Shown: piece after piece, positions 1 through 64,000 of the stretch | Numbering within the stretch: position 1 is the first letter of the stretch | Layout of the letters: each line of letters opens with the position of its first letter | Assembly: GCA_030054095.1 (NCBI GenBank) | Contig: JASGCO010000015.1 | Coordinates: 1 to 64,000, forward strand | DNA length: 64,000 bases | DNA from: Sediminibacterium sp. | GTDB taxonomy: Bacteria; Bacteroidota; Bacteroidia; B-17B0; Aurantibacillaceae | Direction: 5' to 3' | Made by a program: the position numbers and the translations under genes | The notes under the pieces: generated by a model | What the model was told of the DNA's origin: nothing | Databases searched by the model: none | The model's input: the letters and a program-made list of their open reading frames with translations, nothing else

Positions 1-49
1 AAGAGATGTAAACTTCTTCCTCTTCAGAATCTCTAAATTGTTTGCTTAG
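1..49 (+). pseudogene. C-terminal end of an ISL3-like (ISAon1-type) transposase, cut by window edge
   Basis: The first bases read in one frame as RDVNFFLFRISKLFA followed by a TAG at 47-49. The same ending, DVNFFLFRITKLFA, occurs on the opposite strand at 126-167, so these are the C-termini of two related transposases lying tail to tail. The pattern is known from ISL3-like transposases annotated as ISAon1 family in Bacteroidota. Only the last 15 codons are in the window, so whether this copy is intact further left cannot be judged. Confidence 0.6.
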
Positions 50-81
50 TCCACAGGTTTTGGACTTGATCCAGTTTTTGT

Positions 82-101
82 ATCAGGGACGGATCAGGGA
101 C
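82..101. repeat. Direct repeat at the junction of two IS ends
   Basis: ATCAGGGAC occurs at 82-90 and again at 93-101, two bases apart, in the 76-bp gap between the two converging transposase ends. The gap also carries TTTTTGT and ACAAAAG facing each other. This is where the outer ends of the two elements should meet. Whether the repeat is a target duplication or part of the IS ends cannot be decided from one copy. Confidence 0.4.
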
Positions 102-125
102 AAAAGTTGTGGAGGGGATCATTTT

Positions 126-254
126 TTAGGCAAATAGTTTTGTGATTCTGAAGAGGAAGAAGTTCACGTCCGTTACTCCTCTGTATTGAGACCTGAAGGC
201 TTTAATTTTTGCATTAAAAGACTCTGCGGAGGCATTTGTACTTCTGTTGTTGAA
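126..254 (-). pseudogene. ISL3-like (ISAon1-type) transposase remnant, C-terminal 42 codons
   Basis: Read on the minus strand, 254 down to 126 gives FNNRSTNASAESFNAKIKAF, then RSQYRGVTDVNFFLFRITKL, FA and a TAA. The NRSTNASAESFNAKIKAF segment with the Glu of the DDE triad is the usual C-terminal part of ISL3-type transposases. No upstream part of the transposase is present, because the frame runs through a TGA at 255-257 into an unrelated gene fragment. The remnant is non-functional. Confidence 0.65.
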
Positions 255-472
255 TCAGGGATTTCTTTTGATTTGAATTTTAAGAATCTCTCCTAAAGCC
301 TCAGTTTTACCATGACTATTTTTTCGTGTTAATTCAATTTCTCCGTCAATCCCAAAGTCATGCTTAGTAACTTCACGAAATGTAATAAATGGTTTATGTT
401 GATTGCAATAGCTATAAAAAGTATAGCTCCTTTTTCGCCAACTTGATGAGGTTCTTTTACAATATTGACCAT
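255..472 (-). pseudogene. DUF4365-domain gene fragment, frameshifted and truncated
   Basis: From an ATG at 472 the minus strand starts MVNIVKEPHQVGEKGAILF. After a frame change near 390-400 it continues with KPFITFREVTKHDFGIDGEI, ELTRKNSHGKTEALGEILKI and QIKRNP up to a TGA at 255-257. The FGIDGEIEL and G-x-ILKIQIK pieces match the conserved N-terminal part of DUF4365, a nuclease-like domain often found in accessory and defence regions. The rest is replaced by the transposase remnant, which continues in the same frame after the stop. A single base change in length restores the two frames, so this is decay rather than a fusion. The family call is from memory of the motif. Confidence 0.55.
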
Positions 473-777
473 GTTTATTTCCTGAATTGAAACAGCTGGT
501 TTAATTAATAAAAAAGAAAATAGGTAAACCTTTCGGGTTATTTATCATAGTGGTTAATTATCTTATTTCTTTAAGTTAAATGTACAAAATCAAGTTCTTT
601 TATAAAACACTTTATTGTCGTTGTGATATTTATAGCTAAGATTGATTTTCGTTTCTTAATTTTTCATCTTAAACAATTTAATGGCTTCAAAAGCCTCCAA
701 TAAGTTCGATAAATTAAGGTGTTCGTGTGCTAAATTCAAATACATATTTCTTACTTTAGCTGAGTAATACCGTTAAC
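473..777. other. Intergenic, nothing recognised
   Basis: AT-rich sequence between the degenerate left end and the bestrophin gene. I found no coding trace, clear promoter of the TAnnTTTG type, hairpin terminator or RNA gene here. Confidence 0.4.
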
Positions 778-1800
778 ATGCACATCGGAAAAGGATACAC
801 ATTCAAGGAGGTAATACTCTGGACCAGAAGAGATATTTTTGTTTTATTAATAATTGCAGCAGTTCCAACAGCTTTATTCCACTTTTTTAAGTGGAAGTGG
901 TTGCTGCTTCCATGGTTGCCAATAGCGCTATTGGGAACAGCTGTGGCATTTGTAATTGGGTTTAAAAATAATGCCTCATACGACCGTTTGTGGGAAGCGC
1001 GTAGAATTTGGGGATCAATAACCAATGTCAGCCGCAGTTGGGGAATTATGGTAAAGGATTATGTAACGAATCGGCATTCTAACCTAAAAATGCCGGAAGC
1101 GGAATTAAAAAATATACATCTCGATCTCTATAATCGTCATTTTGCATGGCTTACCGCCTTGCGTTACCAAATACGGGAGAATAAGACATGGGAAGCGATC
1201 AACCTAAAACACAATAAGGAATACCGTAATCGGTGGTTCAGGGTTGAAGAACAGGATAAGAAACTAGAAGAAGCGATTAAACCCTATTTATCGGAGCGGG
1301 AATATCAGGACGTAATATCAAAGTCTAATAAAGCGGCTCAGATTCTGGCTTTGCAATCTGAGCATCTTAGAAAATTACTGGAAGATGGATTAATTGAGGA
1401 TTTCAGGCATATGGAGTTGGAGCGCGTATTAGTAGAATTATATAATCAGCAAGGTGCAAGCGAACGGATAAAAAATTTCCCTTATCCGCGGCAATATGCG
1501 AGTTTAAATAACTGGTTTATTAAAATATTTGTAGCGCTTATACCCTTTGGTATGTTACAGGAATTCGCGAAAATTGGCGAGGGATACATCTGGATGACTA
1601 TTCCCTTTTCGGCACTATCAGGGTGGATATTTACAACATTAGAACGTATAGGCGAGACATCGGAGAACCCTTTTGAGGGAAGCGCCAATGATGTGCCAAT
1701 TACTTCTATCAGTAGAAATATCGAAATTGATTTAATGGAGATGCTGAATGTTCAGCATAATTTGAAGCCGGTTCAATCACAGAATAATATTCTTACATAA
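778..1800 (+). CDS. Bestrophin-family anion channel (UPF0187-type)
   Basis: A 340-residue membrane protein. The N-terminus has two hydrophobic segments (about 21-35 and 41-64) followed by FKNNASYDRLWEARRIWG (residues 63-80). This Asn-rich turn and basic stretch is the hallmark of bacterial bestrophins. Two more hydrophobic segments lie around 247-282, with SENPFEGSANDVPI near 297-310, matching the conserved C-terminal ENPF.....D.P motif. The length fits the family (about 300-350). Bestrophins form pentameric anion channels in the inner membrane, and some plant and algal members conduct bicarbonate. The gene ends one base before a beta-carbonic anhydrase gene, so the two are almost certainly co-transcribed. 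That suggests an anion or bicarbonate role, which is inference. The ATG at 778 precedes the family's usual N-terminus closely, and no better start is seen. Confidence 0.88.
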   Translation: MHIGKGYTFKEVILWTRRDIFVLLIIAAVPTALFHFFKWKWLLLPWLPIALLGTAVAFVIGFKNNASYDRLWEARRIWGSITNVSRSWGIMVKDYVTNRHSNLKMPEAELKNIHLDLYNRHFAWLTALRYQIRENKTWEAINLKHNKEYRNRWFRVEEQDKKLEEAIKPYLSEREYQDVISKSNKAAQILALQSEHLRKLLEDGLIEDFRHMELERVLVELYNQQGASERIKNFPYPRQYASLNNWFIKIFVALIPFGMLQEFAKIGEGYIWMTIPFSALSGWIFTTLERIGETSENPFEGSANDVPITSISRNIEIDLMEMLNVQHNLKPVQSQNNILT

Positions 1801-1801
1801 G

Positions 1802-2446
1802 ATGAAATTTGAAACCATATTTAAAAACAATGAAAAGTGGGTACAAGATAAATTAAAGGTAAATCCGCATTACTTTGAGAACCTGTCTAAAGGGCAACAT
1901 CCTGAGTTTTTGTACATAGGGTGTAGCGATAGCCGTGTTACAGCGGAAGATTTGATGGGTGTGAACCCTGGAGAGGTTTTTATCCACAGGAATATTGCCA
2001 ATCAGGTAATACCAACCGATAATAATATTAACGCCGTGATACAGTATGCTGTAGAGCACTTAAAGGTTAAGCACATTATTATTTGTGGGCATTATGAATG
2101 CGGTGGTGTTAAAGCGGCCTTACATCCCAGTGATATGGGGCAATTGAACAGCTGGCTGCAAACACTGCGTGACGTAAGGCGTTTACATAAAGCGGAACTG
2201 GATAGTATAAAGGATGAGCATGAGTTGTTTGACAGGATGGTAGAACTGAACGTAAAGGAACAGTGCATGAATGTCATAAAAATTGACCATGTACAACGCA
2301 GTTGGTACAAAACAGGATATCCGCAAATTCATGGCTGGATTTTTGATGTGAGGACTGGAAAGTTGAAAGACTCCGGATTGGACTTGGAGAAGGAGTTTAT
2401 GGAAATACGGGAGATTTACGATTTAAAACCCTTAGAGGGCAAATAG
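1802..2446 (+). CDS. can: Beta-class carbonic anhydrase
   Basis: Interconverts CO2 and bicarbonate in the cytoplasm using a zinc ion. The 214-residue protein has the complete beta-class signature: CSDSR at residues 41-45 (zinc ligand C41, with the D43-R45 dyad) and HYECGG at 97-102 (zinc ligands H97 and C100). The RNIANQV segment (63-69) and an expected beta-CA length support the call. The start at 1802 lies one base after the stop of the bestrophin gene, so translation is probably coupled. The gene pair suggests that bicarbonate made or used by this enzyme is exchanged through the channel. Nothing is missing from the active site. Confidence 0.95.
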   Translation: MKFETIFKNNEKWVQDKLKVNPHYFENLSKGQHPEFLYIGCSDSRVTAEDLMGVNPGEVFIHRNIANQVIPTDNNINAVIQYAVEHLKVKHIIICGHYECGGVKAALHPSDMGQLNSWLQTLRDVRRLHKAELDSIKDEHELFDRMVELNVKEQCMNVIKIDHVQRSWYKTGYPQIHGWIFDVRTGKLKDSGLDLEKEFMEIREIYDLKPLEGK

Positions 2447-2525
2447 GAAAAACGGAATTGTAAATGATGTTGTATAGCATTAAAATGAGTCTCTGCTTTT
2501 AATTTAAACAGATTATTTAATTCCG

Positions 2526-2796
2526 TTATTTGGATTAAGTCCCAAGCTTGGTCCTATTGAAAACTGGAATTAATAATTGATAAAAGCGCCATAGAAGTAA
2601 GCACAGAATATTATTCTACCAATGTGGAAGGTATTTACGCGATAGGCGACATTAATATCTATGAAATAAATTAAAGTTAATGCTGAGTGGTTTTCATAAA
2701 GCGGCTTTAATGGCACATAGCGCTTATAAGTACATCTATCCGGGTGTGAAGTACACAATAAAATATGCAACCGTAAACGGTGTTAATTCCTTTTGA
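2526..2796 (+). pseudogene. Ferredoxin-NADP reductase C-terminal remnant (thioredoxin-reductase-like)
   Basis: Three reading-frame pieces align in order to the C-terminus of the YumC-type ferredoxin-NADP reductases. LFGLSPKLGPIENWN begins at 2526. AIEVSTEYYSTNVEGIYAIG with DINIYEIN begins near 2588. KLKLMLSGFHKAALMAHSAY with KYIYPGVKYTIKYA begins near 2668. The GIYAIGD motif is the family's second nucleotide-binding region. Two frameshifts and several stops make it dead, and the first two thirds of the gene are absent. Family members supply electrons to ferredoxin, including for sulfite reductases. It lies just upstream of an OsmC gene and near a broken cysN, suggesting the remains of one sulfur-assimilation locus. 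Confidence 0.75.
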
Positions 2797-2832
2797 TTAT
2801 TTTACCTTTATGCTATACTTAAAAAACTAAAA

Positions 2833-3246
2833 ATGAAGATAAACCTAAAGCGATTAAATGATAATTTCCACATGGAAGCATCTAATGAAGATGGTAATGT
2901 TTTGTACATGGATGGGTCTCCGGATATTGGCGGAGAAGGTAAAGGAATGCGCCCTATGCAACTCTTACTGGCCGCCGTTGGTGGTTGTAGCGCCATAGAT
3001 GTGATTTTAATTCTAAAGAAGCAAAAACAAATGATCGAATCATTTGAAGTAGAGGTGGAAGGTGAAAGAGAAAAAATAGATGAATATTCATTATTTAGAG
3101 ATATCTGTTTAAATTTTAAAATTAAGGGGCAGGTTGATTTGGAGAAAGCCGAACGGGCCGTTAAGTTATCAATGGAGAAATATTGCTCTGTTTCTAAAAC
3201 ATTGGAACCGACTGCAAAAATTACATATAAGGTAACGTTAAATTAA
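2833..3246 (+). CDS. OsmC/Ohr-family protein (YhfA-like)
   Basis: A 137-residue OsmC-fold protein. Its two conserved cysteines are C52 in the AVGGCSAIDV segment and C118 in MEKYCSVSKT, the redox pair used for peroxide reduction in the family. GMRPMQLLLAAVGGC (residues 38-52) is the typical start of the long helix. Members are cytoplasmic, and the exact substrate of the YhfA-like branch is not established. In Bacteroidota, OsmC genes are often found next to sulfate-assimilation and methionine genes. That fits here, since an O-succinylhomoserine sulfhydrylase-like gene follows 129 bp downstream. The ATG at 2833 follows the reductase pseudogene by 36 bp. Confidence 0.85.
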   Translation: MKINLKRLNDNFHMEASNEDGNVLYMDGSPDIGGEGKGMRPMQLLLAAVGGCSAIDVILILKKQKQMIESFEVEVEGEREKIDEYSLFRDICLNFKIKGQVDLEKAERAVKLSMEKYCSVSKTLEPTAKITYKVTLN

Positions 3247-3375
3247 AGTGTGAAACCCTCACTTCGTTCAGTTTTACCGGCCTTTTACTAACTGGTAGTA
3301 TTAAGTGAACAGTAAAAAGTACAACATAGTAATACGAAAATATAAATAAGGCAGAGTTTCTGCGCAACATGAAAA

Positions 3376-4560
3376 ATGGATATGAATACTATAGAAAACA
3401 AACAATTCGAAACACAAGCTATCAGAGCCCAACTAGATCGTACGGACTATAATGAACACTCGGCGCCTTTGTTTTTAACATCAAGTTTTGTATTTGATAC
3501 AGCTGATGAAATGAGAGCCGCCTTTAATGAAGAATCTGATGATTTTATTTATTCCCGGTATGTTAACCCAAATACCAGCGAATTTATAAATAAGGTATGC
3601 TTGTTAGAAGGGGCAGAGGCCGGATTTGCAACCGCAACAGGGATGGCGGCTATCTTCACCACATTTATGTCTGTTTTAAAATCAGGGGATCATGTTGTGT
3701 CATGTTCTTCTGTATTTGGCGCTACACACGCCATCTTTACAAAGTACTTCCCAAAGTGGAACATGTCTCATTCCTATTTTAATACAGGTACAGTCTCTGA
3801 ATTGGAAACACTGATCAGGCCGGAAACTAAATTTATCTACCTCGAAACACCTACAAACCCGGCCATCGAATTAATTGATCTGGAGTTGGTGGCTTCTGTT
3901 GCCAAAAAGCACAATTTACTGTTAATTGTGGATAATTGTTTTGCTACCCCATATTTGCAAAACCCTATAGCGTATGGTGCCGATCTGGTCATTCATTCTG
4001 CTACAAAATATATGGATGGACAAGGCCGTGTTTTAGGTGGTGTAGTAGTTGGTAAAAAGGAACTGGTGCACGATATTTATTTGTTCGGCCGATTGACCGG
4101 CCCATCTATGAGCCCCTTTAACGCGTGGGTTTTAAGTAAAAGTTTAGAAACGCTTGCTCTAAGAATGGACAGGCATTGTGAAAACGCACTTTATGTTTCG
4201 CAAAGGTTGGAAGGGCATACGCAGCTGGAAAATGTATCGTATCCGTTTTTACCATCGCATCCACATTATACCATCGCAAAAAAACAAATGAAGGCGGGCG
4301 GGGGTATTGTAACAATTACCTTAAAAGGTGGGTATGATGCTGCGAGAGCATTCATGGATAAATTAAGCATGATTAAAATTTCTCCCAATTTGGGCGATGC
4401 CAGAAGTATCGCTACTCATCCTGCTTCATCAACACATTGCAAACTATCTGAACAGGAAAGATTAAATGTTGGAATTACACCGGGTTTAATCCGTATCTCC
4501 ATTGGACTGGAGAACAAAGAAGATATAGTAAATGATTTGTTAAGTGCTTTGGAGGGATAA
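3376..4560 (+). CDS. metZ: Trans-sulfuration PLP enzyme, likely O-succinylhomoserine sulfhydrylase
   Basis: A 394-residue Cys/Met-metabolism PLP enzyme of fold type I. IYSRYVNPN (residues 58-66) contacts the PLP phosphate of the neighbouring subunit. ATATGMAAI begins at 85, VDNCFATPYLQNP (185-197) carries D186 that binds the pyridine nitrogen, and SATKYMDGQGRVLGG (208-222) carries the Schiff-base lysine K211. The DGQGRVLGG form is typical of O-succinyl/O-acetylhomoserine sulfhydrylases, which make homocysteine directly from sulfide for methionine synthesis. Cystathionine gamma-synthase or lyase activity cannot be excluded from sequence alone. A second ATG two codons later is an alternative start. 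Downstream lies a cysN fragment, so the enzyme's sulfide supply may no longer come from local sulfate reduction. Confidence 0.85.
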   Translation: MDMNTIENKQFETQAIRAQLDRTDYNEHSAPLFLTSSFVFDTADEMRAAFNEESDDFIYSRYVNPNTSEFINKVCLLEGAEAGFATATGMAAIFTTFMSVLKSGDHVVSCSSVFGATHAIFTKYFPKWNMSHSYFNTGTVSELETLIRPETKFIYLETPTNPAIELIDLELVASVAKKHNLLLIVDNCFATPYLQNPIAYGADLVIHSATKYMDGQGRVLGGVVVGKKELVHDIYLFGRLTGPSMSPFNAWVLSKSLETLALRMDRHCENALYVSQRLEGHTQLENVSYPFLPSHPHYTIAKKQMKAGGGIVTITLKGGYDAARAFMDKLSMIKISPNLGDARSIATHPASSTHCKLSEQERLNVGITPGLIRISIGLENKEDIVNDLLSALEG

Positions 4561-4598
4561 GGATATTCACCGGAAATAAACCACTTCTGTGTTTTTGA

Positions 4599-5081
4599 AA
4601 AATTAACCGTTTAGGTAGTTTAAAAGATGCACGTTTAGATAAGATTGAACAGAATTTAACGGAGGTGGAAGTGGCTAAAATGAATTCGCCGGTAGTAATC
4701 CATTTAAGCGATGATGTGGACGTGAGCAGAGGAAATTATATCATACCAATTGATGCGCTTCCGAAAACAGGAAAGGAAATTTCAGCAACTATCTGTTGAA
4801 TGAAAAGCACGCCGTATATCCCGGGACAAAAACTAGTGTTATAGCAAAATAGTTTCCGGACAAAAGCAGTAATAAAAGAGGTTGTTAGTAAAATGGATAT
4901 CCGTTCGTTTGCGTCTCTTGAAAACGATGATGATATGAAACTGAACGATATTTGTAAAGTACTTATCAAAACGGCGGACCCCATAAGTTTTGACAGTTAC
5001 ACAGATGACAGGAGTACAGGTTCATTTATTTTAATAAATGAGAATACCAATAATACTGTCGCTGCAGGAACAATTGATTAA
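4599..5081 (+). pseudogene. cysN: cysN remnant: sulfate adenylyltransferase GTPase subunit, C-terminal part
   Basis: One frame can be followed from 4599 to a TAA at 5079-5081 but is broken by TGA at 4797-4799 and TAG at 4842-4844. Read through, it gives VVIHLSDDVDVSRGNYIIP, ISATIC-stop-MKSTPYIPGQK, FRTKAVIKEVVSKMDIRSF, then KLNDICKVLIKTADPI and RSTGSFILINENTNNTVAAG. These are the C-terminal beta-barrel domains of CysN, in order. The TGA sits where CysN has the Trp of its ICWM motif. The GTPase domain and the partner cysD are absent. The last intact stretch (4893-5081) could be mistaken for a small gene. CysN activates sulfate with ATP and GTP at the first step of assimilation. Confidence 0.85.
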
Positions 5082-5217
5082 ATGCAACGCTATTAATGGT
5101 AAAAATTACTTTGCCTACTGTTTTAAGATACTTTCCTAAAGGAAAGTTAGGCTGAATTTGGTAAGTATGGGTAAAATTAATTTTAAAATGTTGATTTTTG
5201 GTGTTTAAAAGACTCAA

Positions 5218-5835
5218 ATGAAAATAGCGATTATCGGTACCGGAAATGTCGGCGGCGCATTAGCTACCAAATGGGCCAACAAAGGACATGAAATAATTCT
5301 GGGTGTAAGGAATGTGGACAATTTTAAGGGAATCGGTTTATTAAGTAATCCAAATACAAGTGTAGCAACGATAAAGGAGGCAGTGGCTAAGTCTGATAGC
5401 ATTTTACTGGCAACACCAGCTATGATGGCAGTTGAAGTTGCTCGATCGTTAGGGGATACGGATGGGAAAGTAATCATTGATACCATGAACATAGTCATGG
5501 GCAGGGGCCCCGAGGGATATGCCAATACAAGCGATGCTATTTTAGCAAATACACAAAGCAAGGATGTGGTGAAATGTTTTAATACAACTGGGTTTAACAA
5601 TATGCAGAATCCTGTTTACGATAATTTTGCCCCTGATGTATTTGTGGCCGGGGATAGTGAAAAGGGAAAGCAGGTGGCTATTCAATTGGCGAAGGATGCT
5701 GGCTTTGCTGAATGCTACGCTGTTGGTGGAAACGATAAGTTTGAACTTATGGAACGATTCGCGTTTTTTTGGATTAATCTGGCCATGTTTCAGGGGCAGG
5801 GACGTGAGATTGGGTTTAAGTTATTGAAGCGGTAA
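5218..5835 (+). CDS. NADPH-dependent F420 reductase-like NAD(P)-binding protein
   Basis: A 205-residue Rossmann-fold protein. GTGNVGGALATKWANKGHEI (residues 7-26) is a GxGxxG dinucleotide-binding loop. It is followed by LGVRN, where an Arg after the second beta-strand suggests NADP. VIIDTMNIV (about 86-94) and a C-terminal half with KCFNTTGFNNMQNP resemble the F420_oxidored family (NADPH:F420 reductase-like and ProC-like). Bacteroidota generally lack coenzyme F420, so the true substrate is unknown. It stands alone, with no operon partner, and the IS256-type element begins 62 bp after its stop. It is read from the first ATG, which precedes the GxGxxG by only seven residues, as usual. Confidence 0.8.
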   Translation: MKIAIIGTGNVGGALATKWANKGHEIILGVRNVDNFKGIGLLSNPNTSVATIKEAVAKSDSILLATPAMMAVEVARSLGDTDGKVIIDTMNIVMGRGPEGYANTSDAILANTQSKDVVKCFNTTGFNNMQNPVYDNFAPDVFVAGDSEKGKQVAIQLAKDAGFAECYAVGGNDKFELMERFAFFWINLAMFQGQGREIGFKLLKR

Positions 5836-5889
5836 GTATTGACTAGTTGGTTTTTTAGCCGGAGTAATACATCGCTAAAATGTATACTG

Positions 5890-5897
5890 TAAGTGAT
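5890..5897. repeat. Target-site duplication, left copy
   Basis: TAAGTGAT is repeated exactly at 7165-7172, directly flanking the two inverted repeats of the element. An 8-bp duplication is usual for IS256-type transposition. Its perfect conservation points to a fairly recent insertion. Confidence 0.85.
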
Positions 5898-5923
5898 GGC
5901 ATAATACTGAAAAATAGTTGGTA
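5898..5923 (+). repeat. IS terminal inverted repeat, left
   Basis: The 26-bp left end contains TACTGAAAAATAGTTGGTA at 5905-5923. Its reverse complement is at 7139-7157. Confidence 0.85.
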
Positions 5924-5960
5924 AAAATCCCTGAAGGCATTGCCTGTATTGGTATAGAAG

Positions 5961-5992
5961 AAAGTTTAGTGAAAGTGGTTTCACTAAACTTT
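5961..5992 (+). terminator. Strong hairpin with T-run just before the transposase gene
   Basis: AAAGTTTAGTGAAA (5961-5974), loop GTGG, then TTTCACTAAACTTT (5979-5992) form a perfect 14-bp stem that runs into a T-rich stretch ending at 5996. It lies inside the element and nine bases before the transposase ATG. It probably stops read-through from flanking genes into the transposase, or hides the ribosome site when transcribed from outside. This is a known way for insertion sequences to limit their own activity. Confidence 0.75.
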
Positions 5993-6000
5993 TTTTGTAT

Positions 6001-6971
6001 ATGAAAAGCTCAAAAAAAAGCGTTGCTGGGCCTGCGGAAGTTTGGATGTAATCCGATGGGGAAAACAATTAGGTAAGCAAAGATTTAAGTGCCAAAACTG
6101 CGGGATTTTATTTACCCGAAATGATCCGGAACAGCGATTAAAAAATAGATTTGTTTGGTTTAAGAAATGGATTTTAGAACGACAAACATTTAAAACCTTG
6201 AGTCGGGATAGTGGCTTGTCAAAAGATACTTTGCAAAAGGCTTTTTATGTTTTCCTGGAACGCTCACCTTTGATTAGAATCCAAAAGCGTCCTCATGTTC
6301 ACCTGAGAATTGATGCAACCTACTTTAAACAGTTTTGCTTGGTTTGTTATCAGGATAATAACGATGGTTATACGCAATTGATTCGATTTTCGGATGGAGA
6401 GCATTATCAAGAAATAAAAGAAGATTTAGACAATCTTATAAAGCTTGGAGTAGCTATTGAAAGTATCACAACAGATGGACATAAAAGCATTTTAAAAGCG
6501 ATAAAAAAGACCGTTCCGAATGTCATTACTCAAAGATGTCTTGTTCATATCCAACGAATGTGCTTGTTATGGCTGACAAGGCTTCCGAAGCATGAAGCAG
6601 GTAAGGAATTAAGAGCGTTGACTCTGATGTTGCTCAAAATCAAAACCCGTAACGATCAGATTTTTTGGACAAGAGAATTTGAAAAATGGCATACAAAGCA
6701 TAAGGATTATCTTACTCAAAAAACATACAATGAAAGAACTGGATGGTATTGGTTTACACATAAACTGACCAGACGTTCATACTATACCATAAAACGAGCT
6801 TTACCAAATATGTTTCATTACATCAATAATCCCAATATTCCACGTACGACAAATGGTATAGAAGGCTTCTTTAGCCACCTTAAAAACCATCTTGACCTCC
6901 ATAGAGGACTTACAACAAAACACCGAATAGATTTTATCAAATGGTACATATACTTTTCTAACGAAAAGTGA
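6001..6971 (+). CDS. IS256-type transposase, needs -1 frameshift on A8 run
   Basis: The main frame has no ATG near its N-terminus; its first possible start is a TTG at 6042. An ATG at 6001 reads MKSSKK and reaches an A8 run (6012-6019). Slipping back one base on A-AAA-AAA joins it to KRCWACGSLDVIRWGKQLGK and the rest, giving about 323 residues. Only the joined form contains both halves of the N-terminal zinc ribbon, CWAC and CQNC. The DDE catalytic residues are visible as the Asp of LRIDATYF, the Asp of TTDGHKS and the Glu of TNGIEGFF. The enzyme cuts and joins the element's ends. The alternative is that the gene lost or gained one A and is dead, but the intact ends and duplication favour programmed slippage. 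Confidence 0.8.
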
Positions 6972-7006
6972 GTTTTTTTAGACCATAAGGCTTACCAAAA
7001 AAAGTT

Positions 7007-7031
7007 AGGGGCGACCTTTTATGCCACCCCT
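7007..7031 (+). terminator. Hairpin after the transposase gene
   Basis: AGGGG at 7007-7011 pairs with CCCCT at 7027-7031, and the strand then runs through CTTTTTTTG. The stem is short and weakened by mismatches inside, so termination is likely but not certain. Confidence 0.5.
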
Positions 7032-7138
7032 CTTTTTTTGTACAAGCACCAATCCTATTGCTGACAAGTTACTCTCCAGTAGAGCTTGTTTCCTCTTTGG
7101 ACTGACAAATGCAGTTTGCGAATCTTTTTTGGAAAAGC

Positions 7139-7164
7139 TACCAACTATTTTTCAGTACATTACC
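7139..7164 (-). repeat. IS terminal inverted repeat, right
   Basis: Reverse complement of the left end over the 19-bp core (7139-7157) plus partly matching outer bases to 7164. Confidence 0.85.
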
Positions 7165-7172
7165 TAAGTGAT
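7165..7172. repeat. Target-site duplication, right copy
   Basis: TAAGTGAT, identical to 5890-5897. Confidence 0.85.
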
Positions 7173-7236
7173 AGCATGTTTTAACCGTATTAACGAAAGA
7201 GGGATAATGCCGGAATGACACTAAAGGTTCAAGTGG

Positions 7237-7644
7237 TCAGCGTTTTTTCTTTAACCGTTTTTTCATACTTTTCCAATAGTGATTGGTGTAATCTACAAAG
7301 ATTTCTTCTCCTGCTTTAATGTTCCGCGAGGCAACAATAAAGCATTTGTCGCCATAAATGATATAATCACTATTGTTTTTTACACCTTTCAAACGTGTAA
7401 ACCCATTCGCGTCGTTAGCGTACCGAGCTTTATACTGAGGAGTATGCATGGCATCAATGCACAAATCACGCCGTAAATAGAACAGGTATTGATCTACTTC
7501 TTTTCTGGCTCTACGACGGTATTCCTGATAATCTATTATTTCGCCCCTGTACTCTATAATTTTACAGCCTTCACGAATGGCTTTAGTAGTAAATAAACCT
7601 TTTCCGGCACCGGGTAATCGCGATTTTTTAATGAGGAGGGCCAT
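7237..7644 (-). CDS. SET-domain protein (lysine methyltransferase-like)
   Basis: A compact SET domain. The N-terminal strand reads LIKKSRLPGAGKGLFTTKAI, the G-x-G-x-G/GLF form of SET-N. YGDKCFIVASRNIKAGEEIF followed by VDYTNHYW near the C-terminus contains the conserved AxRxIxxGEEIxxDY core that binds S-adenosylmethionine and the target lysine channel. The reading frame is open further upstream to 7749, but those residues do not resemble the family. The ATG at 7644 gives a 135-residue protein starting MALLIKKS, which I prefer. Bacterial SET proteins methylate lysines of proteins, but the target here is unknown. It lies 72 bp from the IS element. A four-base-spaced basic tail (KRLKKKR) ends the protein. 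Confidence 0.8.
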   Translation of the reverse strand: MALLIKKSRLPGAGKGLFTTKAIREGCKIIEYRGEIIDYQEYRRRARKEVDQYLFYLRRDLCIDAMHTPQYKARYANDANGFTRLKGVKNNSDYIIYGDKCFIVASRNIKAGEEIFVDYTNHYWKSMKKRLKKKR

Positions 7645-7762
7645 AATTCGTTTTGAAATTACAAAAATGGCAATAAGTATCAAAGGAATATGGCAACACA
7701 TATTCCCATAGTGTGGGTTTAGATTAACTACTTGCCGCAAGTTGAACACTACTGACCTTAAT

Positions 7763-9058
7763 TCAGAAGGTATATTTTATCCCGCCGACCAGAATATTAT
7801 AACGGTAATTAAATTTCTGAATCGATTCTTGTTTGAACTCTAATTGATAAATACCATATACGTCAAGGTGTTTTGAAATGGTTACATTCAACATTCCTGA
7901 ATACCTTGACGATGTAAGGTCAGGAGAGTTATTAACGAAATAACCATTGTCTTCTATAATGTTGTTGCCGGTATTGAGCATGTACGTCAGTTTCGCCGAT
8001 ATACGCCTGTGTGGTTTTACGTAAACAAAGGGTAACAGAGAGTAATACGTGTTGGTGTACGAATCGTTTGTATGCAGATACAACGTGTTGCCAATTACTA
8101 GAGAACTATTTCCGAATATAGCGTATGAAGCAAACGCACTATGTAATAACTGTGTTTTGTCGAATAAGTTTGAAACACTTGTCCCAACAGAGAGTGTAAG
8201 GCGTTTGTGAGCTTTTTGAATGGCAGCGGAGCCTACAAAATAATTGGAAACCGATACAGAATTTGTAATCGTAGGCGGTCCCGGAGGCCTTGGTGGAGTG
8301 GGATATACAGGAACCTGACTTGTAAAATTGATGTTGACCCAATGAATAGATGGAGATAACAACCAATTTCCTTTTAATGGCAGCGCTGCCTTTAGGTAAT
8401 ATTCTGATTGAACAAGATTACCTATAAACGTTTTTTGAGAGAAGTACGTGGCTGCGTGCGAAATAGCGACTCTGTTTTTTATATAGTGGGTTAAACCTGC
8501 ATGCAGATAAGTTGGCGGATCAAAAAAAATGGTATTCGTTTTTTTATTGGTATCGTAGTAGGTAAGACTGTCACTTAGTTTAGTCCCGCCTTCAACAAAT
8601 ATGTTTTCTATGGGCTTACGTGAAACAACACCCGTCCTTTCCGCTAATCCACCCGAAAAAGAGTGGCTTAACCATCTGGCATGTTCATTTTTGCCCGTGA
8701 ATATATAGCAGAAGTACAAATATTCCAGCGCTGCTTCGTCGTTGTTATTGAGTGTTAGTGCCTTTTTAAAGTAGTTCTCAGCCAGACAGTAGTTTTTCAA
8801 TTGATAGTACGCAATACCTACCCGCATTTGCATATAATAGTAATCATGCCCTTGTTTTATGGCTTCCTTTCCAAGTTGTATCAGTTTTTTCCAGTCGCCG
8901 TTCGTATATAGTTGGTAGGTTTGCTGCTCTATATTTTCACTAGTGGATTCTTCTTGCGCAAATAGGCTAACTCCGCAAAAGAAAAGAGAGATAAGGAAAA
9001 AAATGCTCCGTTTACACAAAACGTTCAATAGACCTGAGCCTTTAAAAATGCGCTTCAT
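7763..9058 (-). CDS. Outer-membrane beta-barrel with N-terminal TPR (YaiO-like)
   Basis: A 431-residue exported protein. A hydrophobic signal sequence ends near residue 34 (CGVSLFAQ). TPR-like helices at about 45-125 (QMRVGIAYYQLKNYCLAENY, KKALTLNNNDEAALEYLY) precede a C-terminal half rich in alternating beta-strands, ending in LVGGIKYTF with a terminal Phe, as outer-membrane barrels do. This layout is that of YaiO-family proteins. A proline-rich loop (PTPPRPPGPPT) lies around residue 260. Its start overlaps by one base the stop of the TPR gene upstream, and a urea-transporter/M23 fusion precedes that, so the three are one operon. Its role is not known; the context suggests that it acts with the membrane-bound peptidase. 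Confidence 0.7.
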   Translation of the reverse strand: MKRIFKGSGLLNVLCKRSIFFLISLFFCGVSLFAQEESTSENIEQQTYQLYTNGDWKKLIQLGKEAIKQGHDYYYMQMRVGIAYYQLKNYCLAENYFKKALTLNNNDEAALEYLYFCYIFTGKNEHARWLSHSFSGGLAERTGVVSRKPIENIFVEGGTKLSDSLTYYDTNKKTNTIFFDPPTYLHAGLTHYIKNRVAISHAATYFSQKTFIGNLVQSEYYLKAALPLKGNWLLSPSIHWVNINFTSQVPVYPTPPRPPGPPTITNSVSVSNYFVGSAAIQKAHKRLTLSVGTSVSNLFDKTQLLHSAFASYAIFGNSSLVIGNTLYLHTNDSYTNTYYSLLPFVYVKPHRRISAKLTYMLNTGNNIIEDNGYFVNNSPDLTSSRYSGMLNVTISKHLDVYGIYQLEFKQESIQKFNYRYNILVGGIKYTF

Positions 9059-9666
9059 TATTTAATCAGACTTAGTCCCTCCAGTGCAGATTTATCATTA
9101 GGGCTGTAAAGTAAGACTTTATTGAATAAGGTAACCGCGTCGTTCTTGTTGCCAAGGAAATAATTGGTCCATGCACTCATCAGCATATTATTATACCCAA
9201 ATGGTGTAAGATTCAAAGAAACATCAAAACATTTCTTGGCATTTGCATAATCTTTACGGTAGTAATAAATAAGACCAAGGTTGTAATTGGCTGAAGCATT
9301 TTGGGGATCAGATTTTATAATGCCCAGATAGGTTTTTTCCACATCAGTCCAGTTTTCAAGTTTTGAGTAAACGTTAATAATGGCCCATTTTGGTTCCGTT
9401 GCAGCAGGCATTAAGGCAATGGCTTTCTGGTAATACGAAACAGATTCTTTGTATTTGGCAGACAGATAATATAACCAGCCCAGTCTTAAATTTGTTTCAT
9501 AAGATGTAGCAGTATAGACGCTTGTTAGCTCATTTATAGCCGAATCGTATTTTTGAGCAGATTCGTACTCGTATGATTTACTAAAGGCGCTTACTAACGG
9601 TTTGTTAGTTTGTGAAAAACCTGTAAAGGTTACAGCTGTGGTTAAAATTAAAAATGCTCTTTTCAT
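9058..9666 (-). CDS. Exported TPR-repeat protein
   Basis: A 202-residue protein with a signal peptide (FLILTTAVTFTGFSQ) followed by four to five tetratricopeptide repeats. Clear examples are LRLGWLYYLSAKYKESVSYY, ANYNLGLIYYYRKDYANAKK and ALFNKVLLYSPND-type helices. TPR arrays bind partner proteins. The product should be periplasmic, and its partners are probably the products of the genes on either side: 20 bp separates it from the urea-transporter/M23 gene, and it overlaps the beta-barrel gene by one base. No enzyme motif is seen. Confidence 0.78.
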   Translation of the reverse strand: MKRAFLILTTAVTFTGFSQTNKPLVSAFSKSYEYESAQKYDSAINELTSVYTATSYETNLRLGWLYYLSAKYKESVSYYQKAIALMPAATEPKWAIINVYSKLENWTDVEKTYLGIIKSDPQNASANYNLGLIYYYRKDYANAKKCFDVSLNLTPFGYNNMLMSAWTNYFLGNKNDAVTLFNKVLLYSPNDKSALEGLSLIK

Positions 9667-9686
9667 AATAATTAAAATTTAAAGTT

Positions 9687-11897
9687 TTATTCAGATACGG
9701 TGTAATAGTTTTCGGTTGTGTTTTTGTGATGAATGGTAAAGCGGTGTATTTTGCTGTTTTTTAGTTCAATTTCAAAATTGATTTTTTTTAATGATGATGC
9801 CATTAATTTTGTTTCTACTTCTGTAGCTACAATAAGTTTTTGAGGCGCGTAAGCATTATCGCTGTATGTAAAACGCGAGGTGTACCGGGCTTTTGTAAAC
9901 AAATAAAATGGCGACAAAAAGTCCTGGAAAAACTGAATAAGTTTTGTGTTAAAGTGTATCAGCGGGACATTGTCGCTTACTTCCACATTGTCGTAGTACC
10001 CAAGTAATTGTCTATAAGCAGCCAGATAGAAGTGGAAAAGCAACGCGTTTTTATCGCCTTCAAAATCGGTAAAATAAAGCATGACACCATCATTCACAAA
10101 GTAGGCGTGGGATTTTGTTTTTGTACAGTATAGATAAGTTCTGTTTAGCGCGTCTGTATAAATCTCCCAAGTTATCAGTTCATCGCTGTTTTCTTTTTTA
10201 AAACAGATTTTATTTCCAGGCAAAAAGGAAAAGCCGTAGAGAAGTAATTCGTTTACCTGTACGTTACTAATAAATGAACCTTCTGTCGGAATTTCGGATA
10301 TCCGCAACTCTTTTTTGTTATTTTTCCGTTCAATGAAATAAGCAATAGGGTATGATAAGGTATGAGCCCCGATCGTTGGCAGTGTCTGTAGTTGAAAATG
10401 AATATGGGGTTCAGGTGAACGGCCTGAATTTCCGCAGGTTGCAATAAATGTCCCTTTCGTAATGTACTGGCCTATAAAAACATTAAAAGAATCTTTCTTT
10501 ATATGACTTATTTGCGAAAATAAGCCATTCAGGTGGTTTAAAATAACCGTATTTCCCCAATTCTTTTCTGTATCTATATCTCCTATGTCGTTTTCTTCAA
10601 CCGTATTAATAATATCATATACATATCCGTCATACGGCGCCACAATTTCCTTGTTGTAGCAGTAAAAATTTTCCCGGCTAAAGTTTTCCCGTAAATCAGA
10701 AGGTTCTCTGTAAGTGTTATTTTTCGAATCCACAATAACAAAATCGAGTGCTTTGCTCCAGTCGCCGAGATGAGTTATTTTTCCATCGTAGCCCTGACTA
10801 ACATACCATTCGCCTAAGAACGGTAGCGATAGTTTGTATAAATGTTCATTCTTAAACCGCTGAATGGAATTGAGGTATTTGTATATCGTTTTTTCTGCTG
10901 AAAAATACTGTATACTGACAACCGTAAGGTATTTGTGGAACCAACGCTGATTGAGGGCAAACAGAAAAGCGGTACATACGAAACTAAAGGATAGCGAATA
11001 AGCTTTTAGTTGAAATACTTCCATAATTTTGCCAAGGGATAATGATACTAAGAGTAGCACGGGAATCAGTATAACAACAGTTAAGTAAGAATAGAAATTA
11101 GGAATGATAAAGAAACAACCAATGGCTATGGCCAGAAACATGAAGTTGGCGCCTAACAGGTTATAATTCAAATCCGCCACATCTGCACCAAAAACGGAAT
11201 AGTAAAAATAAGCAAGGTAAAAGCCTAAAACTGCAAGTGAAAACGCTATTCTTGAAAAGTACAGTAAGCCAAAAGCTACCAGTATGCCCCCCAGTACACT
11301 CTTCTGGAAAAAGGTAGCGGAGAGTGTTTTAAAAAAAATCATTAAAAAATCGGGCAGGGCGATATTATTTAGTGAATATACCATTTGGTAAAATAAGGAA
11401 GATTCGTTGCGCGTGGCTTCATTTATCGTATAAACGTGGGCCTCATCAAATTGTACGTTAGTAAAGTTAAAGGCGGCGAGCGAAACAATCCAATATGTAA
11501 TAATAAACGGAAAGGAGAGAAATGGAAGATTGTAAATAGCAAAAAGTCCTTTCAGCCATACCGTTACCAAAAGAAGCGCGATAACTGCTGAGAAAAAAAG
11601 AACGATAAACGACAGATTAACGGAAAATTCATATCCCATTGCCAGACCTAAAAACAAAGCATTGAATCCGAACAGCCCGCTGCGAATCTCCTGGCGGTTA
11701 AATCCAATAAAATAGGCGATGGTATTTATCAGTAAAACGGATAGTAATCCCCATAAACCAATCAGTGGTGAAAAAAAGGTAACGATTAGAATAATAAGCG
11801 CAAAAACCTTGTTCTGGGAAAAGAACATAAGGCTGTAACTGTTCAATGTACTCTGTAACCAGTAATCTGCATGTAAATATGTTGCCTTGTTATTCAT
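9687..11897 (-). CDS. Urea-transporter domain fused to M23 metallopeptidase domain
   Basis: A 736-residue protein with two unrelated halves. Residues about 15-330 carry ten or so hydrophobic segments. FFSPLIGLWGLLSVLLINTI, IRSGLFGFNALFLGLAMGYE and a second internal copy with NYNLLGANFMFLAIAIGCFF resemble the inverted-repeat urea transporter (UT) fold, in which the L-x-G-[FY]-N loops line the pore. Residues about 370-530 form an M23 (LytM) peptidase with likely zinc ligands H376 and D385 (THLGDWSKALDF) and H500 in PHIHFQLQ, plus H465 in the SHI segment. M23 enzymes cut peptidoglycan cross-links. The C-terminal 200 residues are unassigned. It leads a three-gene operon with a TPR protein and a beta-barrel. 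No urease is in the window. Topology (cytoplasmic or periplasmic peptidase) is not settled by sequence alone. Confidence 0.82.
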   Translation of the reverse strand: MNNKATYLHADYWLQSTLNSYSLMFFSQNKVFALIILIVTFFSPLIGLWGLLSVLLINTIAYFIGFNRQEIRSGLFGFNALFLGLAMGYEFSVNLSFIVLFFSAVIALLLVTVWLKGLFAIYNLPFLSFPFIITYWIVSLAAFNFTNVQFDEAHVYTINEATRNESSLFYQMVYSLNNIALPDFLMIFFKTLSATFFQKSVLGGILVAFGLLYFSRIAFSLAVLGFYLAYFYYSVFGADVADLNYNLLGANFMFLAIAIGCFFIIPNFYSYLTVVILIPVLLLVSLSLGKIMEVFQLKAYSLSFSFVCTAFLFALNQRWFHKYLTVVSIQYFSAEKTIYKYLNSIQRFKNEHLYKLSLPFLGEWYVSQGYDGKITHLGDWSKALDFVIVDSKNNTYREPSDLRENFSRENFYCYNKEIVAPYDGYVYDIINTVEENDIGDIDTEKNWGNTVILNHLNGLFSQISHIKKDSFNVFIGQYITKGTFIATCGNSGRSPEPHIHFQLQTLPTIGAHTLSYPIAYFIERKNNKKELRISEIPTEGSFISNVQVNELLLYGFSFLPGNKICFKKENSDELITWEIYTDALNRTYLYCTKTKSHAYFVNDGVMLYFTDFEGDKNALLFHFYLAAYRQLLGYYDNVEVSDNVPLIHFNTKLIQFFQDFLSPFYLFTKARYTSRFTYSDNAYAPQKLIVATEVETKLMASSLKKINFEIELKNSKIHRFTIHHKNTTENYYTVSE

Positions 11898-11981
11898 TAA
11901 CCATTTAAGCGGTGATAAAATTATACTTTTATTCCATACTTAATTCATTCATCCATCAGTACTTTAATCCATCTCTTTCTG

Positions 11982-12070
11982 ATTAGACGGTATTTTAAAT
12001 TTGTTCCTTCGCTATAGCTATTTATTTTTTTAAATACCGGCGAAGGATATCCGGAGGATTGTCGTCTAAT
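11982..12070. other. Nested and crossing inverted repeats (pseudoknot-like) in a divergent intergenic region
   Basis: Three 8-bp complementary pairs occur in 89 bp. ATTAGACG (11982-11989) pairs with CGTCTAAT (12063-12070). CGGTATTT (11988-11995) pairs with AAATACCG (12032-12039). TCCTTCGC (12005-12012) pairs with GCGAAGGA (12040-12047). The second and third pairs cross, and their 3' strands are adjacent, as in an H-type pseudoknot. The first pair encloses both. The segment lies 71 bp upstream of the VOC gene on + and 85 bp upstream of the urea-transporter gene on -. It could be a structured leader RNA on either strand or overlapping protein-binding palindromes. No known riboswitch was recognised. 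Confidence 0.5.
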
Positions 12071-12140
12071 TTAAAATGAGTTTTGATTAAGTTGGTTTAA
12101 TATTATTGTTACATTTAGAGTTAGCATCAATACACGTTAT

Positions 12141-12578
12141 ATGGGATCTACGGTTAATTTAAAGAGCAAAATAAAGGAAGCTAGTCTTCAGAAGATCAAG
12201 CAAAAAGCCATTTTTAAGAATTTTGTGACCTGGTTCGAGATTCCAGCCTATAACCATTACCGATCCGTTGCTTTTTATAATTATATCTATGGCATAGAAA
12301 TTACATCGGTTGAGATTAATGGATTGGCTATGGGGTTTTTTCCTGCGGAAAGCGGCATCGGAGGGGCAATTGTGACAGGCCCCGGATGTGTTCCCAGTGA
12401 AATTGGCCCGCTGATTTACCTTAACGGAGGAGAAGACCTTAATCTCGTTCTGTCAAAAGTGAACGAAGCGGGCGGAAGGGTAGTGATGGAAAAGACCTAT
12501 ATAAGTGATTCTGCAGGTTATTTTGCCATTTTTATTGATACTGAGGGTAACCGACTGGCCCTTCATTCTAAATATTAA
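12141..12578 (+). CDS. VOC-family (glyoxalase/bleomycin-resistance fold) protein
   Basis: A 145-residue single-domain VOC protein. After a basic N-terminal tail, WFEIPAYNHYRSVAFYNYIY (about residues 31-50) is the usual first beta-alpha unit. LIYLNGGEDLNLVLSKVNEA and GYFAIFIDTEGNRLALHSK (from about 125) give the family's GxxxxFxDPEGNxxxL ending with a metal-binding-type glutamate. These proteins bind small molecules or metals, and the substrate is unknown. The gene ends 10 bp before the ATG of the large decarboxylase, so it is probably the first gene of that operon. It starts at the first ATG, and no hidden upstream domain is seen. Confidence 0.82.
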   Translation: MGSTVNLKSKIKEASLQKIKQKAIFKNFVTWFEIPAYNHYRSVAFYNYIYGIEITSVEINGLAMGFFPAESGIGGAIVTGPGCVPSEIGPLIYLNGGEDLNLVLSKVNEAGGRVVMEKTYISDSAGYFAIFIDTEGNRLALHSKY

Positions 12579-12588
12579 TACACCCTTT

Positions 12589-15330
12589 ATGAGTTTAAAG
12601 CATTATAATATCCATCATTTAAGAGTTGATCTCTGGAATGAGCTAAAGGAAAAGAGTAATCAAATAACCCGGTTACAGAATACGCCAGCTTTTGAGGAGC
12701 GATTACAGGAAATGAACATTGCACTTCGAGACCTCCTTAGTATTGAACAGTATTTCTCTTTTCCCGGCTCTAATTTGGTGGGGCAGATTATGAAGGCGGT
12801 AAAAAAAGGAGAATTAAAAGCGGTTAGTAACAGAGTGTCAGAATTAGTTGCGCTATTAGTTAGCGATAATTATCGGCTTCATCCCGAAATGATGGACGAA
12901 AATTACAAGGGTGGGTATGTTAACGATGGTAAATCGGGAAAGATAGGCGCGAGTCCTAAAAAGAATTATTTTGAAGTGTTGTATGTTGAAGACCTCACGG
13001 CAAAAGAAGAAGAACTTTTAAAAGAAAAGTTTAGAGACCTGGTTAATCCACAAGCTCAGCTTACATACGATATTGTCGTTCAAAGGTCGTTTCAGGACGC
13101 GTTGATTTGTTTATTCTTTAATTATAATATTCAGGCTGCTGTTATTCGTTATGCCCCGCAACTGCTATCCTCTAATATTAACAGTCTTATTAAACCATTT
13201 ATTCAAAATGTTTTAAAGGTAGATCTTTCAAATGTGAGCGATGCGGAGATTGGTCCGCTCTTAGGGAAGTATATTCACCAGTTCAGGCCCGAACTGGATA
13301 TTTATTACGTTACCGACAATTCGCTCTCTCACCTCGATGATTCTACCGTCAAATCATTCCGCCGTATTTTTTACCGGATGGAGGATTTTCAGGAATTGCA
13401 TCTTACCATTATCAGCGGAATCAACGATCGTTATGAAACTCCATTCTTTACGGCTTTAACAGAATACAGTAAACGCCCAATCAGTGTGTTTCATGCCATG
13501 CCAATTTCACGGGGTAATTCTGTTTTTAAATCACGCTGGATTACCGATTTTGGCGATTTTTACGACAGAAACCTCTTTCTTGCCGAAACTTCCGCTACCA
13601 ACGGGGGGCTTGATTCTCTCCTGCAACCAAAAGGGCCTATGAAAAAGGCTCAGGACAAAGCGGCTAAGGCTTTCGGAGCTGAACATACTTTTTATGTAAC
13701 GAATGGAACATCTACCGCCAATAAAATTGTACAACAAGCTCTTATTCGTCCCGGTGATGTGGTTTTAGTGGACCGTGATTGTCATAAATCGCATCACTAT
13801 GGTCTTGTGCTGGCAGGGGCGTACCCCGCTTATCTGGATTCATATCCCATCCAGGAGTATTCCATGTATGGTGCCGTACCCTTAAGCGTTATTAAGGAAA
13901 AACTAATCCAATTAAGCAAAGCCGGACGTTTGGATAAAGTAAAAATGTTGTTGCTTACCAATTGTACCTTCGATGGTTTAGTATATAATGTCGAAAAGGT
14001 GATGGAAGAAGTATTGGCGATTAAACCAGATATGGTGTTTTTGTGGGACGAAGCCTGGTTTGCCTTTGCAAGTTTTACATACACATACAAGCAACGTACA
14101 GGCATGTACGTGGCTCAAAAGTTGTTTCATAAGTACCGGAGCGAAGATTACCGGAAACAGTATAAGGCGCATCTGGCTTCACTAAAACCGGGAGAGCTGC
14201 CAGCACTACCGGATCCCGACAAAGTAAAGATAAGGGTATATGCTACACAGAGTACGCACAAAACACTGTCTTCTTTCCGGCAGGGATCAATGATTCAGGT
14301 ATGGGACGAAGAGTTTAGCCGCCGGGTGGCCGATAACTTTCAGGAAGCATACATGACGCATACGACCACTTCGGCCAACTATCAGATTGTAGCGTCACTG
14401 GATGTGGGACGGCGTCAGGTTGAGCTGGAAGGCTATGAACTTGTTGAAAAGAGTATCGAGATGGCAATGATCCTTCGTTCGAAGATTCAGGATCATCCGA
14501 AATTAAGTAAGTATTTTCATGTGTTGGAGGTAAAAGACATCATTCCCGGTAAGTACCGTAAATACGGAAAGGGAGAGTATTACACCGTGCAGGATGGCTG
14601 GGACCGAATGGAGGAGGCCTGGGAAAAAGATGAGTTTGTACTCGATCCGACCAAGGTAAATCTTTCGGTTGGCAAAGCCGGAATTACCGGAGACGCGTTC
14701 AAGAACAGTTACTTAATGGATCGTTTTAATATTCAGGTAAACAAAACATCGCGTAATACGGTGTTATTAATGACCAATATAGGAACAACGCGTGGCAGCG
14801 TTACATTTTTAATAAACGCCCTCTTGCAAATAGCCGATGAATTGGATGAAAGTAACCGTTCCCTTAACGAACGTGAGACAGAAATATCAAAAAAGCACAT
14901 ACAATCTTTAATTAAAGATGTGCCACCTCTGCCCGATTTCAGTACGTTTCACCGTTCGTTTTTGGCGGCACCGGGTGTACCGGGCGGAAATATACGTGAA
15001 GCTTTCTTTCTGGCCTATGAAGAAGATTTGTGTGAGTATGTGTTGCTAAAAGATTGTTTGAATGAGTTGAAAGATGGCAAAGAACTTGTTTCAACCTCCT
15101 TTGTGATCCCCTATCCTCCCGGTTTCCCTATCCTTGTTCCGGGTCAGGTTATTAGTGAAGAAATTATCCGCTTTATGATAGCCATTGATGTTAAGGAAAT
15201 CCACGGTTACCGGGCCGATCTGGGATTAAAAGTATTTACCCCGGAAGCACTTAATCGTAAAAATACCATATCGGCAATGGGAGCGATGCCACTCCCGATT
15301 TTTGATAAAAAAATTAAACCAAAAAAATAA
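12589..15330 (+). CDS. Orn/Lys/Arg decarboxylase-family PLP enzyme (913 aa)
   Basis: A fold-type I PLP decarboxylase acting on a basic amino acid. After a roughly 300-residue N-terminal region without obvious motif come SATNGGLDSLLQPKGPM and HTFYVTNGTSTANKIVQQAL, then VLVDRDCHKSHHYG (the stacking His region), VFLWDEAWFAF (Asp that binds the PLP ring) and YATQSTHKTLSSFRQGSMI. In the last, K558 is the Schiff-base lysine. A C-terminal domain with PPGFPILVPGQVIS is typical of the family. At 913 residues it is longer than the usual 700-760, because of the N-terminal region. The frame is open 28 codons further upstream, but those overlap the VOC gene, so I use the ATG at 12589. Which amino acid is used cannot be told. 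The next gene, an ATP-grasp ligase, begins 9 bp downstream. Confidence 0.87.
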   Translation: MSLKHYNIHHLRVDLWNELKEKSNQITRLQNTPAFEERLQEMNIALRDLLSIEQYFSFPGSNLVGQIMKAVKKGELKAVSNRVSELVALLVSDNYRLHPEMMDENYKGGYVNDGKSGKIGASPKKNYFEVLYVEDLTAKEEELLKEKFRDLVNPQAQLTYDIVVQRSFQDALICLFFNYNIQAAVIRYAPQLLSSNINSLIKPFIQNVLKVDLSNVSDAEIGPLLGKYIHQFRPELDIYYVTDNSLSHLDDSTVKSFRRIFYRMEDFQELHLTIISGINDRYETPFFTALTEYSKRPISVFHAMPISRGNSVFKSRWITDFGDFYDRNLFLAETSATNGGLDSLLQPKGPMKKAQDKAAKAFGAEHTFYVTNGTSTANKIVQQALIRPGDVVLVDRDCHKSHHYGLVLAGAYPAYLDSYPIQEYSMYGAVPLSVIKEKLIQLSKAGRLDKVKMLLLTNCTFDGLVYNVEKVMEEVLAIKPDMVFLWDEAWFAFASFTYTYKQRTGMYVAQKLFHKYRSEDYRKQYKAHLASLKPGELPALPDPDKVKIRVYATQSTHKTLSSFRQGSMIQVWDEEFSRRVADNFQEAYMTHTTTSANYQIVASLDVGRRQVELEGYELVEKSIEMAMILRSKIQDHPKLSKYFHVLEVKDIIPGKYRKYGKGEYYTVQDGWDRMEEAWEKDEFVLDPTKVNLSVGKAGITGDAFKNSYLMDRFNIQVNKTSRNTVLLMTNIGTTRGSVTFLINALLQIADELDESNRSLNERETEISKKHIQSLIKDVPPLPDFSTFHRSFLAAPGVPGGNIREAFFLAYEEDLCEYVLLKDCLNELKDGKELVSTSFVIPYPPGFPILVPGQVISEEIIRFMIAIDVKEIHGYRADLGLKVFTPEALNRKNTISAMGAMPLPIFDKKIKPKK

Positions 15331-15339
15331 CGCAAGAGT

Positions 15340-16827
15340 ATGCCTGATTCTAACAGCACTGTAAAGCCGCTTAAAAGTTTAGCTGAAATACGCGACTTTT
15401 TTAAAAATAATACCACGCCTGTCTATTTCATAAGCGCCACTAATTTTAATTTGTTGGGGATGGATGAATGGATTGGTAATTTTAAATTCATTACATACAT
15501 AGATTCATTTGATGGGCAGCATCCCAATTTATTTTCACCTCAGGAAGAACTACCACACGATGAATTTCGTAGTATCGAAGATATTAATAACTACTTGCTC
15601 AGGCATCCGGAAGTAAAGACGTATATTGAGAAAGGAAAAGTAAATGGTGAGGCAGGAAAAGCACTGTTCCTGATGTTCGACGAACGCACAGAGGAACTTG
15701 GGGATGATCTTGGCCTTGATGTTTGTTTTCCCGCGGCAAGGTTGCGGTCTTTTTTAGATAATAAAGTGAACACCAATCGCGTGGCAGAAAGAGCAGGAGT
15801 AGCCTGTGTACCTTATGTGCTGTCTAAAGTAAACGATTATCAGCATTTACTATCAGTTTCAGAACATCTTGGTACAGATCTGGTTATCCAAACACCTTAT
15901 GGCGATTCGGGACACACCACGTTTTTTATTGCCAGTGAAACTGATTTCGATTTGCATAAGGATGAGATTGTGAAAGAGGGTGAAGTGAAAATTATGAAGC
16001 GGATTAATTGTTATGGCACCGCTATTGAAGGATGCGTAACGAGGCATGGCACGATTGTAGCGCCTTTGATGACGGAGTTGGTAGGTTTTAAAGAATTAAC
16101 GCCCTACAAAGGCGGGTGGTGTGGTAATGAAATTTTCCCCGATGCTTTTAATGCCGGTATAAGAGAAAAGGCAAAGACCTACACACAAAAATTTGGCGAT
16201 CAATTACGAAAAGAAGGATACAAAGGGTATTTTGAACTAGATTTTTTAATTGATAAAGACAGTGGTGATATTTATCTGGGAGAATTGAACCCTCGGGTGT
16301 CTGGGGTAAGTTCGCTTACTAATCATTCTAAATTTGCAATGGATGATGTGCCATTGTTTCTTTTTCACATGTTGGAGTGGATGGATGTACCGTATGAGAT
16401 AGATGTGAATGAGATAAGCAACCGTTGGACTCAGGCGGCCAGTATGGACAGCTGGAGCCAGTTGGTAATAAAGCATACCGTTAAAACACTTGAAATAGCC
16501 ACGCAGGCACCCGAATCGGGTATTTGGGAGATGAAACGAAATGGTAGTATTCAGTTTAAAGCAATGGATCCCCACAGACAATCTGTGGTTGACGACAACA
16601 AGGCCTTTTATTTACAGATATCACAAAAGAACGATTACTTGTATGAAGGCGCCGATTTGGGAATACTGGTAATGCGAGGCAGATTAATGACCGATAATTT
16701 TGAGTTAACAGAACGGGCCACGCGCTGGATAAAAGCACTACGCTCACAATACCGCTCGCATGTGATTGACCCGGGTGAATTTAGTGAAGATGAGCTTTTG
16801 AATCTGAGTGGCTTTAAAATGCTTTAG
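15340..16827 (+). CDS. ATP-grasp ligase (biotin carboxylase-like)
   Basis: A 495-residue protein with a central ATP-grasp domain. SFLDNKVNTNRVAERAGVAC (from about residue 141) opens the domain. VIQTPYGDSGHTTFFI is the nucleotide-binding flexible loop. YFELDFLIDKDSGDIYLGEL followed by NPRVSG holds the acidic metal-binding residues E-x-N. Such enzymes activate a carboxylate as acyl phosphate and join it to an amine or thiol. Database entries of this type are often named biotin carboxylase, but there is no biotin-carrier or carboxyltransferase partner here. The gene follows the PLP decarboxylase by 9 bp. A decarboxylase that makes a diamine next to a ligase that forms amides suggests an amide-linked polyamine product; that is inference. 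Confidence 0.75.
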   Translation: MPDSNSTVKPLKSLAEIRDFFKNNTTPVYFISATNFNLLGMDEWIGNFKFITYIDSFDGQHPNLFSPQEELPHDEFRSIEDINNYLLRHPEVKTYIEKGKVNGEAGKALFLMFDERTEELGDDLGLDVCFPAARLRSFLDNKVNTNRVAERAGVACVPYVLSKVNDYQHLLSVSEHLGTDLVIQTPYGDSGHTTFFIASETDFDLHKDEIVKEGEVKIMKRINCYGTAIEGCVTRHGTIVAPLMTELVGFKELTPYKGGWCGNEIFPDAFNAGIREKAKTYTQKFGDQLRKEGYKGYFELDFLIDKDSGDIYLGELNPRVSGVSSLTNHSKFAMDDVPLFLFHMLEWMDVPYEIDVNEISNRWTQAASMDSWSQLVIKHTVKTLEIATQAPESGIWEMKRNGSIQFKAMDPHRQSVVDDNKAFYLQISQKNDYLYEGADLGILVMRGRLMTDNFELTERATRWIKALRSQYRSHVIDPGEFSEDELLNLSGFKML

Positions 16828-16889
16828 AAAACCAGTTGATTCGATGGTACTAGTGAAATGTTGCCTGAGTATAAGTCAGATAAAGTATA

Positions 16890-18995
16890 ATGAACTATTC
16901 CAGCCTGAAGCGAATTAGATGGATGCGTAAAGGCAACGAAGCATATTCGTTCAGGCGGTGTAAATACGATTTCTTTGTAGTGTTGCTGCTGCTGGGTTTA
17001 AACATCTATAAAGCATCAGCAGTTTTAAATCTGGATTCTCTTAAGTTGGCTTTACAGAATGCAAAACACGATTCAACACGCTGTGCTATTCTCTCTGCTT
17101 TAGCGGAGACTGCGCCTGATAATGAATGGCCTGGGTATAATGCGGCACTTAAAAACATCGCGTATAAAAATCTTTCGGTGCTAAAGGAAGGTAAGGTCAA
17201 AACAGTATTTATCCGTTATTTTTCCATGGCTGTAACAAATGAAGGGGTCATCTTATCGGAGCAGATGGGAGATAATGAAAGCGCAATGCAGAAATACCGG
17301 CTTAGTTTAAAACTGAGTCGGTATGCCGATGATAAAAAAGGTGAGGCAGCGGTTTTAAATAACATGGGTTCTATTTATGAAGGTTGGGAGAGCACAGATA
17401 GTGCTATTTACTATTATGATCAGAGTCTTAAGCTTAGTACGGCTATCAGAGATAAGGAAGGAATAGCGAATTCGTTGAATAATATAGGTTCAGTATATAG
17501 TAAGAAAGGCAACAGTATAGCGGCTTTGGAGTATTATTACAATGCTTTGGATTTAGCCGTGAAGAGTCATAATTACCTGGATGAAGCTCTTGCTTTGGGT
17601 AAGATAGGGACTATTCATGATGATCAGGAAGAGTATGATCTGGCGTTAAAAAATCTGACAAAGGCAATGGATTTATTTCAGAAACAGGGAAGCTTAAAAG
17701 ACGTGGCTAATATACTTAATTGCATTGGAACGATTTATAAAAAAACAGGACGCTTGCAGGAAGCTTACCAGTGTCATTTAAGAGGCCTGGAAGTAAACCA
17801 GCGGATTGGAAATGTATATGGTGAGGGAGAGTCTTTATTGGGAATAGGGAATTGTCTATACACTCAGGGGAAGACCAAAGAAGCACTGGATACATTAGTA
17901 AGGGCCTTGTCGTTTTTTGATAAAGCGGAACGGAAATATATGCAGATTCAGGTGTTGAATAGTATTGCGCGAATTTATGTGTTTGAAAAAAAGTGCAAAG
18001 AAGCCCGGACTTACGCGGAGACTGCCTTACGGAAAGTTGAACCCAATCATGGGTTTTCTGAACAGGCCTATCTGGCAGAAACGCTTTCTGAGATATATAA
18101 ATGTGTGGGGGATTATAAGCGGGCATTAGAAATGAACGAATGGTTTCGGGTAATGTCCGAAAAAGTAAGGAATGAAGCTATTAAAAAGCGAAGCCTTCAT
18201 AATCAGTATAAGTATGAATATGAGCGGAAGGCTTATGGAGATAGTGTTAAAGTTGCATCAGAGAAACAGCTATATGAAGCCAGATTAAAACAGGAAAGGG
18301 CAAATGTATCTATACTGTTGCTAAGCCTTGCTCTTTTGATCTTTTTGGGATTGTTTATTTTTCAGCGCATCCGCTACAAACAAAAACAACGTGTTATGCA
18401 GCTTAGAAACGAAATGGCAAGCGATTTACATGATGATGTAGGGGCCGCCTTGAGCAGTATTAAATTACTGGCAGGAATAACAAAGTCTAATCCCGAGCGG
18501 GCGATAGCTTCGGGGTTGGTTACAAGAATGGAACAAACCAGTCTGGAAACAATTGACGCTATGAATGACATTGTATGGAGCATTCATGCAAAGGAAGATG
18601 ATTTTACGATGGTACTCGACAAAATGCGCCAGTTTGGTGAACGCATTTGTGAATCAGGCGGGATTCAATTCGAATTTCTGACAGATAAAGGCATTGAAGG
18701 ATTGTATCTTGGTATGATGCAAAGAAAGAACATATATCTGATTTTTAAGGAAGCCATTAATAATGCGGTAAAATACTCAAAGGGCAGTCATATTAGAGTA
18801 AGTGTCTCAAAAGAGCGAAGGCAACTCTGTTTGCGTGTAAGTGATAATGGAACAGGTTTTGACCCGGAAGCAAACATAAAGAGAGGGAATGGGTTAGGGA
18901 ATATGCGAAGACGGGCGGAGGAGATTAAAGGGCATTTGAATATCATGTCTGATACGTCGGGAACAACAATAACATTAGAATTCAAAACTACCTGA
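16890..18995 (+). CDS. TPR-containing sensor histidine kinase (HisKA_3 type)
   Basis: A 701-residue membrane sensor. A hydrophobic segment near residues 29-45 precedes a long extracytoplasmic TPR array (about 140-420; for example LNNMGSIYEGWESTDSAIYY and LNNIGSVYSKKGNSIAALEY). A transmembrane helix follows at about 472-492 (SILLLSLALLIFLGLFIF). The cytoplasmic part has the HisKA_3 box DLHDDVGAALSSIK with phospho-acceptor H514, the N box FKEAINNAVKYS (about 619-630) and the G boxes DNGTGFD and GNGLGNMRRRAEEI. It phosphorylates the NarL-type regulator encoded 55 bp downstream. The stop codon lies inside a 24-bp palindrome. The TPR domain suggests that it senses a protein or envelope state rather than a small ion. 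Confidence 0.92.
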   Translation: MNYSSLKRIRWMRKGNEAYSFRRCKYDFFVVLLLLGLNIYKASAVLNLDSLKLALQNAKHDSTRCAILSALAETAPDNEWPGYNAALKNIAYKNLSVLKEGKVKTVFIRYFSMAVTNEGVILSEQMGDNESAMQKYRLSLKLSRYADDKKGEAAVLNNMGSIYEGWESTDSAIYYYDQSLKLSTAIRDKEGIANSLNNIGSVYSKKGNSIAALEYYYNALDLAVKSHNYLDEALALGKIGTIHDDQEEYDLALKNLTKAMDLFQKQGSLKDVANILNCIGTIYKKTGRLQEAYQCHLRGLEVNQRIGNVYGEGESLLGIGNCLYTQGKTKEALDTLVRALSFFDKAERKYMQIQVLNSIARIYVFEKKCKEARTYAETALRKVEPNHGFSEQAYLAETLSEIYKCVGDYKRALEMNEWFRVMSEKVRNEAIKKRSLHNQYKYEYERKAYGDSVKVASEKQLYEARLKQERANVSILLLSLALLIFLGLFIFQRIRYKQKQRVMQLRNEMASDLHDDVGAALSSIKLLAGITKSNPERAIASGLVTRMEQTSLETIDAMNDIVWSIHAKEDDFTMVLDKMRQFGERICESGGIQFEFLTDKGIEGLYLGMMQRKNIYLIFKEAINNAVKYSKGSHIRVSVSKERRQLCLRVSDNGTGFDPEANIKRGNGLGNMRRRAEEIKGHLNIMSDTSGTTITLEFKTT

Positions 18996-19007
18996 TTTGG
19001 TAGTTTT
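18984..19007. promoter_or_regulatory. Perfect inverted repeat AAAACTACC-N6-GGTAGTTTT
   Basis: Nine-base arms (18984-18992 and 18999-19007) around TGATTT. It overlaps the kinase stop codon and lies 44 bp before the regulator's ATG. The inner ACTACC-N6-GGTAGT is repeated with identical spacing at 23348-23365 over a promoter. That makes a binding site for the regulator encoded next door plausible. It could also form a weak hairpin in the kinase mRNA. Confidence 0.55.
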
Positions 19008-19050
19008 AGAATAACTGTTTTAAGTTTAATTTTACGCATCGGGCTAATTT

Positions 19051-19689
19051 ATGAGTATTAAAATTGCCATAGTTGAAGACAATAAAATCCTTAGGAATAG
19101 TTTTGTGGATCTGTTCAGTTTTTATCAGGAATATGAATTGACGGGTGTTTTCGCTAATGCCAATACAATTGTCGAAGACATCAGGCAGTCAATGCCAGAT
19201 GTGGTGCTAATGGATATACAGATGCCGGGAATAAATGGCATTGAAGCGGTAAAATTATTAAGAGGCTCTTTCCCTGAACTGAAAATTATCATGCAAACGG
19301 TTTTTGAAGATGACACCTCTGTTTTGCAGGCTATTTGTAATGGCGCTTCGGGGTACCTGCTTAAAAAATCTGCACCTGAGGAATACATTCAGGCAATACA
19401 CGAGGTAATGGAGGGCGGAGCCCCAATGACGGGAAGTATTGCGAGAAAAGTACTAATTATGTTTCGTTCCGCTCAGGAAAACCAGATAAACACAACGTTC
19501 GACTTATCGGCGCGTGAAATAGACATTCTTCAGCATCTGGTAAACGGATTGAGTTATAAGATGATCGCGGACAAATGCCATATCTCTTATAATACAGTAA
19601 GATTTCACATGAAGAATATTTACGCTAAGTTACACGTTGAGTCAATGACAGAGGCTGTATCGGTCGCTATTAAAAACAAGCTGGTATAA
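19051..19689 (+). CDS. NarL/FixJ-type response regulator
   Basis: A 212-residue transcription regulator. The receiver domain (1-120) has the acidic pair E9-D10, the phospho-acceptor D55 in VVLMDIQMPG and K104 or the adjacent K105 in GYLLKKSAP. A C-terminal LuxR-type helix-turn-helix (about 150-205) reads LSAREIDILQHLVNGLSYKM, IADKCHISYNTVRFHMKNIY and AKLHVES. It should dimerise on phosphorylation by the upstream kinase and bind an inverted repeat. A candidate site lies 44 bp upstream and another at 23346. No other regulator gene is in this part of the window. Confidence 0.93.
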   Translation: MSIKIAIVEDNKILRNSFVDLFSFYQEYELTGVFANANTIVEDIRQSMPDVVLMDIQMPGINGIEAVKLLRGSFPELKIIMQTVFEDDTSVLQAICNGASGYLLKKSAPEEYIQAIHEVMEGGAPMTGSIARKVLIMFRSAQENQINTTFDLSAREIDILQHLVNGLSYKMIADKCHISYNTVRFHMKNIYAKLHVESMTEAVSVAIKNKLV

Positions 19690-19694
19690 TGTAT

Positions 19695-20402
19695 TTATTG
19701 TAAGCCGGGCAGGTACGCTTCGCTAATGGTGTATATATCCAGTTTATCCAATGTCAGCAAAGGGCGTGGGTTAAATGTCATGGATTTGGTAACCGTTTTC
19801 TTTTTTTCAATAATTTCATAGTCATTCGATTCCACTGCTATTTTATACATCTCTTTTTTGCCGGTTTTTAAATTGTAATCCTCTCCCCAGTAACCTGCTT
19901 TATAATCCGATGTATGAAGTTTAGTGGTAGTTCCAATTAAATACCAGGTGTCTGTTATATACTGGAGATATAAGAAAACGTCTTTTGTGATTTGATTAGG
20001 AGTCTCTGAGCTGAAGTTAATTTTGATGGTGTTTTTACGACGTTCTAAGCTATAAAAGTAGTAATTGGATTGGCAGTCATTACTAAACAGATTCTCAGAG
20101 GTGGCAGACAATTTATAACACATATTGCCGGTGCCTAGTAAAATAATTAGTTTTTCAGGATAATATTCTTTTTGCGGACAAGCACCCGAATAGGTTTTTT
20201 TACCTTGCGTATTGGCTACTACCATTACAAAATCTGTTAAACGATCGTTATTAAAATCGTAGCTAAAACTATCGCGTATTTCCCATTGCTTAGGAATGAA
20301 TTTTTCTTTTTGTGCGCTATTTTGTCCTCTGTATAAAACAATTGTACAGAAAAATAGTGCGGTGAATATTAGCCTCAGGGAGCGGGATGAATTTAATGCC
20401 AT
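19695..20402 (-). CDS. Exported protein of unknown function with one FG-GAP-like motif
   Basis: A 235-residue protein with a signal peptide (LIFTALFFCTIVLYRGQ). Shortly after comes DSFSYDFNNDRLTDFVMVV, an FG-GAP/VCBS-like D-x-N-x-D calcium-binding turn. The remaining part is strand-rich with Tyr and Lys and shows no family that I recognise. It is convergent with the response regulator (5 bp between the stops). A gene 57 bp upstream encodes a collagen-like lipoprotein, and a hairpin lies between them. Small proteins with this opening are common in Bacteroidota and of unknown role. Confidence 0.6.
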   Translation of the reverse strand: MALNSSRSLRLIFTALFFCTIVLYRGQNSAQKEKFIPKQWEIRDSFSYDFNNDRLTDFVMVVANTQGKKTYSGACPQKEYYPEKLIILLGTGNMCYKLSATSENLFSNDCQSNYYFYSLERRKNTIKINFSSETPNQITKDVFLYLQYITDTWYLIGTTTKLHTSDYKAGYWGEDYNLKTGKKEMYKIAVESNDYEIIEKKKTVTKSMTFNPRPLLTLDKLDIYTISEAYLPGLQ

Positions 20403-20417
20403 GTTCTATAGTAGAAT

Positions 20418-20445
20418 AAGAGCCACCTGTTGAGAGATGGCTCTT
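20418..20445 (-). terminator. Hairpin after the collagen-like lipoprotein gene
   Basis: AAGAGCCA (20418-20425) pairs with TGGCTCTT (20438-20445), an 8-bp stem with a 12-base loop between two reverse-strand genes. There is no long T-run, so it may be only a partial terminator. Confidence 0.45.
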
Positions 20446-20459
20446 CGCGTTAATGTTGC

Positions 20460-21011
20460 TTAATCAACTAAATGAAAAGCCTTTTTTACGGTAATATAGT
20501 CCTGATAATTTAAACCCGGGTTTTGTAAACGGGCGGATGCCGGGATTTTTACAATTTTATAAATCAATGTGCCTGGATTACTTGGTGCCTGTATGTCAGA
20601 ACGCATAATAGAGATGGCTATTTTGTTTACACTGGCCGTGTATTCCATTTTTATAGCATACGCTGTTCCCGGATACATGGTAAGCGGTAACTGAGCAGCC
20701 GAGTACCCTCCTGAAACAGGACTCATCATATACACCAGTACAACACCTTTTTCCACAATGTCCTTTGTAATCGTATTATCGCTTATTTCTGTGTATTGAA
20801 CCGAATTTCCGGATGTAGCAGTCCAGCTGGCGGCTGTAACAGTAAATGTGTGCGATACAACATTGGCATTGCCGTTAATACCATTGGTGCCATTGGTTCC
20901 GGCGGGTCCCTGAGGGCCTGTTTCGCCTTTTTTGCAGGAGCTTAGACTTAATCCTGTTACCAGTAATATACTGCTTGTTAGTGTTGTCAGAGTTACAATT
21001 GTTTTTTTCAT
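20460..21011 (-). CDS. Lipoprotein with short collagen-like Gly-x-y tract
   Basis: A 183-residue protein with a lipoprotein signal (LLVTGLSLSSC; the Cys at about residue 26 is the likely lipid site). Right after the lipid site comes GETGPQGPAGTNGTNGINGN (about 29-48), six to seven collagen-like triplets. The remaining 130 residues are a beta-rich domain (TAASWTATSGNSVQYTEISD) with no named family. The short triplet tract probably acts as a trimerising stalk that holds the domain off the membrane. Similar proteins are frequent in Bacteroidota with unknown function. It is upstream of an FG-GAP-like gene and downstream of a large T9SS protein, all on the reverse strand. Confidence 0.72.
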   Translation of the reverse strand: MKKTIVTLTTLTSSILLVTGLSLSSCKKGETGPQGPAGTNGTNGINGNANVVSHTFTVTAASWTATSGNSVQYTEISDNTITKDIVEKGVVLVYMMSPVSGGYSAAQLPLTMYPGTAYAIKMEYTASVNKIAISIMRSDIQAPSNPGTLIYKIVKIPASARLQNPGLNYQDYITVKKAFHLVD

Positions 21012-21118
21012 AGTATTTTGTTTTAAGGTTTATTTAAAAAGGAAAGCCTGTTAAACGGATTATTATACCTGATTTTTCGCTAATGATGCTTCATGTAGTT
21101 TAAAATCCGGTTAAAAGA

Positions 21119-23302
21119 CTAGCGTGTAATCGTTATTTTTCGCCTTTCTGTTTTGTGATGTGTTGAAATCTCAATCAGGTAATTACCTCCTGGAAAGTTT
21201 CTTACATCAATACTTACTTTTTCAGCATCCGGTTGAACCTTCATTACCTCGCATCCCAGAATGTTGTATATTTTAAGCATCCGGATGTTACCCGCAGCGT
21301 TTTCAATGTGAACAAAACTATTTGAAGGATTGGGGTACAGCATAATAGCTGAGTTAGTTGACGTTTCAGGCAAACCGGCGCAGGTGCTTACGGTTACCGT
21401 TTGCACAGCGGTATAACTACAACCGGTTGACCCATTTGTTGAGGTAAACCCAATGGTGTGAGTACCCACCCCTGCAGTAGCAGGATTAAACTGGTTGCCA
21501 CTTACTCCCGCTCCGGAATAGCTTCCACCCCAAATCGAATACGCGCTCAGTGTTACTGTCGAAGAATTGGTACAGAACAAGTTTGGATTCATAGTGAATG
21601 TGATTCCCGGTCCGGCGTCAACAGTCAATACTGCGGTATTAGAGACATACGGAGAAGTTGAACATTCATTCGAGATGAGGCATTGGTACCAATAACCATT
21701 GTGGTTTAAGGGAATGTTGCTAAGTGTAAGTTTGTTGGTGTTCGCGCCGGAGTATATGCCGCTGTTGTTGATATTCGACCAGGTTGAACCGTTGTTTGTA
21801 CTTACCTGCCATTGATAAGTGTCCACAAAAAAAGTACTCACGCTGAACTGTGTACTGCTGTTTTCGCACACTATTTTGTTGGTAGGATGTGTTGAATAGG
21901 AGGCGGCCCCACAAAACATAAACCCGGCACCAATATTTCCGGATGGAGTTGATGAAGCTGGTGTATAGCTTATACCCATGCCGCCACCAACAAACCTGTT
22001 TTTATAGATGCTTACACTGCTGCCAAACCAGTCGCCGGAAGATGAATTATTTGGCGCGTAGCCGGTACTCCAGTTTTGTTGCTGAAACTGCCCAGAGGTA
22101 TTTTCCTTGTACAACGCGCAAATTCCGCTGTTAGAAGGATTTCCTACTTTATTCCCCTCTCTGCCCCCAACAATAATTTGACGATTATGAACGGAAACGG
22201 ATGCCCCGAATTTTGCTCCCGTTAACGCATTAGGAGAAGTTAAGAAGTTGATGAGGTTATAATTTCCGGATGCATCCTGCTTAAAGGCAATTGCCATACC
22301 TTGATACACTAATGTGCTGGTAGGCGTAGCGTCCTGACCCGGGCAACCAATCACAATAACAGAATCATGAATGGCGACTGATTTTCCGAATTCGGCACCG
22401 GCCATGCGGTATGGCCCGGCAGTATTGTATAGAAAGTGACTGTGTTGCCATTGGTTGTTAGTATTCTTTGTTAATACATAGGCAGCGCCGGCAGCGCCTA
22501 GCATATTGACTGTTGCTGTGGAAGAGGTAGAGGGGTAGCCCGGACTACCTATTACTAGCCTATCGCTATCAATGGCAACTGAAACTCCAAAAAAAGAAGC
22601 TGTTCTTCTGTGTGGTGCCGTAATGTGATGTGTGGGAATCTGATTTGTGAAATGCGGAAAGGGAGTAGTCGTATATTGCCAGACAAAAACGGCCCCGGAG
22701 GTAGATATCGCATTCACGCCACCAGCATCGTATTGAAAACCGGGCGCCCCCACGGCGATGGTTTTATCATCGTCTATACATACTGAAGCGCCAAAGTTAT
22801 CGTATGGATTTAACTGGCCTGCCCAGCCACTTAGTTTATTCAAAAACACCCAGTTGCCAACGCCAACCTTTTTAAAAACATAAGCGGCTCCTATCGCAAG
22901 AATGGAATTGCTTGGGCTTGAATTGCTGAAATGGTAGGAGTGGTAAGGGGCTCCTACCACCGCGAAACTATCGTTAATAGCAACGGAGGTGCCAAAGGAG
23001 TCATAGGCTTTTCCATCGGGAGGGCTTAGTTTAGTTTCCACCCAAGTATTGGGACTTGTTTCTTCGAAAATAAACGCGCATCCTACATTTGGAGCATAGG
23101 TTGAGCCAATGTAGGCATGTTGATGAGCGCCCATAATTACTTTATTTTTATAGGTATCGACTGATAGGCCCTGATTATCACCCGGTAAGGCACTATTTCC
23201 GCAAAAGTGCTTGTGAAAATTCATGGCAGGTTGAGTGGGAATTTGCGCCTTCATTGAAATGATAAGGAAGCAACAGTTTAAAAGTGTAACTAATTTTTTC
23301 AT
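21119..23302 (-). CDS. Secreted FG-GAP/integrin-like propeller protein with T9SS sorting domain
   Basis: A 727-residue protein with a signal peptide. Residues about 30-470 hold seven or so repeats of the type FGxSVAINDSFAVVGAP. Examples are FGTSVAINDSFAVVGAP, FGASVCIDDDKTIAVGAP, FGVSVAIDSDRLVIGSPG, FGKSVAIHDSVIVIGCPG and FGASVSVHNRQIIVGG, which together form an integrin-like beta-propeller. An Ig-like domain follows (about 475-640). The C-terminal 75 residues begin MLYPNPSNSFVHIENAAG and end NFPGGNYLIEISTHHKTERR + KITITR, a typical type A sorting domain for the type IX secretion system. It should end up on the cell surface or outside. Ligand unknown. It is divergent from the small gene at 23408, with an operator-like palindrome between them. 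Confidence 0.85.
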   Translation of the reverse strand: MKKLVTLLNCCFLIISMKAQIPTQPAMNFHKHFCGNSALPGDNQGLSVDTYKNKVIMGAHQHAYIGSTYAPNVGCAFIFEETSPNTWVETKLSPPDGKAYDSFGTSVAINDSFAVVGAPYHSYHFSNSSPSNSILAIGAAYVFKKVGVGNWVFLNKLSGWAGQLNPYDNFGASVCIDDDKTIAVGAPGFQYDAGGVNAISTSGAVFVWQYTTTPFPHFTNQIPTHHITAPHRRTASFFGVSVAIDSDRLVIGSPGYPSTSSTATVNMLGAAGAAYVLTKNTNNQWQHSHFLYNTAGPYRMAGAEFGKSVAIHDSVIVIGCPGQDATPTSTLVYQGMAIAFKQDASGNYNLINFLTSPNALTGAKFGASVSVHNRQIIVGGREGNKVGNPSNSGICALYKENTSGQFQQQNWSTGYAPNNSSSGDWFGSSVSIYKNRFVGGGMGISYTPASSTPSGNIGAGFMFCGAASYSTHPTNKIVCENSSTQFSVSTFFVDTYQWQVSTNNGSTWSNINNSGIYSGANTNKLTLSNIPLNHNGYWYQCLISNECSTSPYVSNTAVLTVDAGPGITFTMNPNLFCTNSSTVTLSAYSIWGGSYSGAGVSGNQFNPATAGVGTHTIGFTSTNGSTGCSYTAVQTVTVSTCAGLPETSTNSAIMLYPNPSNSFVHIENAAGNIRMLKIYNILGCEVMKVQPDAEKVSIDVRNFPGGNYLIEISTHHKTERRKITITR

Positions 23303-23345
23303 AGCTTTTTCTTTTTACAAAGAACCTGAGTTTTTAATGGTAAAT

Positions 23346-23367
23346 CAACTACCAAATGTGGTAGTTG
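23346..23367. promoter_or_regulatory. Operator-like palindrome CAACTACCA-N4-TGGTAGTTG
   Basis: Perfect 9-bp arms (23346-23354, 23359-23367). Its core ACTACC-N6-GGTAGT is identical in arms and spacing to the palindrome at the kinase/regulator junction (18984-19007). The right arm supplies the TTG of a promoter for the gene at 23408, so a bound protein would sit on the -33 element. It also lies 44 bp upstream of the divergent T9SS gene. Confidence 0.6.
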
Positions 23368-23395
23368 CTGTTGACGGGCTTCGCCTTTAATTTTG
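23365..23395 (+). promoter_or_regulatory. Bacteroidota-type promoter
   Basis: TTG at 23365-23367, 20 bases, then TAATTTTG at 23388-23395. This matches the TTG-N(19-21)-TAnnTTTG consensus exactly. The ATG follows 12 bases later, so the leader is very short. Confidence 0.65.
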
Positions 23396-23407
23396 CGGAA
23401 AAAGAAT

Positions 23408-23749
23408 ATGAAAGCTTTAATTATTTTTTCAGCGGCATTAATTACAACATTGGCAACTCTTAATGTAACCGGGAGTTATACTACTGATTTCGGGAATCTG
23501 AACCTGAAACAGTCCAAAAGCAGCGTTAGCGGAGATTATTCGTATCCATATAACGGAGAACAAGTGAAGGGAACTTTGAACGGAACGCTTAGTAATAATA
23601 CCTTAAATTTTAACTGGGAACAAAAGCAGGGGACGGGTAAATCAGGAGGAACCGGTGTGTTTATTTTTTCCAAAGATGGAAAATCTTATACCGGCACCTG
23701 GAAAGATAGTAAAGGGCAAACAGGTACATGGAATGGCAAACGTAAGTAG
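23408..23749 (+). CDS. Small secreted beta-rich protein, unknown function
   Basis: A 113-residue protein. The hydrophobic N-terminus (ALIIFSAALITTLATLNVTG) looks like a signal peptide. The mature part alternates short strands with Gly turns: YTTDFGNLNLKQSKSSVSGD, GTLNGTLSNNTLNFNWEQKQ, KSYTGTWKDSKGQTGTW. This suggests a small beta-barrel or lipocalin-like fold, but I cannot name a family. The frame is open five codons upstream from a TTG, but that TTG belongs to the promoter, so the ATG at 23408 is used. The promoter overlaps a palindrome shared with the two-component locus, suggesting that it is a target of that system. Confidence 0.65.
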   Translation: MKALIIFSAALITTLATLNVTGSYTTDFGNLNLKQSKSSVSGDYSYPYNGEQVKGTLNGTLSNNTLNFNWEQKQGTGKSGGTGVFIFSKDGKSYTGTWKDSKGQTGTWNGKRK

Positions 23750-23786
23750 GACGTGTTGAAGAACGGAATAGAGAGATACTTTTAAT

Positions 23787-23823
23787 TCACATTATGTAAT
23801 GGAATTCCTATTGCATAATGTGA
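23787..23823. terminator. Imperfect long hairpin downstream of 23408 gene
   Basis: TCACATTATG (23787-23796) pairs with CATAATGTGA (23814-23823), with a self-complementary GGAATTCC in between. There is no T-run, so a terminator role is likely but unproven. Confidence 0.45.
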
Positions 23824-23916
23824 GTTTAAGCAAACGCATTTTTAAGGATAAGGTTGGTATTCAGTTTCTTTTTGTGGATAAGGGAGGCAGTACAAAGAAA
23901 TTGAATAAATTTATAT

Positions 23917-24276
23917 ATGGCTTTTAACGAAAAATTATCCGACCGAATCCGGGAGGCCTTAATGAATGAGATGGATGTAGAAGAGAAGTACATGTTTGGA
24001 GGCGTTTGTTATATGGTAAATGGGAAAATGTCTGTTGGTGTGGTAGGTGAAGAGATGATGTGCCGTATTGGCGAGGCGAATGAATCAGTTGCTTTGGAGA
24101 GGAATGGGTGCCGCCCAATGGATTTTACAGGTCGCCCCATGAAGGGACATGTTTACGTTTCTGAAGTTGGCTTGAAACGAAAAGCAGACTTTGACTATTG
24201 GATTCGCTTATGTCTGGAGTTTAATGCTATTGCAAAAAAGGCGCCAAAAGCAAAAAAGAAGAGTAAGGAGAAGTGA
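23917..24276 (+). CDS. TfoX N-terminal-domain protein
   Basis: A 119-residue protein matching the TfoX/Sxy N-terminal domain. KYMFGGVCYMVNGKMSVGVV (about 24-43) is the family's MFGG.x.F..GKMF.gv motif, and GRPMKGHVYVSEVGLKRKAD the later part. It ends in a lysine-rich tail (KKAPKAKKKSKEK). TfoX regulates competence in some proteobacteria, but stand-alone N-terminal domains are widespread with no proven role. There is no competence gene nearby. It faces acetyl-CoA synthetase, with a shared terminator between them. Confidence 0.85.
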   Translation: MAFNEKLSDRIREALMNEMDVEEKYMFGGVCYMVNGKMSVGVVGEEMMCRIGEANESVALERNGCRPMDFTGRPMKGHVYVSEVGLKRKADFDYWIRLCLEFNAIAKKAPKAKKKSKEK

Positions 24277-24297
24277 TACTTGTTCTGAATTTTAAAC

Positions 24298-24325
24298 GTA
24301 AGGCCGCTGTTAAATGCAGCCTTAC
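24298..24325. terminator. Bidirectional terminator between convergent genes
   Basis: GTAAGGC (24298-24304) pairs with GCCTTAC (24319-24325) around a short loop, extended by an inner GC pair. It serves the TfoX-N gene on + and the acetyl-CoA synthetase gene on -. Confidence 0.6.
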
Positions 24326-24331
24326 CTCTTC

Positions 24332-26245
24332 TTAAATTCTCCCTTCTTTTATTATATCTACAAGTCCCGGATCTAATAAGGTAGAAGTATCGCCAAGGTT
24401 AGAAACATCACCCTCCGCTATTTTACGGAGAATCCGGCGCATTATTTTTCCACTGCGTGTTTTGGGGAGGCCCGGCACAAATTGTATTTTGTCAGGTTTG
24501 GCTATTGGGCCAATTATCCGGGATACAGTATGAGTAATGTCCTGTCTGGAAAGATGCGCATCGCCATGACTGCCATCATAAATCACATAGGCGTAAATGC
24601 CCTGCCCTTTTATATCATGCGGATAACCAACCACCGCGCTTTCTACCACACCAGCGTGCATGTTAATGGCATTTTCCACTTCCGCAGTACCAATACGGTG
24701 ACCACTTACATTCAGTACGTCGTCCACGCGACCGGTTATACGGTAATTGCCATTTTCATCCCGCAGACAGCCATCGCCGGTAAAGTAAAAGTTTTTATAG
24801 GTTGAGAAGTACGTTTGGCGGCAACGCTCATGGTCGTTGTATGTAGTACGAATCATGCCCGGCCATGGAAATTGAATGCAGAGGTTACCGCTCACCGTAT
24901 TCCCTTCTATCAAAGCGCCATTCTCATCCAGTAAACAGGGCTGAACACCCGGCAGTGGTAAGGTGGCATGCGCGGGTTTGGCAGGCGTTACGCCCGCAAG
25001 ATTCGAAATCATAACACCACCAGTTTCGGTTTGCCACCAGGTATCAACGATGGGGCAATTCCCTTTTCCTATGTTTTTATGAAACCAGTGCCAGGCTTCT
25101 TCGTTAATAGGTTCCCCAACCGATCCCAATGTTTTCAATGAACTCAGATCGCTTCCATTGACAAAATCAAGTCCAAAACCCATTAAACTACGAATGGCTG
25201 TTGGAGCCGTGTACAAAATGTTCACTTTAAACTTTTCAATAATTTGCCAGAAGCGGCCGGCATCGGGCCAGGTTGGCACCCCTTCGAACATAAGCGAAGT
25301 AGCGCCTGCGCTCAGTGGGCCATACACAATGTAGCTGTGGCCGGTAATCCAGCCAACATCGGCGGTACAAAAGTGAATTTGTCCTGGTTCGTATTGAAAA
25401 ACATTAACAAATGTGTAATTGGTCCATACCATATAACCAGCACAGGTATGTACTACTCCTTTCGGTTTACCGGTAGATCCGGAAGTGTATAAAATAAACA
25501 AAATGTCTTCCGCGTCCATTTCTTCCGCAGGGCAATCAGGATTACCATGCGTTTCTACTTTTTTAATCTCATCTTCCCACCAAATGTCCCGCCCTTTAAT
25601 CATACTTACCGGAGTCCGGGTACGTGTGGCTACAATTACTTTTTTTATGGTATGGTTTCCAATAAGGGCATCATCTACCACATCTTTTAATGGAATGGCT
25701 TTCGCGCCCCTGTAAGCTCCGTCGCAGGTAATAATGTATTCAGCTTTGGCGTCTTCTAAGCGGTCGGCAATGGCCTGAGCAGAAAAACCACCAAATATAA
25801 CGGAGTGAATGGCACCTATACGGGCACAGGCCAGTGTAGCAATAGCCAGTTCAGGAATCATGCCCATGTAAATACAAACCCTGTCGCCCTTTTTAACGCC
25901 ATTGTTTTTAAGCACATTGGCAAATTGCACCACTTTAAAATGCAATTCCTTATAAGTCAATACCCGGTGGTGCTCTTCCGGATCATTTGATTCCCAAATA
26001 ATGGCGGGAGTATTACCAATAGTGTCCAAATGCCTGTCCAGACAATTTTCAGTAATATTTAGTTTAGCACCGGTGAACCATTTTACATCCGGTTGTTCAA
26101 AGTTCCATTCTAGCACCTTATCCCATTTACGCTTCCATGTAAAATGCGACGCAACATCGCCCCAAAATTCTTCGGGCTGTTCTACACTTTTCTGATAGGC
26201 TTCTTTATAAGCTTGCAAGGTTTTGAGTTGATAAGGATAAGGCAT
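24332..26245 (-). CDS. acs: Acetyl-CoA synthetase
   Basis: Makes acetyl-CoA from acetate, ATP and CoA in the cytoplasm through acetyl-AMP. At 637 residues it has the normal length. YTSGSTGKPKGVV (253-265) is the AMP-binding P-loop. DTWWQTETGG is the family's A5-type motif that also sets substrate choice, with the Trp typical of short acyl groups. GDGCLRDENGNYRITGRVDD is the hinge region. RSGKIMRRILRKI near residue 605 holds the lysine that is reversibly acetylated in regulated members. The N-terminal ACAS_N region (EEFWGDVASHFTWKRKWDKV) is complete. The ATG at 26245 fits. It is a single-gene unit, bounded downstream by a terminator. Confidence 0.96.
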   Translation of the reverse strand: MPYPYQLKTLQAYKEAYQKSVEQPEEFWGDVASHFTWKRKWDKVLEWNFEQPDVKWFTGAKLNITENCLDRHLDTIGNTPAIIWESNDPEEHHRVLTYKELHFKVVQFANVLKNNGVKKGDRVCIYMGMIPELAIATLACARIGAIHSVIFGGFSAQAIADRLEDAKAEYIITCDGAYRGAKAIPLKDVVDDALIGNHTIKKVIVATRTRTPVSMIKGRDIWWEDEIKKVETHGNPDCPAEEMDAEDILFILYTSGSTGKPKGVVHTCAGYMVWTNYTFVNVFQYEPGQIHFCTADVGWITGHSYIVYGPLSAGATSLMFEGVPTWPDAGRFWQIIEKFKVNILYTAPTAIRSLMGFGLDFVNGSDLSSLKTLGSVGEPINEEAWHWFHKNIGKGNCPIVDTWWQTETGGVMISNLAGVTPAKPAHATLPLPGVQPCLLDENGALIEGNTVSGNLCIQFPWPGMIRTTYNDHERCRQTYFSTYKNFYFTGDGCLRDENGNYRITGRVDDVLNVSGHRIGTAEVENAINMHAGVVESAVVGYPHDIKGQGIYAYVIYDGSHGDAHLSRQDITHTVSRIIGPIAKPDKIQFVPGLPKTRSGKIMRRILRKIAEGDVSNLGDTSTLLDPGLVDIIKEGRI

Positions 26246-26643
26246 AAACGCGCTAAATTAATTATGAATGTCACTAAAATACTATTAAGAATTTATAAAT
26301 CAAACGATTTTAAAACGGAGTATTGGTAGTAGAATTAGGTACCATACACTTGCAAGATGGCATGATCAGTAGGAGTGGCATATCTGAATTTATGTGTGAT
26401 TTTTGTCAGGTGGGGTGTTGCCGATTCACAAAATACTTGCTGAATTATAAAACTGTACCTTTTACTCTGGGGACATTAAACGTCAAAACGCGGCCGAATC
26501 TATTAAATAGTGTTAAAAAGGCAGGCGTTTAGTCTTTTAAAAAAAGTGCTCATAAGGCACCTGAACCCTTAAAGACTCTATAAAAAGCTATAATCAGGCT
26601 TTTACGATCCTTGTTAAGTAGTATGTTCAAACATAGAAAATAG
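26246..26643. other. Intergenic between acs and the carotenoid operon
   Basis: About 400 bp without a recognised gene. An open frame at 26323-26532 on + has no family signature, and its codon use looks random, so I leave it out. GAAAATAGTTGGTA at 26635-26648 resembles the inner part of the IS256-type inverted repeat at 5905-5923, one A shorter; see findings. No decayed gene could be identified. Confidence 0.4.
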
Positions 26644-26674
26644 TTGGTAGTTTCTTTTTTGTTTAATATTTTTG
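26644..26674 (+). promoter_or_regulatory. Promoter of the carotenoid operon
   Basis: TTG at 26644-26646, 20 bases, TATTTTTG at 26667-26674: an exact TTG-N20-TAnnTTTG match. The ATG of crtI is 20 bases downstream. Confidence 0.7.
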
Positions 26675-26692
26675 ATAAAAGATTAAACAAAA
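26657..26692. promoter_or_regulatory. Operator-like inverted repeat around the crt promoter
   Basis: TTTTGTTTAAT (26657-26667) and ATTAAACAAAA (26682-26692) are perfect 11-bp arms separated by 14 bp. The -7 element lies between them and the expected start of transcription falls close to the right arm, so a bound protein would block RNA polymerase. Carotenoid genes in several bacteria are under light-responsive MerR-type (CarH/LitR) control. No such gene is in the window, so the regulator is unknown. Confidence 0.6.
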
Positions 26693-26694
26693 TA

Positions 26695-28188
26695 ATGTCA
26701 ACTATTGCAGTAATAGGAAGTGGATTTTCGGGACTTGCCGCCAGTACTTATCTGGGAAAGGCCGGATACGACGTGACCATTTTTGAGAAAAATGACCAGA
26801 TTGGAGGCAGGGCACGCGAATTTCAGGAAAATGGCTTTCTGTTCGATATGGGACCAAGCTGGTATTGGATGCCCGATGCGTTTGAAACGTTTTTTAACGC
26901 GTTCGGTAAATCGGCGGTTGATTTTTATGATTTGAAACAGTTAGATCCCGGGTTTCAGGTGTTTTTTGGAAACAAAGAAATCATTCCGGTGCCCGCAGGA
27001 AGAGAAGCCTTGAGGGAGTTATTTGAAGGTATTGAGGCAGGAGCGGCAAACAAATTGGATGCGTTTCTCGAAGAAGGAGCTTTTAAGTATAAGGTTGGCA
27101 TGCAGAATCTGGCGCATAAACCGGCTTTATCAATTATGGAATTTATGAATTACGAAGTGGTGTCTGGCGCTATTCGTACGCACATGTTCCGTTCCATGAA
27201 ATCGTATGTTCGCCGGTTTTTTAAAGACCCGCGTCTGGTCGCTATTATGGAATTTCCGGTTTTGTTTTTGGGGGCGAAACCTTCCAATATTCCGGCATTG
27301 TACAGCTTAATGAATTACGCGGCGCTGGAATTGGGAACGTTTTATCCCATGGGTGGTATGCATAAGATTGTGGAAGCTATGCAAACACTGGCTGTTGCCA
27401 ATGGGGTGAAAATCAGAACAGGTAGCAATGTTCAACAGATTGTAACGAATAACCAACTCGTTACGGGTATTAAAACCCAAACAGCTTTGTTTTCGTGTGA
27501 TGCAGTGGTAGCCACTGGCGATTATCACCATGTTGAACAGGCCTTGCTTGATAAACCACATCGTAATTACGATAACGCTTACTGGGATAAACGCATTATG
27601 GCACCCTCATCGCTGATCTTTTATCTGGGAGTTTCTAAGAAAATAAAAAAGCTTATTCATCATAATTTATTTTTTGACCGTGATTTTGACGCACATGCAA
27701 TGGAGATATACGATAATCCACAATGGCCTAAAGAGCCTTTGTTTTATGTATGTTGCCCTTCAAAAACAGATCCGGCAGTAGCGCCTGAAGGTATGGAGAA
27801 TGTGTTTGTACTGATTCCACTGGCTCCTGGTTTAACGGATACAGAGGAGCTGCGTGAAAAGTACTATGCCATTATTATGGAACGCTTAGAATCGGAATGT
27901 GAGGATCAGATTAAAGATTATGTGATTTATAAACGCAGTTATTGTATTAATGATTTTGTGTCCGATTATAATGCTTATAAAGGGAACGCGTATGGATTAG
28001 CCAATACCTTATCGCAAACCGCTGTACTAAAACCTTCTGCCAGAAACAAACACCTTGATAATTTATTTTATGCCGGACAACTAACCGTGCCCGGTCCGGG
28101 GGTTCCGCCGGCGCTTATTTCCGGTAAAATAGCGGCACAACAAGTCATCAACCAATTAAAACCAGTTAAACATGAAACACTTGTTTGA
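26695..28188 (+). CDS. crtI: Phytoene desaturase
   Basis: Desaturates phytoene to lycopene using FAD. The 497-residue protein opens with the dinucleotide-binding fold [20 protein letters not shown] and [10 protein letters not shown] (residues 5-39), the CrtI signature. It ends with [20 protein letters not shown], the conserved C-terminal FAD-contact motif. An open frame continues 17 codons upstream, but it would include the promoter, so the ATG at 26695 is the start. It overlaps crtB by 17 bp. It is the first gene of a six-gene operon read from a single promoter. Confidence 0.95.
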
Positions 28189-29008
28189 TTCTGTATCGTT
28201 TGCAACGAGCAAACTTACAACACGAACCTATAGTACCAGTTTTTCGCTGGGGATTTATTGCTTAAATAAATTAATGCATACGCCCATTTATAATATCTAT
28301 GGGTTTGTGCGGTTTGCCGATGAGATAGTGGATTCTTTCCATGGCTATGATAAAGTGACTTTACTGAAAGAATTCCGCGAAGACACGTATAAATCTATTG
28401 AGCGGGGAGTAAGCCTTAATCCGGTATTAAACAGTTTTCAGGATGTGGTTAACCGTTACAAGATTGATCGTGAGTTGATTGATTGTTTTCTGGATAGTAT
28501 GGAAATGGATCTGGATCAGAGCGAACATTCTGAGGATTCCTATAAGACCTATATCCTTGGTTCTGCCGAGGTGGTAGGGCTCATGTGTCTTAAAGTGTTT
28601 ACAGACGGCGATAAAGCACTTTACGAAAAACTAAAACCGGCTGCCATGAAACTGGGGTCTGCTTTCCAGAAAATTAATTTTCTCAGGGATATTAAGGACG
28701 ATTACAAAACCTTGGGTCGCACGTATTTCCCGAATGTGGATATTGCCTTGTTAACCCAGCGCGATAAAGAAAGCATTGAAGCGGATATTGAAAACGATTT
28801 CAGAGAAGCACTTGAAGGGATTCGTCAGTTGCCACGCACTTCAAGGTTTGGGGTATATGTAGCCTATGTATATTATTACGCGCTCTTTACCAAAATCAAA
28901 GGGATCCCATCTTACCGCATCATGATGGAACGTGTGCGCATTCCTAATTATCAGAAAATAGGATTATTGGCGCGTTCTTATGTTAAACATAATTTTCATC
29001 AGCTATGA
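28172..29008 (+). CDS. crtB: Phytoene synthase
   Basis: Joins two geranylgeranyl diphosphates to phytoene. The 278-residue protein has both Asp-rich magnesium sites: DEIVD at 50-54 in [12 protein letters not shown], and D173-D177 in [18 protein letters not shown]. The length is slightly short for the family (about 280-310) but both sites and the C-terminal helices are present. The start at 28172 overlaps the end of crtI, and its stop overlaps the next gene by four bases (ATGA), so translation is coupled along the operon. No geranylgeranyl diphosphate synthase gene is in the window. Confidence 0.95.
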
Positions 29009-29505
29009 GGTATTTACTCTTTTTAATACTAATGTCTTCCCGCATTTTTTGTATGGCGGGAGAGGGCGACCTTTTGCATGTGCGAAACCTTTACTACAAG
29101 GCATCGGCTAACCGGGATGACGCGGAAGTATTTAATACATTTCTGACCGCGTCTCCCAATATTCATACATCTCTGCTGGAAGGATACAGGGGCATGTGTT
29201 ACATGATACGCGCCAATCATTCCTGGAATCCTTACAATAAACTGAGCTTTTTTAATAAGGGCAAAGATCTGCTGGATGGATCTATACAAAAAGCTCCTCA
29301 GAATATGGAACTGCGGTTTTTGCGTTTTTGTGTACAAACCAATGCGCCGGGATTTTTGGGGTATAGCGGAAAAATAGCGGAGGACAAGGCACTTATTCTG
29401 GCCTTATACGGAACCTGTGAGGACGCGGATTTGAAAAGCCGGGTTAGAAATTATTTAATGAGCAGCACGCATTGCACTGCTGCGGATAAGGAACGTTTAA
29501 AATGA
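29005..29505 (+). CDS. Exported protein of unknown function in carotenoid operon
   Basis: A 166-residue protein with a signal peptide (LLFLILMSSRIFCMAGEG). The mature part is helical, with a pattern that could be two TPR-like hairpins (LHVRNLYYKASANRDDAEVF, YRGMCYMIRANHSWNPYNKL). I do not recognise a named domain. It shares four-base overlaps (ATGA) with crtB before it and crtZ after it, so it is made together with the pathway enzymes. Export makes it unlikely to be a pathway enzyme itself; handling or placement of carotenoid in the envelope is possible, as inference only. Confidence 0.65.
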   Translation: MRYLLFLILMSSRIFCMAGEGDLLHVRNLYYKASANRDDAEVFNTFLTASPNIHTSLLEGYRGMCYMIRANHSWNPYNKLSFFNKGKDLLDGSIQKAPQNMELRFLRFCVQTNAPGFLGYSGKIAEDKALILALYGTCEDADLKSRVRNYLMSSTHCTAADKERLK

Positions 29506-29969
29506 TACTAATGGTAGTAAATGTATTGATTACATTAGCCGCGTTTGTGGCGATGGAAGGAGTAGCCTGGCTGGCGCATAAATACATTATGCACGGGCTG
29601 TTGTGGCATTTGCATAAGGATCATCATCAACCCACGCAGAACGGCGTTTTTGAAAAAAATGATTATTTCTTTGTGATATTTGCTTTGCCTGCTATTGTGT
29701 GTTTTTACATAGGCTACGATCAGTTCACCATTCCCTTTTGGATAGGGTTGGGAATTACCTTGTATGGAGCCGCTTACTTTTTTATTCACGATTTGTTTAT
29801 CCATCAGCGGATAAAAGTATTACGCCGTGCCAATGGCATGTATTTTAAGGCCATCCGTAAAGCGCATAAGGTACATCATAAGCACATGGGAAAGGAAGAG
29901 GGGGAGTGTTTCGGTATGTTGTGGGCACCCTTAAAATATTTCCGCGACGCAAAGAAGTATGCCAATTAA
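29502..29969 (+). CDS. crtZ: Beta-carotene hydroxylase
   Basis: Adds hydroxyl groups to the beta-rings to give zeaxanthin. The 155-residue membrane protein of the fatty acid hydroxylase superfamily has the di-iron histidine boxes: HKYIMHGLLWHLHKDHH (residues 26-42), HDLFIHQ (about 104) and KAHKVHHKH (about 123-131). Hydrophobic segments lie near 5-20, 55-72 and 76-98. The length is near the family's 155-175. Overlaps of 4 bp upstream and 11 bp downstream place it inside the operon. Confidence 0.93.
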   Translation: MILMVVNVLITLAAFVAMEGVAWLAHKYIMHGLLWHLHKDHHQPTQNGVFEKNDYFFVIFALPAIVCFYIGYDQFTIPFWIGLGITLYGAAYFFIHDLFIHQRIKVLRRANGMYFKAIRKAHKVHHKHMGKEEGECFGMLWAPLKYFRDAKKYAN

Positions 29970-30675
29970 GTACACATATCTGTTTATTAATGTAGGGACT
30001 ATTCTGGTACCTTTTATCTTTAGTTTTTACCCTACGCTTAAATTTCATAAAACCTGGAAGGCTTTTTTTCCGGCTAACCTTTTGGTGGCGCTGGTGTTTG
30101 TGGTGTGGGACATCATTTTTACCAAAGCAGGGGTATGGGGCTTTAACCCGGATTATTTATGCGGGTTGTATATTTACAATCTTCCCTTGGAAGAAGTATT
30201 GTTTTTTTTATGTATTCCGTATGCCAGTGTGTTTACTTATTACTGTTTTACCTTGTTTTTTAAGCGGGTGGCATTACCTGTAAAACCGGTAACAGGTGTT
30301 GTTATTCTTTTTCTATCAGTGGTTGCCATGTTTAATATGGGGCGGTTGTACACTTCTGTTACATTTTTAGCGCTAACGGGTTTTCTTGTGTTTGCGTTAT
30401 TGAATAAGCAGCCCTTAAAGTGGTTACCGCATTTCTACCTGAGTTATGCTGTTATTCTGCTACCGTTTGTGATTGTTAACGGAATTCTTACCGGATCGTG
30501 GATAGAGGAACCGGTGGTGTGGTATAACAATGCGGAAAATCTGGGAGTGCGCCTGTTAACCATTCCGTTTGAAGATGTGTTTTATGGTATGTTGCTACTT
30601 ATTTTAAATGTAGGATTGTATGAATGGTTCAGGCAACGGCAAGCATCGGGAACGGCTGCTGATCTTTCCGTTTGA
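29959..30675 (+). CDS. Lycopene cyclase (CrtYcd-type, single chain)
   Basis: A 238-residue protein with seven hydrophobic segments, matching the lycopene cyclase domain found as CrtYc and CrtYd in actinobacteria and fused in archaea and Bacteroidota. Two PLEE-like motifs are visible: NLPLEEVLFFLCIPY (about 74-88) in the first half and the degenerate NTIPFEDVFYGMLLLIL-like repeat near the C-terminus (IPFEDVFYGM). WGFNPDYLCG is also characteristic. It closes lycopene ends into beta-rings and so sits between CrtI and CrtZ in the pathway. It overlaps crtZ by 11 bp and the glycosyltransferase by 56 bp. Confidence 0.88.
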   Translation: MPIKYTYLFINVGTILVPFIFSFYPTLKFHKTWKAFFPANLLVALVFVVWDIIFTKAGVWGFNPDYLCGLYIYNLPLEEVLFFLCIPYASVFTYYCFTLFFKRVALPVKPVTGVVILFLSVVAMFNMGRLYTSVTFLALTGFLVFALLNKQPLKWLPHFYLSYAVILLPFVIVNGILTGSWIEEPVVWYNNAENLGVRLLTIPFEDVFYGMLLLILNVGLYEWFRQRQASGTAADLSV

Positions 30676-31741
30676 TCTGATGTCGCATTATTTGCGCTGT
30701 CTGGTTTTGGCCAGGCACTACCCGGAAGCGGATATCGTTTTCGCGGCATCTTCTAAATACGATGCGTTTGTTCACGAAGCTGGCTACAAAACATTTCCGG
30801 TAGAGCAGTTTGATCCGGTGAAAGTGATGACCTGTTCTGAAAAATTCGATTTTTCGTGGCTGAATGTAGCGGATATCGAACGAGTGTTTTTGTCGCAGGC
30901 AGAAGCGATCCGTATGTTGCGGCCCGATCGTGTGATTGGGGATACATCCCCCACGCTTAAAATGGCGGCAGAGGTAACAGGTGTTCCTTATACAGCGCTG
31001 ATGAACGGATACATGAGTCCTTATTACGCCTGTGTAAGGGCCTTGTCGCGCACGCATCCGGGGCATGTTCATTTATATAAATTGCCGCCCGCCATTCGCG
31101 ATACAATTATCCGCTTTGCGGAAAGAATATCGTTTCGTTTAGTGCATCAACCTTTTCGTAAATTACGCCGCAAGTACCGTTTAAAAAAAGTAACTGATTA
31201 CATGCGGGAAATGCAGGGCGATGATAACCTGTTATGCGATGAGCTTTGGCTTTTCCCGCAACGAAATTTGCCGGCTAACTATACCTGTATTGGCCCATTG
31301 CTTTACAAGGCCACTACAACTGCGGCGGACGATGCGTTTCTGTCGGCCTTGCCTGCCGCTAAAAAGCGCGTGGTGGTGTGTATGGGAAGTACAGGGAACT
31401 GGGAACAATTGGCATTTTTATCTTCGGAGAAATATTCGGATTATGTGTTTATAACGGCGGGTGATGCAAAGCGGTGCATCAGTGGCCATCATGTTGTGGC
31501 CCGGTCGTTTGTGTCGTTAGATCATGTGTTACCAGACAGCGCTTTATTAATTTGTCATGGTGGCAATGGTACCATTCATTACGGACTCAAATACAAAGTA
31601 CCTATGGTGTGTTTAACCAGTCATTTTGAACAGGAATGGAATGTTCAGCGGCTGGAGGCATTGGGCTTGGGTATTTCGGCTAATACTGATCCGGAGGCGT
31701 TGATTGATGCGGTTTTGAAACGTTTGCCCCACCTTTTGTAA
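30620..31741 (+). CDS. UGT-like glycosyltransferase, probable carotenoid glycosylation (CrtX-like)
   Basis: A 373-residue GT-B enzyme. The N-terminal RLLIFPFDLMSHYLRCLVLA and the C-terminal LICHGGNGTIHYGLKYKVPM followed by EQEWNVQRLEALGLG form the donor-sugar motif of UGT/MGT family members (H-G-G-x-G-T). The start at 30620 overlaps the cyclase gene by 56 bp. A later ATG at 30680 would cut into the first beta-strand, so 30620 is preferred. As the last gene of the operon, after the gene giving zeaxanthin, it probably attaches a sugar to the hydroxyl made by CrtZ. The donor and acceptor cannot be read from sequence. A GC-rich repeat follows downstream. Confidence 0.78.
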   Translation: MNGSGNGKHRERLLIFPFDLMSHYLRCLVLARHYPEADIVFAASSKYDAFVHEAGYKTFPVEQFDPVKVMTCSEKFDFSWLNVADIERVFLSQAEAIRMLRPDRVIGDTSPTLKMAAEVTGVPYTALMNGYMSPYYACVRALSRTHPGHVHLYKLPPAIRDTIIRFAERISFRLVHQPFRKLRRKYRLKKVTDYMREMQGDDNLLCDELWLFPQRNLPANYTCIGPLLYKATTTAADDAFLSALPAAKKRVVVCMGSTGNWEQLAFLSSEKYSDYVFITAGDAKRCISGHHVVARSFVSLDHVLPDSALLICHGGNGTIHYGLKYKVPMVCLTSHFEQEWNVQRLEALGLGISANTDPEALIDAVLKRLPHLL

Positions 31742-31806
31742 TGGGGGTGCCCTGAAGTGTCATGTATATGGCATAATCGGGGTTTAATGCCCAAAAAGGA
31801 CAGGTC

Positions 31807-31955
31807 ACCCTCCCCGTGAGGGACAGCAGCGGCAGCCCTGCGCGGCACTTTGCACGTCAGCGCACAGACAAGGAGGCGGCGGAACAGAGCCCCCGCAGGC
31901 TGATGCGATGCGGCAAAGGGTAAGCAGGCTATAGCGTATGGCCCGACCCCAACCC
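31807..31955 (+). repeat. GC-rich intergenic repeat, copy A
   Basis: Much more GC-rich than the flanks. It shares ordered blocks with 38097-38245 on the opposite strand: GGGACAGCAGCGGCAGCCCT then GCG, CAGCGCACAG, GGCGGCGG, CCCCCGCA, GCTGATGCGATGC, AGCAGGCTA and ATGGCCCGACCCC. The variable spacers between blocks suggest a structured RNA or a folded element rather than a coding region. Similar starts and ends (GGGA-AGCAG-GGC and GCCCGACCC) are, as I recall, common between genes in Bacteroidota. Fills most of the gap between two operons. Confidence 0.75.
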
Positions 31956-32045
31956 TATACAGTGAATGATTTTTAAATTGTCAATTCGCAATGGATAAAT
32001 TGTAAATCTCAAATACGTTGTTGGGGCACGGCCTCATCTTGTGTA

Positions 32046-32555
32046 TTACCACCCCGCAATTTCCCAGGTGCCCTGTACGCGCATAACCTGTTCCATTACA
32101 TCGCGCACGCAGCCCTCTCCGCCTTTATGTGGTGATACATACACGCAAAGGTCTTTTATTTCAATAGCGGCATCATTAGGGCAAACTGCCAGACCCACGC
32201 GGCTCATTACTTCGTAATCGGGCAAATCATCACCCATGTATAAAATTTCATCTTCTTTTAAATCGTGGGTATAGATGTAATCTTTATAACATTGTAATTT
32301 ATCACTTTGGTTTATAAAAATGTCCTGAATACCTGTTCTTTCCAGAGCTTGTTTTACAGCCACATTATTGCCCCCGCTGATAATAACAAGACGGTAGCCT
32401 TTTTTAACGGCCAGTTGCAGGGCATACCCATCTTTACTGTTCATGTTCCGCACCATTTCGCCGTTCAGCATCACCAGTACTTTGCCGTCGGTAAGTACAC
32501 CGTCCACATCAAATATAAAGGTTTTAATTTTTGTTAAGCGTTGTTTAAAATTCAT
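32046..32555 (-). CDS. kdsC: HAD phosphatase, KdsC-like (KDO 8-phosphate phosphatase)
   Basis: A 169-residue HAD phosphatase of the KdsC subgroup. IKTFIFDVDGVLTDG (residues 9-23) holds the nucleophile and acid/base Asp pair. VIISGGNN (58-65) gives motif II, and EILYMGDDLPDYEVM (104-118) motif IV. PHKGGEGCVRDVMEQ near the C-terminus is the KdsC-specific GGxGAVRE-type tail. KdsC makes KDO for lipopolysaccharide. It overlaps the Rossmann gene by four bases (ATGA) and ends the cytochrome c maturation operon. A general HAD role is possible, since close relatives act on other sugar phosphates. Confidence 0.82.
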   Translation of the reverse strand: MNFKQRLTKIKTFIFDVDGVLTDGKVLVMLNGEMVRNMNSKDGYALQLAVKKGYRLVIISGGNNVAVKQALERTGIQDIFINQSDKLQCYKDYIYTHDLKEDEILYMGDDLPDYEVMSRVGLAVCPNDAAIEIKDLCVYVSPHKGGEGCVRDVMEQVMRVQGTWEIAGW

Positions 32556-33343
32556 ATAGCAGTGGCGTTAGAAAAATGCTTGGAAATATAGGAGGAAAGT
32601 TCTTTATACACTTTAAGTAAGGGTTTATTTTTGGCTAATACCTGCTGGTGCCGTTTCAGTGTCAACAAATCGCCACGTTTGGCCGGGCCGGTTTGTGCCG
32701 CTTCGGGTCCGGTTTCAAACGCTTTGTAAATGGTTTCGAAGGCTAATGGTTTTAATAAGGCAAACTCTTTTTTAGAAAGCACACCCGAAGCCCCAAGGTA
32801 AAGCGCGTTTACAAAATTATTAACGAGTACAGCGGCTAAGTGAAACTGCAAACGTTTTTCAGAATTAGCGGTATGCAGTTCGTTACTCAGAAGGCCGGCA
32901 ATACCTTTAAGCCCTTGTTGGGTCGCTTTGGTGTTTCCTTCTAACAATACCGGAATCGTCTTCCAGTTTAGGTTTCGGTTTTTACTGAACGTTTGCAAAG
33001 GATACAGAACGCCATACGGTAAACTTGGGTTCTTCAATACAGAGAGTGGGGTGGTGCCTGAACAATGACACATAATGCCGTGTTGTATGTGTTGACTGAT
33101 TTGCTTAGCCATGGATGCAATAGCCGAATCGCTTACGCAGATAAAGCACGCCATGGCTTCAGTGGGTAACACATCAATAGTGGTGCAAGTAAACGCGCCT
33201 TGTTGACGGAGGGCTCTCAGCGCGTGTGTGGCCCTTCGGTTATAAACATGTACCGTAACCTGTTTGGTATTCAGAAACGCGGTGGCTAACTGAACGGCCA
33301 GATTACCAGCCCCGATAATAACTATGGCCTTAGTTGGTTTCAC
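32552..33343 (-). CDS. Rossmann-like/DUF2520 protein
   Basis: A 263-residue protein with an N-terminal dinucleotide-binding motif (AIVIIGAGNLAVQLATAFLN) and a DUF2520 C-terminal helical domain (FHLAAVLVNNFVNALYLGA, then LKPLAFETIYKAFETGPEAA and QTGPAKRGD). The TGPxxRGD motif is diagnostic of this family, which resembles the ProC/6-phosphogluconate dehydrogenase fold. The frame is open to 33436, but that part overlaps ccmF. A GTG at 33341-33343 forms a GTGA overlap with the ccmF stop and puts the GxGxxG close to the N-terminus, so I use it. The substrate is unknown. Conserved between ccmF and the HAD gene here, perhaps only by operon habit. Confidence 0.8.
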   Translation of the reverse strand: MKPTKAIVIIGAGNLAVQLATAFLNTKQVTVHVYNRRATHALRALRQQGAFTCTTIDVLPTEAMACFICVSDSAIASMAKQISQHIQHGIMCHCSGTTPLSVLKNPSLPYGVLYPLQTFSKNRNLNWKTIPVLLEGNTKATQQGLKGIAGLLSNELHTANSEKRLQFHLAAVLVNNFVNALYLGASGVLSKKEFALLKPLAFETIYKAFETGPEAAQTGPAKRGDLLTLKRHQQVLAKNKPLLKVYKELSSYISKHFSNATAI

Positions 33344-35961
33344 CCGATTGTTTTTTGCAAACGTAAGCGGTTCACCCGTAAACGCTCCATAATGGCAATA
33401 ACGGTTCCTATGGCCATTACCAGACAGCCTAGCCATAATACATTAATGTAGGGGAACACATAGGCTTCCATCACAATAAAATCTTTCGCGTTGCGGATGT
33501 GTTCACTCATGGTAATTTCCAATGTACCCTCCTCAGGATTTATTTTCCAGAACGCGAATTTTAATCCCAGCGTTTCTTCTACCGCGTCTTTTGGAATCAC
33601 AATATTGTTTTTTATCACGTATTGCGGATACACTTTATACATGCGCGATTGCGCGTCCACGCACCGCAACACCGCGGTTACAATTAATAAAGAATCGTTT
33701 TTGGCGTACTGTTCCTGTGTCAGGTTGGTACGAATGGAATCAATAATAACAAAGGAGTTGCTGGCAAAAATAGTATCGCCTACGTGGCCTACATAATTCT
33801 TAGGTTCAGTATAAGCGTTTTTATTGTTTTTCTCCTTATCCGAAGGCATGGTGTTTAAAACGGCATACGTTACATGCGTATAAATATCACGGTCTAAATA
33901 GTGTCGCGTATCCGGCTCGGGCGCTTTACCCATGCGTGGGTTATCCTGCACGCGCGGCACCAGTGTAAAGTCCAGTTCCGGTTTTTGTGCGGCATTTAGT
34001 TTATAGTATTCCACTTTAAAATACACATTAATGCCTTCACGTATTTTCTCGCGGAACGATACCAGATAAGGTCCCATGGGCAAGGTATCGCCCTGTGTGA
34101 GCAAAATACTTTTTTGCCCGTCGTAATCTTTACCAAGGCTTTCTACTTTTTTATCGGAAGTGTTTTTAGAAAGCGTTACCTTTTTAGAAGTGGAAACCAG
34201 TGCCCCAATCATAATCAGTGCAAAACCAATGTGAGCAATGGATGCGCCCGATTTCATGACCTTGCCTTTTAGGACATTGAGCCAGTAATCGCCATTACAG
34301 AATACAGCAAAAAATCCACTGATGAGTAACAACGTGTAACTGATCAGGTTCCATTTTTGAAGCCCGCCATCCGCCTCCTGAAAATCGCGGAGAAAATAAA
34401 GCGGAATAGAACAAACCAGACCCAATACCACAGCGGCGATACTACTCCATTTTATTTTCCGGAAGAATACCTTCACATCGGAATGTCTGTATTTTAAGTA
34501 CTGCGCACCCGCCATCAGTTTCAGCATAATAATGGCAAACGGCACCATCCACACATTGTACTCCGCTACTTTTAACGGCGCCTGATTCATGCCAAACAGT
34601 TTATTGCTTACCGGAATGGAGGTGAAGTAGGTAATGATTAAACCCGACAGTAGCAGTACCAGCGATCCTAAAAACAGCCAGAATTCACGCGAATACAACT
34701 CTTCTTCCTTTTTTTCCTTAGGAAAGTAGCGCGTGTAGGAATAAATGGTGAGTAGTACACTTGCCGGAATCCATACAAACAGGGCGTACCGTTTAAAGCT
34801 GAATAAAACGGCAAAAAACAAAAGCAGCAACGAGCCAATGATGTAACTGGTTTTAATCAACTCATCGCGAATCAGCAAGGCTACCGTAATAAACACAAAG
34901 GTTAATACGTAAATCACTAATTGCCCCTGCATCCCCAGATCGGTGAAGGCGTGTACGCTGGCGTTTCCTAAAATACCACTGCGTGTTAAAAAGGTAGAAT
35001 ATAGTACCAGTAAAAAACCACCAATGGCCAGTAAATGGGTGGTAAATACCGAGCCGCCTTTGTTTTTGTTAATGAGCATGGTGTGTCCGGCTGCTACCAG
35101 CACCAGCCAGGGCACCAACGACGAATTTTCAACCGGATCCCAGGCCCAGAAGCCCCCAAAACTCAAAGCTTCGTAAGCCCACGCGCCCCCCATCAGAATG
35201 CCAATACCCAATACAAGAATTCCGAAAAATGTATACGGCAGCGCCATGTTTTGCCAGTCGGTATATTTTTTGTTCCATAAGGCCGCTATGGCAAACGCAA
35301 AGGGCAATAAGGTAGCCGAAAACCCCAGGAAAAGCGTAGGTGGATGTATGGTCATCCAGTAATTCATCAGTAAGGGATTTAAACCGCGTCCATCCAGCTT
35401 GGCCAGGTAATTGGCGTTTTGAATAATTGATTGTACGAAGGGCAAATGATTAAAATCCGGATGCTCGCGCAATAATAAAAACGGATTGCTGCCAATTTTA
35501 TAATCTCCTATGTAAATGCCCATAATCATACTGGCCAGAAACACCTGAACAAGCGAAAAAACAGCCATTACCGGCGCTTCCCATTCCTCGTTCATCCGCT
35601 TTTTTAAAAACTGACCCAGAACCACATTCCAGAACGTCCACAGTAAAAAACTGCCCTCTTGTCCTTCCCAGAAACACGACAGGATGTATTTCATGTCCAT
35701 TTCCTTATTGCTGTGCTGCCAAACGTATTGGTATTCGAAGTAGTGATTAAACAGCATGAAAAATAAAGTGCCGGCAATGCCAAATACACTTAACGCGTGC
35801 GTTAGAAAACTAAGCCGCGCCACTTTGTAAAACGCTTTGTTTTTAGTGCTGAGGTAATAAAAGACGGTTGCTGTTAATGCTGCCACAAACGATAACACCA
35901 CAAAGGCGTTACCCAAATGTCCGGCCCATAACCGCTCGCCCACATACGTAATGGCTTCCAT
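33340..35961 (-). CDS. ccmF: Cytochrome c haem lyase subunit CcmF
   Basis: An 873-residue membrane protein with about 15 hydrophobic segments. The WWD haem-binding domain reads GGAWAYEALSFGGFWAWDPV + ENSSLVPW (residues 258-285). Conserved histidines lie at 206 (TIHPPTLFLG) and 293 (AGHTML), with another early in the protein. The C-terminal soluble region (about 600-830) is periplasmic. With CcmE it attaches haem to apocytochrome c. Its start lies 11 bp from the stop of ccmE. The length is larger than in E. coli (647), mainly from the C-terminal region. CcmH and CcmI are not in the window. Confidence 0.93.
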   Translation of the reverse strand: MEAITYVGERLWAGHLGNAFVVLSFVAALTATVFYYLSTKNKAFYKVARLSFLTHALSVFGIAGTLFFMLFNHYFEYQYVWQHSNKEMDMKYILSCFWEGQEGSFLLWTFWNVVLGQFLKKRMNEEWEAPVMAVFSLVQVFLASMIMGIYIGDYKIGSNPFLLLREHPDFNHLPFVQSIIQNANYLAKLDGRGLNPLLMNYWMTIHPPTLFLGFSATLLPFAFAIAALWNKKYTDWQNMALPYTFFGILVLGIGILMGGAWAYEALSFGGFWAWDPVENSSLVPWLVLVAAGHTMLINKNKGGSVFTTHLLAIGGFLLVLYSTFLTRSGILGNASVHAFTDLGMQGQLVIYVLTFVFITVALLIRDELIKTSYIIGSLLLLFFAVLFSFKRYALFVWIPASVLLTIYSYTRYFPKEKKEEELYSREFWLFLGSLVLLLSGLIITYFTSIPVSNKLFGMNQAPLKVAEYNVWMVPFAIIMLKLMAGAQYLKYRHSDVKVFFRKIKWSSIAAVVLGLVCSIPLYFLRDFQEADGGLQKWNLISYTLLLISGFFAVFCNGDYWLNVLKGKVMKSGASIAHIGFALIMIGALVSTSKKVTLSKNTSDKKVESLGKDYDGQKSILLTQGDTLPMGPYLVSFREKIREGINVYFKVEYYKLNAAQKPELDFTLVPRVQDNPRMGKAPEPDTRHYLDRDIYTHVTYAVLNTMPSDKEKNNKNAYTEPKNYVGHVGDTIFASNSFVIIDSIRTNLTQEQYAKNDSLLIVTAVLRCVDAQSRMYKVYPQYVIKNNIVIPKDAVEETLGLKFAFWKINPEEGTLEITMSEHIRNAKDFIVMEAYVFPYINVLWLGCLVMAIGTVIAIMERLRVNRLRLQKTIG

Positions 35962-35972
35962 GTAAAAAGTAC

Positions 35973-36359
35973 TTAGTTTAGTTGAGGTTTACCGTCGTTG
36001 TATTTACTCGGACATTTCATTAAAATATCACTGGCATGAAACGTTTCGCCGTTCATTTTACCAATTAGTACCAACTGCTCGCTCTTGTCAAAATCCTGTG
36101 GTTTACTTTTATGCAACACCACGTTTTTCGAAAGCCCGTTATTATCCAGCATGGTAAAACGGAACTCATCGGGGTTAACCGTTGGTTCGTAAATCTGCGG
36201 CATCTCTTTGTTTAATTTTCCCACCACGTGGTATTCTTTATCCGGGTTAGCCATGGCTTCGCTGAAATTAGCGTAGGTAGTGGTGTTCTTCAGCGACGAA
36301 AAAATAACGCCAATGGCTACAGCAATAATGATAATTCCTACAATATGTAATTTTTTCAT
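35973..36359 (-). CDS. ccmE: Haem chaperone CcmE, cysteine type
   Basis: A 128-residue, membrane-anchored, periplasmic haem chaperone (N-terminal segment IVGIIIIAVAIGVIFSSL). The OB-fold core is visible (EYHVVGKLNKE, FRFTMLD, LVLIGKMNGETFHASDILMK). In the proteobacterial protein a histidine in HxxxY binds haem. Here residues 116-120 are CPSKY, giving a CxxxY variant with C116 replacing the histidine. Such cysteine forms are described for sulfate reducers and archaea. It overlaps ccmD by four bases (ATGA) and precedes ccmF by 11 bp. The change fits with a divergent haem-transfer chemistry. Confidence 0.92.
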   Translation of the reverse strand: MKKLHIVGIIIIAVAIGVIFSSLKNTTTYANFSEAMANPDKEYHVVGKLNKEMPQIYEPTVNPDEFRFTMLDNNGLSKNVVLHKSKPQDFDKSEQLVLIGKMNGETFHASDILMKCPSKYNDGKPQLN

Positions 36360-36580
36360 GCTTTCGTGTTTAATTTATTTTCCAGTTTTTTCAGACGGCG
36401 TTCAATAATTACCAGCAGAGTTACGGCTGATCCAAACACCAATGCCATAACGGCAATCACCACATATATTTTTCCGCTTTCGCGAAACATGTCGGCCATT
36501 TCGGGACTAGTGTTCTGTGCCTGGGTTATAAAACCACTCAGGCAGAACAATACTAAAAGTATCAGCGATTTAAGCTTCAT
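36356..36580 (-). CDS. ccmD: CcmD-family small membrane protein
   Basis: A 74-residue protein. A signal-like hydrophobic segment (LKSLILLVLFCLSGFITQAQ) is followed by a short polar stretch and one transmembrane helix (IYVVIAVMALVFGSAVTLLV) ending in a basic cytoplasmic tail (ERRLKKLENKL), the CcmD hallmark. Bacteroidota versions keep the extra N-terminal segment. CcmD links CcmC to the CcmE haem hand-over. It overlaps ccmC by 11 bp and ccmE by 4 bp. Confidence 0.85.
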   Translation of the reverse strand: MKLKSLILLVLFCLSGFITQAQNTSPEMADMFRESGKIYVVIAVMALVFGSAVTLLVIIERRLKKLENKLNTKA

Positions 36581-37232
36581 CAGTTTGTTTTTTTAAAAAC
36601 GTAAAACGGGTTTTAACTTCAAATAACCAGTAGCTGAATAATATCCAGCCAATGCAGGCCGGGTAAAATACCAGGCGCATGTTATTATCCAGGTCGTACT
36701 TTCCAAAGGCCGGATTACCGCCGTTTCCGGGGTGCAGGGAATCGGTAAGCCTTGGCAGAATCATAATAAACACATTGAGCATCACAAACGCGAAAATGTT
36801 ATACACCGCCGAAATCCGCGCGCGTTTTACCTCGTCGGTAACCGATCCTCTTAAAATAAAATAGGCCAGATAAATCAGAATCCCAATAGCCACTCCGTTT
36901 AATTTCGGATCCTGAAACGTCCAGAACGTTCCCCAGGTATAGCGGGCCCAGAGCGCGCCGGTTAAAATGCCCGGAATGGCAAAAAACAAACCCGTTTCGG
37001 CCGATGTTTGCGCTTTGGTATCGTGTGCCAGATTGTTGTTGCCCAGATAACGGATACTGTACACCAGCGACAAGCCCATCTGAAACAGCATGGCAAACCA
37101 GATTGGGACGTGGTAATACACATTACGGATGGTTTCATTCAATATATCAAGGCGCGGAACGGTGTTTAACAAGCCCCACACAATCGTGTAAAGGATCAGC
37201 ACCACAGCCGCTATTTTATAAAGGTGTTTCAT
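36570..37232 (-). CDS. ccmC: Haem exporter/handling protein CcmC
   Basis: A 220-residue membrane protein with six hydrophobic segments. The tryptophan-rich haem motif is WARYTWGTFWTFQDPKLNG, with conserved histidines in YYHVPIWFAM and DSLHPGNGGNPAFG. This is the CcmC/CcsA pattern; CcmC loads haem onto CcmE. The frame is open much further upstream (37418), but those residues are not hydrophobic in the CcmC way. The ATG at 37232 (MKHLYKIAA) gives the family's length, so I use it. It is spaced 86 bp from ccmB. Confidence 0.92.
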   Translation of the reverse strand: MKHLYKIAAVVLILYTIVWGLLNTVPRLDILNETIRNVYYHVPIWFAMLFQMGLSLVYSIRYLGNNNLAHDTKAQTSAETGLFFAIPGILTGALWARYTWGTFWTFQDPKLNGVAIGILIYLAYFILRGSVTDEVKRARISAVYNIFAFVMLNVFIMILPRLTDSLHPGNGGNPAFGKYDLDNNMRLVFYPACIGWILFSYWLFEVKTRFTFLKKQTDEA

Positions 37233-37318
37233 GCGCGTCGGTTTACACAAAGTGGTATAAAAGGAGAATGACCCATCGGTTAAAATTTTAAAGAAACACC
37301 CTGAAAAAGAGGCGTTTT

Positions 37319-37975
37319 TTAATCCTGCCAAAGATACGGAAATAAAAGTATTGCCAGCATAATCATAATGACATTTAAAGCCATTAAAATTCCTAAAAAC
37401 TGGTAACTGACACTCCATGCCAATCCGTCCACCGCCTGTTTACTGACGCGGATCACCAGCACCAGCAGCGGCATCAGCACCGGAAAACTGAGAATACTCA
37501 TAAGGGCAAAGTTCCCCTGAGCTTTGGCAGCCACCGCGCTCATTAAACTTAATACCCCGGCAAACCCGGTAGAAGCCAGCGACAAAACAGTAACAAACAA
37601 CCCCATGTTTTCGATCTGGTTACTCACAAACCAACTGTAAAAAAACAAGGTAATAAAACTCAGTACCAGCATAAACCCCATGTTATAGATCATTTTCGAT
37701 AAAATAAACTGGTGCGGGCGGTAATACAGGTAATTAAACAGCGCTTGCCCGCTTTGTTCCTTTAAAAAACTCTTCCCCGAAATGGTAATGGAGCTAAACA
37801 ACAGAATCACCCAAAACAGGGCATTCCAGGTGGGTTTATCCACCTTGCCTTTAAAGCAAAGGGCGCTTACAAACACGGTGCCTATAATGTACACCAGTAT
37901 CCCCCCTAAGGTGGTTTTCTGTCTGAATTCCAGAAGAAATTCCTTTTTAATAAGCGATAAAAGCATGCCCTGCAA
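37319..37975 (-). CDS. ccmB: Haem exporter membrane subunit CcmB
   Basis: A 218-residue integral membrane protein with six hydrophobic segments, opening with LIKKEFLLEFRQKTTLGGIL. This matches the CcmB start (L..KDL..E.R....l...l). It is the membrane partner of the ABC protein CcmA, which is not in the window and may be encoded elsewhere. Two ATGs lie three codons apart at the N-terminus, and the first is used. It is the first gene of the reverse-strand ccm operon; a GC-rich repeat and a hairpin lie upstream. Confidence 0.9.
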   Translation of the reverse strand: MQGMLLSLIKKEFLLEFRQKTTLGGILVYIIGTVFVSALCFKGKVDKPTWNALFWVILLFSSITISGKSFLKEQSGQALFNYLYYRPHQFILSKMIYNMGFMLVLSFITLFFYSWFVSNQIENMGLFVTVLSLASTGFAGVLSLMSAVAAKAQGNFALMSILSFPVLMPLLVLVIRVSKQAVDGLAWSVSYQFLGILMALNVIMIMLAILLFPYLWQD

Positions 37976-38054
37976 ATATAAGAAATGATTGGCGCATAGC
38001 GCGTTTTACAAACCTGCCCCGAAAATCATCAGGCGGCCTCCCCTTGCTGCCCGC

Positions 38055-38088
38055 ATCGTTTCTAAAGTTTCAGAACTTTGGAAACGAT
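38055..38088. terminator. Long hairpin upstream of ccmB
   Basis: ATCGTTTC-T-AAAGTT pairs with AACTTT-G-GAAACGAT around TCAG (38055-38088). On + it is followed by TTTTCC. It would stop transcripts from the 38437 gene on - or from any + transcript. Its exact customer is unclear. Confidence 0.5.
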
Positions 38089-38096
38089 TTTCCAGC

Positions 38097-38245
38097 CCGC
38101 CGGGGTCGGGCCATCCGCTTTAGCCTGCTCGTTCGTGGCGGCATCGCATCAGCGTGCGGGGGCTTCTGAGGTCGCCGCCGCCACTGTGCGCTGGCACGCC
38201 ACGTACCACGCAGGGCTGCCGCTGCTGTCCCTGGCCGGGAGGTGA
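38097..38245 (-). repeat. GC-rich intergenic repeat, copy B
   Basis: Inverted copy of 31807-31955. On the minus strand it reads GGGACAGCAGCGGCAGCCCT, then AGCGCACAG, GCGGCGGCG, GCCCCCGCA, GCTGATGCGATGC, GAGCAGGCTA and ATGGCCCGACCCC. An open frame covering it (38070-38297, -) has an unnatural composition rich in Arg, Ala and Pro and is not a gene. With copy A it brackets the reverse-strand ccm operon. Confidence 0.75.
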
Positions 38246-38436
38246 GAGTTGTTCTTTTAAACCAATGTTGGGAAGTCGTAAAGTATAGTGGAAACAAACA
38301 CGGGCTATTATCAGCTATGCCAGTTCACTTTAAGATTTATTGTAAGTGCTGTGCGAGTGGATAAAGCGTAGCTTTTCTGCTACAACCAATGTAAGTGCTT
38401 ACAGGAGGTAAGGATGTAAAATGAACCGCTTAATTT

Positions 38437-38889
38437 TTAACCATCAATAGCAATCCCACCTTCGGGTGTCAAGTCATTAAACGCGATGGTTAAGTAGTGA
38501 TCCATTTTTAAAGAATAGAGTGTTAACGACCATTTTACAGTTGAGTGCTCCGTTCTGAATAAGAAAATGCTATCAATTTTAAATTCTGTTTCAAAGTCCT
38601 TTAGTTGGTTTTCCTCAATCCAGTCGTGTAATTCTAACTTTAAAAATGGAATGAGAGTTTCATTCTTAAAAGTGGTGTAGGTATTACGCAGGGCTTTAAA
38701 AAAATCTTTTTGTTTAGTATCCGGGCCATTTTCATCAGCCTCTAATAGTATCTCTATTAGTTGAGAGTCAATGGTTATCCTTCCATTGTAAAAATTTTTC
38801 GTACTGTCCTTAAAAGTGGTATAGTTCAATTGGCCAAATAAGTCGTCAACGATTTTCGGTTTCTTTTTAAATAAATTAAGTAGTCCCAT
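38437..38889 (-). CDS. Cytoplasmic protein of unknown function (possibly DUF2004)
   Basis: A 150-residue soluble protein without signal peptide. It starts GLLNLFKKKPKIVDDLFGQL and ends WSLTLYSLKMDHYLTIAFND + LTPEGGIAIDG. The FGxLxYTTF...FYNGRI opening and the mixed alpha/beta pattern are similar to DUF2004 domain proteins, but I cannot confirm this. It stands alone, with hairpins and a GC-rich repeat downstream. No motif that suggests catalysis is visible. Confidence 0.6.
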   Translation of the reverse strand: MGLLNLFKKKPKIVDDLFGQLNYTTFKDSTKNFYNGRITIDSQLIEILLEADENGPDTKQKDFFKALRNTYTTFKNETLIPFLKLELHDWIEENQLKDFETEFKIDSIFLFRTEHSTVKWSLTLYSLKMDHYLTIAFNDLTPEGGIAIDG

Positions 38890-39017
38890 ACGTTTTTAGT
38901 TAGTAGTGTTGGTATTCTCAAACAATAAAACGTCAAATAACGCTATTTGCCTGCTAAAGCAATACTTGTATTGTTGAAAGGTTTGCTGAAACATGTTTTG
39001 CGTAAAACGATGTATTA

Positions 39018-40127
39018 CTACTTCCAAGGGCCATTGGTTGTAATAGTTGTAAAAACGTTTCCGTTATACCTGTACACACCACCACCACCACCAAACCACA
39101 TCCGCCCCAGTTTGTCCTGAAAAATACTTTGTACGGCAAGGATAGGGAGACCGTCTTTGTTACTGTAATTAACGAGAGAGCGACCATCGTGCCGGTAAAC
39201 CCCAAATCCTTCCGAGCCGAACCAAATGTTTCCTGCCCGGTCTTCATAAATGGTCCAGACTTCGTTATCGCCAATTTGCCGGTTCTTCACATTAAAGTGA
39301 GTAAAGGTTTTGCCATCATAGCGGCTAACCCCACCAAACAAACTACTGAACCAGATGTTTTGATTTTTATCAATCACCATACAGGTAATCGAATTATCAC
39401 AAAGTCCCTCCTGTGTGGTAAAATACCGGAATGTTGTGCCATCGTAAACACAAGCGCCTTTGCCATCGGTACCAAACCAAAGGTGTCCGTTTTTATCTTC
39501 GGTCATGCACCACACCAGTTTTTCAGAAAGCGCAGGTGTAATGTTTTTAAGTGTGGATGCGGGGAGCGTAAACGGAACAAATTTTTTCCCGTTAAAATAA
39601 CAGACACCTTCTTTGGTCCCCGCCCAGATCCGGCCCTTACTGTCCTCAAACAAACTCCAGACACTATTGCCGCTTAATCCATCCTTGTCGTTGTAATTTG
39701 TAAAGGTTTTGCCATTATAGGTGCTAATACCCGATGTGGTACCAATCCAGAGGGTACCATTGTGGTCTTCGGTAATAGCGGTTACCTGAAAGCCACTTAG
39801 CCCCTCCTTAACGGAATAGTTTATCAGCGAATCGCCATTAAAAAAGAACACCCCGTCGCTATTTGTTCCAAACCAAAAGTACCCGTTTTTATCCTGAAAA
39901 ATTCTGCGCACAATGTCACTGATCTGAATGCTATCTGCAACGTTGCGACCGGCAATAGGCTTTTCAGTCTTTAATAAACCGTCAATAGTGGAGTGTTCCG
40001 TAATATCTGACTGGCCGGAAGTTTGTACATGGCACGATACTAAAAAGAACACGGCACTTAACGATAAAAGAAACGCTGATTTTATTTTCTGTGTTTTAGT
40101 TTTTACTGTTAACTGCCGGTTTGCCAT
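39018..40127 (-). CDS. Lipoprotein with two-component-regulator-type beta-propeller repeats
   Basis: A 369-residue lipoprotein: a basic N-terminus, hydrophobic segment and lipobox LVSC (Cys at about residue 32). The remainder is seven or so Reg_prop repeats of the form D.xGxxWFGTxxGVxxYxGxxF. Examples are DKNGYFWFGTNSDGVFFFN, DHNGTLWIGTTSGISTYNGK, DSKGRIWAGTKEGVCYFNGK, DKNGHLWFGTDGKGACVYDG and DRAGNIWFGSEGFGVYRHDG. In hybrid sensors such propellers bind sugars, but here there is no kinase part. It is probably surface- or periplasm-anchored ligand binding. Single-gene unit, divergent from the haem operon. Confidence 0.85.
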   Translation of the reverse strand: MANRQLTVKTKTQKIKSAFLLSLSAVFFLVSCHVQTSGQSDITEHSTIDGLLKTEKPIAGRNVADSIQISDIVRRIFQDKNGYFWFGTNSDGVFFFNGDSLINYSVKEGLSGFQVTAITEDHNGTLWIGTTSGISTYNGKTFTNYNDKDGLSGNSVWSLFEDSKGRIWAGTKEGVCYFNGKKFVPFTLPASTLKNITPALSEKLVWCMTEDKNGHLWFGTDGKGACVYDGTTFRYFTTQEGLCDNSITCMVIDKNQNIWFSSLFGGVSRYDGKTFTHFNVKNRQIGDNEVWTIYEDRAGNIWFGSEGFGVYRHDGRSLVNYSNKDGLPILAVQSIFQDKLGRMWFGGGGGVYRYNGNVFTTITTNGPWK

Positions 40128-40356
40128 TTATCTTTGCTTTTATCGTTAGCTGAGTCTATTCAAAAGTACACCTTCTTTATAAATTAACCACACGAGAAAA
40201 TCCTGTGAAAAGAAACACGCGTATAAACTATTTAACAGATATTCCCCTCCATTATACAAAAGCACTCATCCTCCCTTTGCGCTCTTTGCGACTTTGCGAG
40301 CGCCATATTCCATCATTATACCCCCCTTCTCATCACTCGCACAAAACACGATTTTC

Positions 40357-40372
40357 TACCATATTTATGGTA
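40357..40372. promoter_or_regulatory. Upstream operator of haem operon (TACCATATTTATGGTA)
   Basis: A 16-bp inverted repeat with TACCAT/ATGGTA arms. A second copy with one base changed lies 33 bp downstream. See findings. Confidence 0.65.
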
Positions 40373-40389
40373 TGCTAACTGACTGATAT

Positions 40390-40405
40390 TACCATGTTTA
40401 TGGTA
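40390..40405. promoter_or_regulatory. Proximal operator of haem operon (TACCATGTTTATGGTA)
   Basis: A 16-bp inverted repeat, 15 of 16 bases as in 40357-40372, with centres 33 bp apart (about three helical turns). It ends immediately before the -33 TTG, the place an activator would bind. Confidence 0.65.
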
Positions 40406-40436
40406 TTGTTTAGATTTATTCTAAATAATAATTTTG
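40406..40436 (+). promoter_or_regulatory. Promoter of the haem/iron operon
   Basis: TTG at 40406-40408, 20 bases, TAATTTTG at 40429-40436: an exact match to the Bacteroidota consensus. The ATG follows 18 bases after. Confidence 0.72.
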
Positions 40437-40454
40437 TCCTGTAAAACTTAATAC

Positions 40455-41714
40455 ATGAACAAACTACTACTTTCTTTCGTTGCCCTGTACTGTTTAAAAA
40501 CGGGCGCCCAAACCATCACCGATACCGTTTCGCTCGGCGCGGGTTACAGTAACCAAAAATGGTACAGCTTACAAAATGATGAACAAGGCACGTCACAAAA
40601 TAAAGACAACTGGGACATCGCGTTTGAAATTACCGGCTTTTCAGGAGCCATTCTCGCTAACACGCAAAAATCAAATCTGCAGGTTTACAAAGCGCCATAT
40701 AAAATAAGTGATTTTGCCAGTATAGATACCAGCGGCATTACAAACTGGCCCAAGCTTAATAACAGTGATACTACCTGGGCCATAGGCGCTTTTAACAAAG
40801 GTGGTAGTTTCTCAAACTCGTATTACCTGGGATGGGGATTGTACGATGTGAATACGCATGTTGTAAACGGGGATAGTTGCTATGTAATTAAATTGTCGGC
40901 CGCAACGTATAAAAAAGTAAAGTTTAACACACTGGCAGGGGGCATTTATAATTTTACCTATTCCGATCTTAATGGTGCCAATGCGCAAACGGTGTCTTTA
41001 AATAAAGCCAACTACACCGGAAAAAATTTCGCGTATTATAATTTAACCACAAATACAGCCCTCGACCGGGAGCCAGCTTCCAATTCATGGGATTTAACGT
41101 TTGGGCGTTATGTTTCATTGATTCAGCCAGGGAATACGCCTTACGCGGTGGTGGGCGTGCTTCAGAACAAAGGGGTTCTGGCAGCGCAGGCAGATAATGT
41201 AGCCTCTCCGCAAACCTATGTTAACTGGCAGGGGCAACCATTCGTAACCGCTCATTCGGTTATTGGCAGCGATTGGAAAACTTTCGATCTGACTGCTAAT
41301 GCCTGGCGTTTGGCCGGAGATACAGTGTATTTCGTGAAGTCGAAGTCTGGTGCAATATGGAAATTACGTTTTACAGGTTTTGGCGGAAGCGCTAACGGCT
41401 CTATTATTTTTACGAAGGAAATGCTATCGGCAGTTTCTGTAGCCGAACAGCAATCCAGCTATTTAACAGGGTTTACGCTTTATCCGAATCCCTGCCAATC
41501 GTATCTCAATGTGTTATTGGCTTCTGATCAGCATCCCGCTATAACGATTGAAGTAGCAGATATTACCGGAAAGGTATGGCACAGTGCCGACGTTAAAATG
41601 AATGCAACACTTATCAACGAGAGGGTGGATGTTACAGGCTTACCACCAGGTGTGTACCTTGTAAAAGTGACCTCCAATAAAGCCACATCCGTACGTCGGT
41701 TTATAAAACAGTAA
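40455..41714 (+). CDS. HmuY-family protein with T9SS sorting domain
   Basis: A 419-residue secreted protein: signal peptide (LLLSFVALYCLKTGAQ), then a HmuY-like domain with KDNWDIAFEITGFSGAIL, NTALDREPASNSWDLTFGRY and SVIGSDWKTFDLTANAWRL, the last matching the IGxDWKxFD segment of the second HmuY protein in the operon. HmuY proteins take up haem at the cell surface. The C-terminal 80 residues have LYPNPCQSYLNVLL and GLPPGVYLVKVTSNKATSV + RRFIKQ, a type A T9SS sorting domain. So this copy is secreted and surface-attached, while the copy at 46488 is a lipoprotein. It is the first gene after the regulated promoter. Confidence 0.85.
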   Translation: MNKLLLSFVALYCLKTGAQTITDTVSLGAGYSNQKWYSLQNDEQGTSQNKDNWDIAFEITGFSGAILANTQKSNLQVYKAPYKISDFASIDTSGITNWPKLNNSDTTWAIGAFNKGGSFSNSYYLGWGLYDVNTHVVNGDSCYVIKLSAATYKKVKFNTLAGGIYNFTYSDLNGANAQTVSLNKANYTGKNFAYYNLTTNTALDREPASNSWDLTFGRYVSLIQPGNTPYAVVGVLQNKGVLAAQADNVASPQTYVNWQGQPFVTAHSVIGSDWKTFDLTANAWRLAGDTVYFVKSKSGAIWKLRFTGFGGSANGSIIFTKEMLSAVSVAEQQSSYLTGFTLYPNPCQSYLNVLLASDQHPAITIEVADITGKVWHSADVKMNATLINERVDVTGLPPGVYLVKVTSNKATSVRRFIKQ

Positions 41715-41750
41715 ATTTTACCAAACACTAGATACATTAAACAATACAAC

Positions 41751-42716
41751 ATGAAATCATTAATAACAGTGGCAGGATGCCTTATCATCTTTGCCGTAAA
41801 CGCGCAAACTAAAAAAGCAGCCATTCAAACAGCGGCCTTACCGCCTGCGGAAACAATGCAGGATAAAAAAACTGCAGATCGGGAATGTATTAAAGCGATG
41901 TGCGGCATTTATAAGGTGAGCTTTAGTTTTGCAGAAACTTTTTCGCCGGATACGGCCTATCAGTTTCATAAACGTTATAACGAGTGGGGCATAGAATATG
42001 TTTTTGTAGCGGAAGAAACAAGTGATAAAATAAGTTTACAGCATTTACTGATCGTAAACGATTCCGTAATTGTAAAACACTGGCGCCAGGATTGGGTATA
42101 TGAAAACCGGGAAGTGTATCAGTACTATAAAAACAATGAATGGATCCGGAAAACCATAACTGAGGCGGAGGCCCGAGGTACCTGGACGCAAAAAGTGTAT
42201 CAGGTAGATGATAGTCCGCGTTACGAAAGTTATGGTACCTGGGTGCATATAGACGGAAAGCATTTCTGGGAAGGCGTGAATGATGGCCCACTGCCGCGGC
42301 GTGAATTTACCAAACGCAACGACTACAATGTGTTAAAACGCCATAGTCGCATAGAAGTGTTACAGGATGGTTGGGTATTAAATCAGGACAATGAAAAAAT
42401 CATTCGCGCAAACGGCATAGATAAATTATTATGCTGGGAAAAAGGAATTGAAAAATTTACCAGAGGTAATTACGATCCCACACCTGCCCAAAAATGGTGG
42501 AACAAACAGGTACACTACTGGGCCGATGTCAGAAAAGTGTGGGCCGAAGTGTACGCCGTTAATCCGGCATTGAAACTGGACAAACGTGTTGGAGATAAAT
42601 TTCTGTTCGAGGCACTGATGGAACTTGGCGATACGCAGTGTGTTTCAAAACCCTATGTGCGGGGAGCCGCTGATACCGAGATACGTAAAGTAATAACCGC
42701 CTATCTAAAGGCATAG
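41751..42716 (+). CDS. DUF6607-like exported protein
   Basis: A 321-residue protein with a signal peptide (ITVAGCLIIFAVNAQ). Repeated aromatic-rich strands (YNEWGIEYVFVAEE, RQDWVYENREVYQYY, SYGTWVHIDGKHFWEG, CWEKGIEKFTRGNYDPTPAQ) suggest a periplasmic beta-domain. It fits my recollection of DUF6607, a family met in iron/haem uptake loci; the assignment is moderate. WRQDW and KxWNKQ patterns with many His/Trp would suit a haem binder, but no haem motif is proven. It is flanked closely by a HmuY gene and a hemerythrin gene. Confidence 0.7.
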   Translation: MKSLITVAGCLIIFAVNAQTKKAAIQTAALPPAETMQDKKTADRECIKAMCGIYKVSFSFAETFSPDTAYQFHKRYNEWGIEYVFVAEETSDKISLQHLLIVNDSVIVKHWRQDWVYENREVYQYYKNNEWIRKTITEAEARGTWTQKVYQVDDSPRYESYGTWVHIDGKHFWEGVNDGPLPRREFTKRNDYNVLKRHSRIEVLQDGWVLNQDNEKIIRANGIDKLLCWEKGIEKFTRGNYDPTPAQKWWNKQVHYWADVRKVWAEVYAVNPALKLDKRVGDKFLFEALMELGDTQCVSKPYVRGAADTEIRKVITAYLKA

Positions 42717-42729
42717 CATTAAACCGAGA

Positions 42730-43464
42730 ATGAATTACAGCGAAAGTACAATCAGAGAGTTGGTGGACAATAACAGTATATACCAGTTGTTAACCGATAA
42801 ACTCGACGTTCCGGACGAAGAGTACGATAAAACCTTCAGTCAGATTTGTTCCGAGCGCCGGGTGGATGCGGGACTTATGGAACAGATACTCAAAGCCTAT
42901 GAAACGGATGCTGATTTTGCCTGTAATGATTTTAAACGCTTCCCTGTTCCTGATCTGGTAAATTACCTGCAACGTTCCCATGCCTGGTACCTCCATAAAA
43001 AATTACCGGAGATCGAACAAACGATTCTGCAGGTGTTTAATATGTATCAAGGATCTCATAAGTTGCTGGTGTATCTGTGTCTGTTTTTTAATGATTATAA
43101 AGAACGTGTTATAATGCATATAAAAGACGAAGAAGAGCGGCTGTTCCCGTACATTCATCAGTTAATGGATGCGGCAGAAGGGAAACTGAACACTAAAACA
43201 ACTCTTCAGCTTCTGGAAACATTTTCGGTAAGGCAGTTTTTAAAGGAACATTCACATATTGAGGACGAACTACAGGAGGTTCGCCGTGAAATATTAAAGT
43301 ATAGTTATCAGAACAAATTGCCTTTGCCGTACAAAATATTTTTAAATCAGTTATACTATTTCGAAGTGGAACTAACCCGCCATGCCATACTGGAAGAAGA
43401 GGTGTTATTACCCAAGGTAATGGAAATGGAAGAAATGCTATTACGTAACCTTGCCATACGTTAA
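42730..43464 (+). CDS. Hemerythrin-like di-iron protein (YtfE/RIC-like)
   Basis: A 244-residue cytoplasmic protein. The C-terminal 160 residues form a hemerythrin four-helix bundle with ligands in QRSHAWYLHKKLPEIEQ, YKERVIMHIKDEEERLFPY, LKEHSHIEDELQ and LTRHAILEEEVLLPKV, that is, all His/Glu positions for two irons. The N-terminal 70 residues differ from the usual ScdA cysteine domain. Related proteins (RIC/YtfE) repair iron-sulfur clusters under nitric-oxide or oxidative stress. Its place inside a haem-uptake operon suggests protection or iron release during haem use. It is 14 bp after the previous gene. Confidence 0.88.
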   Translation: MNYSESTIRELVDNNSIYQLLTDKLDVPDEEYDKTFSQICSERRVDAGLMEQILKAYETDADFACNDFKRFPVPDLVNYLQRSHAWYLHKKLPEIEQTILQVFNMYQGSHKLLVYLCLFFNDYKERVIMHIKDEEERLFPYIHQLMDAAEGKLNTKTTLQLLETFSVRQFLKEHSHIEDELQEVRREILKYSYQNKLPLPYKIFLNQLYYFEVELTRHAILEEEVLLPKVMEMEEMLLRNLAIR

Positions 43465-43466
43465 TT

Positions 43467-43799
43467 ATGTGCGATTATAGAAAACTGGCCTGGCAGGCAG
43501 ATGGGTACGTGGTGGAATGTAAGGCGTGTAAAAGCATACAACTGGCTTTTGGTACAACCGTACTGAGAATGACGAAGAAAGCCTATCGGGCATTTTGCGC
43601 GCAGGTAGAACGAGGAATGAAGTCTATTCATAACGCACCCTTTCCTGAATCGAAATCCTTTCACCTGGATACCTATTCTGCTGGTACCCTTATGGTATTA
43701 AATCAACAGGAATTAATTAAACTACAGGCATTGTTAGAAGAGGCGGCATTTTCACTTGAAATGAAACGCGTATTGGATAGCAGCAAAATAGAAGGATGA
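43467..43799 (+). CDS. Small protein of unknown function (possibly DUF6686)
   Basis: A 110-residue protein. It opens MCDYRKLAWQADGYVVECKA + CKSIQLAFG, with cysteines C2, C18 and C21 that could bind metal. The rest is helical with no named motif (KSFHLDTYSAGTLMVLNQQE). It lies 3 bp after the hemerythrin gene and overlaps the TonB-receptor gene by four bases (ATGA). Related small proteins near hemerythrins in Bacteroidota are named DUF6686, as I recall. A regulator or metal sensor of the operon is one possibility. Confidence 0.6.
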   Translation: MCDYRKLAWQADGYVVECKACKSIQLAFGTTVLRMTKKAYRAFCAQVERGMKSIHNAPFPESKSFHLDTYSAGTLMVLNQQELIKLQALLEEAAFSLEMKRVLDSSKIEG

Positions 43800-46042
43800 G
43801 GAACTGTTGGGTGGTGATAATTGTTTTAGCGAAAATGACTCTCGGGCAAACGCTTAAAGTAGTGTCAACTGTTGGCGATGAACCAGTGTCGTTTGCCGCG
43901 CTGAAAGCAGAGCACAATGGAAAGACGTGCGTTGTAAAATTAACGGACGCGTATGGTATGGTGAACTGGAACGGTGCACTGACAGATTCCCTCGCCTATA
44001 CTGTAAACGTAAAATCAGTGGGTTTCCTCCCATTCACGCAACGGTTAACCGGCGCTGAACTTAAAACGCTTTCACGTATTCGTTTGCATCCTGATTCGGT
44101 TCAGTTGACAGAAGTAGTGGTTACCGCGCAGTACGCGCCTGTTCCGGTACATCAAACCGTTCAAACAGTACGGGTAATAGACCGGGAAAAAATGGAGCGG
44201 ATGGGAGCCGTTAACCTGCGGGATGTTCTGATCCATCAATTAAATGCACGCATTGAACAGGATAATATTTTAGGTGCAGGAATGCGGTTTCAGGGAATCA
44301 GTGGCGAAAACGTAAAGGTGCTTATAGATGGCGTACCTGTAATAGGACGGCTTAACGGAAATGTAGATCTCTCTCAGCTAAATTTAAGTAATGTGGAAAG
44401 GATAGAAATTACGGAAGGCCCCTTGTCTGTACAATATGGAACCAACGCACTGGCAGGAACCATTAATTTGATTACTTCCAAACCCTTTCAGAAAAAATAC
44501 ACGATCGGAACAAGTTTGTGGTACGAAAGTACAGGACAGTATAATACCACGCTTAATGGCTCAGTCGCTTCTGGGCGGCACTTTGTTCAGTTTTCGGGTG
44601 GCCGTAATTATTTTGATGGCTGGAATGCAGGAGAAACACCTTTTACGTTTCCGGTTTCGCAAGTGGCGGATAGTACACGCTATAAGCAATGGAAACCTAA
44701 AGAGCAGTATTTTGCCGGGCTTGAAGGCCGGTGTGGACTAAAGCGGTTGTCGGCAGATTTTAAAACGGCATGGTTTACCGAAACCATTACCAACAGAGGC
44801 TATCCCAGGGCACCCTATGGAGAAAGCAGTTTTGATGATTATTACTATACCCGAAGGCTTGACAATGCAGTAGCGCTTAATGGAGCGATTTCTCCTGACT
44901 GGAGCGTATCATCCGTATCCGCTTTTAACGTGTACCGGCGCGTAAAAAAAACGGTGTACAAGGATCTGACGACGCTTGACGAAATGCTTAGTGCTAATCC
45001 CGGTGATCAGGACACTACCGGGTTCCACTTATGGATGTCGCGCGCTTCTTTTATCCGAAAGAAAGAAGCGGCTGTGTTTAATTATGAGCTAGGATACGAT
45101 GTTAATTATGAGTCGGCCATCGGCAAACGCATAAAAGAACATGTTCGTTATATGGGCGATTACGCCTTGTTTGTTACAGCTGAATGCAATCTGTTCCGGA
45201 AACTGCAATTAAAAGGGGGAGCAAGATACGCCTATAATACACGTTACCGGGCGCCGCTAATTCCCTCGCTGAATATCAGCTACAGGCCTTTTCCGGCGCA
45301 TACCATCAGAGCCGGATACGCGCTGGGTTACAGAGCCCCTTCTATAAAAGAATTGTATTTCTATTTTGTAGATATAAACCATCAGATTGCAGGAAACGAT
45401 AAGTTAACGGCGGAAAAGGGAAACACTATTACCTTTAATTACCAATACACACTAAAGCGTCATGCTTTTCAGTTTAAGTATGAGGCGGGAGGTTTTTATA
45501 ATGCGATACGAGGATTGATTACATTGGCGCAGGTTCAGGGAATGGAGTACACGTACGTGAATATTGGGGAGTACAAAACAAAGGGCGCACAAATGCAGCT
45601 ACAATGTCAGTATAAACAAACGGGTTTGCAACTGGGTATGGTGTACGCAGGGCGCTCTAATGTTCCGGAGAGTCCGATGGTAAAGCCGTTTAGCTATAGC
45701 CCGGAGCTAAATGCTTCGCTCAATCATTCGCTTTTAAAGCAGGGTTTAACGCTTTCTTTCTTTTATAAGTATAATGGAAAAATAGCGGCATTTGTACAAC
45801 AGGGGGATGCCATAAATCAGCGGTTAATTCAGGATTATCACACCGCCGATTTTACAGTAACAAAACAGTTTCTGTCAGATCGTATTCATTTGGTGGCGGG
45901 GTGTAAAAATATACTGAACGTTACCTCCATACAGCAAACAGCCGGGGGAGGTGCCCATGCTTCCGGAAGTAATTCTTTGCCAGTAGCCACAGGGCGTAAC
46001 TACTTTATGAAATTAACTTTAACAATAGAACAATGGAAATGA
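43796..46042 (+). CDS. TonB-dependent receptor, haem/iron uptake (HmuR-like)
   Basis: A 748-residue outer-membrane receptor. A signal peptide (VVIIVLAKMTLGQ) and a short carboxypeptidase-like N-terminal domain (residues about 17-105) are followed by the plug (about 110-225; VRVIDREKMERMGAVNLRDV, VKVLIDGVPV and VERIEITEGPLSVQYGTNA). A 22-strand barrel then ends in KLTLTIEQWK. The plug motif VERIEI.xG..S..YG is strongly conserved. With two HmuY proteins in the same operon, haem is the likely substrate. The stop overlaps the DoxX gene by four bases. No TonB or ExbBD genes are seen. Confidence 0.9.
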   Translation: MRNCWVVIIVLAKMTLGQTLKVVSTVGDEPVSFAALKAEHNGKTCVVKLTDAYGMVNWNGALTDSLAYTVNVKSVGFLPFTQRLTGAELKTLSRIRLHPDSVQLTEVVVTAQYAPVPVHQTVQTVRVIDREKMERMGAVNLRDVLIHQLNARIEQDNILGAGMRFQGISGENVKVLIDGVPVIGRLNGNVDLSQLNLSNVERIEITEGPLSVQYGTNALAGTINLITSKPFQKKYTIGTSLWYESTGQYNTTLNGSVASGRHFVQFSGGRNYFDGWNAGETPFTFPVSQVADSTRYKQWKPKEQYFAGLEGRCGLKRLSADFKTAWFTETITNRGYPRAPYGESSFDDYYYTRRLDNAVALNGAISPDWSVSSVSAFNVYRRVKKTVYKDLTTLDEMLSANPGDQDTTGFHLWMSRASFIRKKEAAVFNYELGYDVNYESAIGKRIKEHVRYMGDYALFVTAECNLFRKLQLKGGARYAYNTRYRAPLIPSLNISYRPFPAHTIRAGYALGYRAPSIKELYFYFVDINHQIAGNDKLTAEKGNTITFNYQYTLKRHAFQFKYEAGGFYNAIRGLITLAQVQGMEYTYVNIGEYKTKGAQMQLQCQYKQTGLQLGMVYAGRSNVPESPMVKPFSYSPELNASLNHSLLKQGLTLSFFYKYNGKIAAFVQQGDAINQRLIQDYHTADFTVTKQFLSDRIHLVAGCKNILNVTSIQQTAGGGAHASGSNSLPVATGRNYFMKLTLTIEQWK

Positions 46043-46491
46043 AAAAGACAATTCGCGTAACGTTTATCGTCTTACGCTTAGCTTTAGGGTCGCTTATGGT
46101 TTGGGGCGGCATGGGAAAATTTACCGGTAGCAAGCCTCCTGCCGATCAGATGCTTACATTATCTCAGGAGAAGAAAGCGGCATTACTAGGCGACCCGGAT
46201 GCGTTAAAAATCCGGAATTATATTTTTGGAATGAAGCAAAGTGGTTTTGCATGGGAGCTACTGGGTGTGGCAGAAATGGCCGGAGGACTCTTGTTAATCT
46301 CGCAGATTTTTTCATTTCTGGGAGCCTTGATGCTATTGCCGGTAACCATACATATTTTCTTATTTCACCTTGTGCTTGAACCACACGAGCCGGGCGAAGT
46401 TATTCTGGCGGTTTTATACCTGATTGTTAATCTCGCATTGATTGTTAAGGAATACCGATTATTTAAACCCTTGATAAAACTGAATGTATGA
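46039..46491 (+). CDS. DoxX-like small membrane protein
   Basis: A 150-residue protein with four hydrophobic segments. It begins TFIVLRLALGSLMVWGGMGK, and the later EMAGGLLLISQIFSFLGAL and PVTIHIFLFHLVLEPHEPGE match the DoxX pattern. The function of the family is not defined. The operon's other junctions are ATGA overlaps, and one is present at 46039, so I use that ATG rather than 46033. It overlaps the HmuY lipoprotein gene by 4 bp. It may help energise or stabilise the transport system; that is inference. Confidence 0.75.
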   Translation: MKKTIRVTFIVLRLALGSLMVWGGMGKFTGSKPPADQMLTLSQEKKAALLGDPDALKIRNYIFGMKQSGFAWELLGVAEMAGGLLLISQIFSFLGALMLLPVTIHIFLFHLVLEPHEPGEVILAVLYLIVNLALIVKEYRLFKPLIKLNV

Positions 46492-47459
46492 GATGGTTTT
46501 GTTTGTTAGTGCCGATTATCGTGCTTATTGTTTCCGGATGCGAAAAAAGGGAAATACCTGTGCCTCCTTTTAACAGGGGAGATATTATTACAGCATCTGT
46601 GGAGATGATGCCCGATTACCGTCAGCAGATCTGGTACAGTCTGAATGCTAATAAAGTAATAAGTGTAAACACCAAGGAAGATTGGGATCTGGCATTCGAT
46701 TGCCGCTCAGGAAGCGGTTCTGTTTATATAAATACCGCCAAGGTAATGCGGGCTTACCGTACGGGGAAGCAATCACTCCGTGAAGTAACTGATACAAGCG
46801 GGCTTGGGGCAAATGGTAAAGCCGATGCCCCCAGTGGTAATCCGGACAGTATCGTGATTAAGGATTGGCAGACGCAACCGTCAGTATATATTTTGAACAT
46901 GGGCTACACGCTTACCAACCAGCCGGCAGGGTATTATAAATTGAAACTAATTTCGGTAAATGGTGATAAGTGCTTTATTGAATATGGAAAAGTGTTTGAT
47001 ACGCTTGTTCATACTGCTGAAATTACCATGCAGAAAGGGTATAGTCGTGTTATGTATTCGTTGCTTAAAGGGCAGCAGGTAGCTATAGAGCCTAAGCAAG
47101 CCGATTACGATTTGTGTTTTACCCAGTACACGCACCATTTCGCCAATCCTTTCCAGTACTATCAGGTAACGGGCGTGCTTACCAACAATTATAAAACACG
47201 GGTAGCACCATGTAATGGTAAATCGTTTACGCAGGTAACCGCGGCAGATACAGGACGTGTTGTGTTTACCAGTCGCCAGAATGCCATTGGTTTCGATTGG
47301 AAAACTTTTGATCTGAATACCAATCAGTTTACGGTGGATGCGTCAAAAGTTTATATTGTACAGGATAGTAGAGGGTTTTATTATAAACTGCATTTTATAG
47401 ATTTTTATAACCCATTTGGGATAAAAGGTTGCCCAAAATTTGAGTTTAAGAAGCTATGA
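46488..47459 (+). CDS. HmuY-family lipoprotein
   Basis: A 323-residue lipoprotein with lipobox VSGC (Cys at 18). HmuY-like features are QQIWYSLNANKVISVNTKED + WDLAFDCRSG, VKDW-type loops, QADYDLCFTQYTHHF and IGFDWKTFDLNTNQF; these are shared in order with the T9SS-sorted paralogue at 40455. HmuY binds haem through two histidines in Porphyromonas. Here the candidate is the His pair in QYTHHFANP. As the last gene of the seven-gene operon it gives a second haem-binding protein anchored in the outer membrane. Confidence 0.85.
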   Translation: MRWFCLLVPIIVLIVSGCEKREIPVPPFNRGDIITASVEMMPDYRQQIWYSLNANKVISVNTKEDWDLAFDCRSGSGSVYINTAKVMRAYRTGKQSLREVTDTSGLGANGKADAPSGNPDSIVIKDWQTQPSVYILNMGYTLTNQPAGYYKLKLISVNGDKCFIEYGKVFDTLVHTAEITMQKGYSRVMYSLLKGQQVAIEPKQADYDLCFTQYTHHFANPFQYYQVTGVLTNNYKTRVAPCNGKSFTQVTAADTGRVVFTSRQNAIGFDWKTFDLNTNQFTVDASKVYIVQDSRGFYYKLHFIDFYNPFGIKGCPKFEFKKL

Positions 47460-47494
47460 TGCAAACGTAGTATTGCCAGATAAATCTGTTTGTA

Positions 47495-48808
47495 TTAATC
47501 TATTTTAATCCCAATCACCAACACATCATCCACCTGTTCCAGATGTCCTTTCCATGCCTGAAAAGCCGTTTCTATTTGTTTATGTTGTTCTTTCATGGAA
47601 AGCGAACCTATGCTTATAAATAATTCTTTCATGCGTTTGTACATGAATTTTTTGCCTTTGTCGCCGCCGAACTGATCGGCATAGCCATCTGTAAATAAAT
47701 ATACACAGTCTCTGGTTTGCAGATCAAATGATTTGTCGGTAAAACTGGTATTCTGCTGTTCGGTAGAGGCGGTTATAGGAAATTTATCGGCTTTTAATTC
47801 CGTTAGTTCGCCATTTCTTACAATAAATACGGGATTATTGGCGCCGGCGAAATGCAAACGTTTGGTCTGTTTTTCAATGGCAATTAGTGCCACATCCATA
47901 CCATCGCGTAACGAGGGTTCGTGTTCAGAGGCTTTATTGTTTAAGATTTTTTTGATTTCCGCATTGATAAAATTCAGCGCATCCGCCGGAGAGTTTACTT
48001 TAGGGTGTGTTGAGGTTTGGGTGAGCAGATTGCTGCCAATAATGCTCATAAATGCCCCGGGAACACCATGTCCGGTACAATCTGCTGCGGCTACGCATAA
48101 CAACTCGGTTGGGTTGCCGCCACTTTGGTTAGCGATCACACGGTCGAACCAGTAAAAATCGCCACTTACAATATCGCGTGGATGAAAGAAAATAAATGCG
48201 TCGGTAAAAAGATTAAGAATCCCGTCTTTGTTTTGAAGAACGGAGCCCTGAATACGTTTGGCGTATAAAATAGAGTCAGTAATGTCTTTGTTTTTTTCCT
48301 CAATGATTTTACTTTGTTCCTTTATTTCATTTTCCATTTTAAGGCGTTCCCTGATGTCGCGGGCGTAAATAACAATGGCCGGCCGACCGGCAAAAGGGGC
48401 CACCTTGGCGCTGCATTCTACCGGAAGTGTGTCGCCGGTTGCGGTAACAAAAGGAATATCTGTAAAAATCAATCCTTTTTTTTCCCATACATCGGCCACG
48501 CGTGCCGAGCTTTCGTTTAATAGTTCGGCGGGCTGAATGTCGAAAAGGGTGCGGGTGAGCAGTTCCGCTTTACTATACCCTAACATATCCGCGGCAGAGG
48601 GATTGCATTGTAATATACTTCCGTTGGCAATGTCAATTACAAATAAGGCGTCATTGGCTTGTTCGATAATGCTTTCGTAATTGTTTTTGTCTTTTTCGAG
48701 CAGGTTTAAGTTATTGGCCAATAGTTTCTGTTTCAGGTACTGACCCCAGGCAACGATCAGACTCATGATGAAGAAACTGCTTAAAATAATGACGATAACG
48801 TATAACAT
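47495..48808 (-). CDS. Membrane-anchored PAS-SpoIIE (PP2C-type) phosphatase
   Basis: A 437-residue signalling protein. A transmembrane segment (VIVIILSSFFIMSLIVAW) precedes a coiled-coil stretch, a PAS domain (about 45-155, with FVIDIANGSILQCNPSAADM and LGYSKAELL) and a second coiled coil. A SpoIIE-type phosphatase follows with HPRDIVSGDFYWFD, CVAAADCTGHGVPGAFMSII and YLFTDGYADQFGGDKGKKFM. The metal-binding aspartates (SGDF, ADCTGHG, TDG) are present, so it should be active. In other bacteria such enzymes act on phosphorylated anti-sigma antagonists, but no partner kinase or STAS protein lies nearby. It ends convergently with the haem operon. Confidence 0.88.
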   Translation of the reverse strand: MLYVIVIILSSFFIMSLIVAWGQYLKQKLLANNLNLLEKDKNNYESIIEQANDALFVIDIANGSILQCNPSAADMLGYSKAELLTRTLFDIQPAELLNESSARVADVWEKKGLIFTDIPFVTATGDTLPVECSAKVAPFAGRPAIVIYARDIRERLKMENEIKEQSKIIEEKNKDITDSILYAKRIQGSVLQNKDGILNLFTDAFIFFHPRDIVSGDFYWFDRVIANQSGGNPTELLCVAAADCTGHGVPGAFMSIIGSNLLTQTSTHPKVNSPADALNFINAEIKKILNNKASEHEPSLRDGMDVALIAIEKQTKRLHFAGANNPVFIVRNGELTELKADKFPITASTEQQNTSFTDKSFDLQTRDCVYLFTDGYADQFGGDKGKKFMYKRMKELFISIGSLSMKEQHKQIETAFQAWKGHLEQVDDVLVIGIKID

Positions 48809-48819
48809 ACAGGCTTTTA

Positions 48820-49797
48820 TTACAGGTGTTCCAGTATCGGAAATATTTTTTCAGGGTTCAGAAATTCGCCCACTTTGTCGGGGCGCGAAACGTAACGTAC
48901 TATGCCGTTTTTGTCCACCAGAAAGGAGGCAGGTAGCGGAATACCTTCTTCGTACTTATCAGCAAAGTCATTATCATATTCGTTGAGTTGCACACCGTAT
49001 TCCATGGCAATACGTTGCCGTTCATCGGCCAGCACCTTAAACTCCAGTCCAAGTTTCATTACCATATCGCGGTTAACACCTACCGGATCGGGGCCAATAG
49101 CCATACAGAAAATGTTTTTTTCTAAAAAACGGTGATTGTTTTTCATGTAGGTTCTCAGCATCATGTGGCAGGCCGGACACCAGTCGCCACGCACAAAAAT
49201 CAGTAAAGTGTGTCGCTGCCCTCTAAAATCGGACAGAGTTACGGGCAACCCGTTTTGGTCAGGGAGGGTAAAGTCCGGTGCCTCTGTATTTAATTGCACT
49301 TTGTAACCACTTTGCACATGCGCCCCCAGTTGTTTCTGATCTTTGTAAATACCCCAAGCAAGAATCCCCTGAAACGCAATCAGAATACCCGGAAACAGCC
49401 AGGCCTTAAAATCATGATCCTGAAAAAGGTTTCCGCTTAGATACAAGCCAAGTGCCGTAAAAAGTAATACAGGTTCCAGCCATTTGCCGCCGGTTAGGGT
49501 AAACGTTCCTAAAAAAATAATCCGTAGTAAAGCTCCTGAAACCGAAACCAACAGAGCCAGAGTGATAAACGGAAAATGCTGAAAAGGGTAATCAATAGAA
49601 AAACCTATGGTTAGCGCGGTAAAGAAAGCCGCCAGGAACTGGTAACGTGATGTGTAGGTAGATACTTCTTTCATGGCCATAAAGTAGCCGGCCATTGCGT
49701 AAATAAACCCCAGCCAGGGGAGTACCGACCACAGGAGTGCTAAAGCCGTTAAGCCACAAACAACGCCTAAAAGTGTGTAAACGTGCAGGATGCGCAT
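48820..49797 (-). CDS. Membrane protein with C-terminal redoxin domain (AhpC/TSA-type)
   Basis: A 325-residue protein. Five to six hydrophobic segments occupy residues 1-150, followed by a peroxiredoxin/thioredoxin-like domain (about 170-325). This includes PDFTLPDQNGLPVTLSDFRG, VRGDWCPACHMMLRTY (with the CxxC-type pair C208 and C211) and LPASFLVDKNGIVRYVSRPD. The CPAC pair suggests a thiol-disulfide exchange or peroxide-reducing role near the membrane. The gene lies 11 bp upstream of the PAS-SpoIIE gene on the same strand. The upstream region carries a MITE-like element. Membrane-linked redoxins of this type are known but not well studied. Confidence 0.8.
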   Translation of the reverse strand: MRILHVYTLLGVVCGLTALALLWSVLPWLGFIYAMAGYFMAMKEVSTYTSRYQFLAAFFTALTIGFSIDYPFQHFPFITLALLVSVSGALLRIIFLGTFTLTGGKWLEPVLLFTALGLYLSGNLFQDHDFKAWLFPGILIAFQGILAWGIYKDQKQLGAHVQSGYKVQLNTEAPDFTLPDQNGLPVTLSDFRGQRHTLLIFVRGDWCPACHMMLRTYMKNNHRFLEKNIFCMAIGPDPVGVNRDMVMKLGLEFKVLADERQRIAMEYGVQLNEYDNDFADKYEEGIPLPASFLVDKNGIVRYVSRPDKVGEFLNPEKIFPILEHL

Positions 49798-49913
49798 GCG
49801 AGTGTAAATTAATGAATATTATTTAGTTAGGCAAAAAGGAACGTTTTGTTTCATAAAATTTCAAGTTTATTTCTGATACTTTAACTACGAATTTAAATGG
49901 GGCTTTGGTTTTA

Positions 49914-50076
49914 GAGCCTGTTTAAATTTTATCTGATTTCTTTGTTATGCATCTTTTTGGCTCATTCTTCGTTGGATTTTTCGACATAGTTAGCCCCAAC
50001 TATGACTACAAAATCCGCCTCAACTGAGCCCAAAATCTGCTATAACAAATTCATGATATAAATTTTAAACAGGCTC
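49914..50076. mobile_element. MITE-like palindromic element, 163 bp
   Basis: GAGCCTGTTTAAA at 49914-49926 and its complement TTTAAACAGGCTC at 50064-50076 end an imperfect palindrome that spans the whole 163 bp. The interior halves match loosely (for example GGATTTT and AAAATCC), with a central stem CATAGTTAG-CCC-CAACTATG. TTA is repeated on both sides (49911-49913 and 50077-50079), a 3-bp target duplication. It has no coding capacity. It lies between the redoxin gene and aconitase and could fold into a long hairpin RNA. Confidence 0.7.
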
Positions 50077-50149
50077 TTATTTTTTTTAAAAATTACCTAC
50101 CTTTAAAGTCTATTCAAAAACAGTTTGATTTTTTTAAAAATAAAGTATC

Positions 50150-52417
50150 ATGGCATTTGACATTGAAATGATTAAAAAGGTGTACGAACGTATGCCTTCG
50201 CACGTGGAAGCAGCCCGCAAAGCGTTGAATCGTCCGCTTACTCTGGCGGAAAAAATTCTGTATTCGCATCTGGATGCGGAAACGGCGCTGAAAGATTACC
50301 CGCGTGGTTCTTCGTATGTGGATTTTAATCCAGATCGTGTGGCTATGCAGGATGCTACGGCGCAGATGGCCTTGTTACAATTTATGCAGGCTGGCCGTCC
50401 TAAGGTTGCGGTTCCGTCTTCGGTACATTGCGATCACCTGATTCAGGCAAAGGCAGGCGCAAAAACGGATTTGGAAAGAGCAAAAACGGAAAGTGAAGAG
50501 GTATTTAATTTCCTGGCCTCTGTTTCTAATAAATATGGTATTGGTTTTTGGAAACCAGGCGCGGGCATTATTCATCAGATTGTTTTAGAAAATTACGCGT
50601 TTCCGGGCGGGATGATGATTGGTACCGATAGCCATACCGTAAATGCCGGTGGTTTGGGAATGATTGCGATTGGTGTAGGTGGAGCGGATGCCTGTGACGT
50701 AATGGCTGGTTTACCGTGGGAATTAAAAATGCCAAAATTAATTGGTGTTAAATTGACCGGGAAACTAAATGGCTGGGCCAGTGCAAAGGATGTTATTTTA
50801 AAAGTGGCCGGTATTTTAACCGTAAAAGGGGGTACCGATAAAATTATTGAATATTTTGGTGAAGGTGCGCAAAGCCTGAGCTGTACCGGTAAAGGAACCA
50901 TTTGTAACATGGGTGCTGAAGTGGGTGCTACTACTTCCACATTCGGATACGATGAAAGTATGAGCCGTTACCTGAAAGCTACCGGTCGTGCCGATGTGGC
51001 TGCTTTGGCCGATGGCATTAAGGAGCATCTAACAGGTGATGCCGATGTGTATGCCAATCCTTCTAAGTATTTCGATGAGGTAATCGAGATTAACCTGTCG
51101 GAACTGGAGCCGCATGTAAACGGACCATTTACTCCGGATTTAGCGACGCCTATTTCAAAATTAAAAGCGGAAGCGGAGAAGAATGGCTGGCCAATGAAAG
51201 TAGAGGCTGGTTTAATTGGTAGTTGTACCAATTCAAGCTACGAGGATATTGCGCGCGCGGTTTCTCTGGCGCGTCAGGTATCGGCAAAAGGACTTAAAGC
51301 GAAAGCGGAGTTTATGATTAACCCGGGTTCTGAGCAAATTCGTTATACTATTGAGCGCGATGGTTTCCTGAAAGTATTTGATGAAGTGGGCGCTACTGTA
51401 TTTACAAATGCTTGTGGGCCTTGTATTGGTATGTGGGATCGTGTAGGCGCGGAAAAGAAAGAGAAAAACACCATTGTGCATTCGTTTAACCGGAACTTTG
51501 CTAAACGTGCCGATGGCAATCCTAATACTTACGCGTTTGTAACCAGTCCGGAATTAGTAACCGCTCTGGCTATTGCCGGAACCCTGGCGTTTAATCCGGT
51601 TACAGATACGCTTACTAATGAAAAAGGCGAGCAGGTTAAACTGGATCCACCAACTGGTGATGAGTTGCCAAGTAAAGGATTTGCGGTGGAGGATGCCGGT
51701 TATCAGGCTCCTGCTCTGGATGGCAGTAGTGTAAAAGTGTTGGTAGAACCTACCAGCAAGCGTTTACAGTTACTGGATCCGTTCGCAGCCTGGGAAGGTG
51801 TTGATCTGAAAGGATTGAAATTATTAATTAAAGCCAAAGGAAAATGTACTACCGATCATATCAGTATGGCGGGTCCCTGGTTAAAATTCCGCGGGCACTT
51901 AGATAATATTTCAGATAACATGTTGATTGGCGCGGTGAACGCGTTTAATGAGAAAACTGATTCGGTTAAAAATCAACTGAATGGTGATTATGAGAGTGTG
52001 CCAAAAGTACAGCGGCAGTATAAAGCGCAAGGTATTGGCAGTATTGTGGTAGGTGATGAAAACTACGGTGAAGGGTCATCACGTGAGCACGCGGCTATGG
52101 AACCCCGCCATTTAGGGGTACGCGCGGTATTGGTAAAATCGTTTGCCCGTATTCACGAAACCAACCTGAAAAAACAAGGGATGCTGGCTTTAACGTTTGC
52201 CAATCCGGCAGATTATGATAAGATTCAGGAAGATGATGTAATTGATATTGCTGGTTTAACATCGTTTGCACCGGGTGTGCCGTTAACTTTAACGCTGCAT
52301 CATGCCGATGGTACATCGGATGCGTTTAGTGTGAACCATAGCTATAACGCTCAGCAAATTGAGTGGTTTAAAGCTGGTGGCGCGCTGAATATTATTAGAG
52401 CCAATGTAAAGGCGTAA
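50150..52417 (+). CDS. acn: Aconitate hydratase
   Basis: Interconverts citrate and isocitrate in the TCA cycle. At 755 residues it has the mitochondrial-type aconitase layout. The 4Fe-4S cluster ligands are C359 ([11 protein letters not shown]), C422 and C425 ([10 protein letters not shown]). [14 protein letters not shown] (158-171) and [17 protein letters not shown] are further conserved motifs, and the swivel domain contains [15 protein letters not shown]. The ATG at 50150 fits. It has a strong terminator downstream, so it is a single gene. The start lies 73 bp after the MITE-like element, which may affect its expression. Confidence 0.96.
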
Positions 52418-52442
52418 AAGTTATTTCTTAATATGTAATGTA

Positions 52443-52472
52443 AACCCGGATCGTAAACATCCGGGTTTTTTT
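52443..52472 (+). terminator. Rho-independent terminator of aconitase gene
   Basis: AACCCGGAT (52443-52451), loop, ATCCGGGTT (52459-52467) then a T-run to 52472. A 9-bp perfect stem with T-tract, 25 bp after the aconitase stop. Confidence 0.9.
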
Positions 52473-52544
52473 GCGTTTAGTTGTGAATGAAGTTTGTTAG
52501 CGTAACAGAACTATTGCCTATAAAGATCTCTTCGTGTTAATTGG

Positions 52545-52735
52545 CCGAGCGGTTGGAGTGGCAGCCTTGCGTGGGACTTTGTGTGATTTTGCGCGAGCGA
52601 GGAAGCGACCAAAGGAAGCTACCGGAGCCGCTGCAAAAGCCACAAAGGCCCCGCAAGCTATAACGGAAAACGCGGTTTTTAGCGGAGGTAGCGGGACGGA
52701 AAAACGGCCCCTGATTTTGAAACTAGCGGCAGGAA
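52545..52735 (+). repeat. GC-rich intergenic repeat, diverged copy C
   Basis: Shows a looser match to the A/B repeats. TGGCAGCCTTGCGTGGGACT with TTGTG corresponds to CGGCAGCCCTGCGCGGCACT with TTGCA of copy A, and GGCCCCGCA-GCTATAACGG corresponds to CCCCCGCA-GCTATAGCG. The end of A/B is replaced by GCGGAGGTAGCGGGACGG. An open frame over it (52534-52743) is a by-product of the composition. Confidence 0.5.
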
Positions 52736-52747
52736 TTAAGTAAACGA

Positions 52748-54388
52748 CTAATAATTCAAACGGATAATGTGGCAAGGTTCTGTAGTTCCTTCGGTGTGAA
52801 CAAGGGTTAGCTTTTGCGGGTATTTGTTAAGAATGGGGCGCACAATATCGTGCATGGTGCCAATAATTTGCCCGTTACTTATTTTCGGATTTAACCGCAA
52901 TTGCGCCAAAAGAATATGAGTGACCTTGTTTTTTTGAAGGAAGGCCAGCGCGCTGTCAGGGTTTGCTTCGTTGGTAAGTGAATCGCGTTTAATAACACTA
53001 TAGACCGGGAAGAACTTTTTTCCGCCGGAGTAAACAAAACTCATGGGTGCTTTACGACTGGCTACGAGAGCAGTAGATGGCAGGCTATCATTACACCAGC
53101 GGCTACCTTTTAAAAAATTAACCCAGTCGGGGGTAAAGCCGGCAAATACGTTTCCTTTAAGGTGTTGTTTAGCAATGGGGTAATGTGTTTGCGTTCGGGT
53201 ATAGGTAGATTTAATAAGGGAACCACAACTAATGACCAGTATAATGATGTATGCCGGTTGAACAAATGGATAGTTTAAACTGATGGTATAGAGGGTATAA
53301 AAAAAAGCGATTAACAGTACAGGCATTCCGATTAAGATGATGCGGGGCTGTTCCCATCTGGTTTGCAGGATGACAAAAGAGAAAAGGAGAATAAGTATGG
53401 TGTATATAAAACTGAATCCGTAGAATACATTTTTATTTTTGATGAACAGATAACCGCCAAATCCTATCAGGGCAATGATGATAAAAATAGAGAATGGTTT
53501 TATGGCGGGTGCATCCTCTCTCAGGAATCCCATAATCTGAGGGGCACACTTACCAAGATACAGTTGTGTGTTTACTACAAAACGACCCAGGTAGCCTGAA
53601 AAATCTTCAGCCCCTTTGGTGGCATCGTAGTAATCTTTACGCATAAATAAATGAATCTGTCCACTGAACTGATTTTTGCCTTCCCAGATGCTATGGATCA
53701 GTAATTCGTATAGTCCCCGGAATATACTAAAGGATATGAGTCCCCATGCCGCGTTTTTCCATTGCTTTTTTAAAAGGAAGATAAGTATGAATGCAGGAAG
53801 TGCCAGGATGGCAATGTTTTTTGTAATACTGATGAGTACCATTAATATGCCGGCAATTGCCCAGTAACCGGCTTTCTTTTTAAAAGGTGTATCCGCCGGG
53901 ATGCTTGAAAATACGGATACGAAATAGAAAAGAAGTGACTGCATAAAAAGATAAAATGCTTCTGTAAATGTCATACTGGCGTAGTACAGGAGCAAATGAT
54001 TGACTGATAGGAAAAGGGTAACAGGTATTAAAACGCTGTAGGAGATGTTGTGCTCAAATGCTTTCCAGAAGAGGAGAACGGAAAAGGTATAGAGTAAAAC
54101 ATTTATGATTTTAAAGAGGAGAATTTTGAAACCGAACCCCTTGCACAGGAGTGCCAGAAACATTGGGTAAAGCGGGGCATTGAAGGTGTATTGGTAATGC
54201 GGAAACTCATGTACGTATTTCCATGCGGCTTCCACATAGGCTGAATCGTCGTTGGCATCGCTAAAACCGGCATTGAAATTGGCTAAGGCCAGTAGTAAGG
54301 TGATTAGTGGGAAGGCGAAGAGTAGTTTTTTACGGTGTTTCAGGGCATAGGTTTCCAGCCTGACAAATAGTGTCAACGAAGAGGACAT
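52748..54388 (-). CDS. GT-C-type membrane glycosyltransferase-like protein
   Basis: A 546-residue protein with about ten to twelve transmembrane segments. In the first loop, NFNAGFSDANDDSAYVEAAW (about 38-57) contains the acidic pair (D46/D47) that marks PMT/ArnT-type (GT39/GT83) transferases, followed by YTFNAPLYPMFLALLCKGFG, the typical next segment. The C-terminal soluble part is about 130 residues. These enzymes move a sugar from a polyprenyl carrier to a protein or lipid on the outside of the inner membrane. Substrate unknown. It ends convergently after the GC-rich repeat and has no operon partner. Confidence 0.75.
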   Translation of the reverse strand: MSSSLTLFVRLETYALKHRKKLLFAFPLITLLLALANFNAGFSDANDDSAYVEAAWKYVHEFPHYQYTFNAPLYPMFLALLCKGFGFKILLFKIINVLLYTFSVLLFWKAFEHNISYSVLIPVTLFLSVNHLLLYYASMTFTEAFYLFMQSLLFYFVSVFSSIPADTPFKKKAGYWAIAGILMVLISITKNIAILALPAFILIFLLKKQWKNAAWGLISFSIFRGLYELLIHSIWEGKNQFSGQIHLFMRKDYYDATKGAEDFSGYLGRFVVNTQLYLGKCAPQIMGFLREDAPAIKPFSIFIIIALIGFGGYLFIKNKNVFYGFSFIYTILILLFSFVILQTRWEQPRIILIGMPVLLIAFFYTLYTISLNYPFVQPAYIIILVISCGSLIKSTYTRTQTHYPIAKQHLKGNVFAGFTPDWVNFLKGSRWCNDSLPSTALVASRKAPMSFVYSGGKKFFPVYSVIKRDSLTNEANPDSALAFLQKNKVTHILLAQLRLNPKISNGQIIGTMHDIVRPILNKYPQKLTLVHTEGTTEPCHIIRLNY

Positions 54389-54668
54389 AGTAAAAGTTTA
54401 AATGATACATTACTGCCGTTGCCATTATGTGCTGTAACACGGATGATGTCATCAACTCCCAGAACGGAACGGAATGCTTGCTATAGATAAGAGCCTTAGT
54501 TGGCCGGAATGTTGCCTGAAAACCTCACTTTTTTTAAAAAACAGGTTGTTTGACCTGGTTTTAGGTAATCAGCAACGTTCTGTTCGTCAAGTTTTTTCTG
54601 GCTTTAGCGTATAATGTAAAACCTGATCTGCAGATGTGTTATATTCCGGATAAATTAAAGAGGGTATT

Positions 54669-57095
54669 ATGAAAATTGCAAAAGTATTTTTGATGCTGAT
54701 TGTATTTAGTCATTTTGTAACAAAGGCGCAAACGTTGAGTTTTACAGTTAAAGCCAGTCACCCTCGTATATTGCTTGATACACCTTTGATTCAGCGATTA
54801 CAGGCCAGAGCATTGGCCAATACTCCGGAGTGGCAGGAGTTGCAGACACGTATAAATGGAGTGAACAACCTGAATGCCACGCAAATTATGAATACGGTTT
54901 ATGAGGGGCAGCATTATGCTATTATGCACGCGCTGTCGTTTTACGCAACGGGGAATACCCAGCACCGGGATACGGCGGTCAGCATATTTAAACGATTTTT
55001 CACTTATCATACCACAGATAGCGCTATGTATTATGATGCTGGTTACGCGTCGCGTAGTACACTGTGCGAGGTAGCCATGTTATACGATTGGTTGTATAAT
55101 TATCTACAGGAGCCGTTCCGAATACAGGTCAGAACCCGGCTTATCCATTGGGGAAACTGGTTACTGACTAAACCGAATATTTATGGTATGTGGGGCACTC
55201 TTTACTATGATGAAGGGAATAACTATACAATGGGGCACTTTTCAGGAATCACTCATTTGGGTTTTGCTATATATTCTGAAGATCCTGTAAATGGCACACG
55301 GTTTATTTATAAGTCGGATTCTATACGTCCGTTTTTGACGCATTTTACGAACACCCGGCTGAAACACGGTGATGCCAATGAGGGCTGGGGGTACGGTGCC
55401 GGATATGCTGCCAATTACTTTAAGGCGCTGGCGGTTTACAAAACGGCTACTCAGGCTAATATTAATTATTTTGCTACTACTACTTATGATGAGGATGTAC
55501 TAAAATTTTTACCGATGGCTACGCTACCCGATTTGCGCCGGATGTTACCCGAAGGGGATTGGGCGAGGGAATCAACAGGTAAATTGTGGGACTATCACCG
55601 TTTGGTGACCGATCTGGTTTCTTCTTATTCCAATAGCACTAACACACAGCGTGTGGCCGCTTTTTATGGCCCTGAAACGGTTCCTACAAATACGTTTGAG
55701 GTAACGGCTTATCGTTGGTTCCCTTTTTTATTTCATAACAAGGAGGTAGCCCCTCTGGATTACCGAACATTGCCTTTCTATCAGGGAAATTACATTTATA
55801 CAGATACGAGCGGAACTGATCAACTGGTTGCCCGAACCGGATGGAATACCGGTAGCACCTGGGTAAGTTACAGGGGAGGCGGGCGTTATGGCGATCACGC
55901 GCACAATGGGTCAGGTCATTTTTCGGTGTATAGCAAAGGATGGTTGTTAATTGATAAAAATATTCAGGCTGCCTCCGGAATAGAGGGGTCTGACTCTATG
56001 CATAATTGTATTCATATTGAACGTATGAATAGTATGGAGTTATATCCGTTTAACGGCTATCAAAATGCGGAACACAGTCAGGTTAAACAGCGCGAGTTTA
56101 CAAACGATTATAATTATGTGTGGACAAACGCGACACCGATTTATACTGCCCGAAACTCGCATTTTAATAATGTTGTAAAAAAGGAGCGGCAGTTCTGGTA
56201 TTTTCCGGCACTCAATAAAATAGCGGTTTATGATGTTGCCGCGACTACAACTTCTGGTTACAAAAAATGGTTTGGTCTGACATACAACGGGGCACCTTCA
56301 ATAAGTAACGATTCATCCTATACGTTTTATAGTAATGCTCAGGATAAAGCGGTGGTTTATACTGCGTATCCTTTACAAAAGCAGGTAACGCGGTTTGGAA
56401 ATTCTATCCGCGTTAGAAACCGGAACGCACAAGGTAAAGATTATTTTATGCATTTAGTGTCGGTAGGCCCTGCATCGGGTACTATTGCTCCTGTATTACC
56501 TTTGAACCGCGATAATGGTAGTGTTATCATTTCTGATTTTTACGGATCCTTCCACAGAGAAGCGCTTAAAGATTATGTTATTCTTTTTGCCAGCGATAAT
56601 ACGGCATTTAATTATGATTCGCTTGTGTACGAAGTTCCTGATCATTCTGTTACTCTTCATTCCTACATTGCGGGACTTAACCCTAATACTACATTTTATG
56701 CCTCTTACCTAATATCCGGAATAAATCTGCGGGTGCGGGTCTCTAAGATAAATCATCAGGGGGCTATTCAGATACAAAGCTCTTCAGCGGGATTACTGTC
56801 TTTTGATTTGCCGGGAGTAATAGGGGTAAAGGAAAATACATTTGTTAAAGCCAATTTCAATGTGTTTTACAACGCCTCAGACAAACAAATTGTTGTAAAG
56901 CCTGTTGCAGAGTTTAATGAGAGTTATGCTTTTGATTTGTATAGCGTAGAAGGAAGATACGTACAAAGTGTCGAAATGAATGGAGTAGGAATGCAGGTTA
57001 TTTCTGTAAATGGATTAGCCGCGGGAGTTTATGTATTGAAAATTCAGAACAAACATACAGGAGTTAGTGTTGGGTATAAACTGGTAATTTATTAA
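54669..57095 (+). CDS. Secreted heparinase II/III-like protein, probable T9SS substrate
   Basis: An 808-residue protein with a signal peptide (VFLMLIVFSHFVTKAQ). Residues about 60-340 form an alpha/alpha-toroid-type domain (HALSFYATGNTQHRDTAVSI, AMLYDWLYNYLQEPFRIQVR). A beta-sandwich follows from about 380 with YRGGGRYGDHAHNGSGHFSV, the heparinase II/III signature where the His residues take part in polysaccharide cleavage. The C-terminus (VEGRYVQSVEMNGVGMQVIS, then GLAAGVYVLKIQNKHTGVSV) resembles a type A sorting domain without the usual YPNP start. It could degrade an acidic polysaccharide, but no sugar-use locus is nearby. Two alanines and a serine around the motif are normal. Confidence 0.8.
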   Translation: MKIAKVFLMLIVFSHFVTKAQTLSFTVKASHPRILLDTPLIQRLQARALANTPEWQELQTRINGVNNLNATQIMNTVYEGQHYAIMHALSFYATGNTQHRDTAVSIFKRFFTYHTTDSAMYYDAGYASRSTLCEVAMLYDWLYNYLQEPFRIQVRTRLIHWGNWLLTKPNIYGMWGTLYYDEGNNYTMGHFSGITHLGFAIYSEDPVNGTRFIYKSDSIRPFLTHFTNTRLKHGDANEGWGYGAGYAANYFKALAVYKTATQANINYFATTTYDEDVLKFLPMATLPDLRRMLPEGDWARESTGKLWDYHRLVTDLVSSYSNSTNTQRVAAFYGPETVPTNTFEVTAYRWFPFLFHNKEVAPLDYRTLPFYQGNYIYTDTSGTDQLVARTGWNTGSTWVSYRGGGRYGDHAHNGSGHFSVYSKGWLLIDKNIQAASGIEGSDSMHNCIHIERMNSMELYPFNGYQNAEHSQVKQREFTNDYNYVWTNATPIYTARNSHFNNVVKKERQFWYFPALNKIAVYDVAATTTSGYKKWFGLTYNGAPSISNDSSYTFYSNAQDKAVVYTAYPLQKQVTRFGNSIRVRNRNAQGKDYFMHLVSVGPASGTIAPVLPLNRDNGSVIISDFYGSFHREALKDYVILFASDNTAFNYDSLVYEVPDHSVTLHSYIAGLNPNTTFYASYLISGINLRVRVSKINHQGAIQIQSSSAGLLSFDLPGVIGVKENTFVKANFNVFYNASDKQIVVKPVAEFNESYAFDLYSVEGRYVQSVEMNGVGMQVISVNGLAAGVYVLKIQNKHTGVSVGYKLVIY

Positions 57096-57128
57096 CAGAA
57101 AGATGTATTGAAACACATTGCCGTGGAT

Positions 57129-59183
57129 TTATATTTCCATTACCAGACAGGTAATGTCGTCAATCTGTTCGTTTGCTCCCTGCCAGTTTGTAATGGTTTG
57201 ATTTAATAGTGTTTTAACCTGAGATAAGTTTTGACTGGCACTATCGGTGGCTAGTTTCTCGAATCGTTTGTACATAAATTTTTTACCCTTTTCTCCACCG
57301 AACTGATCGGGTAGCCCGTCTGTAATCATAAACAAGCGGTCTCCTTTTTTCAGGATGTGATGTTTTGAGGTGAACGAGTTGGCATTTTCGGTATGGAAGC
57401 CAACGGGCATTTTATCGCCTTTAAACTCGGTTAGTGCGCCATCGGATAATACATAGAGGTTATTATTAGCCGCGCTGAACTGCATGTTGTTGGTTTGCTG
57501 ATCAATATGGATGATCGCAATATCCATACCTTCCCGGTTGTTGCGTTCCCGGGAGGTTTTATTGAGTGTGGTTACCAGTTTGTCGCGAAGCAGATTAAGA
57601 ATTTGGGCGGTATCGCTTATCTTGTTTTCATTTACAATTTCATTCAGATAAGAAATACCCATTAAACTCATAAATGCTCCCGGAACACCATGCCCGGTAC
57701 AATCGGCTACCACGACAAAAAGATCGGAGCCATGTTTGGTAAACCAGTAAAAATCGCCGCTGACAATATCCTTGGGTCTGAAAATGACAAAAGCGTCTGC
57801 CACATCTTTCACTAAATCCGTTTCCTGTGGAATAATGGCGTTTTGTATGGTTTGCGCGTAAGTGATAGAGTCAATAATTTCCTTTTGTTTTTCATCTACC
57901 AGCATTTTTTGTTTTTCAATAATGCCACGTTGTTGTTGCGATTGCTGTACCCGCTTGTAGAGCAGGAACGCAAATACGGAAATCAGCAGCAGTACAATAA
58001 TAACAGCCCCCAAAATAATATTCCGCCGGTGACTTTCTGCTTCAGCCTTTTCTTTGGCACGTTTGTTATTGGTTTGTAACAAGGCAATTTCCCTCTCCTG
58101 TTTATCTATTTCGTAACGGGTTTGTAATTCGTTTAAAGCGGTTAAATTGGTATTGGTGAAATGTTTTTCTTTTGCCTGCAAATAACGTTCAGAATACTGA
58201 TACGCTTTATCAAAGGCTTTCAGGTGGGCGTAAATAGTTTTTAAAATGGAGAGGTTACTGATTTCCATGTTGGAATCTTCCTGCCGGTCTATAATTTCCT
58301 GAGCGGATAGGGCATAGTTTAAGGCTTCCTTATAATTGCCAAGATCGAGAAAAGTTTGCGCCATGTTTGATTTAAGGATGGCTATGGCGTAGTTATCACC
58401 TAATTCTTCTCTTATTTTCAGGGCTTCTTTCGAAGTTTCAATGGCTTTTTGATATTGTTTAAGCGCCGTGTAAGTGGCTGATAAATTGGTAAGGGTAGCA
58501 CCAATGCCGCGTTTATGTTGTAGCAGTTTAAAGTATTTTAAACCTTCAAGGTTAAATAGTAAGGAAGAGTCGGGTTTGTTCAGGTAGTTGTATTCTCCGC
58601 CCATACGCGCTGTGATATTCGCGTAATTGAATGTATCCTGCGACTCAAACGCTAACTGGCGCCCTTTGCCAAAGTAATAGAGCGATTTTTCGTGTGAGCC
58701 AATATTGCTGTAGATTAAACCCAGATCGTGCCACACTTTGGTTTTGATTTTTACCGAACCGGTGTTCTCAGAAAAACGTTGTGCTTGTAAGCAATACTTC
58801 AATGCTTCGTTATAATTGGCAACCGTTGATAAAATACGGGCATGTAATAAAAAACAGGCAATGGTTAAATCGTTGTTTTTACTAACACGGGCATGTTTGA
58901 TGGCTATTGGCGAATACAGGAGGGCAGAATCATTTAGTCCTTTTAACGTGTAATAACGTGCCAACTGGTAGTTAAGCCGTGAATATCCATAAGAGTAGCG
59001 CGCTTTAAGGGCTTTATTAAGGTTTTCCCGTATCAGAAGCGCCGCAGAATCAGTTTGCTGTTCCAGTAATTTGTCAACGTTTAATAATGTTTTGTTAAAC
59101 TGAGTCGTATCCAGTGGTATCTGGGATACCCCCCATAAGACTTTTGCTAAAGCCAAAAGAATATAAAAACGTTTTAAAAACAT
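57129..59183 (-). CDS. TPR-SpoIIE (PP2C-type) phosphatase, exported sensor
   Basis: A 684-residue signalling protein. A signal-like N-terminus is followed by about seven TPR repeats (residues 40-330; for example KVWHDLGLIYSNIGSHEKSL and ATLTNLSATYTALKQYQKAI). A coiled coil and a transmembrane helix (IILGAVIIVLLLISVFAFLL, about 390-410) lead to another coiled coil and a SpoIIE phosphatase with DIVSGDFYWFTKHG, VVVADCTGHGVPGAFMSLMG and FMITDGLPDQFGGEKGKKFM. All metal aspartates are kept. The domain order copies the TPR histidine kinase at 16890 with a phosphatase in place of the kinase. A homologous phosphatase lies at 47495. Confidence 0.9.
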   Translation of the reverse strand: MFLKRFYILLALAKVLWGVSQIPLDTTQFNKTLLNVDKLLEQQTDSAALLIRENLNKALKARYSYGYSRLNYQLARYYTLKGLNDSALLYSPIAIKHARVSKNNDLTIACFLLHARILSTVANYNEALKYCLQAQRFSENTGSVKIKTKVWHDLGLIYSNIGSHEKSLYYFGKGRQLAFESQDTFNYANITARMGGEYNYLNKPDSSLLFNLEGLKYFKLLQHKRGIGATLTNLSATYTALKQYQKAIETSKEALKIREELGDNYAIAILKSNMAQTFLDLGNYKEALNYALSAQEIIDRQEDSNMEISNLSILKTIYAHLKAFDKAYQYSERYLQAKEKHFTNTNLTALNELQTRYEIDKQEREIALLQTNNKRAKEKAEAESHRRNIILGAVIIVLLLISVFAFLLYKRVQQSQQQRGIIEKQKMLVDEKQKEIIDSITYAQTIQNAIIPQETDLVKDVADAFVIFRPKDIVSGDFYWFTKHGSDLFVVVADCTGHGVPGAFMSLMGISYLNEIVNENKISDTAQILNLLRDKLVTTLNKTSRERNNREGMDIAIIHIDQQTNNMQFSAANNNLYVLSDGALTEFKGDKMPVGFHTENANSFTSKHHILKKGDRLFMITDGLPDQFGGEKGKKFMYKRFEKLATDSASQNLSQVKTLLNQTITNWQGANEQIDDITCLVMEI

Positions 59184-59316
59184 ATATGCCCTCTGTCCGG
59201 GATGTGAGGCGTTTACGATTTGATGTTTTTTGCCAGATCAAGATACAAAAAACAAGTAAAACTTGTTGCAACAGATAGTGATTTGATAAATCATTCTGTT
59301 AAATACGTTTCACAAA

Positions 59317-62300
59317 TCAGTTAACCGTTTTCAAAAGTTGGAAAGCAGACCAGAAATACGGATGAGGATATGTCTTTCTGACGAAGGATCTGGCTTCTTC
59401 AAACGCTTTTTCAGGGTCGGCAGATGAAACAAATTGTTTGTAAAAGCTGGTCATCAGGAGTTGCGTGGCGGTATCATCCACCGGCCACAAACTCATAATA
59501 ATATAACGAGCCCCGGCAATGGTGAATGCCCTTTGCAAACCAGCTACACCTTCACTGCCCATTTCCGATCCTAATCCGGTTTGGCAGGCACTCAATACTA
59601 CCAGATCTGTATTGGCTAAATTCAAAAGTTCTGCTTCCTTGGCGGTTAATACACCATCGTTTTCCGAGTTAGTGTTTAACGAATCGCTCGTAGCCGGGCC
59701 AACACCTGCCAGAATAAGCCCTGAACGCAGCGCGGCATTATACCTGAGTTTCGAGTTCTCGAATCCAAGCAGTAATTTGTCGGATGTGGTTACATCACTT
59801 AAAAAATAACCATGTGTGGCAATATGTAAAATAGCCGGGGAGGCAATCGTTCTGAGATTTGCTTCGCTAGCCTGTTCATCTGTAAAGAGTGAAACATGCC
59901 AGTTGTTTTTTTGCAGTGTGTTGCGTGCTTCTTCCACTTCTGTTTTTGTGCCCGGAAGTTTCGACAGATTGGTTAATCCATACCGACTGGCCGCCCGTTC
60001 ACTACCCGAGGCTTGCTTTCTGGCTTTAAGATCAAAGTCAAAATCAGGATAACCAAAAAGAGCGGCGGTGGTCTTCTTTACGGTAGCTGCACTTTTTTGC
60101 CGTTTGTAATCAGAAGTATTTAATACGATCTGGATGGTAAGTTTATCGGCAACATACGTTTTGGTGACGTGGTTCCAAAGTCCTGCCGTGCTTATTTTAT
60201 GAAATACACCTGAAGGCGACAAATAGATTTTTGAAATACTGCCAAGTGCCAGATCTATGGGCTTAAAAAAGGATGCGTAGCTTAAGCTGTCTTTTAATTG
60301 CTGATCAATATGCCGGTAATAATAGTCGAACCCAGACGAGTCTATGTAGTTCCCGTTCTGGTAGATAATTAGTTCGGGTGCCTTTGAGGAAGCTTTGGTA
60401 ATAAGAGCTCCATAAAGCGTATTAACAGACGAATCGGTAACGAGTTCATCCACCTTGAAAATTTCAACTAACGCTTCCTGCGGCAATAGCCACTTTTTGT
60501 AATTGTCAAATGTACTGAAGCGCTCCCGCTTGAATCCGTTTAAGCGGGCTTTTAGCTTTACTTCCAGATCTGAAATGGTTTTCATAAGTTCTGTGTCGTC
60601 AAATGCAGCCTGTGTAGATTTATAGTTGTTAATCAGTTCGTTCTTGGCCAGTATCCAGTTTTGGTAGAGCGAGCGTAATCCCTCGTCTCCACTTAAGATA
60701 ATTTGCTGCCGCAACTGAGCCGATTGGCTGGTTAACAAAGACTTCAGACGGATCTGATACTCCAGCATTTTTACAGTGTAAACTGACAGGTCTGTATTGG
60801 GGTGCTTTAAGCGGTAATTCAATACAAAATCATTAAAGCTTTCAATCACGGGAGTTATAAAAGACAGAAACGCCATCTGGTCTTCTTCACTCATGGCATC
60901 AAAGTAATCATTTAGCTGTTTAGCATAGTAATCAAGGCTTGGGAGGTAATACAAACCGGCTTCTTCATAACGATTCGTAAGGGAATACACTTCAGCCAGT
61001 TTAAATTGAGCCAGCGCGTATAACTCATGCGTTTTACCAAAATATTTTGCTGTCAGTTCCAACGCTTCTTTTAAATTACTTTCTGCTTTTTTGTAGTTCT
61101 TTGTACGAATGTAAAGTCCACTTCCCGAAATAAGATACGATGCATACCGATAGTGGCTCTTCCCCACGCTTTGTTCAATAATCATTAGTGCATTGGTTTT
61201 GTATTCTTCGGCGTTCTTATACTCTTTCAGGTAAAGGTAGTTTAATGAGAGGCAGTTCAGAATATTAGCGTAACCCTGATGCTTTTCGCCAACGGTAGAG
61301 GCATAAATTGTTTTTGCTTTGAGGAAGATATCGAGTGCTTCACGGTATTGACCAGCATCCTGCAGAACCATTCCCAGATTAGTGGCCGCGTTGGCATAAT
61401 TTTCTGTTTGGGTGCCAAATCGTTCGGCTCTGGTATTTAATGCGAGTTGTAGTATGCCGGCCGCTTCATTAAACCGGCCCAGTTCACGCAGTAAATCGCC
61501 TTTATTACTTAGCACACTGCAATAAGGCTCAGTTTGGGTTTGATTAAACTGTTTGTATATGCCAATGGCCTTGTTGTAATATTCCTCCGCAGTTTTAAAA
61601 TCGCTGGTAGCTTTGTAACTCAATGCCAGATTGTTGTATATAGTGGCTGTGGTAAGATCTTCTTTTGACCCGTATTGCTTTTGTGTACGGTGGGCCATCT
61701 TCAGATAGTAGATGGCCTGTGTATAATCTCCACTTTCACGGTAACAGTCTCCCAGATTCAGAAAGGAGGTGACATGCGCGCTGGTATCCTTTATTTTAAG
61801 CGCCCGTTCATCCTCCACAATGTTTTTATAAATGGCCAAAGCATCGTTGTACTGCCCCAGGTTCTGGAGAATAATGGCTTTGTAATTCAGCAGGCTTAGG
61901 TATTTCAGATTGTTTTCGCCATCCAGAGTTTTGTAATAGAAAAGCAGAGCTTCTATATTGGGTTTGGCGGCTTCGTACTTCCCCATATCTACAAGTAAGC
62001 CTGTATAATCGTAAAAAATTTGTGTGTATTCGCGGCTACTCTGACCATATATCACCGACATCCCGTACATGCAGGCGTTATAGAACTTCTCGGATTCGGT
62101 AAGATAATTCTGGTGGTGATAAAATTGAGCAAGGTTTAATTCTGTTATATAGATCAGTTGTGTGTCAACAGCCGTTTTAGCAAATTGAAAAGATTGCGCG
62201 TAGCTGTTCCCTGCATTTTCATAATCGCCATTGTTAAACTGGAGGTTCCCCAGCAAAGCATAAAATTGCACGGAGTTGTCGGGGTATTTATCAAACGACC

Positions 62301-62448
62301 GTTTGTATTTTTTCTCGAAATTAAGAAGCTGTTCCGTAGTTATGGAATTAGCGGCCCCGATGATAACTTTAAAATCTGAGATGTAATTCTGGGCGTTTAA
62401 ATTAATGCCAATCAGAAGGGAAAGATAAATACGCAGGGGTAATGCCAT
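59317..62448 (-). CDS. Exported TPR-CHAT protein (caspase-like peptidase)
   Basis: A 1,043-residue protein. A signal peptide (LRIYLSLLIGINLNAQ) is followed by 10 or more TPR repeats (about 50-520). A linker comes next, then a C-terminal CHAT domain (about 730-1043) with ILHIATHGYFLSD (catalytic H879), LVVLSACQTGLGS (catalytic C955) and AGARYIIMSLWPVDDTAT, the family's closing motif. The His/Cys dyad is complete, so cleavage activity is expected. CHAT peptidases fused to TPR take part in protease-based defence and other signalling. Here the signal peptide argues for an envelope role, and no gasdermin-like or CRISPR partner is nearby. It is 133 bp upstream of the TPR-SpoIIE gene on the same strand. 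Confidence 0.87.
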   Translation of the reverse strand: MALPLRIYLSLLIGINLNAQNYISDFKVIIGAANSITTEQLLNFEKKYKRSFDKYPDNSVQFYALLGNLQFNNGDYENAGNSYAQSFQFAKTAVDTQLIYITELNLAQFYHHQNYLTESEKFYNACMYGMSVIYGQSSREYTQIFYDYTGLLVDMGKYEAAKPNIEALLFYYKTLDGENNLKYLSLLNYKAIILQNLGQYNDALAIYKNIVEDERALKIKDTSAHVTSFLNLGDCYRESGDYTQAIYYLKMAHRTQKQYGSKEDLTTATIYNNLALSYKATSDFKTAEEYYNKAIGIYKQFNQTQTEPYCSVLSNKGDLLRELGRFNEAAGILQLALNTRAERFGTQTENYANAATNLGMVLQDAGQYREALDIFLKAKTIYASTVGEKHQGYANILNCLSLNYLYLKEYKNAEEYKTNALMIIEQSVGKSHYRYASYLISGSGLYIRTKNYKKAESNLKEALELTAKYFGKTHELYALAQFKLAEVYSLTNRYEEAGLYYLPSLDYYAKQLNDYFDAMSEEDQMAFLSFITPVIESFNDFVLNYRLKHPNTDLSVYTVKMLEYQIRLKSLLTSQSAQLRQQIILSGDEGLRSLYQNWILAKNELINNYKSTQAAFDDTELMKTISDLEVKLKARLNGFKRERFSTFDNYKKWLLPQEALVEIFKVDELVTDSSVNTLYGALITKASSKAPELIIYQNGNYIDSSGFDYYYRHIDQQLKDSLSYASFFKPIDLALGSISKIYLSPSGVFHKISTAGLWNHVTKTYVADKLTIQIVLNTSDYKRQKSAATVKKTTAALFGYPDFDFDLKARKQASGSERAASRYGLTNLSKLPGTKTEVEEARNTLQKNNWHVSLFTDEQASEANLRTIASPAILHIATHGYFLSDVTTSDKLLLGFENSKLRYNAALRSGLILAGVGPATSDSLNTNSENDGVLTAKEAELLNLANTDLVVLSACQTGLGSEMGSEGVAGLQRAFTIAGARYIIMSLWPVDDTATQLLMTSFYKQFVSSADPEKAFEEARSFVRKTYPHPYFWSAFQLLKTVN

Positions 62449-62574
62449 AGTATAAAAATAAAAATAAGTTTTGGCTATGATCGTACTATTTTAGAAACTT
62501 ACGGTAACGGGTAAATAAGCGGTAAGGGTATTTCATGTGTTTTGCAGGATATAGGGCTAAATCACAAAAATTAT

Positions 62575-62582
62575 TACATTTG
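62575..62582 (+). promoter_or_regulatory. -7 element before the FG-GAP gene
   Basis: TACATTTG, an exact TAnnTTTG, 21 bases before the ATG at 62604. No good -33 TTG at the right distance is seen. Confidence 0.4.
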
Positions 62583-62603
62583 GATTACAAGACAAATACT
62601 GAC

Positions 62604-64000
62604 ATGAAAAATCAACGGGCATTTATCCTCATTTTTGTATTGATAATGGTATTTAAAGCAAAAGCACAAAATGTGAGTTGTTTCTATTCACCCTCAAATT
62701 CTTCTTATCCATTGGCTTTGGCAAAGACACTAGCAATAGCTGATTTTAACAATGATGGTCATTTGGATCTGGCGGTTGGCGGTGGAAATCAGATTAGGAT
62801 TTTCTCCGGCAATAGTACCGGGAGTTTTACACCTACTTATACGTTAATGTTGATGGAGGTTGTTAAAAACATAAAGGCCGTTAAAGTTGACGGTGATAAT
62901 TACCCTGATTTACTCATCACTCAGGGCGATTTCGGAAGTTCTTCTTCTTTTACTGGTTTTGGAATATACATCAATAACGGGGTTGGTGGGTTTATCACTC
63001 CTTCATCTTTGCACTATATCTGTGCTTCGCCCGGAGTAGTGCTGCCCGCAAAAATAAATAATGACCCGCATCTCGATTTTATTGTAACGAAGAGTTGTTC
63101 CCCCACTTTTATTGCTTTAGAAGGAGATGGATTGGGTGGCGCTTCGAACCCTTTTACAGTGACCGGCCCACTGGGTCAGGGGTTATGTGCAGATGGAATT
63201 GTTGGAGACTTTGATAATGATGGCTATCAGGATATAGCCACAACGCGCACAATGTTTAACTCAGTGGTTGTTTTTAATGGGAACGCATCCGGAACGTTTA
63301 CAACAATTACCTCTTACACAACAGGACCTTATAACACAGGCGCTGTTCCTGGTAATTTACGAAGCGCAGATCTGGACAATGATGGGTATCTGGACTTGGT
63401 AGTATTGCATTCCAATAGTGCCTCCTATGCAGTTTTAAAGGGGGGGGCTGCCGGGTTCACTTACATTGCCACTTCTGCAAGCCTTTCGGCGATTCCTCGT
63501 GCTTTGGCTTTGGAAGATTTTGATCAGGATGGAAAGAAGGATATGGTGGTATCTTCCAATGCCAACACTAGTACAAATCTGGTTATTTACAAAGGTAATG
63601 GCAATGGAACATTTACGCCAGACATACAGCTACCTTCAGGTATACGCCCCTCAGATATACTGACGGATGATATTAACGGAGACGGACGTAAGGATATTAT
63701 TGCGGCAAACGAAGGATCGAATATGATAAAGGTGTGGTTAAATGATTTGCCGGCGTTATCCGCCAGTAGTAGTCAATCCGTTATTTGTCAGGGAGGAACG
63801 GCTACTTTAACCGCTTCAGGAGCCAATACCTATACATGGAGTAATGGTTCAAATACGGCACTTACAATGGTTTCACCATCTGTTACTACTACGTATCTGG
63901 TTACCGGAATGACATCAAACGGGTGCAGCGCATCTACCAGTCTGGTTCAAAATGTAAGTATTTGTACAGGTTTGGATGTAACAACAGAAGGACAGAATCA
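62604..64000 (+). CDS. Secreted FG-GAP/VCBS-repeat protein, cut by window end
   Basis: The frame is open from an ATG at 62604 to the window edge (over 465 residues), with a signal peptide (FILIFVLIMVFKAKAQ). FG-GAP/VCBS repeats are recognisable as ADFNNDGHLDLAVG, VKVDGDNYPDLLITQG, GDFDNDGYQDIAT-like, ADLDNDGYLDLVVL, EDFDQDGKKDMVVS and DDINGDGRKDIIAA: the D-x-N-x-D-G-x-x-D calcium turn repeated six or more times. An Ig-like region (ANTYTWSNGSNTALTMVSPS) follows. The missing C-terminus probably ends in a T9SS sorting domain, as in the other secreted proteins of the window. Starts shortly after a -7 element. Confidence 0.82.
   Translation, partial: MKNQRAFILIFVLIMVFKAKAQNVSCFYSPSNSSYPLALAKTLAIADFNNDGHLDLAVGGGNQIRIFSGNSTGSFTPTYTLMLMEVVKNIKAVKVDGDNYPDLLITQGDFGSSSSFTGFGIYINNGVGGFITPSSLHYICASPGVVLPAKINNDPHLDFIVTKSCSPTFIALEGDGLGGASNPFTVTGPLGQGLCADGIVGDFDNDGYQDIATTRTMFNSVVVFNGNASGTFTTITSYTTGPYNTGAVPGNLRSADLDNDGYLDLVVLHSNSASYAVLKGGAAGFTYIATSASLSAIPRALALEDFDQDGKKDMVVSSNANTSTNLVIYKGNGNGTFTPDIQLPSGIRPSDILTDDINGDGRKDIIAANEGSNMIKVWLNDLPALSASSSQSVICQGGTATLTASGANTYTWSNGSNTALTMVSPSVTTTYLVTGMTSNGCSASTSLVQNVSICTGLDVTTEGQN

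Follow-up and report, generated by a model that had tools for sequence, protein, structure and literature searches.

A membrane protein in which a urea-transporter (UT) domain is joined to an M23 zinc peptidase may be the inner-membrane component of a pathway devoted to a small molecule, comprising decarboxylation, amide ligation and export via the UT channel and an outer-membrane barrel. A probability of about 0.36 is assigned to this reading. A small-molecule pathway having its own channel, as opposed to a urea or a cell-wall system, is apparently undescribed: a search of the open-access literature yielded no paper on the UT-M23 fusion, on PqqD together with an ATP-grasp ligase and a decarboxylase, or on both Pfam accessions together. 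The gene is located in the window, that is, the whole 64,000-nucleotide stretch of Sediminibacterium sp. DNA that was analysed, where two smaller genes follow it.

9687..11897, (-) strand: UT-M23 fusion protein, 736 aa (ORF; Pfam UT and Peptidase_M23; AlphaFold2 (AF2) and Foldseek; Bacteroidia homologs)
10956..11855, (-) strand: urea-transporter domain (residues 15-314) comprising ten TM helices and pore helices (Pfam; sequence match to PDB 3me1/3k3f; Foldseek)
10308..10835, (-) strand: M23 zinc-peptidase domain, residues ~355-530 (Pfam; invariant H376, D385, H465, H498, H500; Foldseek)
9690..10277, (-) strand: beta-rich C-terminal domain, residues ~541-736, conserved (alignment; AF2 pLDDT mostly 82-93)
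9058..9666, (-) strand: TPR protein of 202 aa with a signal peptide recognised by eye (Pfam TPR_2, 8e-18; conserved beside UT-M23)
7763..9058, (-) strand: protein of 431 aa with a TPR-like helical domain, an outer-membrane beta-barrel and a signal peptide recognised by eye (AF2; Foldseek; conserved neighbour)

The UT-M23 protein consists of a full UT domain, an M23 zinc-peptidase domain and a third, unnamed C-terminal domain. Pfam PF03253 matches residues 15-314 (157.9 bits, E 4e-46, cut-off 25) and Peptidase_M23 matches residues 415-504 (47.1 bits, E 3e-12, cut-off 28.7). Structure prediction, which had been set beforehand as a check on the UT fold, gave a model with a mean pLDDT of 81.7, in which Foldseek recognised the 10-TM fold of the D. 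vulgaris urea transporter 3me1 (TM 0.85-0.87, target length) and then the M23 domains of DipM, Csd2 and lysostaphin (E 1e-4 to 3e-5). Thus, Pfam, AF2 and Foldseek agree with the original prediction that a channel half and a zinc-peptidase half are present in one protein. The sequence contains the H...D and HxH zinc ligands as well as the catalytic histidine. H376, D385 and H500, previously proposed as likely ligands, are identical in 109 of 109 fused homologs, as are H465 and H498. The M23 (LytM/lysostaphin) peptidases DipM, Csd2 and Pgp3 have in common with UT-M23 the fold, the full ligand and catalytic set and the CGNSGRSPEPHIHF motif. However, UT-M23 is attached to a channel, is predicted to be cytosolic and has a wider spacing between the first His and the Asp (H376...D385), this spacing being typically HxxxD in the M23 family. 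The C-terminal domain, which was absent from the original account, gave no sequence match in searches of Pfam and the PDB.

The gene junctions are as first described, with 20 bp between UT-M23 (9687) and the TPR gene (9666) and a 1-bp overlap of the TPR and barrel genes at 9058. The genes for the TPR and TPR-barrel proteins recur beside UT-M23 in homolog neighbourhoods, so that conservation of the three-gene set is borne out, and it is very probable that the set spans both membranes, as had been suggested. The SET-domain gene at 7237-7644 was considered as a further part but is not kept next to UT-M23 homologs. The model of the barrel protein (AF2 pLDDT 84.4) shows a helical N-terminal domain and a beta-barrel; its best PDB matches are FadL and OmpG, and BcsC is matched too. 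TPR-barrel exporters such as BcsC also have helical repeats and an outer-membrane barrel in one chain, but the window protein is shorter, its barrel is at least as similar to OmpG and FadL, and no polysaccharide synthase, transaminase, dehydrogenase or TonB-type receptor gene recurs in UT-M23 operons.

Beyond these three genes, UT-M23 is constantly accompanied by genes for an amino-acid decarboxylase and for an ATP-grasp ligase. The usual arrangement is a single operon, PqqD–ATP-grasp–fold-III PLP decarboxylase–UT-M23–TPR-barrel–TPR. PqqD, ATP-grasp, decarboxylase, UT-M23 and TPR/barrel genes occur together in nearly all standard-type loci of many Bacteroidia families, and the standard operon is found at 28 further loci, mostly in non-Bacteroidia classes. 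Mucilaginibacter glaciei (locus L062) is one host. The fusion is present in 84 of 395 Bacteroidia genomes (about one fifth) and in other classes; among the 103 genomes of this sample having a UT, 19 carry stand-alone UTs only and 84 carry the fused family. Within the same 395 genomes, 74 of the 75 with the standard-operon ATP-grasp also carry the fusion, and the enzyme occurs in 0 of the 19 with stand-alone UTs only (Fisher p 7e-68 for the association, uncorrected for kinship; genes that lie side by side are also inherited together). The small protein of the operon matches PqqD families in profile searches. The decarboxylase aligns almost end to end with the N-citrylornithine decarboxylase FslC (7kh2) and with LysA, but it stays below both curated cut-offs (223 vs 500 for the FslC family, 214.5 vs 297.9 for the LysA equivalog) and, in the alignment, the RPxxY arginine of the DAP decarboxylase 1twi is replaced. 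A role in anti-phage defence was considered and rejected, 0 of 8 proteins matching a PADLOC model.

The window belongs to a clade in which the enzyme set has been exchanged. PqqD, ATP-grasp and fold-III decarboxylase were lost and a glyoxalase–OKR decarboxylase–ATP-grasp triad is found instead; these genes (12141-16827) were overlooked in the original prediction.

12141..12578, (+) strand: glyoxalase/VOC-superfamily protein, 145 aa (weak PDB match to Rv0577; found throughout the window clade)
12589..15330, (+) strand: OKR-type PLP amino-acid decarboxylase, 913 aa (Pfam OKR_DC_1; PDB 9n0n)
15340..16827, (+) strand: ATP-grasp ligase of 495 aa, labelled 'biotin carboxylase' PRK06524 (NCBIfam NF005096)

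The VOC gene is transcribed divergently from UT-M23, with no consistent Bacteroidetes promoter motif found between the two; its homolog in locus L237 matches Pfam Glyoxalase. The decarboxylase ORF opens at 12505 and homologs support a start at the ATG 12589. The protein matches OKR_DC_1 (264 bits, 2e-78), with an STHK lysine motif recognised by eye (QSTHKTL), and aligns over nearly its full length (E 1.6e-236) with 9n0n, M. tuberculosis Rv2531c, an OKR decarboxylase without established activity (PMC12910592). The ligase (742 bits against NF005096, cut-off 684) comes after the decarboxylase in the window clade and also in unrelated diamine operons. In the tree, the window type forms one clade (100) nested within standard-operon clades (98-100). 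Ten fusion genomes are without the standard ATP-grasp. Eight are window-type and, like every genome of the window clade, carry the OKR decarboxylase (75-84% identity among the eight); the remaining pair consists of G241, an incomplete genome (completeness 68%), and G336, with a contig edge and a decarboxylase fragment. A search of the window genome failed to find the standard ATP-grasp; the standard decarboxylase retrieved nothing closer than a distant LysA-like protein (25% identity). PqqD has no counterpart near the window-clade loci, unless the VOC protein substitutes for it. Elsewhere, the triad is found beside a GABA-type transaminase, a CN-hydrolase amidase, a C45 hydrolase and a semialdehyde dehydrogenase, and it therefore belongs to diamine/omega-amino-acid metabolism with amide-bond hydrolases. 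Urea production by a ureohydrolase beside the triad was considered, but the 330-aa neighbour is a C45 hydrolase and no ureohydrolase.

Two readings, a cell-wall system and a urea channel, depend on the side of the membrane that holds M23 and on the pore. The chain of ten TM helices in UTs begins and ends on the inner side, and the AF2 model has no additional TM helix between UT and M23. The net loop charge is more positive on the side of the termini in 85 of 85 sequences, which designates the M23 side as the cytoplasm; if the termini are left out, the two sides of the fused proteins carry about the same number of K+R residues, so that the prediction is based on net charge and on homology to UTs. 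The M23 half is thus predicted to be cytoplasmic and not wall-facing, a point missed originally. Such a location is unusual, M23 enzymes being usually exported. A natural split of UT and M23 at locus L205 was set aside as evidence on topology: the frame is interrupted at a six-A run and homology continues in the frame downstream, so the split may reflect a sequencing error or slip. The original prediction envisaged an envelope system, in which a periplasmic M23 would cut peptidoglycan, UT would anchor it or move a small molecule, and TPR and barrel would provide the connection to the outer membrane. M23 domains are indeed typically periplasmic wall hydrolases, the catalytic residues are intact and the partners look exported. 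However, the topology, the metabolic nature of the constant partners and the conserved cysteines 413, 488 and 591, which do not form a simple disulfide set, render this system unlikely; the channel/zinc hydrolase fusion, the conserved set and the two-membrane span are supported, whereas the cell-wall role is not. UT proteins are generally regarded as urea channels, and UT-M23 could be an ordinary one with an added regulatory domain. It resembles the SLC14/UT channels (dvUT 3k3f/3me1, UT-A, UT-B; PF03253) in its ten TM helices, inverted repeat, first-half LP..PF motif and pore phenylalanines, and the UT profile score is well above cut-off. In contrast to those channels, it is fused to M23 and a further domain, does not reach the TIGR03441 (yut) urea transporter equivalog cut-off (102.8 vs 274.6 bits) and, in the window clade, has SLSF in place of the second-half PF. 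The polar dvUT pore positions Q24 and E187, with a presumed role in urea transport, are L23 and A194 in the window protein. At the E187 position, Q/E is found in 20 of 20 sampled stand-alone Bacteroidia UT rows, whereas the fused family has mostly A/S/G; a plain urea channel is for this reason an unlikely role, as judged from sequence. As the original prediction had it for the window, urease is absent, and the homology search extends this to the whole genome (the same search gave matches in 4 of 14 control genomes). The ordinary urea channel with a regulatory domain is accordingly very improbable.

In the pathway that is preferred here, a cytosolic PLP decarboxylase, fold-III LysA/FslC-like in most species and OKR-type (Orn/Lys/Arg) in the window clade, would strip the carboxylate from a basic amino acid or a conjugate. 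The accompanying ATP-grasp ligase would join the decarboxylated product in an amide. At the channel mouth, the cytosol-facing M23 would hydrolyse the amide or trim the conjugate, acting as a zinc amidase and not as a wall hydrolase. The freed small product would pass to the periplasm via the UT-fold channel, with its selectivity residue altered from urea channels, and would then cross the outer membrane via the TPR-barrel porin and the TPR partner. Because the constant partners are a decarboxylase and an ATP-grasp ligase, wall remodelling fits less well than such a pathway. What we infer is the class of substrate (a diamine or an amide), the order of the steps and export over uptake.

The same parts would account for flow in the opposite direction. 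Barrel and UT would let in a small amide or a compound resembling urea, which M23 would cleave in the cytosol, and decarboxylase and ligase would process the fragments, maybe to supply nitrogen or to resist acid. Transport by UTs is passive and can run in either direction, some OKR decarboxylases are acid-stress enzymes, and the OKR triad occurs elsewhere in catabolic-looking operons with transaminase and semialdehyde dehydrogenase. However, neither of these two enzymes nor a TonB-type receptor recurs in UT-M23 operons, and a ligase that spends ATP would rather be expected in synthesis or protection; uptake and breakdown is judged somewhat less probable than export. It may also be imagined that a modified peptide is bound by the PqqD chaperone, modified by ATP-grasp, then cut and exported by UT-M23, as in peptidase-containing transporters. 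PqqD-like proteins serve peptide maturation, and peptidase and transporter are indeed within one chain. Against this, no conserved RiPP precursor gene was found within 500 bp ahead of PqqD, where ORFs are chance ones and the recurrent small ones are antisense to the upstream gene, and the window clade has no PqqD nearby. Moreover, the UT pore constriction is 2-3 A (PMC10541013), so that a peptide cannot pass. Export of a modified peptide is therefore quite improbable.

Since the fused family has an altered pore and urease is missing from the window genome, most Bacteroidia UTs are probably mislabelled when automatic annotation calls them 'urea transporter'. The replacement, beside the same channel, of a fold-III decarboxylase and its ligase by a fold-I decarboxylase and another ligase constitutes a natural experiment: the products of the two sets should be identical or closely alike, and the OKR set is an indication of diamine chemistry. 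It is tentatively proposed that Bacteroidota possess an unrecognised system, in which a UT-fold channel with a zinc amidase on its cytosolic face would couple the release of a decarboxylated amino-acid product from its amide bond to the passage of that product across two membranes. On one occasion, an unrelated decarboxylase and a different ligase would have replaced the enzyme set of this system, while channel, TPR protein and barrel were kept.

The 736-residue fusion of a urea-transporter (UT) domain with an M23 peptidase (UT-M23; 9687-11897, minus strand) was recovered exactly at the position originally predicted, as were the genes of its TPR partner (9058-9666) and TPR-barrel partner (7763-9058) and the junctions between them. 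Pfam assigns residues 15-314 to the UT domain (E 4e-46) and residues 415-504 to Peptidase_M23 (E 3e-12), both above cut-off. In the PDB, the sequence of the UT half matches the D. vulgaris urea transporter (dvUT) and vertebrate UTs, and that of the other half matches M23 peptidases. Structure prediction, the check proposed with the original prediction, returned a UT fold: in Foldseek, the AlphaFold2 model (21 sequences, mean pLDDT 81.7) matches dvUT first (TM 0.85-0.87, by target length) and M23 domains next. The zinc ligands originally named, H376, D385 and H500, are identical, together with H465 and H498, in all 109 aligned fused homologs, and because of this invariance the zinc site is to be seen as strongly constrained and not as a relic. 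After the M23 part, the model contains a domain absent from the original description:

9690-10277, minus strand: conserved beta-rich C-terminal domain of UT-M23 (residues about 541-736)

Neither Pfam nor the PDB gave a sequence match to this domain. In L205, a locus from a one-contig genome, the UT-M23 frame is interrupted near GGAAAAAAC (L205:6480-6540) and the fusion appears as two overlapping ORFs, through either a sequencing error or a frameshift.

A first comparison drew on related loci, 21 of them from named genomes and 11 from relatives, and found two layouts. In the window type (65-77% identity), the genes run in the order UT-M23, TPR, barrel and stand opposite divergent genes for VOC, OKR decarboxylase and ATP-grasp proteins. 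The standard type (about 33-55% identity) is a single operon in the order PqqD, ATP-grasp protein (350 aa), fold-III PLP decarboxylase (452 aa), UT-M23, barrel, TPR. UT-M23, TPR and barrel occur together in both layouts, in line with the conservation of neighbours that was originally expected. The standard layout is kept in nearly all standard-type loci among 54 fused loci of a class-wide survey and is also found in other classes of the phylum, where in some loci a shorter, barrel-like protein (about 280 aa) stands before or after TPR. Exported proteins of this kind replace the TPR-barrel in five such operons (L191:8763-9596, L193, L206, L207 and L211); the one scanned, from L191, has no Pfam match. 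Regulators ahead of the standard operon differ (AraC-like, GNAT-like or two-component genes). None of the fused-locus neighbours adjoins the stand-alone UTs (L148-L153). Other genes in the window are the following:

7237-7644, minus strand: SET-domain protein (Pfam SET 9e-16) encoded immediately after the barrel, not a conserved neighbour of the homologs
6042-6971, plus strand: transposase with a mutator/MULE-type domain; a CxxC stretch resembling a zinc ribbon lies close to its start
54669-57095, plus strand: 808-aa ORF, no Pfam match at 1e-5
59317-62448, minus strand: 1043-aa protein combining a CHAT domain with TPR repeats

Linkage was assessed in 395 Bacteroidia genomes, 103 of which contain a UT (81 fused, 3 as fragments, 19 stand-alone only). 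The standard-operon ATP-grasp is present in 75 genomes, of which 74 also have the fusion, a count that leans on the ATP-grasp itself because its presence led the three fragment genomes to be taken as fused. The sole exception, G284, is 81% complete. Without the fragment genomes, the ATP-grasp is found in 71/81 fused genomes; it occurs in 0/19 of those with a stand-alone UT only. Fisher's p for the association is 7e-68, kinship being ignored. Ten fusion genomes lack the standard ATP-grasp: eight of window type, G241, which is 68% complete, and G336, whose locus lies at a contig edge and includes a fragment of the decarboxylase. All eight window-type genomes carry the OKR decarboxylase at 75-84% identity, and in G202 the UT, VOC, OKR and ATP-grasp genes share one contig. 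Within the window's genus, exactly six genomes have the OKR gene, those with the window-type fusion; it was found in none of the remaining 31, two of which have the standard operon. The window genome itself lacks any second copy of the standard enzymes. We consider it very probable (about 0.85) that UT-M23 is linked to a decarboxylase and a ligase.

In a midpoint-rooted maximum-likelihood tree of 58 fused proteins, the window type forms a single clade (support 100). Since this clade is nested among standard-operon sequences (98-100), the swap started from a standard operon: PqqD, ATP-grasp and fold-III decarboxylase were lost, and VOC, OKR decarboxylase and a different ATP-grasp were acquired, apparently in a single event. 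The VOC-OKR-ATP-grasp triad is also found in Bacteroidia without UT-M23 (OKR 53-63% identity), in operons that further encode a GABA-type transaminase, CN-hydrolase amidase, C45 (penicillin-acyltransferase-like) hydrolase and semialdehyde dehydrogenase (L213, L234, L236-L238, L241 and L245). Judged by their enzymes, these operons would encode a diamine or omega-amino-acid pathway, and the window triad (12141-16827, plus strand) may be an independent, mobile diamine module. In the PDB, the window OKR decarboxylase is closest to M. tuberculosis Rv2531c, to which it is related over nearly its full length and whose activity is not established (PMC12910592). For the standard-operon decarboxylase, FslC and LysA are nearest, yet it falls below both cut-offs; the RPxxY arginine found in the aligned DAP decarboxylase is missing from it.

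Pore positions were compared with dvUT, whose chain numbers in the alignment we take to be two lower than the residue numbers of the dvUT papers. The E187 position is Q or E in 20/20 rows of stand-alone Bacteroidia UTs, some from one and the same genome; standard fused proteins mostly show A/S/G there, and the window clade G/A. Of the standard fused proteins, 68% retain Q24; in the window clade this position, where present, is L, and the second-half PF motif becomes SF. The T130 and T294 positions are S in most. Most pore phenylalanines stay. UT-M23 thus has a UT fold, but one altered in the polar lining (Q24/E187) that presumably contacts urea.

According to the cited UT-B paper, L116 and Y122 of UT-B line an intracellular pocket. 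In the phmmer alignment (window 18-142 to UT-B 63-190) they fall near window residues 70-77, a loop on the side shared with both termini, and the chain of the AlphaFold2 model runs from TM10 into the M23 domain without a further TM helix. The termini side is the more positive in net charge over all loops (24/24 window-type, 61/61 standard, 20/20 stand-alone), a difference that persists without the termini (24/24, 60/61 and 20/20), K+R counts then being about equal on both sides in fused proteins. Taken together, pocket placement, helix count and loop charge lead us to predict that the M23 and C-terminal domains are probably cytosolic. The TPR and barrel proteins have, by eye, signal-peptide-like N termini, and Foldseek gave FadL and OmpG as similar structures for the barrel model, with BcsC matching too.

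The component families are already known. In a search of the open literature, no paper was found with UT and M23 together, nor on PqqD, ATP-grasp and decarboxylase in this sense; to our knowledge, the UT-M23 architecture and the system are undescribed. As to the direction of transport, uptake is the main rival to export. The observations are most simply explained by a pathway that ends in export, which in its full form, with a cytosolic amidase, we hold tentatively, at rather less than even odds. The decarboxylase and ATP-grasp ligase would work in the cytosol, the M23 domain would hydrolyse an amide where the channel opens, and the product would exit through the UT channel and then the TPR-barrel.

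Follow-up and report, generated by a model that had tools for sequence, protein, structure and literature searches.

Gene content of the locus

The window analysed, 64,000 nucleotides of contig JASGCO010000015.1 from Sediminibacterium sp., a member of the Bacteroidota on which little work exists, contains seven tightly packed open reading frames on the plus strand between positions 40455 and 47459 (ORF list of the window), with intergenic gaps, in gene order, of 36, 13, 2, -4, -10 and -4 nt. The predicted products are, in order, a T9SS-tailed HmuY protein, a DUF6607 protein, a di-iron hemerythrin, a DUF6686 protein, a TonB receptor, a DoxX protein and a lipoprotein HmuY. An earlier note on this DNA had described a haem operon with two differently anchored HmuY proteins; the layout was upheld, all seven ORFs adjoining one another on one strand and having families matched by profiles, and the HmuY pair is also kept beyond this genome. 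The locus is probably a haem-uptake operon under iron control, the genes of which would be co-transcribed and several products of which would bind haem.

The first gene (40455..41714, +) encodes a candidate HmuY-family haemophore of 419 amino acids (PF14064, 35.1 bits, cut-off 27), the C-terminal end of which, residues 342-419, is a T9SS type A sorting domain (TIGR04183, 49 bits, cut-off 23). The last gene (46488..47459, +), in the position of RhuA/HfpY, encodes an HmuY-family lipoprotein of 323 amino acids (PF14064, 62.5 bits, cut-off 27) with the lipobox VSGC and the lipidation candidate Cys18. The sorting domain on one protein and the lipobox on the other were thus as noted earlier, as was the common motif order, WD-AF followed by G-DWKTFDL. 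The two proteins have 26% identity across approximately 300 residues (E 5e-22) and are the only PF14064 matches in the whole genome. Their structural models (pLDDT 87.3 for the T9SS-tailed protein, 90.3 for the lipoprotein) aligned to HmuY 3h8t with Z 13.6 and 16.7, respectively, the modelled T9SS tail matched the mirolase CTD with Z 11.9, and all ten Foldseek matches of the lipoprotein model at E<=0.001 were HmuY-like entries, which suggests that both proteins have the HmuY fold. The two classes form separate lineages in the tree (100/100).

The axial haem ligands of characterised HmuY members are His/His or Met/Met. His135 was invariant in 25/25 sequences of the T9SS class, and no invariant His or Met was present among 18 sequences of the lipoprotein class, so that ligands cannot be assigned to the latter. 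This last point counts against the haem-acquisition reading, as does the unimpaired growth, in the media tested, of a Flavobacterium columnare T9SS-HmuY deletion strain, as given in the accessible part of that report (PMC9618737). The HmuY lipoprotein of Porphyromonas gingivalis is described as a surface protein in the portion seen of PMC11967795. Since HmuY lipoproteins are themselves surface proteins, the pair differs in anchor and not clearly in layer, and both members probably face outwards. A literature search on HmuY with T9SS, hemerythrin, sorting domain and hemophore returned, in the text available, no operon that encodes both a T9SS-type and a lipoprotein HmuY. For Prevotella intermedia, one row of a published table, seen in part, gives an HmuY gene and then a T9SS protein.

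The earlier note had left two proteins as unknown. This no longer applies to the second gene product (41751..42716, +), which belongs to PF20311 (DUF6607, E 1e-105): a profile of 31 DUF6607 proteins matched the PDB entry 8xjc, a 'haemophore' (RhuH), with E 2.3e-113, and full-length homology was also found at E 4.6e-84. His110 was invariant in 31/31 sequences and aligned with RhuH His96, the position having been counted by hand on the profile-8xjc alignment; His96 is the haem ligand of RhuH, which, unlike RhuA, can take haem from haemoglobin, according to the accessible text of PMC11967795. The DUF6607 protein is therefore likely to be a RhuH-family haemophore, with His110 as its putative haem ligand, and the likely haem extractor of the operon. 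Because DUF6607 belongs to the RhuH family, there are three predicted haemophores rather than two. The fourth gene (43467..43799, +) encodes a small DUF6686 protein (PF20391) with a conserved CxxC. No paper naming DUF6607 or DUF6686 was found in the literature search.

The TonB-dependent receptor (43796..46042, +), of the HmuR/RhuR/HfpR type, and the DoxX-family inner-membrane protein (46033..46491, +), which corresponds by position to THC0290_1813 of the hfp operon, were correctly named before. The best NCBIfam matches of the receptor were haem/haemoglobin receptors, in favour of the haem-acquisition reading; that they fell below cut-off and that B12-receptor models scored close behind count against it. 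The receptor carries YRAP-H-NxxL (YRAP...H...NxxL); the simple RAP-H-NxxL pattern was found in 25/67 receptor matches and is not diagnostic, since it was missing from the other 42/67. DoxX and DUF6686 would quite likely have accessory parts in haem acquisition.

The third gene (42730..43464, +) encodes the di-iron hemerythrin, which matched PF01814 with 25.2 bits, just under the cut-off of 25.3, and the RIC/YtfE family (TIGR03652) over residues 34-230 with 78.7 bits, far below the curated cut-off of 204.7, so that it is labelled RIC-like only. Its six-residue pattern, His84, His130-x3-Glu134, His174 and His218-x3-Glu222, which we take to be the di-iron ligands, agrees with the original assignment. 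It has in common with the Fe-S repair di-iron proteins RIC/YtfE/ScdA the hemerythrin core, HxxxE pairs and ligand-like His, and differs from them in its low score and its place inside a haem operon.

Conservation of the operon

Among 84 DUF6607 (RhuH) loci, a TonB receptor was present in 66 and both HmuY classes together in 25. The order T9SS-HmuY, DUF6607, receptor and lipoprotein HmuY was found in 16/84 loci (read by eye, with the duplicate L046 left out); Brumimicrobium aurantiacum, which can be cultivated, is one relative that has this frame. The hemerythrin occurred in one locus, that of this genome, and no close relative in the genus exceeded 28% identity. The seven-gene order as a conserved unit, a point raised in the earlier note, was thus ruled out. 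The hemerythrin had also been placed as a handler of iron or stress inside the cell; being outside the conserved system, it cannot be a general inside step, and it is most likely a local recruit, an accessory RIC-like protein for the repair of Fe-S clusters that would respond to the iron switch of the operon. In sister genomes the HmuY pair and the receptor were retained, and RhuH was replaced by CbiX-like and PepSY genes.

Candidate operator sites upstream of the operon

The operon promoter contains a candidate Fur box, GTTTAGATTTATTCTAAAT (40408..40426, +), and two palindrome copies. The Fur box candidate lies 28 nt before the first ATG, agrees at 17/19 positions with the Fur-box consensus of Riemerella and is the only exact match in the genome to the consensus pattern. 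Fur-box-like sites with at most 4/19 mismatches were found in 12/17 upstream regions with the T9SS gene first and in 40/65 others, compared with 1-2% of shuffles; 5/17 and 25/65, respectively, had none. The rhu promoter (PMC11967795) and the hfp promoter, active under iron scarcity (PMC9331221), are iron/Fur regulated by experiment, as stated in the accessible parts of these reports. Judging from these sites, Fur control of the operon can be predicted with good confidence.

The palindromes, TACCATATTTATGGTA (40357..40372, +) and TACCATGTTTATGGTA (40390..40405, +), are operator candidates. The first is identical to sites in the feoA and sufA promoters, and exact copies of TACCATAWWWATGGTA number three across the genome of 4.6 Mb: one precedes feoA, one sufA and one the operon described here. 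TACC-N8-GGTA was present upstream of 13/17 sister operons. TACCAT-N4-ATGGTA had no genome-wide enrichment compared with a reversed control, so its meaning rests on context. Of 24 palindrome sites in relatives, six preceded sufA, each with a Fur-like box alongside (6/6), one preceded feoA, and 17 had neither gene downstream. A sigma-70 promoter scan of the locus was uninformative for this phylum. TACC-N8-GGTA is rather likely to be a second operator tying the operon to feo and suf through a regulator that we infer.

A gene for a LuxR-type regulator with cysteines lies directly upstream of the operon in 7/18 cases; one such gene, for a response regulator, spans 9547-10191 on the minus strand of locus L042. 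In this genome no operon-linked response regulator was found; the nearest relative of the linked one is 34% identical, lies at a different locus and had no iron gene seen adjoining it. A NO-stress regulon acting through Rrf2 was rejected, neither of the two Rrf2 genes in the genome being linked to the operator. One of the two adjoins a globin-like gene. As a tentative proposal, which we regard as possible rather than probable, a conserved haem-capture frame of T9SS-HmuY, lipoprotein HmuY and receptor would carry swappable modules (RhuH, or CbiX-like chelatase and PepSY) and be controlled together with suf and feo in an unrecognised regulon. The protein that recognises TACC-N8-GGTA would then be a LuxR-type response regulator, CdhR-like and with cysteines, which would sense the state of Fe-S clusters or of haem. 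How hmuYR is regulated in Bacteroidota is called unclear in the part seen of PMC10434189.

Proposed route of haem and comparison with known systems

The haem-acquisition reading draws on the RhuH match with His110, the HmuY profiles and folds, the receptor matches and the Fur-like sites. Iron shortage would lift Fur repression and give a single transcript; RhuH would pull haem from haem proteins, the T9SS-exported and -anchored HmuY would widen the outer catchment, and the lipoprotein HmuY would sit at the TonB-dependent receptor, through which haem would enter. Haem would probably pass from RhuH and/or T9SS-HmuY to the lipoprotein HmuY and from there to the receptor; the authors of the RhuH study, in the portion available, propose transfer from RhuH to RhuA or RhuR (PMC11967795).

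By analogy, a haem relay of some kind, as the earlier note suggested, is plausible. Its specific form, from a surface T9SS-HmuY to a separate lipid-anchored HmuY layer with the hemerythrin handling iron inside, is improbable: both HmuY proteins are predicted to face outwards, the proven extractor in a relative is RhuH and not HmuY (PMC11967795, as far as its accessible text goes), and the hemerythrin is confined to one locus, although the retention of separate HmuY lineages together in 25/84 loci suggests a division of labour. In another arrangement, T9SS-HmuY, RhuH and lipoprotein HmuY would act in parallel, catching haem from different sources (haemoglobin, free haem, cytochromes) and each feeding the receptor directly. 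The RhuH-less sister operons indicate that the pieces are separable modules; against this somewhat unlikely arrangement stand the single receptor for all and the haemoglobin extraction by RhuH and not by RhuA, which suggests complementarity (PMC11967795, seen in part). Uptake of another tetrapyrrole, for example cobalamin or precursors, would fit the nearly equal B12-receptor scores and the CbiX-like chelatase genes of those sister operons, but it is very unlikely in view of the conserved RhuH ligand His, the Fur-box-like sites, the operator common to feo and suf and the predicted HmuY folds.

Haem acquisition with RhuH as the likely extractor provides a working function for what this lineage still carries under the label DUF6607, and the locus shows one operon with one receptor accommodating predicted haem catchers of three kinds. 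Through the candidate operator, the uptake of haem would be linked in Bacteroidota to the import of ferrous iron and to Fe-S assembly.

The following comparisons refer to the accessible text of the cited reports. P. gingivalis hmuYRSTUV also has HmuY and a TonB receptor and is iron regulated, and contains a CobN-like chelatase, HmuS, and membrane proteins and no RhuH (PMC10434189, PMC9331221); neither HmuS nor the other hmuYRSTUV partner genes were found among the seven genes here. The T9SS-secreted HmuY of F. columnare likewise combines an HmuY domain with a Por_Secre_tail, and was treated alone, without a described lipoprotein HmuY operon partner (PMC9618737). Flavobacterium psychrophilum hfpR-DoxX-hfpY has the receptor, DoxX and HmuY-like haem-binding protein in the order found here, whereas its transcript is without the T9SS-HmuY, RhuH and hemerythrin present in this operon (PMC9331221). 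RhuH-RhuR-RhuA of Riemerella anatipestifer has the Fur box in common with this operon; rhuH is divergent from rhuR-rhuA there, whereas the genes here form a single same-strand unit with T9SS-HmuY, DUF6686, DoxX and hemerythrin in addition (PMC11967795). As read from gene content, families, anchors, predicted folds and conserved operator sites, the operon appears to be a new form of the Hmu/Rhu/Hfp haem-uptake systems, the parts of which mostly have known relatives and the combination of which is unusual.

Operon layout and three predicted haemophores

The seven same-strand genes which the earlier note had placed at 40455-47459 (+) were confirmed, with intergenic gaps of 36, 13, 2, -4, -10 and -4 nt, and from this spacing we infer that they are co-transcribed. 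Their products were assigned to HmuY with a T9SS tail, DUF6607, hemerythrin (score just below the Pfam cut-off), DUF6686, TonB receptor, DoxX and HmuY lipoprotein. As judged from sequence, they form a real and coherent haem-uptake operon, ordinary in kind, with proteins predicted to bind haem; its unusual trait is the presence of three predicted haemophores together. Two ORFs on the opposite strand, approximately 3 kb upstream (36570-37975 (-)), resemble by eye CcmC and CcmB, membrane proteins of haem export/cytochrome c maturation.

The claim that one unit encodes two differently anchored HmuY proteins, one with a T9SS tail and the other with a lipobox, also held. The two are 26 % identical across their shared stretch and are the sole HmuY matches in the genome (4.63 Mb). 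For their predicted models (pLDDT 90.3 and 87.3), the best alignments were to structures of the HmuY family (3h8t: Z 16.7 and 13.6); plain Foldseek searches put HmuY structures first for the lipoprotein model but no higher than rank 35 for the T9SS model. When 75 HmuY proteins were placed in a tree, one branch (100/100) separated 26 T9SS-class from 49 lipoprotein-class rows. The lipobox Cys is invariant (18/18 sequences) and opens short segments like CEKKELP or CLKEEIP (CEKREIP in the window protein). Both HmuY proteins are most likely outside the cell, with different anchors, since these segments resemble the Bacteroidota surface-export signal.

Profiles of five and 31 DUF6607 sequences matched PDB 8xjc ('haemophore'), which is RhuH of Riemerella anatipestifer, with E values of 4.6e-84 and 2.3e-113, respectively. 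The RhuH ligand His96 aligns with the His of KHWRQDW, His110 of gene 2 (position counted by hand on the profile alignment), which is invariant in 31/31 DUF6607 sequences. By family, the gene 2 product is a predicted haemophore. RhuH is reported to bind haem with a Kd of 3.4e-11 M, to extract haem from haemoglobin and to be secreted in vesicles, with homologues mainly in Weeksellaceae and Flavobacteriaceae (PMC11967795). The DUF6607 relatives found here (best 80 of 581 confirmed) include Crocinitomicaceae, Chitinophagaceae, Sphingobacteriaceae and Cytophagales-type genomes, and the family occurs in 6/37 genomes of the genus.

Related loci and the hemerythrin

The 84 DUF6607 loci compared were the window, 4 genus relatives and 79 named contigs from the best 80 of 581 relatives (one duplicate dropped). 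Because the search profiles were built from at most five genus sequences (hemerythrin: one) and contig ends interrupt some loci, distant members are undercounted in the numbers obtained: T9SS-class HmuY 28, lipoprotein-class HmuY 48, both classes together 25, TonB receptor 66, DoxX 21, DUF6686 15 and hemerythrin 1, the window itself.

The hemerythrin carries the di-iron ligand pattern and is the genome's sole RIC-family match. No close relative was found in the genus (identity ≤28 %), and relatives in two other families are 32 % identical. On these searches, the most plausible reading is that of a local accessory protein, which may serve in Fe-S repair under the operon's own iron switch. Elsewhere in the genome (L166, G000:C6:170000-175000), an Rrf2 regulator gene lies near a truncated-globin-like gene (by eye), which suggests a separate NO-stress locus.

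Six sister regions (genomes G015, G033, G021, G038, G022 and G058) were chosen out of 17 HmuY-bearing genomes. The first four, with no DUF6607 match, all keep the T9SS-HmuY first, the receptor, and the lipoprotein HmuY last, and genes for a CbiX-like chelatase and a PepSY membrane protein, identified by Pfam for one pair and by sequence likeness for the remaining pairs, fill the middle. At loci L200, L201, L202 and L205 this pair takes the place of RhuH, between T9SS-HmuY and receptor. The G022 contig begins within the chelatase gene and has DUF6686; in G058 the order differs (receptor, lipoprotein HmuY, T9SS-HmuY).

Promoter and candidate regulator

A Fur-box-like site 28 nt ahead of the first ATG matches the R. 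anatipestifer consensus at 17/19 positions (PMC5609570) and is the genome's only exact match to TTTAGAWTWNWTCTAAA. Among the best 80 of 581 relatives plus window and genus, Fur-like sites (≤4 mismatches) were found upstream of 12/17 operons opening with a T9SS-class HmuY gene (T9-first) and 40/65 other DUF6607 units, the mononucleotide shuffle control giving 1.2 % and 1.9 %. Two palindromes adjoin the operon's site. Exact TACCATAWWWATGGTA occurs at three places genome-wide, upstream of feoA, of sufA and of the haem operon, where the second copy is one base off. In the same set of loci, the looser TACC-N8-GGTA lies ≤300 nt upstream of 13/17 T9-first operons and 2/65 other units, both also with T9SS-HmuY; the background is 65 sites in the 1.54 Mb of all loci, upstream hits counted in, and as the rows are interrelated, no p-value is given. 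The motif is also close to the start in 3/4 T9-first operons without DUF6607. Of 24 TACCAT-N4-ATGGTA sites fetched from relatives, 6 are upstream of sufA, every one with a Fur-like box, and one is upstream of feoA. The palindrome is a promising candidate for an operator shared by haem operon, feoA and sufA.

In the genus, sufA promoters combine a Fur-like box with a TACCAT-N4-ATGGTA palindrome in a conserved composite, located in the window genome at G000:C38:254299-254344 (L009) and in relatives at L020, L021, L025, L026, L028 and L029. The feoA-feoB palindrome, the same as at the haem operon, is at G000:C2:42837-42852 (L008), approximately 3 kb from a DtxR-family-looking regulator gene (by eye).

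At 7/18 T9-first loci of the same set, a same-strand LuxR-HTH response-regulator gene (~215 aa) ends no more than 300 nt before the operon, Pfam Response_reg and GerE being found in one of these regulators; a LuxR-HTH gene has the same place in L202, an operon lacking DUF6607. One such operon-linked regulator (L042:9547-10191 (-)) is cysteine-bearing, with homologues at other loci. Two Cys are conserved in all 15 aligned sequences and a third in most, and a 34 % relative at another locus of the window genome retains such cysteines. The 7-2-7 form of the TACC palindrome is in the style of NarL/LuxR-type sites. We hypothesize a link between box, regulator and hemerythrin, a possible parallel being CdhR of P. 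gingivalis, a regulator of hmuYR encoded beside a hemerythrin gene (PMC10434189).

Comparison with known haem-uptake systems

The 3' half of the operon, receptor-DoxX-HmuY lipoprotein, has the same order as hfpR-THC0290_1813-hfpY of Flavobacterium psychrophilum, reported to be an iron-scarcity transcript by RACE, reporter and RT-qPCR data, and HfpY is reported to bind haem (PMC9331221). A T9SS-secreted HmuY is known from F. columnare (PMC9618737). The HmuY, RhuH-type and receptor-DoxX-HmuY pieces each have a published relative; it is the combination, not any single piece, that is unusual.
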